NCBI GenBank assembly: GCA_913062955.1
Contig: CAJXZP010000025.1
Location: forward strand, 1 to 45,840
Direction: 5' to 3'
Source: an uncultured Flavobacteriales bacterium
GTDB taxonomy: Bacteria > Bacteroidota > Bacteroidia > Flavobacteriales_G > Salibacteraceae
Length of the DNA: 45,840 nt
The notes beneath the pieces are model-generated. The model saw nothing but the letters and a program-made list of their open reading frames with translations. It was not told the origin of the DNA and ran no database searches. How positions within the stretch are numbered: position 1 is the first letter of the stretch; every line of letters begins with the position of its first letter. Made by a program: the position numbers and the translations under genes. This document shows positions 1 to 45,840 of the stretch, in pieces.

Positions 1-78
1 TACCGTTCTATTATGGAACTTACTGGTATCCCTAATTTGAAATACCCATCTGCCTTTATGCAGGTGTATTCCCATTAA
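1..78 (+). CDS. C-terminal end of an unidentified protein (partial)
   Basis: An open frame enters from the left edge and ends with TAA at 76-78, giving 25 residues that end in AFMQVYSH. The codons look Bacteroidota-like and the frame is on the same strand as nosL, but there is too little protein to name a family. It could belong to a nos cluster or be unrelated. The 188 bases that follow, up to nosL, contain no further gene, only the nosL promoter. Confidence 0.45.
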   Translation, partial: YRSIMELTGIPNLKYPSAFMQVYSH

Positions 79-188
79 TAAAATGACCGATGAATAAGCA
101 TTCGATGAAAAAAAAATCAACGGAGTGCATCACTTTTGGGGAAAGTACGAAAGCGATTCAATCACTTAGAATATTACCCGTCCTATTC

Positions 189-221
189 TTGAATTGAAAA
201 GGGCGTGTTTAATTAGATTTG
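189..221 (+). promoter_or_regulatory. Bacteroidota-type promoter for nosL
   Basis: A perfect TAnnTTTG -7 box (TAGATTTG, 214-221) is preceded by TTG at 189-191 with a 22-base spacer, fitting the -33/-7 consensus of Bacteroidota. It predicts a leader of about 40 bases before the nosL ATG at 267. Confidence 0.55.
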
Positions 222-266
222 TACAACGGTGTTTACCTTGTGTTTTATCAATAGATCAATCAAAAT

Positions 267-713
267 ATGAAAACCATAAAATTATTTTTCCTAGCTATGT
301 TTGCGATACTTTTAAATTCATGTTCAGTAGAGCCAGAATCGATTTCTTTCGGCAAAGATCAATGTGATTTTTGTAAAATGCGAATTGTGGATCAGACGCA
401 TGCAGCTCAGTATGTCACCACCAAAGGGAACCAATTTAAGTTTGATGCCATTGAATGCCTTTTAAGAGAGCTTTCAAATCCTGAAATTAATGCAGCGGGT
501 CTGGCTCATATTTTAGTAGCAGATTATAATAATCCGGGGGGGATGATTTCCGCAAAAGATGCGACCTACATCATATGTAAGGAAATTAAAAGCCCAATGG
601 GCGCTTATTTATCTGCTTTTGGAAGTGATAAAGCAGCCCAAAAAGTATTGGATGAAATGGGTGGAAATAAATACACTTGGGATACCATTCAAATTAAATT
701 CAATAAAAAGTAA
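267..713 (+). CDS. nosL: NosL-family copper-binding lipoprotein
   Basis: This 148-residue protein begins with a lipoprotein signal peptide (LLNSC lipobox, Cys about residue 19), so it should be membrane anchored. The mature part contains CDFCKM (about residues 33-38), the conserved Cys/Met copper-binding motif of NosL, followed by the family features QYVTTKGNQFKFDAIECL and a C-terminal half containing YIICKEIKSPMGAYLSAF. NosL is a copper chaperone for nitrous-oxide reductase NosZ. Here no nosZ, nosF or nosY is visible. Downstream there is only a badly broken nosD-like relic, so this may be the surviving member of a decaying nos cluster. NosL-like proteins also occur outside nos clusters in Bacteroidota, so it may serve another copper enzyme. 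It has its own promoter. Confidence 0.85.
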   Translation: MKTIKLFFLAMFAILLNSCSVEPESISFGKDQCDFCKMRIVDQTHAAQYVTTKGNQFKFDAIECLLRELSNPEINAAGLAHILVADYNNPGGMISAKDATYIICKEIKSPMGAYLSAFGSDKAAQKVLDEMGGNKYTWDTIQIKFNKK

Positions 714-839
714 AATGAATACACAGGGTTCTCTCAAGTGAAATTGGGCGAGAAGTTGCAAAATAAATCTGGTGTATTTAGGGAACATGTTTTATGGTTT
801 GCGTTGGAATAAAAGGGGGTGGCCTAGCTAATCCTGTTA

Positions 840-1024
840 GGGGTGGCGAAATAAGGGGGCATAATAGCCATTGGTGCAGATTCTTTTTCTATTAAAGGAA
901 TGGCCTTAAAAAATGGAGGTTATAGGGGAGCCAAATATTTAACGACCACTAAAGTGACAAGGTCGAGGTAGTGGTTTTGAAAAATAGTACTGTTGAGAAT
1001 GTGTTTTTCTCTATAGTAGCGATT
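840..1024 (+). pseudogene. Decayed nosD-like (periplasmic beta-helix) relic
   Basis: No intact gene exists between nosL and 1,165, but broken frames read like the N-terminal beta-helix of NosD. One frame gives GGIIAIGADSFSIKGMALKN and then GGYRGAKYLTTTK (about 853-960). A shifted frame continues DKVEVVVLKNSTVENVFFSI (about 955-1,020) before a stop. NosD proteins have this order: a DS..I.G..L.N.GY strand, then a strand like VVIKNN..ENTFFGIY. The position directly after nosL is also the usual place of nosD. At least two frameshifts and several stops make it non-functional. The assignment rests on pattern recall, not on an alignment. Confidence 0.45.
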
Positions 1025-1152
1025 TAACAGACTCTCAATGAGTAGTAATTAACCGGAGTCGTTTATTGGATGAGGTTCCAAAATATTTTGAGCCTACGGA
1101 AAAAGAGCAATACGGTCTCATACTCCAATAAAATACTAATTTTACGGCCCTA

Positions 1153-1160
1153 TAAATTTG
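1153..1160 (+). promoter_or_regulatory. -7 box immediately upstream of the VOC gene
   Basis: A perfect TAnnTTTG box (TAAATTTG) ends only four bases before the ATG at 1165. Transcription would start at or very near the A of ATG, giving a leaderless or almost leaderless mRNA. No clear -33 TTG lies at the expected distance. Confidence 0.4.
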
Positions 1161-1164
1161 GAGT

Positions 1165-2229
1165 ATGTACAAAACCATTAACGGCATTCAACACATTGGA
1201 GTGGGGGTGCCAAATCATGCAGAATCTTGGAAGTGGTACCGTCAAAATTTCGGCATGGATATTTGTTTTTTTAATGGCGCTGCAGAGGCTGCCTTAATGC
1301 AGATTTACACGAAGGGAGAAATTATTAATAAGCAAGCGGCTATGATTTCAAATCTTCATGGGGGTTGTGCTATGGAGGTGGTTAGTCCTATTTCTTTTGA
1401 AGCGACCAATGCCAAAGTAGAATTTGAATTGGGCGATCTTGGAATTTTTTCGGCCAGTGTGAAGGCTCCAAATTTATATGCCGCATATCAAAAGTTTAGT
1501 TCTAATGGAACCGAAGTTCTTGGAGGGATTGAAAGTTCACCTATTGGTAGAGAATCTTTTTATATAAAAGATCCGAATGGTTTACTATTTCAAATTACCC
1601 AAGGAAAAAGCTGGTTTGTTAAACCTAAAAAAGTGGAAATGGGAGGCCCTAGTGGGGTGACTATTGGGGTGTCTGACATTCAGAAATCAATGGCATTGTA
1701 TGCCGATATCCTGGGTTATGATAAGGTGATGTTGGATCAAACGGGTGTGTTTGACGATTTCAAGCATATTGCAGGTGGTCAAAAAACTTTTCGTAGAGTT
1801 ATGTTAACCCAATCCAATAAACCAGGTGGTGGTTTTGCTAATTTAACCGGTCAGACGTATATAGAACTGGTACAGGCACTTAACTATGCGCCCAAAAAGA
1901 TCTATGAAGATAGATTATGGGGAGATATTGGGTTTGTGCACCTTGGATTTGATGTTCGTGGGATGAAAGAACTAGGTGAGGAATTAGCGACTAAAGGTTT
2001 TGGTTTTACATGCGATACGGATGATGCGCTAACTATGGGAGTTTCAACTCGAGTTCACTGTACGTATATTGAAGACCCCGATGGAACATTAATTGAGTTA
2101 ATTGAAGTTTTTAAAATTCCAATTATAGAGAAACTAGGAATCTTTTTGAATGTAGAAAAAAGAGATCCTAAAAAGCCTTTGCCTAATTTTATGTTGAAGG
2201 CTATGAAATTCGGCCGAATTAAAGATTAA
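1165..2229 (+). CDS. Two-domain VOC (glyoxalase/dioxygenase-fold) protein
   Basis: This 354-residue cytosolic protein contains two vicinal-oxygen-chelate modules. The first starts at HIGVGV (about residue 11) and closes with FYIKDPNGLLFQIT (about 131-145). The second starts near VTIGVSDIQKSMALYADILG (about 165-185), includes FVHLGFDV, and closes with HCTYIEDPDGTLIELIE (about 295-312). The closing Glu and the HLGFDV His resemble metal ligands of the fold. The first strand of the second module lacks the usual His. VOC enzymes include extradiol dioxygenases, HPPD and lyases; the substrate cannot be read from the sequence. Nearby phenylacetate genes and a more distant fumarylacetoacetase make an aromatic-related role possible but unproven. 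The N-terminal HIGVGV strand supports the chosen ATG. Confidence 0.75.
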   Translation: MYKTINGIQHIGVGVPNHAESWKWYRQNFGMDICFFNGAAEAALMQIYTKGEIINKQAAMISNLHGGCAMEVVSPISFEATNAKVEFELGDLGIFSASVKAPNLYAAYQKFSSNGTEVLGGIESSPIGRESFYIKDPNGLLFQITQGKSWFVKPKKVEMGGPSGVTIGVSDIQKSMALYADILGYDKVMLDQTGVFDDFKHIAGGQKTFRRVMLTQSNKPGGGFANLTGQTYIELVQALNYAPKKIYEDRLWGDIGFVHLGFDVRGMKELGEELATKGFGFTCDTDDALTMGVSTRVHCTYIEDPDGTLIELIEVFKIPIIEKLGIFLNVEKRDPKKPLPNFMLKAMKFGRIKD

Positions 2230-2388
2230 GGACTTTCAAAATTTTTAGATTTTTCTATTACTTATTAAATACCTGTGGGTATTTAAAAGGTGATTAATAT
2301 CACCATATTGGCAATTTTTCATCATGAACTTGGGTGTTTAGAAGACCTAGGTTTGTAGGGTAATATAAAATACTAAATATTTTATTTT

Positions 2389-2725
2389 ATGAAAAAGCCG
2401 TTATTATTTGTGACCGTTTTAGCTTCTTATAACGGCAGGAATACGGAGGTTACTGCCGCTAAGAGTACCCTTGCAGGAAGTGAAACCTGAGAATAAGGAG
2501 AAATTAGGGCTGGTTTTAAAGATGTATGCTTCCCCGGATACCTTTAAGGAGAAAGCATTAAGAAAAGAAGCGAATAAAGGACGTAAGATGTTTCGCACGG
2601 ACGGATCTTATTTAACCGTTGTAGTGGATGATAGTTATGTAGGTGGTGCTAAGGTTTTTGGTTGTGCTCCTGCCAGGAATGGTGTCGTCTTGGTGGTGGA
2701 TGCCCGAGTAGACCTTTCTAAATAA
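2389..2725 (+). pseudogene. Small secreted protein with a one-base frameshift, family unknown
   Basis: An ATG at 2389 opens a signal-peptide-like start (MKKPLLFVTVLASY) that stops at 2488-2490. The +1 frame carries an 84-residue segment ending VVDARVDLSK at 2725. Removing one C from the CCC at 2468-2470 joins the two frames into about 112 residues (…TAAKSTLQEVKPENKEK…). The segment has no recognised domain. It is either a recently inactivated gene or one sequence error in a short C run. A bidirectional terminator follows at 2794. Confidence 0.5.
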
Positions 2726-2793
2726 AAAGGATGGATAGATGTCTTTTTTAGAAGGAGTGGGATTTGATTAATACACGGGCATTTTAATCAAAA

Positions 2794-2819
2794 AAAACGC
2801 CAGTTCTCACTGACGTTTT
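2794..2819. terminator. Bidirectional rho-independent terminator
   Basis: Arms AAAACGCCAGT (2794-2804) and ACTGACGTTTT (2809-2819) form an 11-bp stem with one G-T pair and a TCTC loop. A-runs and T-runs flank it on both strands. It sits between convergent genes ending at 2725 (+) and 2837 (-). Confidence 0.8.
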
Positions 2820-2836
2820 TTAATCCCTTTTTTAAT

Positions 2837-3646
2837 TTATTTCTTAACAGCTGTTCGAACTACTTTCGAACACATTTTTTTTCCTTGGGTTTTAACCATT
2901 ATTAGAATGACGTTTTCCACAGAATTGGCAGATCCTATTTTTTGTCCATCTTTGGTCAAAGAAACATCATGTGTTTCGTTGTTCCAGTAAAAAGATGAGT
3001 TTCCATTCGCGGTATTAAAACGTTTAAATGGTCCGGCATCCATTATCGTAATTTTGGAACTATAGTCCTTGTAAATGTTACCGTTCGGATAGGCAATATC
3101 TACGGCAAATATGTTGTCGTTTTCCTTATTGATTCTCACATAACATGTTCCTATGAACTGTTCGCTTGTAATTTGAAGTATATCCATGTAACTGATAACA
3201 AAGAAGTCTTCCTTTTTTTCGGCAACAATTTGTACATTATTCATTCCTTCACGAATCATCTCTCCGTTAGCATATAGCTTCACCTTTATATTTAAACTAG
3301 CCACATAACTCTGAGCACGATTGGTTAACTCATTGTACTCAATGATTTCCCACGACATACTAATACCGGGGCGACTCGCTAAGTAGTTTACCTTTCTTTC
3401 CAAATCTGACTTTGAAAATAATTCGGGGTTGTTCACTTTCCCGTCAATGGCTACGGTAACATCTCTCCAAGATAACTCCCGGCTAAAAGACTGAAGAAAC
3501 TTAGGGACATCACTTGGGGATTCTAAGTGACTCAATTTTTGCTCAAAGGTGTTCGAAATAAACTTCTGAAATTCGGTTTGCTCTTGGGCAAAACTCAAAG
3601 TGTTTAGAGACAGTAAAAGTCCCAATACAAGTGCTATTCTTTTCAT
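2837..3646 (-). CDS. Secreted protein of unknown function downstream of paaE
   Basis: The 269-residue product starts MKRIALVLGLLLSLNTLSFA, a clean Sec signal peptide. I prefer this ATG (3646) to the upstream one at 3667, which would overlap the paaE stop and add an atypical charged stretch. The mature protein alternates beta-type segments and has no metal motif or domain I can name. It lies 10 bases after paaE on the same strand and is probably cotranscribed with it, though a periplasmic or exported protein has no known role in the epoxidase. Three cysteines are scattered in the mature chain. Confidence 0.7.
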   Translation of the reverse strand: MKRIALVLGLLLSLNTLSFAQEQTEFQKFISNTFEQKLSHLESPSDVPKFLQSFSRELSWRDVTVAIDGKVNNPELFSKSDLERKVNYLASRPGISMSWEIIEYNELTNRAQSYVASLNIKVKLYANGEMIREGMNNVQIVAEKKEDFFVISYMDILQITSEQFIGTCYVRINKENDNIFAVDIAYPNGNIYKDYSSKITIMDAGPFKRFNTANGNSSFYWNNETHDVSLTKDGQKIGSANSVENVILIMVKTQGKKMCSKVVRTAVKK

Positions 3647-3656
3647 ATAATATTTT

Positions 3657-4745
3657 TTATTCATCAAAACTCACCACTACCTTTTTTGTCGTAGGATGGG
3701 CCTGACAAGTTAATATATATCCGGCTTCAACCTCCTCATCTAGTAATGAATAATTCAGCATCATGGTTGCATGTCCTTCCAAAACTTTGGCTTTACATGT
3801 ACAACACACCCCTCCTTTACACGAAAATGGAAGGTCTAAACCTGCGTCCACTCCGGCTTGTAGAATATCCGTTCCTTCCGTTTTTAAATCAAAGTGATAC
3901 TGCTCATCGTCCATAATAATGGTCATATGCGCATTTACTTTATCCGACTCAGGGATCTCTTCTTTTGCCAAGTTGGCTTTGGACCCTTCGGCATGAAATA
4001 ACTCAAAATTTACTTTTGAATCGGCCACGTTATTTTCTTTTAAATAAGCTCTAATATCGTTCGTCATCCCTTCCGGGCCACACATAAAAAATGCATCTAT
4101 TTTGGATACATCAAAGAAAGACTTGCCCCATAAAGGTAGTTTTTCGGCATTAATACGTCCGTAAAAAGCTTCAATACCACGATCTTCCTGACTGAAGATC
4201 AACTGAAAGTTGAATCGTGCGGGAAATTTGTTTTTTAAAGCATCGAATTCTTTACCAAAAATGATAGAGTCTACATCTTTGTTTCCGTACAATAAAGTAA
4301 TGTTACTTCCTGCTTCGGTATGTAACACATGTTTAATGATACTTAAAATTGGAGTTATTCCACTTCCTGCGGCAAAAAGAACATAGTTTTTTGAAACTGC
4401 TTCTTTTTCTGGCTCTTGCTGCTCTTCTTGGTCATGAAAATGACCCGTTGGCGTCATGACCTCTATGGAATCACCTGCTTTCAATTCCGTATTTGCATAG
4501 GTGGAAAAAACACCTTTGGGCATTTTTTTAATGGCTACCCGAAGTTCATCTTCATGTGGAGCGGAGCAAATTGAATATGCTCTTCGTACTTCCTCGCCAT
4601 TAATCATAGCTTTTAAGGTAAGGTACTGTCCTGGAATGAAATTGTAATCTTCTTTAGTAACTTCTGAAGGTATGGTGAAGGCTACCGAAACGGTGTCGGT
4701 GGTTTCCTTTCTAACGTCTTTAACTAGTAACGTATTAAACTGCAT
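3657..4745 (-). CDS. paaE: Phenylacetyl-CoA epoxidase reductase subunit PaaE
   Basis: The enzyme passes electrons from NAD(P)H to the PaaAC di-iron oxygenase. An FAD-binding domain of the ferredoxin-NADP reductase type comes first (RRAYSICSAPHEDEL, about residues 53-67), then an NAD-binding domain (FAAGSGITPILSIIKHVL and MCGPEGM). The C-terminal plant-type ferredoxin domain has cluster cysteines in CKGGVCCTCKAKV and LTCQAHP. At 362 residues it matches PaaE length. The start is set at ATG 4745 (MQFNTLLV). A longer frame from 4766 would start inside the -7 promoter box at 4764-4771. It is divergent from paaABC, whereas classical operons keep paaE next to paaD on one strand. Confidence 0.93.
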   Translation of the reverse strand: MQFNTLLVKDVRKETTDTVSVAFTIPSEVTKEDYNFIPGQYLTLKAMINGEEVRRAYSICSAPHEDELRVAIKKMPKGVFSTYANTELKAGDSIEVMTPTGHFHDQEEQQEPEKEAVSKNYVLFAAGSGITPILSIIKHVLHTEAGSNITLLYGNKDVDSIIFGKEFDALKNKFPARFNFQLIFSQEDRGIEAFYGRINAEKLPLWGKSFFDVSKIDAFFMCGPEGMTNDIRAYLKENNVADSKVNFELFHAEGSKANLAKEEIPESDKVNAHMTIIMDDEQYHFDLKTEGTDILQAGVDAGLDLPFSCKGGVCCTCKAKVLEGHATMMLNYSLLDEEVEAGYILTCQAHPTTKKVVVSFDE

Positions 4746-4763
4746 AAAACATAATATTTGCCA

Positions 4764-4771
4764 CAAATGTA
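4764..4771 (-). promoter_or_regulatory. -7 promoter box of paaE
   Basis: On the minus strand TACATTTG matches TAnnTTTG exactly and ends 18 bases before the paaE ATG at 4745. No TTG is evident at the -33 position, so an activator may be needed. The 219-base gap between paaE and paaA presumably holds both promoters. On the plus strand TAAACTTG at 4935-4942 is a weaker candidate for paaA. Confidence 0.5.
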
Positions 4772-4964
4772 ACCTTTAAATGGAAAGATAATTAACATGA
4801 ATTTTCTTTATTTTTTCACTGGCAAATACCCTTTTTTTTGGAAGAAATTCATTAAAAAAAACGTATTCCTCACGTATGCATTTTTTTCGAATATTTTATG
4901 GGTGTATATCATGGGCTTTACGGGGTTAAATCCGTAAACTTGTACCCCAATAAATGCACAGATT

Positions 4965-5900
4965 ATGACAGAGGAACAATTAGAGAAAAATTTTCAAAAT
5001 CGTATTGATGCGGAGCAGAAAATTGAGCCCAGAGAATGGATGCCTGAGAAATATCGAAAGCATTTAATTCGTCAAATTTCTCAACATGCTCATAGTGAAG
5101 TTATTGGTATGCAGCCGGAAGGGAACTGGATTACTCGAGCACCCTCTATGCGTGCCAAAATGGTATTGATGGCGAAGGTGCAAGATGAAGCGGGACATGG
5201 ATTGTACTTGTATAGTGCTTGCGAAACTTTAGGGATCAATCGGGATGAATTGGTAGAGCAATTGCATACTGGAAAAGCCAAATACGCCAGTATCTTTAAT
5301 TACCCCACTTTGACTTGGGCCGATATGGGTGCGGTAGGTTGGTTAGTTGATGGTGCAGCTATTGTGAATCAAGTATCTTTGCAACGAACCTCTTATGGGC
5401 CTTATGCCCGTGGAATGGTGAAAATCTGTAAGGAAGAAAGCTTCCATCAACGTCAAGGGTATGAGATCATGGCACAAATGGCTAAGGGAACCGATGCTCA
5501 AAAAAAAATGGCGCAAGATGCATTAGACCGTTTTTGGTGGCCATCACTAATGATGTTCGGACCACATGATTCAGATTCACCTAATAGTGGTAACGCTATA
5601 AAATGGAAAATTAAACGTGAAAGTAACGATGTTTTACGTCAACGTTTTATTGATAAAACCATTGAACAAGCCGAACTTATTGGTTTAACAGTTCCTGATC
5701 CTGATTTGAAATGGAATGAAGAGCGTCAAAGCTACGATTGGGGTGAAATTGATTGGGATGAATTTTACGAAGTAATTAATGGCAATGGATTGGCCAATCG
5801 TCAACGAGTTGCTCAGCATAAAAAAGCGCATGATCAGGGTGCGTGGGTACGTGAAGCAGCCAAAGCTTACGCAGACAAACAAAAGAATAAAGAAGTTTAA
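4965..5900 (+). CDS. paaA: Phenylacetyl-CoA epoxidase catalytic subunit PaaA
   Basis: PaaA is the di-iron oxygenase subunit that converts phenylacetyl-CoA to the ring 1,2-epoxide, the first committed step of aerobic phenylacetate breakdown. The 311 residues match the family length. Ferritin-like iron-ligand segments are visible: [12 protein letters not shown] (about 72-83, ExxH) and [14 protein letters not shown] (about 155-168, ExxH). PaaA-type [16 protein letters not shown] (about 188-203) is also present. It heads paaABC with short spacing (17 bases to paaB), and the complex acts in the cytosol. Confidence 0.96.
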
Positions 5901-5917
5901 GTATAAAGAAGAGTTAT

Positions 5918-6211
5918 ATGTCAGTAGATAACAACCAAGGAGAATTATGGGAAGTTTTTATTCAATCTAAAAACAATTTACCGTACAAACATGTTGGATC
6001 TGTGCATGCCACAGATAAAGAAATGGCGTTGCAAAATGCTCGTGACTTATACACTCGCAGAGGTGAGGGTAGAGGTATTTGGGTGGTGCCATCGCAATAT
6101 ATTGTGGCATCTGATCCAGAAGAGAATGCCGAGTTTTTTGATCCATCCGTGGATAAGATTTACCGTCATCCAACCTTTTTCGAAATGCCTAAGGGCTCTA
6201 AAAATATCTAG
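5918..6211 (+). CDS. paaB: Phenylacetyl-CoA epoxidase subunit PaaB
   Basis: The 97-residue protein has the PaaB pattern: WEVFIQSKNNLPYKHVGSVH at the N-terminus, then ALQNARDLYTRRGEGRGIWV, and a C-terminal EFFDPSVDKIYRHPTFF. PaaB is a small structural subunit that bridges the PaaAC heterodimers and is needed for activity. It lies between paaA and paaC, two bases before the paaC start, consistent with translational coupling. Confidence 0.95.
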   Translation: MSVDNNQGELWEVFIQSKNNLPYKHVGSVHATDKEMALQNARDLYTRRGEGRGIWVVPSQYIVASDPEENAEFFDPSVDKIYRHPTFFEMPKGSKNI

Positions 6212-6213
6212 GA

Positions 6214-6972
6214 ATGACCAAAGAAGAAATGTTATTTCAATATTGCCTTAGAATGGGCGATACCCATAATGTGTTTGCACATCGAATGGGAGAGTGGTGT
6301 ACCAATGGGCATATCTTGGAAGAAGATATTGCCATGACCAATATTGCTTTAGATCATATTGGAACCGCAAGAGCATGGTTGATTTATGGAGGCGAAGTTG
6401 AAAACAAAGGGCGTACGGAAGACGATTTGGCTTTTCACCGAGATGAACGTGATTATGTAAATATGCTAATTTCTGAATTGCCAAATGGAAACTTTGCGGA
6501 AACCATTGTACGTAATTTCATGTTTGATGCATTCTCACTTTTGTATTACACAGAGTTGACCAAGAGTAGTAACGAAACCTTAGCTGGAATTGCTCAAAAA
6601 GTAATAAAAGAAGCTAAATATCATTTAAAACATTCGGCTAATTGGATGGTGCGTTTGGGGGATGGAACCGAGGAAAGTCACCAAAAATTGCAATCTGCAA
6701 TTGATGAGATTTGGCGTTTTACGGGTAACATGTTCGAAATGGATGATATCGATCAAAGCCTTTCGGATTCCGGAATTGGAGTAGATTGTGCTCAGATTAA
6801 GGAGCAATGGATGGCAGTGGTGATGCAAACGGTGAGTGATGCTAAAGTGACTATTCCAGAAAACAAATACATGTTAACGGGTAGTAAAAAAGGGATACAC
6901 ACCGAAGCTTTAGGACATATGTTGGCCGAAATGCAATCCTTGGCGAGAGCCTATCCGGATGCTAAATGGTAA
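6214..6972 (+). CDS. paaC: Phenylacetyl-CoA epoxidase structural subunit PaaC
   Basis: PaaC is a ferritin-fold partner of PaaA without its own working di-iron site; it shapes the CoA-substrate site. The 252 residues include LRMGDTHNVFAHRMGEW (about 7-23), IALDHIGTARAWLIYGG (about 45-61), RNFMFDAFSLLYYTEL, and KEAKYHLKHSANWMVRLGDG (about 130-150), all typical of the family. The gene is two bases downstream of paaB and is followed by a strong terminator hairpin before paaD. Confidence 0.95.
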   Translation: MTKEEMLFQYCLRMGDTHNVFAHRMGEWCTNGHILEEDIAMTNIALDHIGTARAWLIYGGEVENKGRTEDDLAFHRDERDYVNMLISELPNGNFAETIVRNFMFDAFSLLYYTELTKSSNETLAGIAQKVIKEAKYHLKHSANWMVRLGDGTEESHQKLQSAIDEIWRFTGNMFEMDDIDQSLSDSGIGVDCAQIKEQWMAVVMQTVSDAKVTIPENKYMLTGSKKGIHTEALGHMLAEMQSLARAYPDAKW

Positions 6973-6996
6973 AATAAAAGCAATACAGAGTAGAAT

Positions 6997-7024
6997 AAAA
7001 ACCTGAAGCTCGCTTCAGGTTTTT
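6997..7024. terminator. Terminator hairpin between paaC and paaD
   Basis: Twelve-base perfect arms (AAAAACCTGAAG, 6997-7008; CTTCAGGTTTTT, 7013-7024) enclose a CTCG tetraloop, with the right arm ending in T5. It lies inside the paa operon, 24 bases after paaC and 18 before paaD, so it should reduce paaD expression relative to paaABC. Confidence 0.8.
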
Positions 7025-7041
7025 ATGTTAATAGGGATCAC

Positions 7042-7545
7042 ATGCAAGAATCAAAAAAAGGGGTTAGTGTAGAGCAGGTTTGGGAAATTCTAAAGGAAAT
7101 TCCGGACCCTGAGATTCCTGTGATCTCGATCACCGATTTAGGTGTGGTTAGGGAGGTAAAAGTAACTGGTGATCAAGTCGCCATAAAAATCACCCCTACC
7201 TATACGGGATGTCCCGCTACCAATATTTTTGAGCAGGACATAAAAATTGAATTGGTAAAAGTAGGATTCAAACAAATAGATATTTCATTTCAATACAGTC
7301 CTGCATGGACCACAGATTGGCTGAGTGAAGAAGCACGCGAAAAACTACGGAGATTTGGAATTGCACCTCCTGATGGGACTACCAGTGATAAGAACTTTCT
7401 ACTGGGTAAAGATCCAATAGTAGCTTGTCCGCAATGTAAATCTACCCATACAGAGATGGTCAGTCAGTTTGGGTCTACTGCGTGTAAATCACTTTATAAA
7501 TGTAAGGACTGCTTAGAACCATTTGACTACTTTAAGTGTATTTAG
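7042..7545 (+). CDS. paaD: Phenylacetyl-CoA epoxidase maturation subunit PaaD (MIP18/SufT-like)
   Basis: PaaD (also called PaaJ) is thought to help assemble the metal centres of the epoxidase complex. The N-terminal DUF59 domain shows IPDPEIPVISITDLGVV (about 20-36) and TPTYTGCPATNIFEQDI (about 55-71). The C-terminal zinc ribbon is CPQC (about 133-136) paired with CKDC near residue 158. The length of 167 matches the family. It follows the paaABC terminator, and its last 14 bases overlap the convergent gene ending at 7532. Confidence 0.93.
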   Translation: MQESKKGVSVEQVWEILKEIPDPEIPVISITDLGVVREVKVTGDQVAIKITPTYTGCPATNIFEQDIKIELVKVGFKQIDISFQYSPAWTTDWLSEEAREKLRRFGIAPPDGTTSDKNFLLGKDPIVACPQCKSTHTEMVSQFGSTACKSLYKCKDCLEPFDYFKCI

Positions 7546-8125
7546 AAGTGCATTCCTCTAGGTTAACTAAAACTGTTTCCAGATCTGAAATAATGGGAAT
7601 TAAATGATTTTGGTGTTTTTTGATACTTAATTTTCTTAAATAAAGAAGTGCGAGAAATAGCGTTACTAGAATAAAATACCCGAATAAATGCTCTTCCAAA
7701 GCTGCGTTTTCCAAGGAACTGAAATAGCCAATGCCCATACCAAGGGGAATGACGATACAAGAAATTAGAAAATGATTTTTCGGTAAATCTAGTCTACCTT
7801 TTAACCTTGTGATTTCTAACTTAATATAGCGTTTGTTGGTGAGTGTTGCCACATTCAGTGTTTTACTTTTAGTACGAAACAAGGGGGCTAAGGAAACCAG
7901 AAAACCAGAAATAACAAGCGCTATTGCTATAAAGTTGGATGTATTGAAGGTTAAGCGATAAACCATAATTGCCACACTTGAAATTAATAAAACGGGAATA
8001 AAAAAGCGTTTTAATTTATCCACCTGCTCTATTTTTTGAAGGCGTTCCGACAACTGGACAATATCCAGTTTTGTGGCCTTTTTATGCGACCATAGTTGAC
8101 TCCAATTTTGAATGTCTGAATCCAT
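7532..8125 (-). CDS. Four-helix membrane protein coupled to an ECF sigma factor
   Basis: The 197-residue protein has a cytosolic N-terminal helix (about residues 1-38) and four hydrophobic segments (about 41-57, 65-83, 118-135, 149-163). Its ATG overlaps the stop codon of the upstream sigma factor gene (TAATG arrangement), so the two are translationally coupled. Genes in this position often encode the anti-sigma factor. No zinc-type anti-sigma motif (HxxxCxxC) is present, so an anti-sigma role is only inferred from context. The 3' end overlaps paaD by 14 bases. Confidence 0.75.
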   Translation of the reverse strand: MDSDIQNWSQLWSHKKATKLDIVQLSERLQKIEQVDKLKRFFIPVLLISSVAIMVYRLTFNTSNFIAIALVISGFLVSLAPLFRTKSKTLNVATLTNKRYIKLEITRLKGRLDLPKNHFLISCIVIPLGMGIGYFSSLENAALEEHLFGYFILVTLFLALLYLRKLSIKKHQNHLIPIISDLETVLVNLEECTSKYT

Positions 8126-8622
8126 TATCCTTTAAGTTTTTTTTTGAGTTCCTTTTTTATCCGATTGATTTTTACTCCGACATGAGTCACCGGAATACCA
8201 ACAATTTCTGAAATTTCTTGGTAGCTATGATTTTCTAAAACCAGACTAATTATTATTCTATGGTCTTCTTTTAGACGGGATATGGCTAAAAAAAGAAGCC
8301 CCATTTTATGGTCCATGGTTGCATAGGAATCCATAGGATCTTCGGAATCAAAATGTGTATGTTTCCATTGTTGGAGATGTTCATTCGTACGATTTCGTTT
8401 TTTTATTGAAAGGAGTGCCGTGTTCGTGGCGGTTTTATAAATCCATGTATTTATTTGACTCTCGTTTTTGAAAGAATCGAGATGTGTCCATACTTTAATG
8501 TACACTTCTTGGAATAAATCATCCGCTTCCATATCATTTCCAGAAAAAGCGAGGCATAACCGAAATATTTTGTCTTTGGAATCCTCATAAATACTTTTAA
8601 ATCTATGCGCCTTTGTGCTCAT
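8125..8622 (-). CDS. ECF-type RNA polymerase sigma factor
   Basis: This 165-residue protein has the two-domain layout of extracytoplasmic-function sigma factors. Region 2 contains MEADDLFQEVYIKVWTHLDSF (about 31-51) and INTWIYKTATNTALLSIKKR (about 57-76). Region 4 contains LKEDHRIIISLVLENHSYQEI and the helix-turn-helix IVGIPVTHVGVKINRIKKEL (about 140-160). It sits between a 62-residue membrane protein 10 bases upstream and the coupled four-helix membrane protein. This suggests response to an envelope signal, but the regulon is unknown. Confidence 0.9.
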   Translation of the reverse strand: MSTKAHRFKSIYEDSKDKIFRLCLAFSGNDMEADDLFQEVYIKVWTHLDSFKNESQINTWIYKTATNTALLSIKKRNRTNEHLQQWKHTHFDSEDPMDSYATMDHKMGLLFLAISRLKEDHRIIISLVLENHSYQEISEIVGIPVTHVGVKINRIKKELKKKLKG

Positions 8623-8632
8623 TCATACCGGT

Positions 8633-8821
8633 TTAATGGGTGTTGATTTGTTTGTTGAAATGGATCTGTTTTTGGATGGCCATTATGGCTAACCCTATAG
8701 CTAACCCCATGGTTATACCGAAAATAATATCATTTAATTGTAGATAGTATTGCGCTACCTGAACGGCCGAAATTAGTACTAAGCTGGATACAAAAAGGGC
8801 TTTTATTTTGGTATTTATCAT
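8633..8821 (-). CDS. Small two-helix membrane protein
   Basis: The 62-residue product has two hydrophobic segments (about residues 7-27 and 33-48) and a basic, polar tail. It is the first gene of the ECF sigma operon, 10 bases before the sigma gene on the same strand. The context and regular codon use suggest it is real. No family is recognised; a sensing or accessory role for the sigma system is conjecture. Confidence 0.6.
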   Translation of the reverse strand: MINTKIKALFVSSLVLISAVQVAQYYLQLNDIIFGITMGLAIGLAIMAIQKQIHFNKQINTH

Positions 8822-8929
8822 AATTCAATGTTTTTAAGAAGTACCCTTTAGATTACTGCAATATCAATTTATTACACTTTGGAAGTGATTTTTTTTTAAA
8901 AAATTACGGTCTTGAATATTTAGAGATGA

Positions 8930-9565
8930 TTAAAACGTATAACCCACAGAAACGGATAGTTTCATAAAAACGCCTGTGTCCTTGTAGCCTCTAAAATCAA
9001 ATCGTGCTCCCGATTGGCCATAATAATCTTCATAGTTCCCGTCAATTGTAGAGAGGTACACTCCGCCCCCAGCATCTAAGCGAAAAAAAACACGTGTGGT
9101 GGGGTGAAATGTAAATCCATATGCTACTGAGTTAGCATAAAAAAATTCCCTGGACTCATCGCTATAGGTTTGGTAGCCATTAACCTTTGGGTTGTAATAT
9201 GTTCCGTCCCATTTGTTCGTGTAAAACTGAAATGCCATCTCATATCTAAAAAACAAATCAAACCTTTTGTTGTAGGTAGGAATCGTGTAATAATAGTTCA
9301 ATGCGAACCCGGAAAGAGAAAGTTTTTTTGGGTTATTTGCCGCTTCGCTTGACCATAGGTGAATCAATGGAGCGGCCCTGAATTGATGGTTCTTGATGGT
9401 GGCCATGATTCCGAGTTGCATTTCTACCCGTTGTGAAATCCCGACCAAACTGTAGGTCATGCCCATATCGGTGGACCAACTAATTTTTTCTTGATCTTTT
9501 TCTTGGGCTTGCAGGTGAGTCATTAGTGCCACAAGAATCAAAAAGCTGGTCATTACTTTATACAT
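8930..9565 (-). CDS. Outer-membrane beta-barrel protein
   Basis: The 211 residues begin with a signal peptide (cleavage near LQAQ, about residue 21). They continue as alternating amphipathic strands rich in Tyr and Phe, ending in SVSVGYTF with a terminal Phe, the typical signature for barrel insertion. It is likely an 8- to 10-stranded barrel of unknown function. It starts five bases after the stop of the phosphatase-like gene upstream, so the two are almost certainly cotranscribed. Confidence 0.75.
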   Translation of the reverse strand: MYKVMTSFLILVALMTHLQAQEKDQEKISWSTDMGMTYSLVGISQRVEMQLGIMATIKNHQFRAAPLIHLWSSEAANNPKKLSLSGFALNYYYTIPTYNKRFDLFFRYEMAFQFYTNKWDGTYYNPKVNGYQTYSDESREFFYANSVAYGFTFHPTTRVFFRLDAGGGVYLSTIDGNYEDYYGQSGARFDFRGYKDTGVFMKLSVSVGYTF

Positions 9566-9570
9566 GCTGT

Positions 9571-10524
9571 TTATTTAAAAAGTTCGGTCATGACGTTTCC
9601 AGTCGTTTGTTTGGTTTTAAAACCTAGTAAAACACCAATAGTTGGAACAATATCAATTTGCTCTCTGAGTTGATTACGGATGATAAGATTGGAATGAAAA
9701 TCGGGCCCATAGGCAAAAAAGTTGATATGGGTACACCCGTGACATAAATCGCCATGGTCTTTAAATCCACTTGCAATTCCATCTAAGTGACGGCCATGAT
9801 CATTGGTCATAAATAAAGTAGTTTGGTTTCTGTAATGGGGTAAAGAGTCTACTAACGTTACAATTTTGTTGAGTAAGCTATCGGCAATCAATATATTCTG
9901 AAGGTAACTCTCCCAATTATTTTGATGCCCGGCTAGATCGGGACCACTCAGATTAATAAATAGCAAATTGGGTTGTTCGTGGGTCATCACCTCTTTAATC
10001 CGTTGGTAAGTGTCTACATCCAAACGATCAAGGGCATCCACTAAAGGGAGAAAGGAATTTCGCCAATCTACATTCGAGCTATTGGCCAACACGGATAGTT
10101 TTTCCTTGGCCGTAATGATCCATGCTTTTTCTGGTGGGTTTTGCGTAGCTGCTAACCAGTATTGCATAAAGGAAGGGTAACTGGGGTATTGTAACCCGTT
10201 GTTATTCATTAATTCATAAACTCCCGTAATGGTAGCTGTATGACCTGATATAGTTTGGGTATTTCCAAAATTGTAAAATTCTTGATTGATAATTCCTTTC
10301 GTGGCTAATTTAGATGCTTGATTAGGAATATAGGCTTTTTCAGGATGTCCCCAAGTTTCGCTATAACGTGCCCCGTCAATCATAACCACAACTATGTTTT
10401 TTGTTTTGTATGGGGTAGGGGTAATTTGGAAGGTGGTATCCAAATGTGTGTCACATCCATAAATCACTAGACCAATCAAAAGAATAATACTGGAATAGAA
10501 AAGGTATAGTTTCCGTTTATACAT
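9571..10524 (-). CDS. Alkaline-phosphatase-superfamily lipoprotein (phosphodiesterase/sulfatase-like)
   Basis: The signal peptide ends in LVIYGCD, a lipobox (Cys about residue 24). The metal-site pattern of the superfamily is present: VVVMIDGARYSETWG (about 45-59), FGNTQTISGHTATITG (about 87-103, with the likely nucleophile Thr/Ser region), INLSGPDLAGHQNNW (about 190-204), and TNDHGRHLDG followed by KDHGDLCHG (about 238-260). These Asp/His clusters would bind two zinc or similar ions. The substrate (phosphodiester, phosphate or sulfate ester) cannot be decided. It is a periplasmic or outer-membrane lipoprotein and is operonic with the barrel gene downstream. Confidence 0.85.
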   Translation of the reverse strand: MYKRKLYLFYSSIILLIGLVIYGCDTHLDTTFQITPTPYKTKNIVVVMIDGARYSETWGHPEKAYIPNQASKLATKGIINQEFYNFGNTQTISGHTATITGVYELMNNNGLQYPSYPSFMQYWLAATQNPPEKAWIITAKEKLSVLANSSNVDWRNSFLPLVDALDRLDVDTYQRIKEVMTHEQPNLLFINLSGPDLAGHQNNWESYLQNILIADSLLNKIVTLVDSLPHYRNQTTLFMTNDHGRHLDGIASGFKDHGDLCHGCTHINFFAYGPDFHSNLIIRNQLREQIDIVPTIGVLLGFKTKQTTGNVMTELFK

Positions 10525-10600
10525 GTTTAAAAGATACTAGATAAATGGCAATAAATGCGCATTTTGAACCCTTAGCCGGTATGGACTGTTTTGTAAGTCG

Positions 10601-11290
10601 TTATCTTTTCTTTTTTGTTCGTTTCTTTAGGATGGGTTCATCTTGGATCCAAGGTCCACTAGAAACAATTTTTCCACGTTTATTATACAAAACACCCTCC
10701 CCATGACGGAAGTTGTCTTTCCAGTTTCCTTTATATATATCACCCGTAGCAAATGTGTAAATTCCATATCCAGTACGGAAACCAGCTAGGTAGTGCCCTT
10801 CATAAATATCCCCGTTTTTCCAGTAATAGATGCCTTCTCCGTTTCGTCTGTTATTAACCCATTCGCCTTCATAAAATCCTTTTTTCTCAAATATTGCAAA
10901 TCCAAAACCATGCGCTTTACCCTCTTTTACTTCTCCGATATAATCAATTTCAGCACCATCAAAATTGGTGATCTGGAGTATGCCTTTTACAATTTGAGTT
11001 ACCTCATGGAGTTCTTTGTTTTCCAGGTATGAAAGGGTGGGTGCTTGTGAAATTGATGGATCTAAAGGGGGTGTTTTAGAGGTGCTGTCCGATGTTTTGT
11101 AAGTGGAGTACCCTTCATCATATGGTTGCGTATCACCCGGGTTTTCGGTCAAAAGAGTAGCTGATTTCTCTTCAGATACATTTTTGGAATGCTCCTTTTT
11201 AAAGGGGGAATTAAATAGGATGACGGATCCTAATAGGAGTCCCATTAATATATAATGAAGGAGGTCTAACTTTTTTGGCATCGTTGACAT
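10601..11290 (-). CDS. Membrane-anchored MORN-repeat protein
   Basis: An N-terminal hydrophobic helix (about residues 10-25) is followed by a Ser/Thr-rich linker and then three to four MORN repeats (about 120-215): YIGEVKEGKAHGFGFAIFEK, YEGEWVNNRRNGEGIYYW, YEGHYLAGFRTGYGIYTF, YKGNWKDNFRHGEGVLYN. MORN repeats form beta-hairpin solenoids that bind lipids or proteins. The C-terminus is strongly basic (KKRTKKKR). An ATG three codons in (11281) is an equally possible start. It lies eight bases after the DUF2490 gene, in the same operon. Confidence 0.8.
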   Translation of the reverse strand: MSTMPKKLDLLHYILMGLLLGSVILFNSPFKKEHSKNVSEEKSATLLTENPGDTQPYDEGYSTYKTSDSTSKTPPLDPSISQAPTLSYLENKELHEVTQIVKGILQITNFDGAEIDYIGEVKEGKAHGFGFAIFEKKGFYEGEWVNNRRNGEGIYYWKNGDIYEGHYLAGFRTGYGIYTFATGDIYKGNWKDNFRHGEGVLYNKRGKIVSSGPWIQDEPILKKRTKKKR

Positions 11291-11298
11291 TTAGAGGA

Positions 11299-12105
11299 TT
11301 AATAACCCAGATTGACTTTTGGTACTTTGTTTTCTGATTTCCGTCCATCCAACCCGACATATACGTTGAAACGAAAAACATGACTGGTTCGGTATTCGTA
11401 TCCTGTTGATTTTTGACCTAGAGTCCACATATGACCGACAAAGAAAGTAACACTTGGATTCAATACATATCCAAAACCATTGTACGTACGAAAATCTTCA
11501 AAAGGATTGAAAACAATGGATTTACCGGAGTGCATGAAAATTTCGGCACTGGGCGAAAAATAGAGCGTGTTCACTTCAATTCTTCGTGTGTTGATAGGAA
11601 TGTAAGCAAAGAACTTATACCGGTAACGATTGGTGTAATCATAGTCCGACCCTACATCGTTTTTCTTTTTCCAACGATGTTCAAAACGGAATTGGTTCAC
11701 CAACTTTACCCTTCCTATATAGGGTGATTTAAATACCCATTGCGACCATATTCGTGGTTCTAAAGTATACGGTTCATAAGCTGAATTCCCAGGCTCTGGA
11801 GTGTAGTTTACAATAAGTGCGGGACCAATAACAGCTTCTATGTTTTTAGTGAAAAAAATATTTAAACCGGCTCTGTTATAAAATTGACGAGGACGACCTA
11901 CAAAGGACGTGACATTGTTTAATGCATTTCGAGCCCGGTAATGATGTTCTGCATAATAACCCAATTTGTCATTGATTCGGACCTTCAAATATAAACCAGC
12001 CCAAATACCTGTTTCTTCTAGATTTACACTTGAACTGGTTTGGGCAACGTGGACAAATGGAGTTAGAAAATATAAAATGAATAGAATAGTTAGTTTTTTC
12101 CCCAT
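11299..12105 (-). CDS. DUF2490-family outer-membrane protein
   Basis: A signal peptide (MGKKLTILFILYFLTPF) precedes about 250 residues of amphipathic strands with the DUF2490 hallmarks: GIWAGLYLKVRINDKLGYYA, RNALNNVTSFVGRPRQFYNR, and RVKLVNQFRFEHRW. The family is predicted to form an outer-membrane barrel of unknown function. I use the ATG at 12105 because the upstream extension (to 12144) would place 13 polar residues before the signal peptide. It is first in a minus-strand cluster with the MORN, phosphatase and barrel genes. A perfect -7 box lies at 12184-12191. Confidence 0.8.
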   Translation of the reverse strand: MGKKLTILFILYFLTPFVHVAQTSSSVNLEETGIWAGLYLKVRINDKLGYYAEHHYRARNALNNVTSFVGRPRQFYNRAGLNIFFTKNIEAVIGPALIVNYTPEPGNSAYEPYTLEPRIWSQWVFKSPYIGRVKLVNQFRFEHRWKKKNDVGSDYDYTNRYRYKFFAYIPINTRRIEVNTLYFSPSAEIFMHSGKSIVFNPFEDFRTYNGFGYVLNPSVTFFVGHMWTLGQKSTGYEYRTSHVFRFNVYVGLDGRKSENKVPKVNLGY

Positions 12106-12183
12106 AGTTTGAAATGCGCAATTCGTTCCACTAATATATGACAATAAGAGGATGTGTGATTACCTCATAAGTGGAAGTACGTG

Positions 12184-12191
12184 CAAATTTA
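12184..12191 (-). promoter_or_regulatory. -7 box upstream of the DUF2490 operon
   Basis: TAAATTTG on the minus strand matches TAnnTTTG and would give a leader of roughly 70 bases. It lies in the ~370-base gap between divergent genes (12,106-12,476), which otherwise shows no gene. On the plus strand a second perfect box, TATTTTTG at 12426-12433, lies 44 bases before the DUF3667 gene. Confidence 0.45.
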
Positions 12192-12476
12192 CACTTCCCA
12201 TTTGGAGTTTTCATTGACTTTTAAGGATAGGGCCATGATGAATTGGAAAATACTTAGCCATTTGTTTCAGTGGGGGGTAAAATACGGGCAGTTTTAAACA
12301 AACTATGAATGGTCACTTTGTAAGAGTACATGGCGGATTCCATGTTCAAATCGTTTTATTCCTCCCGATATGCTTTTATTGTAAAGGAGTTAAGGGTAAT
12401 TAATATTCTGCCTTACAAAAAGCCTTATTTTTGAGCCTATAGGTAAATTGGTGAATACCCAGAATAATTGAATGAA

Positions 12477-13445
12477 ATGAGTAAAGAATTGGCTAGCCTT
12501 GAAAAGGATGAATCTTTAGAATGTAAAAATTGTGGCCAAGTACTTAACGGAAATTACTGTCCAGAATGTGGCCAATCCGTAAAGAATTTTGACAAACCTT
12601 TCCGATTTATTATTGCCGATTTTGCCGGGAATATATTTGCTTTCGATTCTCGTATTTTAAATACGCTGAAAGCAATTTTAATTCAGCCGGGGCAGTTGGC
12701 CAACGACATTACCCATGGCCGAAGAGCTAGATATATGCCGCCATTTCGATTTTATATTTTCGTTAGCTTTTTGTTTTTTCTATTGTTGAATTATACCTCC
12801 AATGGGTTTGAGGATTTTAATATAGGGAAGCAAGAAGACTCATTAGCTTTAGTGGCGGATTCAACTTCAGGAATACCAACGTTATCTGTGGAAATTTCAG
12901 ATACGTCACATTCACTATTTGATAATCTGAATGGCATTGAAATACCCGCAAAACCAAATTCCAAACTGACGGATTCCTTGTGGAGTAGCCCTATTCGATT
13001 TTCGGAGGATGTGGAGATAGATTTCAAGGATGTATTGGAGCATAAAGATTTGTATTGGGCCAAATTTTTAGGTAATATTTCTACCTCCATGTTTTTTCTC
13101 ATGCCTTGGTATGGGTTTTTATTATGGGTGTTTTTTAGGAAGACATATAAATACTATTTAGGGCACCTAGTGTTGGCTATTAATCAACATATCTTTAGTT
13201 ACTTGATATTTATTGTGATCCTATTTATTGGGATGATGTTCCCAAATAAAACCGCTTCGTATGAAAACTACTTGATTTGGGTTTTACCTATTTATTTTGT
13301 CATTGGAGCTCGAAAACTATATGGTCGGAAATGGACGACCACTTTAATGCGGATGTCGGTAATTGGTTTTTTGTATGTCATGCTATTAGTGGTGGTCATT
13401 GTTGGAGCCACCTTCCTATCTATGGTTAAGGATGTTGGGAGTTGA
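12477..13445 (+). CDS. DUF3667-family membrane protein with N-terminal zinc ribbon
   Basis: The product starts MSKELASLEKDESLECKNCG. A zinc ribbon CKNCG…CPECGQ (about residues 16-33) precedes the DUF3667 segment FRFIIADFAGNIFAFDSRIL…HGRRARYMPPFRFYIFVSFL (about 43-105). One hydrophobic span follows there, then four more near the C-terminus (about 200-320). Between them lies an acidic, Ser/Thr-rich loop. The ATG at 12477 is preferred over an in-frame TTG at 12468. The family is common in Bacteroidota and has no established function. Confidence 0.85.
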   Translation: MSKELASLEKDESLECKNCGQVLNGNYCPECGQSVKNFDKPFRFIIADFAGNIFAFDSRILNTLKAILIQPGQLANDITHGRRARYMPPFRFYIFVSFLFFLLLNYTSNGFEDFNIGKQEDSLALVADSTSGIPTLSVEISDTSHSLFDNLNGIEIPAKPNSKLTDSLWSSPIRFSEDVEIDFKDVLEHKDLYWAKFLGNISTSMFFLMPWYGFLLWVFFRKTYKYYLGHLVLAINQHIFSYLIFIVILFIGMMFPNKTASYENYLIWVLPIYFVIGARKLYGRKWTTTLMRMSVIGFLYVMLLVVVIVGATFLSMVKDVGS

Positions 13446-13575
13446 TGGTTTCAGGTCTGAAGAGGTAAGTTTGAGAAACCGAAAAATTAAATCTCTCAAT
13501 TTGCAATTTCTAGGGGATGGATAGTTCTAAAAAGGTAATTATCCCAAATAGAAATTAGTACAAACTACTACCGTA

Positions 13576-13989
13576 TTAACTTGGTAAATGGTCCTTTTCT
13601 AATTGCTCTCGGGTAGATGACACCAATAATTCTCTATGGTTGTTGGCTTGGTCCAAAAAGTCTTGATTGGCTTCCGTATCTGTATCAAACGTTCCTCCCC
13701 AAACAATCATTTCTATCATAAGGGGAAGTAAGGCGATTCCTTTAGGAGTAAGGCTATATTTTATACGGGATTTTTTTACGCTATCGGCTTCTTTTTTAAT
13801 AATACCTGATTCTTCTAATTGCTTTAATCGGTCTCCCAATACACTGGTGGAAACATTTTCATTGGACTCAAAAAACTCGTTGTAATGCCTTTTGTCTTTA
13901 AACATTAAATCTCGAATAATAAGGAGAGTCCATTTATCCCCAAAATGCTCTAAAGAAAAATTTATCGGACAGTGAGAACGCATTTTCAT
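13576..13989 (-). CDS. HxlR-family winged-helix transcriptional regulator
   Basis: The 137 residues match HxlR/MarR-like regulators: CPINFSLEHFGDKWTLLIIR (about 7-26, with the conserved N-terminal Cys), LGDRLKQLEESGIIKKE (recognition region, about 52-68), KIKYSLTPKG-like RIKYSLTPKGIALLPLM, and a C-terminal MIVWGGTF. The Cys suggests redox or electrophile sensing, as in HypR/YodB, but this is by family analogy. It is divergent from a SnoaL-like gene across 107 bases containing a palindrome that may be its operator. The -7 box TATATTTG (13994-14001, minus) ends four bases before the ATG. Confidence 0.9.
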   Translation of the reverse strand: MKMRSHCPINFSLEHFGDKWTLLIIRDLMFKDKRHYNEFFESNENVSTSVLGDRLKQLEESGIIKKEADSVKKSRIKYSLTPKGIALLPLMIEMIVWGGTFDTDTEANQDFLDQANNHRELLVSSTREQLEKDHLPS

Positions 13990-14015
13990 GGTGCAAATAT
14001 AAAAATATATTTTTT

Positions 14016-14073
14016 ATTTAACTTGCATATTCGAAGTTAATATCTAATTTCGCTTCGGAATTCCAAGTTAAAT
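14016..14073. promoter_or_regulatory. Interrupted palindrome between HxlR and SnoaL-like genes (operator candidate)
   Basis: ATTTAACTTG (14016-14025) and CAAGTTAAAT (14064-14073) are a perfect 10-base inverted repeat. A third copy of the core, GAAGTTAA, lies at 14033-14040. The spacing of about four helical turns and the position between divergent promoters suit HxlR dimers that repress both genes. Confidence 0.5.
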
Positions 14074-14096
14074 AGTAATCATCAAAAATTGAAAAA

Positions 14097-14465
14097 ATGC
14101 AAAAATCAACAATGGAAATTTTTCAAGCCTTTGGAAAAGGCTTAATGTCAGGAACAGATTCATGGAAAGAATTAGTCTCAGAAAATGTAACTTTTAATGG
14201 TCCTGTGGATCAGGTAAACGGAATAGAAGCTTTTGCAAAATTAAATGCCAATTTTATGCCCATGGTTAGAGGTAATGAAATGATACGAGCAGTTGAAGCC
14301 GGAGATTTTTTAATTACTCAGATGCAGATGAAGGTAGAAATGCCAACGGGTAAAATTATTGAACTGGATATGAGCGAGTGGTATGAGATGAAGGAAGGGA
14401 AAATTCAACACATCAAAATATATTATGATGCAGACGAATTTAGAAAGGAAATGCAAGTTGCATAA
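14097..14465 (+). CDS. SnoaL-like / NTF2-fold protein
   Basis: The 122-residue protein has the order of an NTF2-like cone fold: an N-terminal helix (IFQAFGKGLMSGTDSWKELV), then VTFNGPVDQVNGIEAFAKLN, and closing strands MPTGKIIELDMSEWYEMKEG and KIQHIKIYYD. Such proteins are small hydrolases, isomerases or ligand binders. It is the likely target of the divergent HxlR regulator and is closed by a strong terminator. The substrate is unknown. Confidence 0.8.
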   Translation: MQKSTMEIFQAFGKGLMSGTDSWKELVSENVTFNGPVDQVNGIEAFAKLNANFMPMVRGNEMIRAVEAGDFLITQMQMKVEMPTGKIIELDMSEWYEMKEGKIQHIKIYYDADEFRKEMQVA

Positions 14466-14471
14466 CCTATT

Positions 14472-14503
14472 AGGGCGAGCTGAGAAGCTCGCCCTATATT
14501 TTT
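14472..14503 (+). terminator. Rho-independent terminator of the SnoaL-like gene
   Basis: Perfect 10-base arms AGGGCGAGCT (14472-14481) and AGCTCGCCCT (14486-14495) with a GAGA loop, followed by ATA and a run of T. Confidence 0.9.
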
Positions 14504-15010
14504 TTTAATAAACGTGAAGATGAAAGAATCAATATTATTGAGATTAGGGTGGTAACGCACAATAATTTTTTTTGAAAAAAGAGAGGCTATTTTAGGTTAC
14601 GAAGAATTCTTTTTACCGAAGGCTTTAATATAAGCTACGATATTTTTGAACAAGCCATAGGGAAGGCCCAAATTTCCGAAGCAAACCGGGTTCCAAATTA
14701 ATTTTTAATGCTGACCTCTTTCCAAAAGGGAAATTAGGTAAATATATGTTCCATAAGTGTTACCAAGGAGCCATTGAAAATAGGAATATTTAACTCGAAA
14801 CGAGAAATACCAAAGACACAATTACATAAATGTGGTGTGTATACATGGGGATGCCTCCTAAAGAGGAATGGGGTCTAAACCACTTGTTTTATAGTTTTTC
14901 TAATTCTGTTTATTAACGTAATTGAACAGTAATGATAGGTTGACCCACAGGTTGTTTTTAATTTTGAAAACCTGTGACGGAGAGTAACAAGGGCCGTTTT
15001 TTATTTTCCT
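14504..15010. other. 500-base gap with fragments of a possible dead gene
   Basis: No intact frame is present. On the plus strand, short coding-like runs follow one another in different frames, such as GFNISYDIFEQAIGKAQISE (about 14,618-14,680) and FPKGKLGKYMFHKCYQGAIE (about 14,720-14,780). This suggests a plus-strand relic with several frameshifts. I cannot name the family. Confidence 0.3.
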
Positions 15011-16579
15011 CTAAGCCTCTTGCATTTGTTGTTGAAACGTAATTTCGATAAATTCTGAAGGTCGAATTATGGCGACTTGAATGCTAACCTTCATTATTCC
15101 ATTCAAAATATCATGATCCGTCATTGTGCTGCCTAGACCAATACTTACCTTAAATGCTTCATTGGGTTTAGAACCAGCTAGTGCCCCTCGTTTCCAAAGA
15201 TCGTCCAAAAAGTGGGTGATCATCGATTTTAGGGTAGCCCAAGTATTTGCGTTGTTGGGCTCAAATACCTGGGCTTTCGTTGCTTCTTGAATGGATTTTT
15301 CTATGAAAATAGTCGTTCTTCGAACGTTAATATATCGCCAATCTGGTGAGTTTCCATCTAGGGTTCGAGCACCCCAAACGAGGTTTCCTCTACCTGTAAA
15401 TTCTCGTATGGCGTTAATTGATTTACCGTAAAGGGGCATGTTTAAATCGTCTTGTCCCATATTGTCAATGGTAACTGCGGGAGATAGGGTGCTTTGTATT
15501 TCTACATTGGATGGTGATTTCCAAACGCCACTTTTCGAATCTACCAAGGTAAATATTCCTGCTATAGCTGCACTAGGAGCCATTAAGTTCATTTGTTTTA
15601 AAATGCCCCCCAATATTAATAGGTACACCTTGCTTCGGGATTGAAGTATTAACTGAGCTTGATCTAGAGACATTTCCGGTTTTTCCGAAAAAGCAGAAAT
15701 CACCTTTGCCATTTCGGGGTCTAAAACCCCTTTGACATTGGTAAATTCAGTGGTTAATAACTGAGCTACCTGAGGATAAGAAGCTTCGTTAATATTCGCA
15801 TACGAAATCTCAGCCATGGAGTACACCGTAGTGTTTAACCACGGGTAATACGCAGCTGCGTAACTATTAAATTGGGATTGCTTGGGTGCTACACTCGCTC
15901 TAAATTGTTGTACGGAGGTGGTTCTCATAAGTGGCTCGGAAAACCCTCCGGGGATATCAAGGAGGGCCACTCTATTCTTCATACGCGCACAATGATTAAT
16001 CATTTCGCTCTGAAGCGCATAGGCGTTTAGGTACTTATCTTGTAAATACGTATCCGAAAAGGGATTTGCAGTAGGCTCATTAATTTCCATTAAATCTGGA
16101 ATAACCAACATAGTGGGTTCTGTTTCCTGTTCTAATAAAACAAGGGCATCCTTAAATTCGGTGGTATCTGTAATGGCATTTTTAGAATAATCATAGGAAC
16201 CAATACTCAGGATGTAACATTCACCACCTCCATTTTCATAAAAGAATTTTAGGCTACTGTACATTCTATAATTTATAGTGGTAGGAGCGAGGATATAGTC
16301 CTTTTCATGAAAACTAAAATGGTTAATTCTCTTGGAGGAATCATGAGTAGGGTCAATACCAAATTGTACTTGAGGGGCTTCGGTACCGAAAATCATATGG
16401 AACTCGGCCAAGGAGGATACCTTAACGGGGTGGGTCAATGCATTTTTTTCGTTAGTAAAAATTTGAGAAGTATAGCCAATAAATACAGGTATGTCAGTAG
16501 GTGCAGCTACAATAGATATTCCATAAGCATCTTGTTCTTGCGTATAAACTCCCGGTGTTTTCCTAGATGTTCTGACCAT
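15011..16579 (-). CDS. Contractile-tail sheath protein (phage/eCIS type), solitary
   Basis: The 522-residue protein starts MVRTSRKTPGVYTQEQDAYG, the classic sheath opening (PGVY.E). It continues with APTDIPVFIGYTS (about 30-42) and VSSLAEFHMIFG (about 55-66). The C-terminal sheath domain contains FTGRGNLVWGARTLDGN, YINVRRTTIFIEKSIQEATK, VFEPNNANTW and a final strand IRPSEFIEITFQQQ. Sheath subunits polymerise and contract to drive an inner tube. The ATG at 16579 replaces an upstream in-frame start because the PGVY motif normally lies within the first 15 residues. No tube, baseplate, spike or AAA+ gene is visible nearby, so it is either an orphan or works with a locus elsewhere. Confidence 0.88.
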   Translation of the reverse strand: MVRTSRKTPGVYTQEQDAYGISIVAAPTDIPVFIGYTSQIFTNEKNALTHPVKVSSLAEFHMIFGTEAPQVQFGIDPTHDSSKRINHFSFHEKDYILAPTTINYRMYSSLKFFYENGGGECYILSIGSYDYSKNAITDTTEFKDALVLLEQETEPTMLVIPDLMEINEPTANPFSDTYLQDKYLNAYALQSEMINHCARMKNRVALLDIPGGFSEPLMRTTSVQQFRASVAPKQSQFNSYAAAYYPWLNTTVYSMAEISYANINEASYPQVAQLLTTEFTNVKGVLDPEMAKVISAFSEKPEMSLDQAQLILQSRSKVYLLILGGILKQMNLMAPSAAIAGIFTLVDSKSGVWKSPSNVEIQSTLSPAVTIDNMGQDDLNMPLYGKSINAIREFTGRGNLVWGARTLDGNSPDWRYINVRRTTIFIEKSIQEATKAQVFEPNNANTWATLKSMITHFLDDLWKRGALAGSKPNEAFKVSIGLGSTMTDHDILNGIMKVSIQVAIIRPSEFIEITFQQQMQEA

Positions 16580-16747
16580 GTTTTTCGACTTAATTAATAC
16601 TATCTTATGGTATTCACTGTTCAAAACTCCAAGACGCATAACCCAGGCATTGAATTTATCGAAAGTACGGTTTAGGAGAAAAAAATAAATGAGTAAAATT
16701 ACCTGTTATAAATCCTGCTTATCCATTGAAATACAGATGTGTATTAA

Positions 16748-16766
16748 AGTGAATTTGAAATTCACT
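16748..16766. repeat. Short palindrome upstream of the sheath gene
   Basis: AGTGAATT and AATTCACT flank TGA, a near-perfect operator-like palindrome between the sheath gene and the GldM-like pseudogene. Its function is unknown. Confidence 0.35.
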
Positions 16767-16831
16767 GCAAAGTATTGGGAACATGTAGGGGAAGACATTT
16801 TTTTTTTCGTGGTTTAAGAAATGTGATTTGG

Positions 16832-17490
16832 CTATTGACTAAATACACCACCCAATTTGTTTTCATTTCCATCGGGTCCTATGTACTTTAATAGGATGCT
16901 AACCACTCCACCTTGAGGGGCGTTCATTAGGTGTTTTTTTGCTTCCTCGGTTAACTGTGGTCCTACTCCCTCAAAAGTTTCACTACCTACATACAAACTC
17001 CAGCTTAATACTTCAAAATTGAACCTTTGCAATTTCTCGGGATTATTTTTAACGGAAAAATAAGTGGGATGTCTTGGAACCCTGGCACCATTGATGGATG
17101 GACCAAAAAACAGAGTAGGGGTAGGAAGGTATTGGTTAATATATTGATGTCTGGAGTATGGTATGGAAGGTGTTGAACAGGATATTACGGAAAGTACTGT
17201 GTGTTTGTTTTACTGGGCCTAATAATGTAGGTATGCGGTAAATCACTTTTGTAAAGGGTGTCACAGTTGGTGCAAGTCACTTTATAATCTAATGTTTTGG
17301 GACTCACGTTAATCGTAACCTGATTATCCACCCCACGATAAATTTCTTGGTGCTTTAGAAAAGAAATGGCTATGCTTGTATCACCCTTCAATGTTTTTTC
17401 GGCCGATAGTTTCTTATCAGAAGGTGTTTTCTGTACGGCACATGAACAGGTTATTCCAAGAACAACGAACAGTAAAATTATATTTTTCAT
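16832..17490 (-). pseudogene. GldM C-terminal-domain-like lipoprotein, frameshifted
   Basis: The first frame (17490 to 17185) starts with a lipoprotein signal (GITCSCA) and runs to IYRGVDNQVTINVSPKTLDY and PHTYIIRPSKTNT, the Ig-like arrangement of GldM's periplasmic domains. The reading then shifts. The second frame carries VLSVISCSTPSIPYS, RVPRHPTYFSVKNNPE, FNFEVLSWSLYVG, and GVGPQLTEEAKKHLMNAPQG and ends at 16832. The second half matches the last GldM domain (…FRVR.IP…, GP.LT…..KA..G..V…I…GPDG). The frames join cleanly if one CA is removed from the CACACA at 17203-17198 (minus). GldM is the T9SS/gliding motor shaft; this one lacks the N-terminal membrane helix and is instead lipid-anchored. 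Confidence 0.7.
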
Positions 17491-17585
17491 GGTTTTAAAT
17501 TAGCATCAAATTAAAACAGCTTTTGTTTTGGAGCGATGTTTGGAAACCCTTCATATTCCAACCCTAAATGTAAGTTATTAATGGG

Positions 17586-18059
17586 TTAATCATCCAGGCG
17601 GTAAATGTACTCCTCAATTTCTTTTCCTCGAGCATTTGCAAAATCGGTGTTCTTACCTATTTTTTTAAATCCCGTTTTTTCCAAAATATGTTGCGAACCA
17701 TAGTTGTCATTGGCTACTCTTCCATAAAGGGGGCGCGTTCTTTCTATTTCGAGAAATAGCTTTACGGCTTTGCTGGTGATTCCTTTACCCCAAAGTGCTT
17801 TGTTTAAGGCATAGGTAATATCTGAATCGCCTCCCATAACAAATTTCACAACGCAACCTACCACCACATGGTCCAGTAATATAGATTGCATATGTACCGA
17901 ATCCACGGTTAACAATCGGGTCCATTTTTTAATGTACGCGTTTTTGTTGTTTGGGTCCTCGGAAGTGAAAGCAGCCATGAAATTGGCTTCTTCGTCTGTT
18001 TGATTATGGAAAAATACTTCCAGATCTGCTACGGTAGAATTTCTAAGTGATATTTTCAT
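17586..18059 (-). CDS. GNAT-family N-acetyltransferase (RimJ/RimL type)
   Basis: The 157-residue enzyme opens MKISLRNSTVADLEVFFHNQ. It contains the acetyl-CoA pyrophosphate region DITYALNKALWGKGITSKAV (about 85-104) and the closing motif YGRVANDNYGSQHILEKTGF (about 114-133), which is typical of RimJ/RimL acetyltransferases. The acceptor is unknown. A second, distinct GNAT gene lies at 29,344. Confidence 0.88.
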   Translation of the reverse strand: MKISLRNSTVADLEVFFHNQTDEEANFMAAFTSEDPNNKNAYIKKWTRLLTVDSVHMQSILLDHVVVGCVVKFVMGGDSDITYALNKALWGKGITSKAVKLFLEIERTRPLYGRVANDNYGSQHILEKTGFKKIGKNTDFANARGKEIEEYIYRLDD

Positions 18060-18455
18060 CTGTGACTGTTTAGAATGTAACCTGAAACTTTTTTATCCCG
18101 ATTTATGGGTGTGCTAATCTATAATAAACGTTTTATTTGGGAGGGGTTTTGTTCGCACCTTTTGAGAAAATAAAGTGAGGTTTGGATGAAAGATCCTGTT
18201 CCTATTTTTGCAGGTGGAGCAATAAATGTTTGAACGACCCTATTGTAGAACCGGCAAAGCAATTTGCTCATAATCTGGAAACGGATAGAGAAGCGACATT
18301 AAATCAATTTATGAAAAAGTAATTCAACTTTCGGAAATTGTTTTTTTTCGGTGATACTAGATCTTTACCTGTTTTCACCATAGGGAAGAGCTTCTAAAAG
18401 ACAATAGGGATGTTCTATTTCAGGGATCCAAAATCCAGATCAAAAAAGCGAAAAA

Positions 18456-18496
18456 AAAACTCACATTGAATACATGTGAAATTCAATGTGAGTTTT
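18456..18496. terminator. 15-bp perfect inverted repeat (terminator-like)
   Basis: Arms AAAACTCACATTGAA (18456-18470) and TTCAATGTGAGTTTT (18482-18496) pair without mismatch around an 11-base loop, with A and T runs on the outer sides. It lies in the ~600-base gap 18,060-18,660 and could stop transcription from either side, although the nearest gene end (18,661) is about 165 bases away. A short plus-strand frame at about 18,230-18,322 (NDPIVEPAKQFAHNLETDRE…) looks coding-like but has no start and may be a relic. Confidence 0.5.
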
Positions 18497-18660
18497 GGTT
18501 GTGAAAACTCTCCTTCACCTAGGAGACTTTTTATTTGCGATACTTTCAATTCTTATTTTTGGGTGCAAAAGCGATCGCTTACATTTCCCGTATTTAGAGA
18601 ATGTACTTATTGGGATGAATTCCCATGGGGGTGTTTTTAGCAAATCATAGTGTATGTGTT

Positions 18661-19110
18661 TTAAAGTGTGAATAATAGATGTTTAGTGTTCTGAAATAAT
18701 TGCTTTTGGTGAGTGTAACCAGATTTTAATGAAACATTAAAAACATAAGGTCCTCTTACTAAAAAGCTAACGTTAATATTGTGGTCAGGGTTAGATATGG
18801 CGTAACTTAATCTACTTGTAAGGTCTAAAACTTGGAGTTCACGGATGTCTTCTTTTGTTTCAATTTGAACAAATTCAGTAGCTGCATTTGCATGTATATG
18901 GTATTCTATTCGAGTACTATTTTTTATTGCAAGAGGTTCTGATCCTGCTACTGAACCGGTAGCTCCGAAGAATAAATAATCACCGAAAGTGGTTAAACTC
19001 TGAGGCGACTTTATGACCCGAGAGTCCGTGGCTAAGTATGTTATTCTAGTCTGAGAAAACGCACTGCTCAGTACTAAACTTAAACCTAGAAGTATTAAAA
19101 TGTGTTTCAT
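18661..19110 (-). pseudogene. Internally deleted copy of the ELWxxD-repeat T9SS cargo gene
   Basis: The 149 residues align at both ends with the 536-residue protein encoded at 31,396-33,006. The N-terminus (MKHILILLGLSLVLSSAFSQ) matches MKNILVILGLGLGLSNAFGQ, and LTTFGDYLFFGATGSVAG matches LTALGDHLYFGASTPATG. The text then jumps to HANAATEFVQIETKEDI, which matches the T9SS domain start HPNPATEFVQIDTQEEI. About 390 central residues, including nearly all repeats, are missing. The sorting-signal PNPA is mutated to ANAA and the last residues are altered. It keeps the signal peptide and the shared 30-bp upstream element, so it may still be transcribed, but it is probably dead. Confidence 0.75.
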
Positions 19111-19169
19111 TTAGATTGGTTTAAATTAATATGAATCACAAATAAACGGTGGGAATATGGATTTCAATA

Positions 19170-19207
19170 AAAACCTAGGTGTGCAAAAGGTGTCAATTTA
19201 ATAAGTG
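19170..19207 (-). promoter_or_regulatory. Shared upstream element, copy 1
   Basis: The 30-bp core 19178-19207 reads, on the minus strand, CACTTATTAAA followed by TTGACACCTTTTGCACACC. It is 68 bases upstream of the start at 19110. TTG at 19196-19194 followed 16 bases later by TAGGTTTT (19177-19170) may be the -33 and -7 boxes. The rest of the gap 19,208-19,526 holds only a 10-bp inverted repeat (19384-19393 with 19427-19436). Confidence 0.6.
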
Positions 19208-19526
19208 GTATTATATCAATGGATTAAAGAAATGAAATGGGGGTTAATTTGGAATTTAAAGCAAATTATAGGGTCAAGAAAATCGTCTTTACCCATTAAA
19301 CCTCAGCGAAATTTGATAGGTTTCATCCTTTAGGAAGAGATGAATAGGGTCTGAACGTTATTTGAGACACTATTGTAAGATCCGGAAAGAACCATTGCGT
19401 AATTCTGTTTATATGGATGATGGAACGGTTCTTTCCATTTGAATTGATTTCCTAGTGCAATTCATTTAAATGGACTTCATGTTGTAGCGCATCATCCACC
19501 CGTTTTATTGGGGCTAAAATTCTCAA

Positions 19527-22500
19527 TTATTCTTTAATAATTTTTGTAGCGTACCTAGCTATCTCTGTATGGTAAGTTACAAAGTAAATACCTGGTTTCA
19601 ACATATGGATGTCTAAGAGCACGTTGCCATCAGAAATCCTAAAATCACAATTCATTTTTCGTCCTGTGGCATCCTCAATTTTAAAATATTTATAGGCTCC
19701 TTCCCAAAAATAACCTTGGTCTAGTTTGATGGTTACTAACGAGTTTCCTGGGTTTGGATAAACAATCAATTTATTATTCTTATGGGGTAGTGTAACAATG
19801 GTATTAAACACCACATTGGTTTTCAGTGGTGACTCATAATCAAATGTAATTTCGGCTTGATTTTGAATTAGTTTCCCTCGCGTAATGTTGCTTAATGGGA
19901 GAACGCTGTAAGTGATAAATCCATGGCTTTTTGGTTCACTATTCGTACTATCAGGTAACCATATATTTGGAAAGTCCCAATGCAATTCATTTCCTTTCTT
20001 CGTGAAGTTTCCTGAATGAGAAGAACTCAGTAGTTTAAAAGAATTAAAATCAATTCCATCAGGTAGAATATTTCGTACTTCTATGTTTTGAGCGGGGAAA
20101 TTTCCTACGTTTTGAAATCGAATAATATAGGTGAGCTCTTGCTCTTTGTTAATCATATGTTCTTCTCCAATACCAATCGGGGTCACCAACATATCATTAG
20201 GGTCAATAGCCCCCACAATTTCTTCACTTATGGTTGTTTGATTATCTGAATTATTTAATTCATTGAGGTTATCCGTAATTGAGGCTGAGATGGTAATACT
20301 ATCGGAAACCGTGGCGTTAACAGAAACACTATCTAGAATGGAAATCATTCCGGAACTTCCTATAGGAATTTGACTTAAGTTCCAATAGGTAACATTATTT
20401 ACCTTAGAATCCCATTCGGGTGAGGCGCTAATAGGAGTACAATCGACTGACCAGGTGACTTGTAGAACATCAGCGGTAGCGTTTTCGGTACCCACATTGG
20501 CATAGGTAATTACCACATTATTCCTAAAACCTTTACGTTGAGCAGATGAGGCTATGTCTATTTTTAAATCTACCCCTTGCGACAAGGCTTGATTTGGGAA
20601 ATCATTTCCGGTCCATGTCTGATTAGTCGCGGTTACAATTACAGTATTCGTAGAGTTACAGTTTTGTGTCCAATAATTTCCTACTTCTTGGGTAATGGTA
20701 TATGATCCGTTGGGTAAACGGACGGAATAAACGCCATTCGCGTTGGTGACTGTACTGATTCCTCCTGGTGAAATATGAATGGTGACACCTGCCAGTGAGG
20801 TTTCCGTTTCGTTTTGAATACAATCGCCATTTTCATCAAAAAATACAGTTCCTGATATAACAGAGGCATTTTCCTCTTGAATAACTAAATATTGATTGGA
20901 CGATACCCCCGTTTGATGTTGGGTATAACCCGAGGGCCATTTTATCTCAATACTATCTACCGTAGCGTTATCCCCTAAACCAAAATGTATGTTTAAACTA
21001 TTCTGGCCACCAAATCCCGATTGCGAATTGACTTCTCTAATTTGCCAAATCCCATTACATTTAGTGCGCACTCTAGCTCCTATTGCAGATACATTCGAGT
21101 GGGTACCCACCAGTTTTAAAACTAACCAATTATTCGAATTTCCATTATTGGTAAAAAACCGATCCTTTTCATTCCCATGGGTAGACATCAGTAGATCTAA
21201 ATCTCCATCTCTATCATAGTCGGACCAGCAGGTTCCGTAAGAATTAGATAAGGCAGAGGTGATTACCTCATTATTGTTTCGGTTCAATACCCCCGTCCCA
21301 TCATTTATATATAGAAATTTACGTTGCGCTTGATCGTTGGTCACAAACAAATCCAAATCTCCATCATTATCTACATCCATCCAATTACAACCGTGACTGC
21401 TGCCTACATCCGTAGCAATGCTTCCTGTGGTTACCAAAGAAAAGGTTTCATCTCCATTGTTATGGTATAATAAATTTTCATCATTAGATGAAGAGGCGAC
21501 AAACAAGTCGAGATATCCATCATTATCATAATCTCCCCAGCAACTTGCCACACAATTTTTAGCATCTTGCACAATAATTCCGGTGGTTATTTTTTCGAAT
21601 TCGCCATTACCCAGATTTTTATATAAGTTATTATTGGCCGAGTCCCCATTTGGGACGAATAAATCCATTAACCCGTCATTATTAAAATCAGCCCAACTCG
21701 CACCAATAGACCGCCCCACATCCAAACACATAGGTTGGTTGGTGACAGATGTAAATGATCCATCCCCATTTCCATGATACAGTTGATTAAAGTTTACGGC
21801 CATAAAATCACTCACAAATAAATCCAGGTTTCCATCATTGTCATAATCGGCCCAAGCTGCCCCATGATGATATCCTTGGGTGTTGACACTTGGATCAGAA
21901 TTTATTTTTGTAAATGTTTGATCCGAATTATTCAGGTATAAATCACTTTTGGAGCCTAGGTTAACGGCTACAAAACAATCTCTATCATTATCATTATCAA
22001 CATCAGCCCAGGTAGAAGTAATACTACCTCCTTGGTGAGTGACTATTTTTCCTGTTGTTTTTTCAGTAAAAGTTCCATCTCCGTTATTTACATACAGTTG
22101 ATTACTTGAATTTGTTCCATAATTGGAGATGTACAGATCATCGTAGCCATCTCCATTAAAATCAACCCAACTCGCAGTCCAGGAATCCGTGTTGGCTTGA
22201 ACAAAAGCCACATTGGTTATCTCGGTGAAGAGGAGTGATTCTGTATTGGAACTTTCATTTTCAATTCCGTTTGTGGTCACAGATTGTTGAAAATCACCAT
22301 CAATAGTACCCGAAATTACCGTTTCAATATTAATGACGGTGTTCTCGGGAATTGGGTTCCCATTGTTGTAATTCACCTGAAGTATCGTTTCCGTAATCAC
22401 ATTATAATCTTTGGTCGGGTCTAGGTCTGGAATATTGGAAAAACTAACTAAAGACTGATTGTCATTACTACTTATAGTGCCCGAAATAGAGGAGGCATCT

Positions 22501-24146
22501 GTTGAATTATTGAAGGTGGAACTCGTTGGAATAATCCCACTTCCAACGATCACTTCTACCGTAGCATTTTCAATATTTGAATTGGAGTTAAAAACTAAAT
22601 TGCTGGTAATGGTCACAGTATCTCCAGGGGCGGATAGATTGCTAGAAGACGAACTTTGTTGCGCAAAACTTTGTTCCTGAGAACTCCCGAAGTACATCAT
22701 CCAATTATCATTGAAATTGGTATTCATTACAGAAATATTAGCATCGGACTCTACCAATAAATAAGGCCTTTCTGGTCCGGAAGATGAATTACCGTTCCCA
22801 TTGTAAATGTCCCTCCATTCACTCAAAGTCAAATAACAATCTACATACCTATTGGGTAAAATGGTATAAGACCGATTAATTTCGGCTCCTCCAGAATAGG
22901 CATCTTTGACGGTTACATTTGCGGTATCCTTAGAAAATAAATAAACATGGGTTAATTGCTGGCCAAACAAACTTCCCGTAAATGGATCAAGTACGTTGGA
23001 TTCATTACCGGGGGGAGCCATGTAAACTAAGAACCGTTTTCCTGCCGTGGTCCCCTCTTCGGAAGATACCATGGTGGCCATATCCGATGTTCCTGGAGAT
23101 CCAGTTTCCATCCAATTTGCTTCAAAAACAGAGACCCTTTTTCCCGGTGAACAAACAATTTTGAACATAGTGGGATAGGTAGCATTATGATCTCTCCCAA
23201 CCCAATCGGAGGCTTCTAAACTAGCAGCAGTCCATGTGTCTAAAGAAATCCATGTACCTGAAGCATACCTGAAAAGCTCAATATTATTATTGTTGTCCCA
23301 AGATACGATTCTAATTTCTTGTTCTTGACTACTTTGATACGGAACCGCAAAATAGAACAACTCACCAGAGGAGGTTCCGTTAGACGAAGGAACATATCCG
23401 CCACCATCACGGCTATTTACCCATAACGCTCCGTACTGGATAGTGATGGGTTTGTTACTTTCAATCACATAGGTTTTACCGGTTTCTAAAAGATCTCGTC
23501 CATGGGTATTAAAATGAATTATTTCTTCGCCCACATTAAGGGTTACTTGGGTGACTATATCTTGTTTGAAATAATCCACATTGGTATAACCGGAGATACT
23601 GGTGGTATTAGAGGTGACAGAAATATTTCGAATGGTAACGGTGGTACTGTCTTCATAAACAAATACATTAATATCTCGGTTAGAAAAAGTTGTTCTAGGG
23701 GTATAAATAATGAATTTTTCGCCCAAGGAAGATTTATTAATAGAGGGGACCCAATCATGTTGCCAGTCACTATCCGTTGATTGCGAAGCGTAAACTAATT
23801 TGTCGGAAGTGATGATAAAATAATCTCCATCATGTTTATAAACACCCCCAGAAGCATATTTGGCATCATCATTAATTCCATTATCCTTTATGTACAAAAC
23901 ATAAGACTGACCAGCCATCAAAATACCTACAACACTATCATCATCATCCCCGTCCATATCGTCATCAATGATAGAAAATGAAGTGCTATCGTAAATGGCC
24001 GTAATGATCAAGCATACATTTCGTTGAACATTGTCATTATTGGGCGGGATAAAAATATTGAAATAGGTGGAAGGTTCTCCAGTACCAAATACCAAGCTAC
24101 AATGAAATAGAAGAATAGAGATACTTACGAGGAGTTTTTTGTTCAT
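19527..24146 (-). CDS. Giant secreted FG-GAP/ASPIC-UnbV protein with T9SS sorting domain
   Basis: The 1,539-residue protein starts with a signal peptide (cleavage near VFG, about residue 21). The N-terminal third (about 130-500) resembles the IgGFc-binding N-terminal domain (FIIYTPRTTFSNRDINVFVY; QYGALWV). Then come about eight FG-GAP/VCBS calcium-binding repeats (about 650-1,010) of the type WVDFNGDGYDDLYISN and YDNDGNLDLFVS. An ASPIC/UnbV domain follows (NWLVLKLVGTHSNVSAIGAR; HFGLGDNATVDSIEIKWPSG, about 1,030-1,110), then a SdrD-B-like module (ISGTVFFDENGDCIQNE). A DUF11-like domain precedes the C-terminal T9SS signal (IVYPNPGNSLVTIKL…ATKIIKE). It is probably surface-exposed or secreted and adhesive; the ligand is unknown. 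Confidence 0.9.
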   Translation of the reverse strand: MNKKLLVSISILLFHCSLVFGTGEPSTYFNIFIPPNNDNVQRNVCLIITAIYDSTSFSIIDDDMDGDDDDSVVGILMAGQSYVLYIKDNGINDDAKYASGGVYKHDGDYFIITSDKLVYASQSTDSDWQHDWVPSINKSSLGEKFIIYTPRTTFSNRDINVFVYEDSTTVTIRNISVTSNTTSISGYTNVDYFKQDIVTQVTLNVGEEIIHFNTHGRDLLETGKTYVIESNKPITIQYGALWVNSRDGGGYVPSSNGTSSGELFYFAVPYQSSQEQEIRIVSWDNNNNIELFRYASGTWISLDTWTAASLEASDWVGRDHNATYPTMFKIVCSPGKRVSVFEANWMETGSPGTSDMATMVSSEEGTTAGKRFLVYMAPPGNESNVLDPFTGSLFGQQLTHVYLFSKDTANVTVKDAYSGGAEINRSYTILPNRYVDCYLTLSEWRDIYNGNGNSSSGPERPYLLVESDANISVMNTNFNDNWMMYFGSSQEQSFAQQSSSSSNLSAPGDTVTITSNLVFNSNSNIENATVEVIVGSGIIPTSSTFNNSTDASSISGTISSNDNQSLVSFSNIPDLDPTKDYNVITETILQVNYNNGNPIPENTVINIETVISGTIDGDFQQSVTTNGIENESSNTESLLFTEITNVAFVQANTDSWTASWVDFNGDGYDDLYISNYGTNSSNQLYVNNGDGTFTEKTTGKIVTHQGGSITSTWADVDNDNDRDCFVAVNLGSKSDLYLNNSDQTFTKINSDPSVNTQGYHHGAAWADYDNDGNLDLFVSDFMAVNFNQLYHGNGDGSFTSVTNQPMCLDVGRSIGASWADFNNDGLMDLFVPNGDSANNNLYKNLGNGEFEKITTGIIVQDAKNCVASCWGDYDNDGYLDLFVASSSNDENLLYHNNGDETFSLVTTGSIATDVGSSHGCNWMDVDNDGDLDLFVTNDQAQRKFLYINDGTGVLNRNNNEVITSALSNSYGTCWSDYDRDGDLDLLMSTHGNEKDRFFTNNGNSNNWLVLKLVGTHSNVSAIGARVRTKCNGIWQIREVNSQSGFGGQNSLNIHFGLGDNATVDSIEIKWPSGYTQHQTGVSSNQYLVIQEENASVISGTVFFDENGDCIQNETETSLAGVTIHISPGGISTVTNANGVYSVRLPNGSYTITQEVGNYWTQNCNSTNTVIVTATNQTWTGNDFPNQALSQGVDLKIDIASSAQRKGFRNNVVITYANVGTENATADVLQVTWSVDCTPISASPEWDSKVNNVTYWNLSQIPIGSSGMISILDSVSVNATVSDSITISASITDNLNELNNSDNQTTISEEIVGAIDPNDMLVTPIGIGEEHMINKEQELTYIIRFQNVGNFPAQNIEVRNILPDGIDFNSFKLLSSSHSGNFTKKGNELHWDFPNIWLPDSTNSEPKSHGFITYSVLPLSNITRGKLIQNQAEITFDYESPLKTNVVFNTIVTLPHKNNKLIVYPNPGNSLVTIKLDQGYFWEGAYKYFKIEDATGRKMNCDFRISDGNVLLDIHMLKPGIYFVTYHTEIARYATKIIKE

Positions 24147-24375
24147 TTTTCATTTTCGAGAAATAACGCAAGATTAATACCAGTAACACATTTTGTAAGG
24201 ACGAATGTTTTATTTCAATGTGAATGAGAGTTGTATAGGGATGGGGGTGTTTTTTTTTAGCCATACAAACTTCCCAATTACAGATCCGAATTCCAAATTT
24301 GGGAATAAGTACATGCCGAAAAACGTATAATCGGCAACACTCTTAAATACGCTATAGGGGAGGAAATACGGAATG

Positions 24376-24540
24376 GATTGGAGGCTATAAACTATTTAAA
24401 TAATCCGCTAAATCATGATTTACGGTAAGTTCCATTTTATTTTTACTCGGTAACGGGCAGATTTCACGGAATCAGGAGAGATGGATAAGGTCTGTGCGGT
24501 TTCTTTTAAAGTGTATCGGAGTTTACTTAAAGAATAAGGA
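24376..24540 (-). pseudogene. Relic of the C-terminal HTH of a TPR/LuxR-type regulator
   Basis: On the minus strand from about 24537 the frame gives YSLSKLRYTLKETAQTLSIS, PDSVKSARYRVK. After losing one A at the A-run opposite 24434-24437, it continues MELTVNHDLADYLNSL and a stop at about 24376. This matches the C-terminal 50 residues of the intact regulator at 34,955-36,664 (…YSLKETAQTLSISPDSVK…MELTAKQDLSDYLNAI). Everything upstream of this HTH is gone and replaced by a regulator of another family. It lies upstream of the FG-GAP giant gene, as the intact copy lies upstream of the FG-GAP gene at 34,806. Confidence 0.85.
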
Positions 24541-25050
24541 GCTCTCTTTGACTTTGGATGTTTTTTAATGTTTTGTAGGTGATTTTTACGAATTGAAAAT
24601 TTGTGATGGCGGATTGAAGCTCAATGAGATGACGACTGGTTTTATCGTTATCCTTTTTACTTCGTTTTTGGATTCGAGTGGCAAGGAATTCAGTTTGCTC
24701 TTTCTGACCGTGTTTTAAAATGGATTTAATTTTGATCAGTGCATTTTCATAGTGCTCAGATAACGATGTGTCTGCGTTTTTTTTATTAGTTGTTCAACCG
24801 TAATTAGGGCATTTGCTTCCTCTTGGGTGAACATAACGGGAGGTAGTTTATAGCCATCCATGATAGAATATCCTTTTCCTTCTTCGGATACAATGGGCAC
24901 GCCCGATTTTTCCAAGGTTCTGATATCTCGATATACAGTTCTTATACTGATATTATGTTTTTTAGCCATTTCAATGGCGGTTAGGAGTCGCTGTGATTGC
25001 AATTGCGTTAAAATGGCCGTTAATCGGGTTAGCCGAGGTTTGTTTTCCAT
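24540..25050 (-). pseudogene. Truncated, frameshifted YafY/WYL-type transcriptional regulator
   Basis: The first frame (25050 to 24736) encodes the DeoR-like HTH and linker: RLTAILTQLQSQRLLTAIEM, HNISIRTVYRDIRTLEKSGV and GYKLPPVMFTQEEANALITV. It leaves frame at eight A's (minus strand, opposite 24777-24784). Adding one A restores NADTSLSEHYENALIKIKSI, LKHGQKEQTEFLATRIQKRS and onwards to NFQFVKITYKTLKN at about 24560. That is the start of the WYL ligand-binding domain, where the gene is cut off and meets the HTH relic. Family members are about 230-320 residues; here roughly 170 remain. Confidence 0.8.
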
Positions 25051-25126
25051 AATGTATCGGTGTTTTACGGGGATCTTATCTATTGTAAATAGTGAACTAA
25101 ATAGGACGTATTTAAAGGGGAGCTTT

Positions 25127-25915
25127 CTATTTAAACTTTTTATTTTGGCATTTTAAATCTACTAAAACGCCTGTAATAAATTCATTTGCCTTTTTTAGCA
25201 TGAGTTCTGGAACTTCTTTATGAGGGGTGTGTTTGACTTTGGGTAGGATAAGTTTCAAGGAAGTTCCTTGGGTAGCCTTTAATATTCCTTGAACTTGTTT
25301 CAGGGTCCCGTATTCATCATTTTCTCCTTGTACAATTAAAGATGGACATTCAATGAAGGGCAAAAAGGATTCCATATTCCATGTTTTGAAATCCTCACTA
25401 AGCCATGTAGTAGCCCATGCCCAGAACATATCTTCTGTTTTATCGCCATGATATTTTTCAAGTTTGGATTTTAAGTTTGTGGTTTTGTAGAATTGAACGG
25501 CTTCTTTAATCCCGGCTAACGTTACCGTTTCTACAAAAATATGGGCGCCTTCGGTAACGATGCATTTAATCTTTTTAGGATATTTTCCAGCGGTAATTAA
25601 TGCAATAGACCCGCCATCGCTATGGCCAAACAAAATGACATCTTTAAGTTTCCAATGATCAATTAGGTTGTGAAGTATGTCTGCCTCTTTTTCCATATAG
25701 GTGTGGTCACGTTTAGAAGAACTAAAGGGACCTGATTTGCCATAGCCTTGACGGTCATAAATAAGAATATTGCATTGCGTTAGTTCCCCCAGTTTCTCCG
25801 GGAAATCTCGCCATAATTCAATAGAACCTAAAGAATCATGGAGAAATATTAATGTGGGGCGGTCCGGGTAATTATGGACGTGTTTGAATGCGATATCGTT
25901 TATTGAAAATTTCAT
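25127..25915 (-). CDS. Alpha/beta-hydrolase
   Basis: The 262-residue enzyme shows the oxyanion strand PTLIFLHDSLGSIELWRDFP (about 21-40), IYDRQGYGKSGP (about 53-65), and the nucleophile elbow LFGHSDGGSIAL (about 92-103, Ser in GHSDG). Late acid and base candidates are VQGENDEYG (about 200-208) and VKHTPHKEVP (about 231-240). The substrate is unknown. I use the ATG at 25915 (MKFSIND) rather than 25927. It lies 76 bases upstream of the broken WYL regulator on the same strand. The 86 bases from 25,916 to the PanE gene hold nothing evident. Confidence 0.87.
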   Translation of the reverse strand: MKFSINDIAFKHVHNYPDRPTLIFLHDSLGSIELWRDFPEKLGELTQCNILIYDRQGYGKSGPFSSSKRDHTYMEKEADILHNLIDHWKLKDVILFGHSDGGSIALITAGKYPKKIKCIVTEGAHIFVETVTLAGIKEAVQFYKTTNLKSKLEKYHGDKTEDMFWAWATTWLSEDFKTWNMESFLPFIECPSLIVQGENDEYGTLKQVQGILKATQGTSLKLILPKVKHTPHKEVPELMLKKANEFITGVLVDLKCQNKKFK

Positions 25916-26001
25916 GTTTAATCTCATTTAATCCGTATAGCTGCCCTGTTGAAGTGTGTAGAAACGTACAATAATTAAGGATCAATCGACCTAAGTTTTT
26001 A

Positions 26002-26949
26002 CTATCCTTGGTTTATCGCTTTTATTTCGTTATAAATATTTTGAGTGAAAGGGGTCTTAATTTTTAAGTCAGATCCGTATTTCAAAATAGCCCCCGCAAA
26101 TAATTCTAATTCGTTTTGTTCTTTTCCATTATTCACATCTAATTGTAAGGATGTAGGTGTTTTTGGAGGGAAGGTGGATGCTTTGGAAAAGGAAATATTG
26201 ATAATGTGATCTCCTAAACGAATAGATTTCCCCTTGGCAATTTGGTGAATTTCGGTCATTATTTCGGTGGCTTCTTTGCGTTGAAACTCATCGGAACAAA
26301 CCTTGCCAATAGAAGAGTTGTGCTTGGCTGTTACTAAACCAAAACTGGCAATGAAAATAAATTTGGTCCAAATATCTACCATCGAGTTTTCCTTAAATTC
26401 AAAATCAATGGCACTCTGTTTTATTATTTGAGTGACCCAAGTAATGTCGGAAGCTGGATTTTCTGGATCTTTACCAAAAATTAGTTTACCCGCTTTTCCG
26501 GTATGCTCAACAATACCTTTTTCTTTGATATGTGATGCCACATAAACACAAGAAGGGAGAATGATGTTGTTTGGTAATTTGGTTCGGATTCGGTCGTAAA
26601 TATTCGCTCCATTCATCATAGGGAATAGGATGGTATTGGGAGTGATAACCTCGGATAATTGGGTACAGACATTTTCTAAATCATACTCTTTAACACAAAT
26701 GAAAATTAAATCTGGATGTGTTATTTCTGAAATGTTCTGAAGTAGGGAATCCGGAACTGTGGTAGCTGATTCATGATCTGGGGAAAGTAATGTCAATCCC
26801 GTATTTTTAACGGTTTCAAACGTTTTTCCTCTGGCAACAAACGTTACCCTATGTGATTTGTTGTTTTCATTATTTTTGTTGATTTTAAATCCAAAGTATC
26901 CTCCTACTCCGCCAAGTCCAATGACGATTATGTTTTTTGTATTCCTCAT
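26002..26949 (-). CDS. Ketopantoate reductase family protein (ApbA/PanE-like)
   Basis: The 315 residues contain the Rossmann dinucleotide motif IIVIGLGGVGGYFGFKI (about 7-23). TVFARG-type VTFVARGKTFETVKNTGL (about 34-51) and a conserved FICVKEYDLENVCTQL with MMNGANIYDRIRTKLP (about 90-125) follow. The C-terminal helical domain has the catalytic-Lys-type segment MVDIWTKFIFIASFGL (about 188-203) and ends with TPFTQNIYNEI. PanE makes pantoate for coenzyme A using NADPH. However, many paralogues in this family act on other 2-keto or amino substrates, and no other CoA biosynthesis gene is nearby, so I do not assign a symbol. It is followed upstream by a Crp/Fnr regulator 63 bases away. Confidence 0.87.
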   Translation of the reverse strand: MRNTKNIIVIGLGGVGGYFGFKINKNNENNKSHRVTFVARGKTFETVKNTGLTLLSPDHESATTVPDSLLQNISEITHPDLIFICVKEYDLENVCTQLSEVITPNTILFPMMNGANIYDRIRTKLPNNIILPSCVYVASHIKEKGIVEHTGKAGKLIFGKDPENPASDITWVTQIIKQSAIDFEFKENSMVDIWTKFIFIASFGLVTAKHNSSIGKVCSDEFQRKEATEIMTEIHQIAKGKSIRLGDHIINISFSKASTFPPKTPTSLQLDVNNGKEQNELELFAGAILKYGSDLKIKTPFTQNIYNEIKAINQG

Positions 26950-27012
26950 TTATTTTATTTCTGCAAAGTTCGAATTAGATGCGCATAGAAACACTTGATA
27001 AATGACAAGAAA

Positions 27013-27594
27013 TTACATCTTGCTCGTTTCTTTCCGTATTCTACTTAGGGTGCTATCGGTAATTCCTAAATAGGAAGCAATAATTTTGAGCGACACGTTT
27101 TGAAAAATATCAGGTTTTTGTTTTAGTAAATTGAGATATCTAGTTTCTGCTTTTTGGCTAGCCATTTCAATGACTCTATCGTTTAATTTATCATAGTTAA
27201 TCACCAATAGAAGCCGGCTGAACTCTCTAAACTCTGGAATGGTATGGAAGTTGGATTGAACATTTGTGAGTCCCGTTTTCCAATATTTACAGTTCGTTAA
27301 GGTTTGAAAAGTTTCTTTAGTTGGGTGCTGTTTAAAAAAGGATAAAAAGTCGTTTACAAAACAGGGGGCAACATAAATTTGAGTGGTGACCTCCTCATTT
27401 TCTTCATTGAGGATAAAAGAACGCATGTATCCTTTTTCTAAAAAATAGGTTTCGGTACTAATGGTGTTTGCTTCTAGTAAACACGCATTTTTGGGTAACT
27501 CAAAATAGTGGAATGCGAGGGTTATTTTTTCTACCGTACCTTTTTCAATTGGAAATAGCGAATGAAAATAATGGTTTAATATGGTTTTATCCAT
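27013..27594 (-). CDS. Crp/Fnr-family transcriptional regulator
   Basis: The 193-residue protein (ATG at 27594; the longer frame would begin with TTG) has a cyclic-nucleotide-binding-like beta-barrel. Segments include LPKNACLLEANTISTETYFL (about 34-53) and EKGYMRSFILNEENEEVTTQ (about 54-73). The C-terminal winged helix contains NVSLKIIASYLGITDSTLSR (about 168-187). Residues for cAMP binding are not preserved, as in many Bacteroidota homologues. It is 63 bases upstream of the PanE-like gene on the same strand and may control it. Confidence 0.87.
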   Translation of the reverse strand: MDKTILNHYFHSLFPIEKGTVEKITLAFHYFELPKNACLLEANTISTETYFLEKGYMRSFILNEENEEVTTQIYVAPCFVNDFLSFFKQHPTKETFQTLTNCKYWKTGLTNVQSNFHTIPEFREFSRLLLVINYDKLNDRVIEMASQKAETRYLNLLKQKPDIFQNVSLKIIASYLGITDSTLSRIRKETSKM

Positions 27595-27749
27595 GGCTTG
27601 ATGTGTCAAATTCGGGAATGCACAAAGTTACATAGATTAAATTTATTACTAGAAATTCAGTGTAGGATTGAAAATTAATTAGAGATAACTCGTACTATTT
27701 TCGGCATGTGAATCAACTAGTAGTGGCGTACTGATAAACGTTGGTCGTT

Positions 27750-28310
27750 TTATACTCGATCTAGTTTTACATGTGGTTTTGGCGGGAGTTCAATCCTTAT
27801 TGGGGTTCCAGATTCTACTTCACCACCTTCTAAAACGATTCCCATGATTCCCGCTTTTCGAATCAAATTTCCTTCTGGGTCCGTATCTAAAACGGCTTTC
27901 ATTAATCCCGGTTTTATTAAATCGAGTTGATGGCAGGGGTTTCTAAGTCCTGTGATCTTAATTTTTACCTTGGGACCAATACTTAATATAGCATCCTTTG
28001 GGAGATCCAGTAAATTAATTCCGGTAGTGGTAATGTTTTCGCCAATTTGTCCAGCCTTAATTTGAAACCCTTTGCTCTTTAATTCCTCAAATAGTTCGGA
28101 ATGAATTAAATGGACCTGTCTTAAATTGGGTTGATTTGGGTCTTTGGCCACTCGAGATCGATGTTTCACATTCTTTCCCATATGTGCGTCCCCTTCCACT
28201 CCCAATCCTTTTAATAATGAAATTTGGGGGCAGTTTTCTTTACGGAAAGAATGGGTTTTGCTTTTGCTAACTGATTTAACGAAACCCCGGTTGACTTGCT
28301 TTTGGTCCAT
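27750..28310 (-). CDS. MOSC-domain protein
   Basis: The 186-residue protein contains the MOSC pattern: GLGVEGDAHMGKNVKHRSRV (about 34-53), RQVHLIHSELFEELK (about 62-76), AGQIGENITTTGINLLDLPK (about 82-101), and the conserved Cys in ITGLRNPCHQLDLIKPG (about 113-129). MOSC domains occur in molybdenum-cofactor sulfurases and sulfur-carrier enzymes; stand-alone forms are often YiiM-like reductases for N-hydroxylated compounds. It is 38 bases after the M43 protease gene. Confidence 0.9.
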   Translation of the reverse strand: MDQKQVNRGFVKSVSKSKTHSFRKENCPQISLLKGLGVEGDAHMGKNVKHRSRVAKDPNQPNLRQVHLIHSELFEELKSKGFQIKAGQIGENITTTGINLLDLPKDAILSIGPKVKIKITGLRNPCHQLDLIKPGLMKAVLDTDPEGNLIRKAGIMGIVLEGGEVESGTPIRIELPPKPHVKLDRV

Positions 28311-28348
28311 ATTTATTGATTTTGGTCAGGAGTGTAATTGGCGGTTGA

Positions 28349-29263
28349 TTAATGCGATGAATTGAGGAATAATTGCCTTCGGAGTCCTCCGGGTTGGAAA
28401 AGAGCGTGCATTCTTTCTTTTTGACCTGTAGTGAACATATACATGGCATCGTCTGCTACGTAATCCATAAAATTCATAAACATATCGTGGCTTCCACAAG
28501 ATTCTTGAGGATGGGTCGGATGTCCGGTGTAGGATCCATATTGTGTGGGCGTATCCTCTACTAAATCCGATGAATTACAATTTTTTTCTCCTGCATAAAT
28601 ATGTCTCAGGTTTAACCAATGCCCAATTTCATGGGTGGCCGTTCGCCCATACTCATGATTTAAGGCGAGTGGTTCTAAGGTGCCAAATACTCTGGGTTCT
28701 ATTACTACGCCATCAATTCTAGGATCCGATCCCGGAGGATTGGCATAGCCAGGAAGTGTTAACTCCCCCAAACGATTAGAGTAGTCGGCTATCCAGATAT
28801 TTAGGTATTTATCGCTAGGCCAGGCATCCTGGCCACCTTTTTCTGTAAAATATAACCGGAGGTCTTCAATGGCTGTTGTTCCAGTTAAATCTTGTCCATC
28901 TATACCCGTTAAATTGCTTTCGGTCCGGATAATCCCCGTGGTTGCATTGCCATTGGGGTCAATAGTCGCTAACGAAAATTCAATCCCAACATCTGCGACA
29001 AGGTTAAAAAACTCAGCCGGTGTATTTAAATGGTCCGGATTCTTTTTTCTAAAATCCAGGTTGAGCACTTCGATTTGGGATCGAATTTTTTGATCACTAA
29101 TCGTAAAAGGGTCTGGGGAGTAATTAATTACATGGACCACTACAGGAATAGTTAGGATTTCTTTTGGTCTATCTTCATCAGGAGTTGTTTTTTCCTTACC
29201 ACAAGAATAAAGACAGAAAGTGAAATGAATCAAAATGATCCGAATAATAATTTGTACTTTCAT
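28349..29263 (-). CDS. M43-family zinc metalloprotease lipoprotein
   Basis: The signal peptide ends in a lipobox (LYSCGKEK, Cys about residue 21), so this 304-residue protease should be anchored in the envelope. The zinc site is HEIGHWLNLRH (about residues 212-222, HExxHxxxxxH of metzincins). The Met-turn NFMDYVADDAMYMFT (about 265-280) follows a Cys-containing loop typical of pappalysin-like M43 enzymes. DGVVIEPRVFG precedes the site. It lacks a T9SS C-terminal signal, unlike its cargo neighbours. Confidence 0.9.
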   Translation of the reverse strand: MKVQIIIRIILIHFTFCLYSCGKEKTTPDEDRPKEILTIPVVVHVINYSPDPFTISDQKIRSQIEVLNLDFRKKNPDHLNTPAEFFNLVADVGIEFSLATIDPNGNATTGIIRTESNLTGIDGQDLTGTTAIEDLRLYFTEKGGQDAWPSDKYLNIWIADYSNRLGELTLPGYANPPGSDPRIDGVVIEPRVFGTLEPLALNHEYGRTATHEIGHWLNLRHIYAGEKNCNSSDLVEDTPTQYGSYTGHPTHPQESCGSHDMFMNFMDYVADDAMYMFTTGQKERMHALFQPGGLRRQLFLNSSH

Positions 29264-29343
29264 ATGGAGGAAGCGAAAATAATAACGATTAGGACGGGAA
29301 TCAAAAAAAACCTTGTTTGGGGTTTATCTCATGTTTGCGGATT

Positions 29344-29874
29344 TCATTTACGCCAATCTGTTTGTAGTAACCCATAAATAATATCGTCAACCCATATTCC
29401 ATCAATGAATAAACTCTTTTTGAAATGGGCTTCTTTTCTGAAATTTAAACGTTCCAATAAACGAATAGAATCTATGTTTTTAGGGTCTACTGATGCCGTT
29501 ATTCTATGCTTATTTAAAGTGTTAAATAAATATTCAATGGTTATTTTCATGGCTTCCGTTGCAAGTCCTTTACCGTGATGTGTTTTGGATAATGTACCCC
29601 CCAATTCACATTGAAAACCGTCATCTCCTATAAAGTGGATACCAATATCACCAATGAGGGTATTGGAAACTTTATCTAGGATGACTAATTGGAACCAGGA
29701 CTCGGGTAAATTAAATTTGGAGGGGTTTTTTGCAATGAATTCATCTACCTCCGTTATTGTTTTTGGAATAAACCCTTGGTATTTATTGGTTTCCGAATCG
29801 GATCTATACCTAAACACGTTTTCATTATCATTTGCGGAAATAGGTCTTAAATGTAATCTTTCTGATTCAATCAT
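29344..29874 (-). CDS. GNAT-family N-acetyltransferase (RimJ/RimL type)
   Basis: The 176 residues start MIESERLHLRPISANDNENV. The core has IGDIGIHFIGDDGFQCELGG (about 77-96), the acetyl-CoA loop SKTHHGKGLATEAMKITIEY (about 98-117), and the RimJ-type HRITASVDPKNIDSIRLLER (about 125-144) followed by LNFRKEAHF. Such enzymes acetylate protein N-termini or small molecules. The target is unknown. It is not closely similar to the GNAT at 17,586 beyond family motifs. Confidence 0.9.
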   Translation of the reverse strand: MIESERLHLRPISANDNENVFRYRSDSETNKYQGFIPKTITEVDEFIAKNPSKFNLPESWFQLVILDKVSNTLIGDIGIHFIGDDGFQCELGGTLSKTHHGKGLATEAMKITIEYLFNTLNKHRITASVDPKNIDSIRLLERLNFRKEAHFKKSLFIDGIWVDDIIYGLLQTDWRK

Positions 29875-29944
29875 GTTTTTGTTTGCTGTACTCCCAAATA
29901 TGTAATAAAATTTGGAGGGATGAATCCCCGTATGGATAAGACGT

Positions 29945-31279
29945 CTATTCTATTATTAATTTTTTAGTGTGCGTTTTATTTTTACTCTGAATAGTCAAGA
30001 AATAAATTTGAGGTGGCAAATTTAATTCTAAATGATTCGTTCCTTTATGAAGATCAATATTTTTCAGTGCAATTTGCCCTACGCTATTGTAGAAGGTTAG
30101 CTTCCCCGGACTAGGAGTGAAAATTGAAACCTTATTTGATGCGGGGTTTGGATATAATTCAATTAAGTTATCGTCTTCAGATTCCGTGATGGATACTGGC
30201 GTTGAATTGTTTAATTGAATGGACAAATTGGACGACCAAATGGCATCAAATTTCCCATCATTATTCATGTCATCCGAATGAAGAACAGTTATAGAAAATG
30301 GCGTGCCTGGATGAATAACGGTAGCGGTGTCAAAGTTACCGGAGCCATTATTGGTGTAGCGTACAAAGTTGAAATCTTTAGGTAGGATGATATCCAGATC
30401 GCCATCTTTATCAAAATCCTTAATAGAGGCTCCATACCTCGTGTTCGGTGGATTTGTATCTATCATTTGAAGGTTGGAGAAATAACCATTCCCGTCATTT
30501 TTCATCCACCGTATGCCCATATTTTCGTTAGCCGCACTAAATAGATCAAAATCTCCGTCCATATCCAAATCAACTAGTTCTAAAAAAATGTTGCCAGAAC
30601 TTGGGATTGTACTTAATCTTGCGGAATCATAATGGATGAGTCCGTTGGTGTTTTTGTAAACCGAAATATTGAGCCCTCCCGTAAGGATGTCTTTAAATCC
30701 ATCTCCATCAATATCGTTAATGGTCAGATCAAAAAAGTCCTCTATTGGGCCAGCTATGGTTTGTGAAGTGAAGTTTGACAATCCATCATTGTAGTAAATT
30801 TTCAGGGTGCTCTGCGCCACAACTATAATATCCAAATCTGAGTCGTTATCTATATCTGCTGTTTGAATATCACTATCAAAAAATACGAGGGTATCTATAG
30901 TAGTTGCTGTAAAATGGGTCTGATTATTAGTGTAAAGAATGACGGTGTTTAAGTCATCCCCTATACTGACAAGGTCTTTCCATCCATCCTTATTGAAATC
31001 TCCGGAGGCAATTTTTGTAAAGTGGGTAAATCCAGTGGAGATAATAGTTTCAGGTCCAAATAGGGAGTTGCCCAGGTTTAGATAGTAGGAGATAATACTG
31101 GCACTAAATTTTCGGGTAACGATAATGTCCTTTAAATTGTCATTATTGATATCCGCAGTAATAATATTGGTGATTTGGGTAGTATTTGTATCAATTAGAG
31201 TTGGGCTTGAAAACTGGCCCAAAACAGGTGATAGGATCAAGGTTTTTAATACCGCAATGGTGAAAATTACTTTGTTCAT
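29945..31279 (-). CDS. FG-GAP/VCBS-repeat secreted protein with T9SS sorting domain
   Basis: From ATG 31279 (MNKVIFTIAVLKTLI; the longer frame begins with TTG) the protein has about 444 residues. It carries a signal peptide (…LSPVLGQ), about seven FG-GAP repeats of the type DINNDNLKDIIVTR, DFNKDGWKDLVSIG, and DIDGDGFKDILTGG, and a C-terminal T9SS type A signal (LYPNPASNKVSIFTPSPG … KTHTKKLIIE). It is a paralogue of the gene at 33,445. Unlike that gene it lacks the 30-bp upstream element; a 19-bp inverted repeat precedes it. Likely a secreted or surface calcium-binding propeller. Confidence 0.9.
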   Translation of the reverse strand: MNKVIFTIAVLKTLILSPVLGQFSSPTLIDTNTTQITNIITADINNDNLKDIIVTRKFSASIISYYLNLGNSLFGPETIISTGFTHFTKIASGDFNKDGWKDLVSIGDDLNTVILYTNNQTHFTATTIDTLVFFDSDIQTADIDNDSDLDIIVVAQSTLKIYYNDGLSNFTSQTIAGPIEDFFDLTINDIDGDGFKDILTGGLNISVYKNTNGLIHYDSARLSTIPSSGNIFLELVDLDMDGDFDLFSAANENMGIRWMKNDGNGYFSNLQMIDTNPPNTRYGASIKDFDKDGDLDIILPKDFNFVRYTNNGSGNFDTATVIHPGTPFSITVLHSDDMNNDGKFDAIWSSNLSIQLNNSTPVSITESEDDNLIELYPNPASNKVSIFTPSPGKLTFYNSVGQIALKNIDLHKGTNHLELNLPPQIYFLTIQSKNKTHTKKLIIE

Positions 31280-31298
31280 AGTGTTTGTTTTAATCAAA

Positions 31299-31342
31299 TA
31301 CCCCCTTCCATAAGGAAATTAGATTCCTTATGGAAGGGGGTA
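31299..31342. terminator. 19-bp perfect inverted repeat between T9SS cargo genes
   Basis: Left arm 31299-31317 (TACCCCCTTCCATAAGGAA) and right arm 31324-31342 are perfectly complementary around the loop ATTAGA. It lies after the stop of the gene at 31,396 and 19 bases before the next start (31,279), on the minus strand. It may terminate the first gene, or sit in the leader of the second. No strong T run follows. Confidence 0.65.
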
Positions 31343-31395
31343 GGGGTGAATTCATTATTTAAATGAGTACAGAATATTTCTTGTTTTTACGATCT

Positions 31396-33006
31396 TTAAT
31401 GATCTGAAATAATGACTTTTTGTGAACGTAATCCAGACGGGAGTGAAATATGAAAGATATACGCCCCGTTTGCTAAATGGCTAACATTTATTTTTGTGTC
31501 TGGGCTAGTGGCCGAGTATACCAATTTCCCGGTGAGGTCCATTATCTTAATTTCCTGAATCTCTTCCTGTGTGTCGATTTGTACAAACTCCGTGGCTGGA
31601 TTTGGATGGAGGTTAAACAGCATTGGTGCCCTGTTATTTACCGCAAGAGGATCTTGATTTAGTCTCCAAATTTCAATTCCATTAATGCCATCATCGGCAG
31701 TAAAATAGAGGTCGTTATTGAAAAGGGTGAAATCCAAAGGGTTGGAATCTCCATTCGGATGAATATCTGCTACTTGGGTGGGTGGGTTAATTCCATCGTA
31801 TAGCCATAGCTCATTTCCAGATTGTCCATCATTTGCGCTGAAGTAAAACTTATTTTCAAAGGATACATTCTGATCAAATTTTGAGGCCGTTGACAAACTA
31901 AAGGAAGATGCTGTACCTGGATTTAAATCTGCAACCAATTGGGGTTTATGGATGCCATCGCACTCCCATAATTCGGTTCCCGTAGCCGAATCGGTACGGA
32001 TAAACATTATTTTATTATTTGAAACCACCCCGTTATTTATGAGGGTATCCGACAATATTTGTTCTTTATGGATATCATCATAGGTATACATATGGTTTTG
32101 AAAATTGGAATCCGTGGCAACTAGTATCAATGTGTTGTTTACCTCATAAAATCGGTGGATGGAACGATAGTTGGAGGTATTAGAAACCAGAACGGGCGCA
32201 TGTATGCCATCAAACTTGTACAGCCCCATTTCGTTTGGGGTGCCTGTACTTGCCGCAAAATATAAGTTGTTGTTATAAACTATGAAACGAGGTGTAGGTG
32301 TAAAACTAGTCGAATTCGGTAATCCGTTTAAGGGCCCTGGAGCGATATCGGTTTCTAACGTAACGGTAGTCCCATCATAACTAAATAGTTCGAAACCAAA
32401 ATTATGATTGATTGCCGTGAAATACAATACACCATTCCATTCTATAAAATCATCAGGTAAAGAAGAAGTTGAATTGGGGTTTATATCCACTAGGATTTTT
32501 AAAAAATTACCGACCCCATCGTAGAAATAAGGTTCTGCACCAAAATTTGACAGATGGTCATGATGTCCAACAATGATTTTATCATCGTACGAGGTTAAAC
32601 GATTGCTTGGGGGTAATTTAAATGCGTGGTTTGACCCCTGTACTAAAATTTGCGTGATTGTGTTGTGATCGTATTTAAAAAGTTCTACGTTATTTTGGCC
32701 AGGTGCGGGATTGGCTATGGAGGCTAGGAAATAAATTTGCCCATTGGCTTCGGCAAATCCTCGGGGGAACGAAGAGGGAGCTCCAGTTCTAATTTCACCT
32801 AATAAAATGACGTTTCCTGCGGAATCTAATTGGTAGGGTTCATTGCCTGTTGCCGGAGTGCTGGCTCCAAAGTATAAATGATCTCCAAGAGCTGTTAATG
32901 TAAAAGGGGAACTTGAGCCACTTGTATTAATATCCGTTACTCTTGTCTGCCCAAATGCATTGCTCAGTCCTAGTCCTAATCCCAGAATTACTAAAATGTT
33001 TTTCAT
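31396..33006 (-). CDS. ELWxxD-repeat secreted protein with T9SS sorting domain
   Basis: The 536-residue protein has a signal peptide (MKNILVILGLGLGLSNAFGQ). A beta-propeller-like body follows with repeats of the ELWxxDG type: NEPYQLDSAGN, FELFSYDGTTV, TELWECDGIHKPQLVADL and NELWLYDGINPPTQVADI. Each is spaced with YF.A / LYFTA strands. The C-terminal T9SS domain starts HPNPATEFVQIDTQEEIQEI and ends RSQKVIISDH. Expected location: outer surface or medium. The internally deleted relic at 18,661 is its paralogue. Its promoter region carries element copy 2. Confidence 0.9.
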   Translation of the reverse strand: MKNILVILGLGLGLSNAFGQTRVTDINTSGSSSPFTLTALGDHLYFGASTPATGNEPYQLDSAGNVILLGEIRTGAPSSFPRGFAEANGQIYFLASIANPAPGQNNVELFKYDHNTITQILVQGSNHAFKLPPSNRLTSYDDKIIVGHHDHLSNFGAEPYFYDGVGNFLKILVDINPNSTSSLPDDFIEWNGVLYFTAINHNFGFELFSYDGTTVTLETDIAPGPLNGLPNSTSFTPTPRFIVYNNNLYFAASTGTPNEMGLYKFDGIHAPVLVSNTSNYRSIHRFYEVNNTLILVATDSNFQNHMYTYDDIHKEQILSDTLINNGVVSNNKIMFIRTDSATGTELWECDGIHKPQLVADLNPGTASSFSLSTASKFDQNVSFENKFYFSANDGQSGNELWLYDGINPPTQVADIHPNGDSNPLDFTLFNNDLYFTADDGINGIEIWRLNQDPLAVNNRAPMLFNLHPNPATEFVQIDTQEEIQEIKIMDLTGKLVYSATSPDTKINVSHLANGAYIFHISLPSGLRSQKVIISDH

Positions 33007-33064
33007 TTGAAATGGTTTTAAATTAATATGCCATACAAAAGAACCATGGATCTAGCTGATGCAA

Positions 33065-33104
33065 CAAAAATAGGGGTGTGCAAAAGGTGTCAATTTATTA
33101 AGTG
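33065..33104 (-). promoter_or_regulatory. Shared upstream element, copy 2
   Basis: The 30-bp core is 33075-33104, 69 bases upstream of the start at 33006, with two base differences from copies 1 and 3. On the minus strand TTG (33093-33091) is followed after 18 bases by a perfect -7 box TATTTTTG (33072-33065), making this the best promoter of the three. The remaining gap to 33,444 has only the hairpin at 33,375. Confidence 0.65.
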
Positions 33105-33374
33105 TTATTAAATCAACGAGTTAGAGTGGTAGGTTTTGCGTTGTTTTTTGTTTTCGTTCCTGTTTTTATGGTGAGATTTATCTTGTTTGGTCGTGAACTT
33201 ATATTCTAGTTGAATCCGAAAATGGCCAATACATCCGGGTTTGGAGAAAGGGATGAGTTTTGGTCTTGGGTAGAATATGCCAAAAAATCATTTGTTTTTC
33301 TGTTCGTTTAGTGAAATTGAAACTTAATAATGTTAGGGCACTCTTGTTTTAATGGTGGGAGATACTCCTAATAT

Positions 33375-33407
33375 AAAAGGCCCTTAACCATAGATTAAAG
33401 GCCTTTT
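33375..33407. terminator. Terminator hairpin after the FG-GAP gene
   Basis: Arms AAAAGGCCCTTAA (33375-33387) and TTAAAGGCCTTTT (33395-33407) pair with one mismatch; a T-rich run follows on the plus strand and T's end the stem on the minus strand. It is 38 bases after the stop of the gene at 33,445. Confidence 0.7.
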
Positions 33408-33444
33408 ATTTTTTTATTCAATAAGGATTGATGGTCTCAATTTT

Positions 33445-34806
33445 TTATTGGATCGATATCAATTTACGCCATAATTTGGTGGTGGAATTAGATTGTACGG
33501 TAAAATAATAGAGTTGAGGAGATAAACTAAACTCAAAATTATTTTCGCCTTTGATAAGTGTAATATCACTCAGCACCACCTGGCCTAACGTATTGTAAAC
33601 AGTAAGTGTTCCAGGTTGTTGAATGCGAATAGACACCCGGTTTGATGCCGGGTTAGGGAATATTTTTATTTCATTTTCATGATGGATGTTTTTAAGGCCT
33701 AACGGGCTTTCATTCTTAATATATCCAAAATCATAGGTGTTCGTTGTGGTAACTAGTCCAAGCCAAATAATATCATTATCCCCGTCATTGTCTACATCGG
33801 CTGAAGAAATAATTCTATATTTATAAGTGCTATCTATTAAAATAGGAGTTCCAAATGAACCCGATTCGTCATTCTCTTTCCAAAGTGCCTTAAAATTATC
33901 CAGGTACAAGATATCTTTATAGCCATTGTTGTTTAAGTCAGAGAATCGGAACTTGGAGTCCGAACCACTTAATACATCACAATTGGGCTCATTGTGACTT
34001 AAAGTAAAAGTTCCAGTACCGTTGTTTTTATAAAACTGTACTTCATTGGTCATATTGGGATGATTACCTATCAAATCCAGGTCACCATCATTATCTATAT
34101 CGGTAGAAGTTAGAAAAGATCTTAGACCATTATCTATGCTTAAAGGAGGATTAAATGAACCGGAGGTATTATTCGTTAAAATGGACAATTCTGATTTGGC
34201 TGTACTTATGATTAAATCTGTAAAACCATTGGTATTGAAGTCGCCAACGATGAGGGAATAAAATTGATTCGTATCTTCAATGATTATGGCAGAAGAAAAT
34301 CCGCCATTTCCATTGTTCTTATAGAGGGTGATTTTTGAATCGCTAATAATGACAATATCTGAATCACCATCATTTTCTACATCGATAAAAAAGGATTTAA
34401 AGCTACCAAGTTCAAGGGTGTTATCAATAATTAGTTCTGTCCAAGATATCCCTCCATTATTGTTTAAAAAAACACTTGCACCACTTGAGTTTCCTGCGTT
34501 GTTTGTCACTAATAGATCCATAAACCCATCTCCATTTACATCTGCTTTATCGAAGTGATAGGGACGGAAAATGGATGAGGTTATATTCTGAGGGCTGCTA
34601 AAACCCGTATCGGTGTTTTCGTACCAAGAGATAATGTTGACATATTCCATCACCACAATATCCATTCGACCGTCATTATTTACATCAAATGTGATCATAT
34701 TTCTAAAAGCAGAATGGAGGTTGCTGTCTATTTTAATCGGAATTCCAAATTGGGAATAACTGCTTGTACTGATTATTAAAAATAGTATGGGTAAAATTTT
34801 TTTCAT
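33445..34806 (-). CDS. FG-GAP/VCBS-repeat secreted protein with T9SS sorting domain
   Basis: From ATG 34806 (MKKILPILFLIISTSSYSQF, a signal peptide) the product has about 453 residues. An upstream frame extension to 34893 would run through the promoter element and is rejected. Repeats include DVNNDGRMDIVVMEY, DVNGDGFMDLLVTN, DFNTNGFTDLIIST and DVDNDGDNDIIWLG. The T9SS domain is IFPNPASNRVSIRIQQPGTL … LWRKLISIQ. It is a paralogue of the gene at 29,945. It follows the TPR/HTH regulator by about 150 bases on the same strand, so regulator and cargo form a plausible unit. Confidence 0.9.
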   Translation of the reverse strand: MKKILPILFLIISTSSYSQFGIPIKIDSNLHSAFRNMITFDVNNDGRMDIVVMEYVNIISWYENTDTGFSSPQNITSSIFRPYHFDKADVNGDGFMDLLVTNNAGNSSGASVFLNNNGGISWTELIIDNTLELGSFKSFFIDVENDGDSDIVIISDSKITLYKNNGNGGFSSAIIIEDTNQFYSLIVGDFNTNGFTDLIISTAKSELSILTNNTSGSFNPPLSIDNGLRSFLTSTDIDNDGDLDLIGNHPNMTNEVQFYKNNGTGTFTLSHNEPNCDVLSGSDSKFRFSDLNNNGYKDILYLDNFKALWKENDESGSFGTPILIDSTYKYRIISSADVDNDGDNDIIWLGLVTTTNTYDFGYIKNESPLGLKNIHHENEIKIFPNPASNRVSIRIQQPGTLTVYNTLGQVVLSDITLIKGENNFEFSLSPQLYYFTVQSNSTTKLWRKLISIQ

Positions 34807-34866
34807 GTCTGTTGTTATATGTTGAAGTGAATAGGCAAATAAAATCAACTTAAATGAAAGTCCATG

Positions 34867-34904
34867 AAAACCAGGGTGTGCAAAAGGTGTCAATTTAATA
34901 AGTG
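34867..34904 (-). promoter_or_regulatory. Shared upstream element, copy 3
   Basis: The 30-bp core 34875-34904 is identical to copy 1 and lies 69 bases upstream of the start at 34806. TTG (34893-34891) is followed 16 bases later by CTGGTTTT in place of a -7 box. It sits between the regulator stop (34955) and the cargo start. Confidence 0.6.
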
Positions 34905-34954
34905 ATAGTAAATCAAAGGGTTAAAAAAATAGGAGGAATGGGTTGTTTTGATGG

Positions 34955-36664
34955 TTATATGGCATTTAAATAATCCGATAAATCTTGTTTGGCCGTTAAT
35001 TCCATTTTCTTTTTAACCCGATAACGGGCAGATTTCACCGAATCGGGAGAGATAGATAGGGTCTGTGCCGTTTCCTTTAAACTGTATCGGAGTTTGCTTA
35101 AAGAACAAACACGTAATTCCGTTTTGGTAAGATTGGAAAATTTTTCTTTTAAATGGGTGTAAAACCCTGCATGCAGATCATTCAAATACACTTCAAACTG
35201 GTGCCAGTCTTCATCTAGTTTTAGTGATTTTTTGAGGGTGTTCTGTACATCAGTATACAAAGCCTTATCGGAGTCTTTTTGGTTTTTATCGGATTCTATT
35301 TTTTCTTCAAACGATTTCAAAATTTGGTTTTTCTCGTTGATGTGCAAGGATAAATTTACCAAATCTTTGTTTTTTAATTGCAGTTCGACTTTTTGCAATG
35401 CGGTCTCTCGTTTTTTTCTATGAAATAGTAAAACCGTTAGAGTAATCGAAAAAAGGAAAGTTAGCAAAACCAGGAGTAAGATTATTCTACTTTTATTTTT
35501 CTCTAATAGGTCTATTTCATGTTGCTTTTCGAGTTTTGTAATTTGATTTTCTTTTTTTACGACAGCTAAAAATTTGTTGGCTTTGAGCTCTACTTCTTCC
35601 GAGTTTTTAAGTTCGTTTTTATACATCAATTTTATTATTTCCTTGTAATAACACGCAGTGCTATCCGAATTTCCAATTTCAGTGTAAATGTGTGTTAATT
35701 TAATAAAGGTTCGTTTTCTAAGATCTACTCCTATATCGAAAGCCAAGGTTTGATGGTAATACGAAAGAGCCTTGTTAAATTGGTTTCTTGCTTTATAGAT
35801 GTTACCTAACCCGAAATATATATTTGGATCGGTTTTATAGCCAGTGGAGTCGTAAATTTTCAGTGCCTTTAAATACAATTCCTCCGATTTTTCTAAATCT
35901 TGGAATTGGTCTAGGTATATGGTGGCTGTATTGATATACATACTGGCTTCCAAATCGGGGTTGCTTTGATAGGATGGGTCATTAAATATTTCTTCCATAG
36001 CCTTCAGAAGGTCTTCGGGTGATTTGTTTAGCATGTATTGACTACCTAGGTAGTTGGCTTGAAGTAACGCTAATTCGTCAAAACCTTCTATTTCAAGACC
36101 TAACAAGTAGGATTGTTCAGCGTAGTTTTTCATTTGAATCAAATCTCCTTTTGCGTAAAAAGCTAACCCCATATTACTTAGAACCTGAATTAAACCTTCT
36201 GGATCATCTATGTGTTCATGAATTTCTGCCGCTAAATTCATATAATATAAAGCGCTATCCGGGTCTGTTAAAGAGGAATGATAAATTCCAAGTCGGCTGT
36301 AAATTTCGGCACTGTCTTTTCCGGAGGTTAAATAATCAGGATTGAAAAATTTTTTAAAATAGACAATGGATGAATCTGTAAGATTATACGTTTGATATAA
36401 GTAACCTTTAGTTCTGATCACCTGTTTTTTTCGGCTAACATAGTTTTCTCGGTTGGAAATGAGTTCGGCACGATTTACCCAGTTGATACCTTCCGCTAAA
36501 TTTGTTTTTCCTTGGATACTGGCTAATTCTAAATAAATATCAACACGTTGACTATCACTACTCGCTTGATCTAGTGCTAAAAACAAACTGTCGGTTTGCG
36601 CTGTCGATGAAAAAACAACACATACTACGAATATGAAAATGGTGTGAATGACTCTTAGAAACAT
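34955..36664 (-). CDS. TPR sensor with transmembrane helix and LuxR-type HTH
   Basis: The 569 residues begin with a signal sequence (VIHTIFIFVVCVVFSSTAQ). Tetratricopeptide repeats cover about 25-350 (GLIQVLSNMGLAFYAKGDLI, PNIYFGLGNIYKARNQFNKA). One membrane helix (ILLLVLLTFLFSITLTVLLF, about 375-394) and a coiled coil follow. The C-terminal HTH is LTKTELRVCSLSKLRYSLKE, TAQTLSISPDSVKSARYRVK. The layout implies periplasmic TPR sensing coupled to a cytosolic DNA-binding domain, as known for Bacteroidota one-component regulators. It may control the adjacent FG-GAP gene or the shared 30-bp element. A decayed copy of its HTH lies at 24,376. The 449-base gap upstream (36,665-37,113) is AT-rich with no gene seen. 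Confidence 0.88.
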   Translation of the reverse strand: MFLRVIHTIFIFVVCVVFSSTAQTDSLFLALDQASSDSQRVDIYLELASIQGKTNLAEGINWVNRAELISNRENYVSRKKQVIRTKGYLYQTYNLTDSSIVYFKKFFNPDYLTSGKDSAEIYSRLGIYHSSLTDPDSALYYMNLAAEIHEHIDDPEGLIQVLSNMGLAFYAKGDLIQMKNYAEQSYLLGLEIEGFDELALLQANYLGSQYMLNKSPEDLLKAMEEIFNDPSYQSNPDLEASMYINTATIYLDQFQDLEKSEELYLKALKIYDSTGYKTDPNIYFGLGNIYKARNQFNKALSYYHQTLAFDIGVDLRKRTFIKLTHIYTEIGNSDSTACYYKEIIKLMYKNELKNSEEVELKANKFLAVVKKENQITKLEKQHEIDLLEKNKSRIILLLVLLTFLFSITLTVLLFHRKKRETALQKVELQLKNKDLVNLSLHINEKNQILKSFEEKIESDKNQKDSDKALYTDVQNTLKKSLKLDEDWHQFEVYLNDLHAGFYTHLKEKFSNLTKTELRVCSLSKLRYSLKETAQTLSISPDSVKSARYRVKKKMELTAKQDLSDYLNAI

Positions 36665-37113
36665 GGTGGAATTCGAAATTATAGCTGTGGAAATTCGAGT
36701 TTGCGAATATGCTATTATCCTTGCAACTACCTATGGGAATTTGTGTTTTTTTATTTTATTTTAAAATAAAATTAAGTAATAATGCGGGGTTATAGGTTAA
36801 ATAACAAGTATGAAAGTTTAAGGATGAGGGCCTTGTTCGTTGGTCTAAACTCGAATAAAAAAGGAGGGGAATTATTTAATATGAGTTTTTGGTTTGGAAG
36901 GTGAGTTTTGAGGATAGGAATTAGGGAGTCGCTAATTTTTGTGGGTATTAAATTTTCATTTTAGTAAATTTAATTATTTACTCTCTTAAAGAATGAAAAC
37001 GGGTAAAGGGGACAATTAGGGGTTTTTTTTTTATTTAAAAATGGGGAATGAAAAGTGGGAGTTTGCTTTAAGGTGAATTAATTCAGATTCTTATTGATTC
37101 GTTACGCACATTG

Positions 37114-37818
37114 TCAAAAAGTAAACAAGGCATTGTATAATAGGGGTTGGATAGAATTGTATAGAATATCGTAAATATGGAAGTTTTCATTATCGAACTG
37201 GGGCGGTATGACCCATTCTCCAGCGCTATTAATAGCGCCCCATTTGTGGTCAATTACCACTTTTGCACATCCATTTCTGAAAGGGGTTGCATTTTGATAT
37301 TTCGGTTCGATCTGCCATTCTGCTTTTTTATTTAAATAACCATAATGACTTTCAGTACCCTCTTCATTAATACATGCTTGTAGATTTAATGCATGGGTAA
37401 GTGAGGGAATGTAATTATTAGAAGAGTATCTTCCTATGGATAATGTATCTCCATAAAAGTTTAAAAAAATCCAAGTCCTTTTTTCACATACAAATGCAGA
37501 TATGATGCTGTCTCTGGGGTTAAACCGAATAAGGTGAGAGGGGGTGAGAATTTTTTTTCCATTTAAATCCATCAACGCTTTTTGGTCACCAATTCGAACC
37601 AATACAAAACCATGAACAAACCAACACCGATCCTTTGGACATGACCTAAAATCTATCTTCATTTTTTGATTACTTAGAGTATCCACGATATAATTCACCC
37701 GTAAAGTAGAATCCCATTCAAATTTGTAATTTTTATAGGCTTTGGTCTTGGTTTGAGCAAAACAAGAAGCGCTAATAAAGGCGAGGTAAATACAAATAAG
37801 AGCGGAAGATAGATTCAT
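37114..37818 (-). CDS. Secreted WG-repeat protein
   Basis: The 234-residue protein has a signal peptide (…LAFISASCFAQ, about residue 22). WG-type repeats are best seen at GYLNKKAEWQIEPKYQNATP (about 160-179) and WGAINSAGEWVIPPQFDNEN (about 194-213), with a weaker early repeat around ALMDLNGKKILTP. WG repeats are of unknown function and frequent in Bacteroidota. No neighbour suggests a partner. Confidence 0.8.
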   Translation of the reverse strand: MNLSSALICIYLAFISASCFAQTKTKAYKNYKFEWDSTLRVNYIVDTLSNQKMKIDFRSCPKDRCWFVHGFVLVRIGDQKALMDLNGKKILTPSHLIRFNPRDSIISAFVCEKRTWIFLNFYGDTLSIGRYSSNNYIPSLTHALNLQACINEEGTESHYGYLNKKAEWQIEPKYQNATPFRNGCAKVVIDHKWGAINSAGEWVIPPQFDNENFHIYDILYNSIQPLLYNALFTF

Positions 37819-38090
37819 GGTATAGAATAATTTGTTCGCCTAAATTAGTGGCCCATAGGAGCTTCCAAAGCTAAGTTTGGTTGGGTGAATAGGATGTTTT
37901 GGTTTTGTTAATGTTTTTTTTGCATTAAAAAGCGACCTCGTAAAAGAGGAGCCTAGACAAATGCGTAAAGAAGTAACACCGATGGTTAATAGGAAAGAGA
38001 ATTGGACTGAAATTTCATCCGATTGAATTTATTCAATTCCATAATCCGTTTTCGGATGATGGAGATAGTAGGGTTATTGCGTATTAAATG

Positions 38091-38133
38091 AGTGTAGCTA
38101 TCTGTCCTTTTTAAGATAGCTGATAGCTACACT
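38091..38133. terminator. Hairpin with two alternative pairings downstream of the FAH gene
   Basis: AGTGTAGCTATC (38091-38102) pairs perfectly with GATAGCTACACT (38122-38133). The inner AGCTATCT (38096-38103) can instead pair with AGATAGCT (38114-38121), so two mutually exclusive stems are possible. It is 35 bases after the fumarylacetoacetase stop (minus strand). The rest of the gap 37,819-38,167 is empty. Confidence 0.55.
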
Positions 38134-38167
38134 GTAACGAAGTTATGACTTACTTCTGGTAAAACAA

Positions 38168-39154
38168 TTACTTTTTATACGCTGTTATAATTTGGTCTAT
38201 TTTCCCGAAAATAGAATGGTCCTTAGCGTTCTTCATCTCTATTTCAATACGGTCACCAAAGCGCATAAATGGCGTGGAAGGTTTTCCGTTTCTAATTATT
38301 TCTAAACATCTAACTTCGGCTAAACAACTCGACCCGTTAAGGTTTCCTTTGTTGGCTACTGTCCCGGACCCTATTACTGTTCCGGCCATTAAAGAACGGG
38401 TTTTGGCTGCGTGCGCTATTAACTGGCCAAAGTCAAAGGTCATATCAACTCCCGCATTTGGAGAACCAATTAATTTTCCGTTGAGTGTAGATAATAAGGG
38501 TAAATGTAATTTCCCATCTTTCCAATGCTCTTCTAGTTCATCTGGGGTAACCACTACGGGGGCAAAAGTGGTCCATGGTTTGGATTGATAAAACCCAAAT
38601 TGTTTGGATAACTCATTAGGAATAAGGTTTCGTAAAGAAACATCATTAATAATGGTAACTAATTTAATATGGCTCAATGCTTCTTTGGCATTCACACCTG
38701 CCGGAACATCATCCGTGAATACGGCTATTTCTGATTCGAAGTCAATTCCCCATTCTTCCTTTTCAATAATCACGTCATCCTGAGCTCCAATAAAAGCATC
38801 AGAGGCTCCCATATACATTAAGGGATCGGTCCAGAATGATTTGGGTAACGCTGCATTTCTGGCTTTTCGTACCAACTCTACATGAGTTACATACGCACTT
38901 CCATCTGCCCAATGATAAGCTCTCGGTATTGGGGCTAAAACTTTAACGGTTGAAAAATCAAAAACATTGGGTAGTTCTTGGGCATTTAGCTTTTCATAAA
39001 GACCTTGTAATTGGCTTTCAATAACCGACCAATTATCCATAGCGGCTTGCATAGTGGGGGCAATTTCGCTGACGGCAATGGCTTGTGTTAATTCTTTATT
39101 TACAACCACCAATTGTCCATCTCTCGTGTTGTTGTGAATCGAAGCTAATTTCAT
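38168..39154 (-). CDS. Fumarylacetoacetate hydrolase family protein (likely fumarylacetoacetase)
   Basis: The 328 residues fit the short bacterial fumarylacetoacetase type. VLAPIPRAYHWADGSAYVTH (about 70-89), the metal ligands in WGIDFESEIAVFTDDV (about 136-151, ExE type), and DVSLRNLIPNELSKQFGFYQ followed by KPWTTFAPVVVTP (about 173-207) are visible. LMAGTVIGSGTVANKG (about 255-270) closes the active site. The enzyme splits fumarylacetoacetate at the end of the homogentisate (tyrosine/phenylalanine) route in the cytosol. No homogentisate dioxygenase or isomerase is in the window, so related FAH-fold functions remain possible. Confidence 0.87.
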   Translation of the reverse strand: MKLASIHNNTRDGQLVVVNKELTQAIAVSEIAPTMQAAMDNWSVIESQLQGLYEKLNAQELPNVFDFSTVKVLAPIPRAYHWADGSAYVTHVELVRKARNAALPKSFWTDPLMYMGASDAFIGAQDDVIIEKEEWGIDFESEIAVFTDDVPAGVNAKEALSHIKLVTIINDVSLRNLIPNELSKQFGFYQSKPWTTFAPVVVTPDELEEHWKDGKLHLPLLSTLNGKLIGSPNAGVDMTFDFGQLIAHAAKTRSLMAGTVIGSGTVANKGNLNGSSCLAEVRCLEIIRNGKPSTPFMRFGDRIEIEMKNAKDHSIFGKIDQIITAYKK

Positions 39155-39308
39155 TCGTATGCTTTTTTTAGTTTTCGGGAATTAATTCCCCTTGGTTTAA
39201 ATGGCTGTGTTAGGGTTTCGGAAGGTGCTGAGTTTAGCAAATGAGACCACTCTATAGGATTGTTTCTTTCAGATCTTTAAGGAGGAGTCAATTATTTAAT
39301 TCAATTTT

Positions 39309-39821
39309 TTATACCGAGCTAATTTTCTTTTTCAGGAAGGTGTGTAGTTCTTCTTTTAACGTTTCTGAAATGAGTTCTTTGTCTAACCAGGTATGGAAAT
39401 GGCCTAAATAGTGCATGCCTAAATAATTGGCACTTTCTTCAAAAGGCATTTCAAAACCTTTTTTTAATTCCGAATCAGATCCACAACTTATCACACCCAT
39501 CGATTTTCCTCGGAGTTTTCTGCCAATTTCCTTTTCCACTTTTAAACAGTCTGTTATTCGGTCGAAAAAAATCTTCATTATTCCGCTCATAGAATACCAA
39601 TATACCGGAGTGGTGAAAATAATAATATCATAATTGCTTACAATTTCTCGCATTAACGGCATGAAATCATCGTCCTGATTTTTAAACTCATAATCAAAAT
39701 GGGAGATGTTTTTTGATTTCAAATCAATAATATCAAATCCTGTTTTCTCCTGGATATAGGTGGATATTTTGTGCGTATTACCCTCCGTCCTTGAGCTGCC
39801 TTGTATTATTACTCCCCTCAT
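39309..39821 (-). CDS. NAD(P)H-dependent FMN reductase / flavodoxin-fold protein
   Basis: The 170-residue protein opens with the FMN phosphate loop IIQGSSRTEGNTHKIS (about 4-19). It continues with the flavin-stacking segment IFTTPVYWYSMSGIMKIFFD (about 69-88) and MGVISCGSDSELKKGFEMPF (about 108-127). It would bind FMN and reduce a quinone, azo or iron substrate; the substrate is unknown. The ~120 bases upstream contain a run of about ten C near 39,892-39,901. Confidence 0.85.
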   Translation of the reverse strand: MRGVIIQGSSRTEGNTHKISTYIQEKTGFDIIDLKSKNISHFDYEFKNQDDDFMPLMREIVSNYDIIIFTTPVYWYSMSGIMKIFFDRITDCLKVEKEIGRKLRGKSMGVISCGSDSELKKGFEMPFEESANYLGMHYLGHFHTWLDKELISETLKEELHTFLKKKISSV

Positions 39822-39938
39822 TTTTGTTTCCTATTTATTGGATTGGCACGGGTAATTGTACTCCGTACAAGTGTCTGAATTTGGAAATATTCCCCCCCCC
39901 TATTAGTTGATTCCTGAAATTTCTAGAATTACAGCCAT

Positions 39939-40721
39939 TTAAGGTCTATGATCAAATTTCATATGTTTCACACTATCCCCCGAGTCTCGTAATTCCTCCA
40001 AGGCACGGATTCCAATATTTACATGTAAATCCACAAAGTTGGAGGTTACCGATTTATCACTTTCATCGGTCTTAATTCCACTTGGAATCATTGGGTTGTC
40101 GCTTACCAACAGTAAAGCACCTCTTGGAATACCGTTTGCAAAACCTGCGGTAAATAAGGTCGCTGTTTCCATATCAATACCTATGGCACGGGCTTCGGTT
40201 AAACGTTTTTTAAATACTTCATCGTGTTCCCAAACTCTACGGTTTGTGGTGAAAATTACTCCAGTCCAATAGTCCGTTTCATACTCCTTCATAGCCGATG
40301 AAATGGTTCGTTGTAATCGGAAAGAGGGGAGCGCAGGTACTTCTGCAGGAAGATACTCATTACTGGTTCCTTCTCCCCGAATAGCCGCCATAGGAATAAT
40401 GAAATCACCCAGCCCGGTTTTCTTCTTTAATCCGCCACATTTACCTAAAAACAACACTGCTTTGGGCATAATTGCCGATAATAAATCCATAATGGTAGCG
40501 GCCATTGCGCTACCCATCCCAAAATTGATAATCGTAATGTTGCCGTGGGTAGCCGTTTGCATCGCTTTATCCGTGCCAATAATTTCTACATCATACTTAT
40601 TTGCAAAGATGTTGACGTATCCAATAAAGTTGGTGAGTAAAATGTACTCCCCAAAGTTTTCGAGGGGAGTACCCGTATATCTAGGCAACCAATTGGTTAC
40701 AATTTCTTCTTTTGTTTTCAT
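39939..40721 (-). CDS. amn: AMP nucleosidase
   Basis: The 260-residue enzyme corresponds to the short AMP nucleosidase of Bacteroidota and belongs to the nucleoside phosphorylase superfamily. It opens KTKEEIVTNWLPRYTGTPLE. The core has INFGMGSAMAATIMDLLSAI (about 68-87), VLFLGKCGGLKKKTGLGDFI (about 94-113), RGEGTSNEYLPAEVPALPSF and AIGIDMETATLFTAGF (about 190-205, the conserved Glu near the ribose). It cleaves AMP to adenine and ribose 5-phosphate. It is 29 bases after purE on the same strand, fitting a purine gene cluster. Confidence 0.9.
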   Translation of the reverse strand: MKTKEEIVTNWLPRYTGTPLENFGEYILLTNFIGYVNIFANKYDVEIIGTDKAMQTATHGNITIINFGMGSAMAATIMDLLSAIMPKAVLFLGKCGGLKKKTGLGDFIIPMAAIRGEGTSNEYLPAEVPALPSFRLQRTISSAMKEYETDYWTGVIFTTNRRVWEHDEVFKKRLTEARAIGIDMETATLFTAGFANGIPRGALLLVSDNPMIPSGIKTDESDKSVTSNFVDLHVNIGIRALEELRDSGDSVKHMKFDHRP

Positions 40722-40750
40722 ACATGGGTTTGATTAGGGTAGAAAGGTAA

Positions 40751-41233
40751 TTATAAATCTTTAGCCGATTCTAATACCTTTTGTTTTAATGTTTCCATAT
40801 AGTCTTGCATGGTTTTCAATAGGGCAGGATCACTACTGGCAATAATTTTAGCGGCTAATATCCCCGCATTTTTAGCACCATCTAATGCGACTGTTGCTAC
40901 CGGTATTCCTCCGGGCATTTGAAGAATGGATAAAATTGAATCCCATCCATCAATGGAGTTCCGAGATTTAATAGGTACGCCAATTACGGGTAAAGGTGTT
41001 AATGAAGCCGTCATTCCTGGTAAATGCGCAGCACCACCAGCACCCGCCACTATTACTTTCAAGCCTCTTGATGCAGCCGATTTAGCATAATCATACATCA
41101 ACTCGGGGGTGCGGTGAGCGGATACAATATTGATTTCAAATGCAACACCTAGCTCGGTTAATACATCTGCTGCTTCTTGCATAATCGGTAAATCCGATTT
41201 GCTTCCCATGATAATTCCTACTTGTGGTTTCAT
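40751..41233 (-). CDS. purE: N5-carboxyaminoimidazole ribonucleotide mutase PurE
   Basis: The 160-residue protein has the class I PurE hallmarks: [14 protein letters not shown] (about 5-18), [20 protein letters not shown] (about 38-57), [20 protein letters not shown] (about 60-79), [20 protein letters not shown] and [20 protein letters not shown]. It rearranges N5-CAIR, made by PurK, to CAIR in purine synthesis. It lies 85 bases downstream of purK; the gap holds a GTCGGAAGTCGG-type intergenic repeat. Confidence 0.97.
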
Positions 41234-41239
41234 TCTATT

Positions 41240-41280
41240 TCTTTTTGTCGGAAGTCGGAAAACCGAAGACCGAAGTTTTT
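41240..41280. repeat. GTCGGAAGTCGG / CCGAAGACCGAAG intergenic repeat
   Basis: Between purE and purK (41,249-41,277) GTCGGAAGTCGG is followed, after AAAA, by CCGAAGACCGAAG. The two halves are tandem heptamer-like copies (GTCGGAA; ACCGAAG) that are roughly complementary and could form a hairpin in the mRNA. It resembles a dispersed element, but only one copy is in this window. Confidence 0.45.
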
Positions 41281-41318
41281 CTTTTAGTATTTCAATGGAG
41301 CGGAACCTCCAAACGCAA

Positions 41319-42464
41319 CTACGCTTTTACCGTCAAAGTTTTTTTCACCTTCTCGGCAATCTCTTTGGCTTCCTCTAAGGTTTTTGCACCCACCGTTACA
41401 TGTCCCATTTTTCTAAATGGTTTGGTGATTTTCTTTCCGTATAAATGTACATGTACGCCTTTCATTGCCATTACCTCATACAAGCCTTCGTATTGTGCCT
41501 CGCCTGTAAATCCTTTCTCCCCCAATAAGTTGACCATGACACTCGGTTCGGTAATACGGGTTTCGCCCAGTGGTAAATTCAACACACTACGTAAATGCTG
41601 TTCAAATTGAGAGGTCACGTTTCCTTCAAAACTTTGGTGTCCACTATTATGGGTTCTTGGAGCAATTTCGTTGACGAGTACCTGTCCGTCTTTGGTAATA
41701 AACATTTCTACCGCAAGTAAACCGACAATACCCGTTTTGGCCACTAAATCCTCTGCAATATCACGCGCATTAGTTTCTGCTACTTTATCAATGTTTGCAG
41801 GTGAAAATAAGAAATCTACCAAGTTTGCCTCCGGATTAAATTCCAGTTCAACTACCGGATAAGATTTTACTTCTCCGCTTTCGTTCCGGGAAACAATTAC
41901 GCTGATTTCTTTATCAAAGTCCACAAATTTCTCGAGTACCGATGGTACATCAAAAGCTTTTTCTAAATCTTGATCATTTCTTAAAGGAGTTACCCCTTTA
42001 CCGTCATATCCGCCTTTACGCATTTTCTGCATAAACGGAAATTCGTTTCTAAAACGAGCAATTTCTTCTTTATTCTCAATTAAATGATAATCGGAAGTGG
42101 GAATACCATGCGAAGTATAAAACTCCTTTTGCAATCCTTTATCTTGAATCATTCTCAAAATATTGGGCTGAGGAAAAACCTTCACACCTTCTTTTTCGAG
42201 TTTTTCAAGCGCATCAACATTGACATGTTCGATTTCAATAGTCACTACATCCTTGTCTTTACCAAAGGTGTAAACGGCATCAAAACTCTGTAAACTACCT
42301 ACTTGGAAAGTCGTAGCGATATCTTTACATGGAGCGTTTTTATCTGGATCTAAAACATGAACATCTAAGTTATAGCTAATGGCTTCTTGAATGAACATAC
42401 GGCCTAATTGACCGCCTCCTAAAATTCCCAGTTTAAATTGACTGGAAGTGAATGACTTTTGCAT
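41319..42464 (-). CDS. purK: N5-carboxyaminoimidazole ribonucleotide synthase PurK
   Basis: The 381-residue ATP-grasp enzyme starts [20 protein letters not shown] (ATG 42464). The 37-residue upstream extension of the frame crosses the promoter and is rejected. Visible features are [13 protein letters not shown] (about 14-26), [20 protein letters not shown] (about 140-159, ATP-grasp Lys/Gly loop), [39 protein letters not shown] (about 260-279) and [10 protein letters not shown]. It converts AIR, bicarbonate and ATP to N5-CAIR for PurE. Confidence 0.96.
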
Positions 42465-42480
42465 AAAAAATATTGAACTG

Positions 42481-42488
42481 CAAAAATA
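42481..42488 (-). promoter_or_regulatory. -7 promoter box of purK
   Basis: TATTTTTG on the minus strand matches TAnnTTTG and lies 16 bases before the purK ATG, implying a leader of about 10 bases. No TTG at -33 was found. Confidence 0.5.
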
Positions 42489-42504
42489 GGTATTCGTGAA
42501 ATTT

Positions 42505-42537
42505 TTGACGCTACGATAACCTAATGTTATACATTTG
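42505..42537 (+). promoter_or_regulatory. -33/-7 promoter of hpt-adk
   Basis: TTG at 42505-42507 and a perfect TACATTTG at 42530-42537 are separated by 22 bases, the same geometry as the nosL promoter. The ATG of hpt is 11 bases further. It is divergent from the purK promoter, placing purine synthesis and salvage back to back. Confidence 0.65.
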
Positions 42538-42548
42538 CAGCACCAAAT

Positions 42549-43091
42549 TTGAATATGGGTATTATCAAGATTCACGATAAGAATTTTAAAAAGTCTATTT
42601 CTGAAGAGGAAATCTTACAACGTGTAGCAGCAATTGCACGTGAAATAGAGGCTGATTGCAAGTATCAAAACCCCCTCTTCCTACCTGTGCTAAACGGTAG
42701 TTTCATGTTTACATCTGATTTAATGAAAGAAATCGATATGAATTGCGAAATGCAATTTGTTAAGGTTAAATCATATACCGGAATGCATTCTACGCAACAG
42801 GTGAAAACCTTAATTGGTGCAGATATGGCCGTGAGTGGCCGGACAGTCATCATTATTGAAGATATTGTAGATACCGGTGCTACAATTAAGGAATTAGTGA
42901 ATCAATTGCATCATTTAAATCCAAATGAAATAAAAATCTGTTCCTTACTGTTCAAGCCTACCAAATATAAAGGTGACTTGAAGGTAGATTATTATGGGTT
43001 TGAAATTCCAGATGATTTTGTGATTGGTTATGGATTAGATTATAATGGTTTAGGAAGAAATCTTAGACATATATATACTGTTACTGAATAA
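42549..43091 (+). CDS. hpt: Hypoxanthine phosphoribosyltransferase
   Basis: The 180-residue salvage enzyme transfers phosphoribose from PRPP to hypoxanthine or guanine. It shows NPLFLPVLNGSFMFTSDLMK (about 40-59), VKVKSYTGMHSTQQV and the PRPP-binding signature VIIIEDIVDTGATIKELV (about 99-116), then ICSLLFKPTKYKGDLKVDYY with the base-binding Lys and FVIGYGLDYNGLGRNLRHI. It begins one codon (MGIIKIHDK) after an in-window promoter and is nine bases before adk, presumably one transcript. Confidence 0.95.
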   Translation: MNMGIIKIHDKNFKKSISEEEILQRVAAIAREIEADCKYQNPLFLPVLNGSFMFTSDLMKEIDMNCEMQFVKVKSYTGMHSTQQVKTLIGADMAVSGRTVIIIEDIVDTGATIKELVNQLHHLNPNEIKICSLLFKPTKYKGDLKVDYYGFEIPDDFVIGYGLDYNGLGRNLRHIYTVTE

Positions 43092-43100
43092 AATTCAAGT

Positions 43101-43667
43101 ATGATAAATTTAGTGTTGTTTGGTCCTCCGGGAGCTGGTAAAGGAACACAAGCAGTTAGCTTGGTTGAAAAATACAACTTATACCATCTTTCTACAGGAG
43201 ATGTTTTTCGCTATAATATTTCTCAAAAAACAGAATTGGGAATGTTGGCTAAAAGCTACATGGATAAAGGCGACTTAGTACCAGATGAGGTGACTATCAA
43301 AATGCTTAAATCAGAAGTGGAAAAACAACCTGAAGCGGCTGGTTTCATTTTTGATGGGTTTCCAAGAACAGTAGCTCAAGCAGAAGCTTTGGATGCGTTT
43401 TTGGCAGATAAAGAAATGAAAATTGAGCATGTACTTTCACTTGAAGTACCAGATGAGGAGTTGGTGAAAAGACTTTTAAATCGGGGTAAAACCAGTGGAA
43501 GAGCGGATGATGCAAACCAAGATGTGGTGTGGAATCGGATTAAAGAATACAATTCTAAAACGGCTCCGTTAAAAAACTTTTACGAAGAGCAAAGTAAACT
43601 TCGTGGTATCAATGGCGTAGGTTCTTTAAATGATATTTTTGGTCGTTTAATATCGGCTATCGGGTAA
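43101..43667 (+). CDS. adk: Adenylate kinase
   Basis: The 188-residue enzyme interconverts ATP + AMP and 2 ADP. Motifs in order: P-loop GPPGAGKGTQAVSL (about 7-20), AMP site HLSTGDVFRYNISQKTELG (about 30-48), DGFPRTVAQAEALD (about 84-97), and a short LID segment LLNRGKTSGRADDANQDVVW (about 125-144). The short LID without zinc cysteines fits the ~190-residue Bacteroidota type. It is cotranscribed with hpt and ends before a strong terminator. Confidence 0.96.
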   Translation: MINLVLFGPPGAGKGTQAVSLVEKYNLYHLSTGDVFRYNISQKTELGMLAKSYMDKGDLVPDEVTIKMLKSEVEKQPEAAGFIFDGFPRTVAQAEALDAFLADKEMKIEHVLSLEVPDEELVKRLLNRGKTSGRADDANQDVVWNRIKEYNSKTAPLKNFYEEQSKLRGINGVGSLNDIFGRLISAIG

Positions 43668-43691
43668 TTATTATCCTTAAACAATTAATAC

Positions 43692-43717
43692 AAAAGGATG
43701 CCTTTGGGCATCCTTTT
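43692..43717. terminator. Terminator between adk and obgE
   Basis: Perfect 11-base arms AAAAGGATGCC (43692-43702) and GGCATCCTTTT (43707-43717) with loop TTTG and a trailing T. It ends nine bases before the obgE ATG, so obgE probably starts from its own promoter or from readthrough. Confidence 0.85.
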
Positions 43718-43725
43718 TAGATAAT

Positions 43726-44274
43726 ATGAGCTATTCAAGAAACCGAAAAAAACAATCTACCAACTTTGTAGATTATGTGAAATTATACGGTTCATCTGGT
43801 AAAGGTGGAGGCGGTTCTTCGCATTTACGTAGAGATAAGCTAACTGCTAAAGGCGGTCCCGATGGTGGTGACGGTGGTCGGGGTGGTCATGTTATTTTAG
43901 TAGGTGATAAACAAATTTGGACATTGATTCACTTACGTTTTCGTATTCATAACCGTGCAGAGGAAGGTGGTCATGGTGGTCAACAAACCAGTACCGGTAA
44001 GGATGGAGCTGATATTTATCTAAAAGTACCTTTGGGTACTGTGGTCAGAGATCCGGATACCTTAGAAATTTTGACTGAAATTACAGACGTAGGTCAAGAA
44101 TTTATCTTATTCAAAGGTGGTCGTGGAGGACAAGGGAACGCACATTTTAAATCGCCTACCTTTCAAACGCCACGATTTGCCCAACCGGGTGAAGATGGAC
44201 GAGATGGTTGGAGAGTTTTAGAATTAAAACTTTTAGCGGATGTGGGTTTAGTAGGATTCCCAAATGCGGGTAAA
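43726..44274 (+). CDS. obgE: Obg/CgtA GTPase, N-terminal part only (cut at the P-loop)
   Basis: The first ~183 residues are a normal Bacteroidota Obg. They comprise a glycine-rich OBG domain ([74 protein letters not shown]; about 13-158) and the G1 entry [19 protein letters not shown] (about 165-184). From the P-loop onward the frame is no longer Obg: the G2-G5 motifs are absent and ABC-transporter sequence follows. Obg is an essential ribosome-assembly GTPase, so a truncated copy is unlikely to be real, and I attribute it to an assembly join. The ATG is supported by the preceding terminator. Confidence 0.9.
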
Positions 44275-44286
44275 TCTACTTTATTA
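44263..44286. other. Probable chimeric junction obgE | znuC
   Basis: Both proteins encode a Walker A sequence ending GKSTLL, and the switch happens exactly there without loss of frame. Left of it the codons are AT-rich and Bacteroidota-like. Right of about 44,290 codon use is more GC-rich and the gene set is proteobacterial. A short near-identity of this kind is a common place for metagenome assemblers to join unrelated contigs. Confidence 0.85.
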
Positions 44287-44904
44287 AGGGCATTACTTCA
44301 GGCGATAAAACCGTCAGAAGGCGAAATTTGGCGCAAACATGACCTGGTCATCGGCTATGTACCGCAAAGACTGAATATAGATCCCATCATGCCGATGACA
44401 GTGGAGCGTTTCCTATCAATTCCGGCAAGCCGCCCCTTGAGTGAGAGAAAAGAAGCCCTTACAGATGTAGGCGCCCTCCACACTCTTAATCAATCGGTTC
44501 AAAGCCTTTCAGGGGGCGAGTTTCAGCGTGTACTTCTCGCCAGAGCAATTCTTCGAAAACCTGACCTCCTCGTTCTCGATGAACCGGTTCAGGGTGTGGA
44601 TTTCCAAGGACAAACTGCGCTCTACAAACTCATCTCCCGCCTAAAAGAAGAGGTTGGATTTGGTATTCTCATGGTTTCTCACGACTTGCATATTGTCATG
44701 GCAGAGACAGACCGGGTTGTATGCATTAATGGTCATATTTGCTGCTCTGGCGCGCCAACACAAGTAAGCGATAGTCCGGAATACCTTGCCTTGTTTGGGG
44801 GCCAGACAAAACCTGGACTGGCTGTTTATCACCACTTACATGACCATTCCCATGATTGTGAGCATGATCATGCCCACAATGATACTGCAGGTGACCAGCC
44901 ATGA
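44275..44904 (+). CDS. znuC: Zinc ABC transporter ATPase ZnuC, N-terminus missing
   Basis: About 210 residues from just after the Walker A Lys are present: [37 protein letters not shown] (Q-loop region), [16 protein letters not shown] (ABC signature), [16 protein letters not shown] (Walker B), [14 protein letters not shown] (switch His) and [20 protein letters not shown], closely following the ZnuC pattern. The tail is His-rich ([17 protein letters not shown]), likely a zinc-binding extension. The first ~35 residues are lost at the chimeric join. The last bases (ATGA) overlap the znuB start, the usual coupling in znuCB. ZnuC powers high-affinity zinc import with ZnuB and periplasmic ZnuA, which is not in view. 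Confidence 0.9.
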
Positions 44905-45722
44905 TCTTCGAAGATTTCTTTCTGCGGGCCTTGGCAGCCGGTGTTGGCGTTGCAGTCATATCGGGCCCATTGGGATGTTTTGTAGTCTGGCGCCGGATGG
45001 CTTATTTTGGTGATACTCTTGCCCACTCTGCTCTTCTTGGCGTCGCATTAGGGCTGCTCTTAGGGTTCAACCTTACCCTTGGCATCATCGCCACGGCGAT
45101 AATGATTGCGCTCCTGGTCACGTTGTTTCAACACCAAAAAAGATTGGCCAGCGATACCCTCTTAGGGATCATGGCACACTCGAGCCTTGCTATAAGCCTC
45201 GTAGTTCTTGGCCTTCTTCAAGGCTTTCGCGTTGACTTACTATCCTATCTGTTTGGTGACGTATTGGCTGTTACTCTAGAAGATATTTACTGGATATACG
45301 GCGGGGGTATTTTTGCCTTACTTTTACTAGCCCGCATATGGAAAGACTTGCTTGCAGTTACTTTACACGAGGAATTGGCACGAGCTGAAGGTATTAATGT
45401 CGCGCTAGTTCAAACCCTTTTCATGGTAACAGTCGCCATTGTAATTGCGATCGCGATGAAGGTTGTGGGTGTACTGCTCATCACCTCCCTTCTCATTATC
45501 CCGGCCGCAGCTGCTCGTCGTTTTTCAAGTACACCGGAACAAATGGCTGTTATCGCATCTCTGATAGGCGGATTTTCAGTGATCCTTGGCTTAATGGGCT
45601 CCTTGGAGTGGGATACACCCTCAGGTCCATCTATTGTCGTCGCACAGGTAACCTTATTTTTAGGCGGGCTATTGATAGGTTCTCTTTTCTTAAGAGATAA
45701 ATCTCAAAGATCAGGAACTTAA
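44901..45722 (+). CDS. znuB: Zinc ABC transporter permease ZnuB
   Basis: The 273-residue permease starts [20 protein letters not shown] and has seven to eight membrane segments. It shows the family signature [34 protein letters not shown] (about 21-55), [20 protein letters not shown] and [20 protein letters not shown] (about 190-210). It overlaps znuC by four bases and its stop overlaps the end of the convergent LysR-type gene. Base and codon use differ from the Bacteroidota part of the window. Confidence 0.92.
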
Positions 45723-45840
45723 TAAAGTAATTCACTCGCCTCTTTACGTTCTTTAATGGCCAGTTCTTCTTGAACGTAGTGCTCTTGTATTTCTGACAGT
45801 ATCCAGTCTCGGAACTTCTTGATTTTCGGAACATTTCTCC
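45719..45840 (-). CDS. C-terminal end of a probable LysR-family regulator (partial)
   Basis: A minus-strand frame enters from the right edge with NVPKIKKFRDWILSEIQEHY and ends SELLY with TAA at 45721-45719. The pattern KI..FRDWIL.E resembles the extreme C-terminus of GcvA-like LysR regulators. Only about 39 residues are visible, so the family call is tentative. It overlaps the znuB stop by a few bases. Confidence 0.5.
   Translation of the reverse strand, partial: RNVPKIKKFRDWILSEIQEHYVQEELAIKERKEASELLY

What the first reader, a model, noticed from the sequence alone, without database searches (positions are those of the whole stretch)
15011..17490. Orphan contractile sheath gene next to the GldM-like lipoprotein
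Sheath subunits are useless alone, yet no tube, baseplate, spike or ATPase gene is present within 15 kb on either side. An exported GldM-like lipoprotein lies about 250 bases upstream on the same strand. This may be a leftover of an extracellular contractile injection locus, an extra sheath variant, or part of an unusual assembly.
Basis: partly seen in the sequence, partly recalled or inferred. Interest (0 to 1): 0.6.

Follow-up and report, generated by a model that had tools for sequence, protein, structure and literature searches.

The report
Lone contractile-sheath gene, eCIS remnant
This bacterium carries one intact gene for the spring-like outer sheath of a molecular injection syringe but has lost or never received the rest of the machine; the gene looks like a relic drifting away from its relatives, although similar lone sheath genes in other bacteria suggest that some may have found a second use.

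Summary
The sheath gene is real: 522 aa, window 15011-16579, minus strand, uninterrupted, with a confident sheath fold (pLDDT 91.7). [quoted passage not shown] Its closest relatives, including a same-genus genome (G001), sit in complete eCIS loci. In this genome (G000, 95.8% complete) searches found no gp25, VgrG, LysM, Afp11, Afp12, eCIS ATPase or DUF4255 gene. The only other parts are a distant sheath+tube pair on contig 31. The lone gene lies in a 27.8-kb segment (12145-39938) absent from two congeners, while the site that holds the eCIS in G001 is empty here.

It evolves faster than eCIS-borne sisters (64:30 unique changes, p=0.0005) but is not a pseudogene. The neighbouring 'GldM-like lipoprotein' is frameshifted and matches no family model. 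Best reading: last survivor of a lost or fragmentary eCIS, no longer part of an injector.

Two results go beyond this window. Lone sheaths recur: 8 of 67 loci, at least 4 independent origins; one pair conserved between two MAGs keeps dN/dS about 0.15. Reduced sets (sheath, two tubes, a stand-alone ~170-aa tape-measure C-terminus) also recur. A sheath-only polymer remains possible.

The parts
15011..16579 (-). Orphan eCIS-type contractile sheath protein, 522 aa (alternative ATG at 16639 gives 542 aa)
   Evidence: PF17482 2e-12, PF04984 1.4e-7; PDB sequence match 9r9h_T E=8e-124 over residues 6-521; AlphaFold2 pLDDT 91.7, pTM 0.89; VIA-align Z 43 to the Algoriphagus eCIS sheath; inside the eCIS clade of the tree
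12145..39938 (.). About 27.8-kb genome-specific segment that contains the sheath, between a DUF2490 gene (11299-12144) and an AMP-nucleosidase-like gene (39939-40721). The bounding genes are close together in G002; in G001 the left flank up to 7545 is joined directly to 39939
   Evidence: tblastn/blastn synteny with G002 (L060) and G001 (L061)
17185..17490 (-).
   Evidence: frame analysis; no Pfam or NCBIfam hit
16832..17191 (-). Apparent continuation of that gene in another frame, up to the stop near 16832 (the upper end is where the queried stretch began, not a measured boundary)
   Evidence: no Pfam or NCBIfam hit
18661..19110 (-). Short ORF matching the two ends of the 536-aa ELWxxDGT/T9SS protein encoded at 31396-33006 (internally shortened copy), in the same low-coding-density stretch
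   Evidence: blastp: residues 1-68 match 1-66 and residues 35-136 match 422-530 of 536; ELWxxDGT identification of the long copy

Best explanation
The gene is the surviving sheath gene of an Afp/AlgoCIS-type extracellular contractile injection system that the lineage lost or received only in part. In relatives the sheath polymerises around the tube on a baseplate and contracts to drive tube and spike into a target. Here the baseplate, spike, tube-initiator and ATPase genes were not found, so no injector of this type can be built. The gene now sits at a non-ancestral site in a genome-specific segment and is drifting under weakened constraint. If still expressed, the protein would at most form baseplate-free sheath polymers. 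Shown: an intact eCIS sheath, no detectable eCIS core in the genome, a segment absent from congeners, faster evolution. Inferred: descent from a once-complete eCIS in this lineage, loss of injector function, and absence of a selected present role.
For: Closest relatives (57-65% identity) lie in complete eCIS loci: G001 of the same genus, G003 and G008, UBA2669, BRH_c54 and Fluviicola NORP2; G012's locus runs off its contig. G000 lacks gp25 and DUF4255, LysM, VgrG, Afp11, Afp12 and the eCIS ATPase, in a search where G001 gave near-identical hits to each. The G001 eCIS insertion site (NrdJ / methyltransferase) is contiguous in G000 and G005, and the sheath lies in a 27.8-kb segment absent from G001 and G002. 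Faster evolution: 17/139 otherwise invariant columns broken against 0-6 in eCIS-linked sheaths; Tajima 64:30, p=0.0005, controls not significant; end branch 0.60 against 0.25 or less in the sister clade of 11 eCIS sheaths. Coding density around the gene is 56% against 80-97% elsewhere, with a frameshifted neighbour and a shortened gene copy.
Against: The ORF is fully intact, folds confidently and keeps nearly all family-invariant residues (5 of 95 broken). The change rate at codon positions 1+2 relative to position 3 is 0.41, below 1, so much of its history was under constraint. No other eCIS fragment lies near it, so decay in place is not directly seen. Orphan sheaths elsewhere can be under purifying selection. 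Relative-rate tests weaken with more distant outgroups (p 0.03-0.23).
Confidence: 0.6

Rival explanations
1. Domesticated sheath: the lone protein is kept because it self-assembles into baseplate-free cytoplasmic fibrils (rhapidosome or polysheath-like) with a structural or other cellular role.
For: Lone sheaths recur: 8 of 67 named loci without a tube within the held flank; three of those genomes have neither gp25 nor tube; at least 4 independent origins forced by starred branches. The same-synteny pair L103/L113 has dN 0.051 and dS 0.33. Precedents: T4 gp18 alone makes polysheaths (PMC9230969); a Saprospira tail-sheath protein (SCFP) forms cytoplasmic fibrils (PMC3486910).
Against: No selection evidence for the window's own copy; it evolves faster than eCIS-borne sisters. 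No shared neighbour gene was seen among the orphans apart from the one syntenic pair. The Saprospira fibrils were not shown here to come from a baseplate-less genome.
Confidence: 0.2
2. Dispersed system: the sheath works with the sheath+tube pair on contig C31, and any missing parts are too diverged to detect or lie in the unassembled few percent of the genome.
For: C31 encodes an intact tube and a second sheath. Dispersed eCIS genes are known: Cardinium has 16 AFP-like genes in five regions (PMC3486910). G009 has sheath+tube about 30 kb from the rest of its eCIS.
Against: The C31 sheath is only 39% identical and on a long branch. All seven core families sought were missed at once although the assembly is 95.8% complete. 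No core gene was found on the stretches of C31 read.
Confidence: 0.12
3. Assembly or binning artefact: the sheath-bearing stretch does not belong to this chromosome.
For: Draft assembly of 131 contigs; one neighbouring gene carries a frameshift. Reads were not available.
Against: Both ends of the contig are syntenic with two congeners and agree with them gene by gene; contamination is given as 0.73%; GC of the segment (0.368) is close to the left flank (0.378).
Confidence: 0.06

Closest known systems
AlgoCIS-type extracellular contractile injection systems (Algoriphagus; complete locus in same-genus G001)
   Same: Full-length sheath homology (61% overall to G001), the same fold (VIA-align Z 43 to 7adz/7ae0), Pfam PF04984/PF17482
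   Different: No tube, baseplate, spike, ATPase or tape measure beside it, and apart from the C31 pair none in the genome; lacks the long Ala-rich insert of the nearest eCIS sheaths (39 against 135-174 residues)
Saprospira cytoplasmic fibril protein (SCFP) / rhapidosomes
   Same: A Bacteroidota tail-sheath protein reported to form intracellular fibrils (PMC3486910, citing Furusawa 2005)
   Different: No evidence here that the window protein is expressed or polymerises; SCFP sequence not compared
Dispersed AFP-like genes of Cardinium hertigii
   Same: eCIS parts separated across a Bacteroidota genome (PMC3486910)
   Different: Cardinium keeps 16 AFP-like genes; G000 keeps two sheaths and one tube
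Myophage and pyocin tail sheaths
   Same: Shared C-terminal sheath core
   Different: Phage hits cover only about 37% of the query at 33% identity or less; none covers 80%

Membership tests
eCIS-type sheath protein (PF04984 + PF17482) | Both sheath domains above the curated score | tested here: met
   47.4 against 26.9 bits and 31.9 against 31.4 bits
eCIS-type sheath protein (PF04984 + PF17482) | Phylogenetic placement within eCIS sheaths | tested here: met
   Inside a 27-row starred clade: 24 from full eCIS loci, 2 from reduced sets and the window
eCIS-type sheath protein (PF04984 + PF17482) | Sheath fold | tested here: met
   pLDDT 91.7; Z 43.2, rmsd 3.4 over 408 residues to 7adz
eCIS-type sheath protein (PF04984 + PF17482) | Polymerises and contracts | not testable with these tools
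Functional eCIS | Baseplate and sheath-initiator genes (gp25/Afp9, Afp11, Afp12) | tested here: not met
   None found in G000
Functional eCIS | VgrG spike, LysM (Afp7), AAA ATPase, DUF4255 | tested here: not met
   None found in G000; the one AAA hit (C8, 34% identity) has a counterpart outside the eCIS locus in G001 and looks like a general AAA/FtsH-type ATPase
Functional eCIS | Tube protein | tested here: inconclusive
   One tube in the genome, on C31 beside another sheath
Prophage tail | Phage genes around it, or a full-length phage homologue | tested here: not met
   No phage gene recognised around it; no phage record covers 80% of the query; no relative in viral contigs
T6SS (including subtype iii) | TssE/gp25-family protein | tested here: not met
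   PF04965 absent from G000; other T6SS models not searched
Rhapidosome / sheath-only fibril | Expressed sheath polymer in the cell | not testable with these tools
   Inference only; precedent PMC3486910

The most novel reading that the evidence does not exclude
Orphan eCIS sheaths, and reduced sets with sheath, one or two tubes and sometimes a stand-alone tape-measure C-terminus but no detected baseplate, are maintained as sheath(-tube) polymers with a function other than injection; the window's gene would be one extreme of that series.
Probability: 0.2. Interest if true: 0.75.

Novelty: new member of a known kind. Interest (0 to 1): 0.4.

Why it matters
Published surveys define eCIS by many co-located genes (at least 10 core genes in PMC8213781; baseplate, tube and sheath-initiator classes required in PMC12210884), so lone or reduced sets are excluded by design. 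This case and its recurrence suggest that a hidden class of sheath genes exists outside complete loci. It gives a tractable question: decaying relics, or a second, polymer-only use of a contractile protein.

Tried and rejected
Phage origin: only partial phage matches and no viral_contig relative of either sheath. Simple rearrangement of a complete eCIS: the core genes sought were absent genome-wide. Decay in place at the G001 site: that site is empty in G000 and in G005. Internal deletion from a long-insert ancestor: not claimed, since the tree leaves the window's branch unresolved beside long-insert and shorter-insert clades. G019's sheath-like hit belongs to what looks like a phage sheath/tube pair. 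First AlphaFold2 run with 11 sequences was poor (pLDDT 59.6) and was replaced by one with 50 sequences. PADLOC, Rfam, tRNA and promoter scans gave nothing useful. dN/dS for the window copy itself is unusable because dS is saturated. 9r9h, the best PDB sequence match, did not appear in the fold-search list, so its source organism was not learned.

Full report
What is there. The window is the whole of contig C25 of a draft Bacteroidota-type genome (G000: 3.9 Mb, 131 contigs, 95.8% complete, 0.73% contamination). Its named relatives are Crocinitomicaceae and other Flavobacteriales MAGs. At 15011-16579 on the minus strand lies an uninterrupted 522-codon sheath ORF with both sheath domains above curated thresholds. 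Its best PDB sequence match covers residues 6-521 at E=8e-124 (9r9h_T). An AlphaFold2 model built on 50 homologues has mean pLDDT 91.7 and pTM 0.89 and aligns to the Algoriphagus eCIS sheath with Z 43. Phage records match only the C-terminal 37% or so.

Where its relatives live. In the same-genus closed genome G001 the orthologue is followed by two tubes, LysM, VgrG, gp25, Afp11, Afp12, a tape-measure protein, an AAA ATPase, a PAAR-like protein and DUF4157-type proteins (PF06841 and PF04965; CIS_TMP). G003 and G008 show the same order as far as read, and G012's locus runs off its contig. Among 67 named loci most are complete eCIS loci.

What G000 lacks. PF04965 (gp25) is absent. A joined query of G001's DUF4255, LysM, VgrG, Afp11, Afp12 and ATPase segments found each of them in G001 but in G000 only one 34% AAA hit, which has a counterpart outside the eCIS locus in G001. 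The only tube is on C31, next to a second sheath 39% identical to the window's. No other eCIS fragment is detectable in the window.

Where the gene sits. In G002 the DUF2490 and AMP-nucleosidase-like genes that bound the sheath segment are neighbours, and in G001 the left flank (up to 7545) joins 39939 directly. G000 has 27.8 kb between them (12145-39938) that holds the sheath. The site that carries the eCIS in G001 (NrdJ / methyltransferase) is contiguous in G000 and in G005. The sheath is thus not left at G001's locus. Frequent horizontal transfer of eCIS is known (PMC8213781).

The neighbour. The 'GldM-like lipoprotein' is a 101-aa ORF whose apparent continuation is in another frame. Neither half matches Pfam or NCBIfam. 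Coding density from 14466 to 19526 is 56%, against 80% in the whole segment and 86-97% in the flanks. Nearby, 18661-19110 is a shortened copy of the 31396-33006 gene.

Constraint. At columns invariant in eight relatives the window protein differs at 17 of 139; eCIS-linked ones differ at 0-6 and the lone G004 sheath at 8. Tajima tests against G001 with outgroup G013 give 64:30 (p=0.0005), while control pairs are not significant; with outgroups G004 and G009 the p-values range from 0.03 to 0.23. Its end branch is 0.60, against 0.25 or less in the sister clade of 11 sheaths. It still keeps 90 of 95 family-conserved columns. Constraint is therefore weakened, not absent; whether the weakening is recent cannot be told.

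Recurrence. Eight of the 67 named loci have a sheath with no tube within the held flank (L093, L094, L097, L099, L101, L103, L104, L113); G004's sheath is also alone, with two tubes 38 kb away. Of the eight genomes, five lack gp25 and three of those also lack any tube. Starred branches force at least four changes of the lone state. L103 and L113 share the same neighbours, and their sheaths have dN 0.051 and dS 0.33, so at least one lone sheath is under purifying selection. Across the set, lone sheaths break conserved columns more often than eCIS-borne ones (p=4e-5), but the columns were defined on the eCIS-borne set and the rows are related, so this is only indicative.

Reduced sets. G005, L091, L100 (Lacinutrix himadriensis) and L098 (Winogradskyella) keep sheath, two tubes and a separate protein matching the C-terminal part of CIS_TMP, with or without VgrG, PAAR, DUF4255 or ATPase, and their genomes have no gp25. 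In three of the four the piece is 167-172 aa and begins at the same point of the 1391-aa G001 protein (residues 1225-1228); in L098 it is 274 aa. A 52-kb P. distasonis plasmid carries DUF4255, sheath and two tubes; six-frame HMMs found no other core gene on it. Only gp25 was searched across these whole genomes (in G005 also the families). That the same distant C-terminal piece survives several times is not what random decay predicts.

Interpretation. The simplest account of the window's gene is a surviving eCIS sheath with no machine to serve: no baseplate to nucleate on and no tube beside it. Deletion of single PVC baseplate, tube or sheath-initiator genes abolishes particles (PMC12210884), so an eCIS-type injector cannot be expected here. 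A polymer-only role is possible in principle: T4 gp18 alone forms polysheaths (PMC9230969) and a Saprospira tail-sheath protein is reported to form cytoplasmic fibrils (PMC3486910). For this copy nothing shows it.

Limits.

Noticed in passing
L036:5937-11016 (G005); L091:9190-12995; L100:9986-15499; L098:8381-17110: Reduced CIS gene sets: sheath, tube1, tube2 and a stand-alone CIS_TMP C-terminal protein (167-172 aa in three, 274 aa in L098), with or without VgrG, PAAR, DUF4255 or ATPase; no gp25 in the whole genomes.
   Followed up: partly
L141:571-4462 (plasmid NZ_OY725765.1, Parabacteroides distasonis): A 52-kb plasmid carries DUF4255, a hypothetical gene, sheath and two tubes, with no other eCIS core gene detected on the plasmid.
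   Followed up: partly
L003:7975-9964 (G000:C31): Isolated tube + sheath pair, intact, on a long branch, with no eCIS genes around it on the stretches read.
   Followed up: partly
L103:9947-11431 and L113:9947-11431: Orphan sheath at the same place in two MAGs (one named Chitinophagaceae), dN/dS about 0.15; a tube gene stands alone elsewhere in each genome (L135, L136).
   Followed up: yes
L089:11522-11992: Altibacter MAG: the single tube beside the sheath looks like tube1 N-terminus joined to tube2 C-terminus.
   Followed up: no
window:19527-24146, 29945-31297, 31396-33006, 33445-34893: The same genome-specific segment is rich in T9SS-tail proteins with FG-GAP/ASPIC or ELWxxDGT repeats.
   Followed up: no
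L051:9580-12980 (G001): Two genes for proteins with a DUF4157-like N-terminus next to G001's eCIS, likely cargo; judged by eye, not scanned.
   Followed up: no
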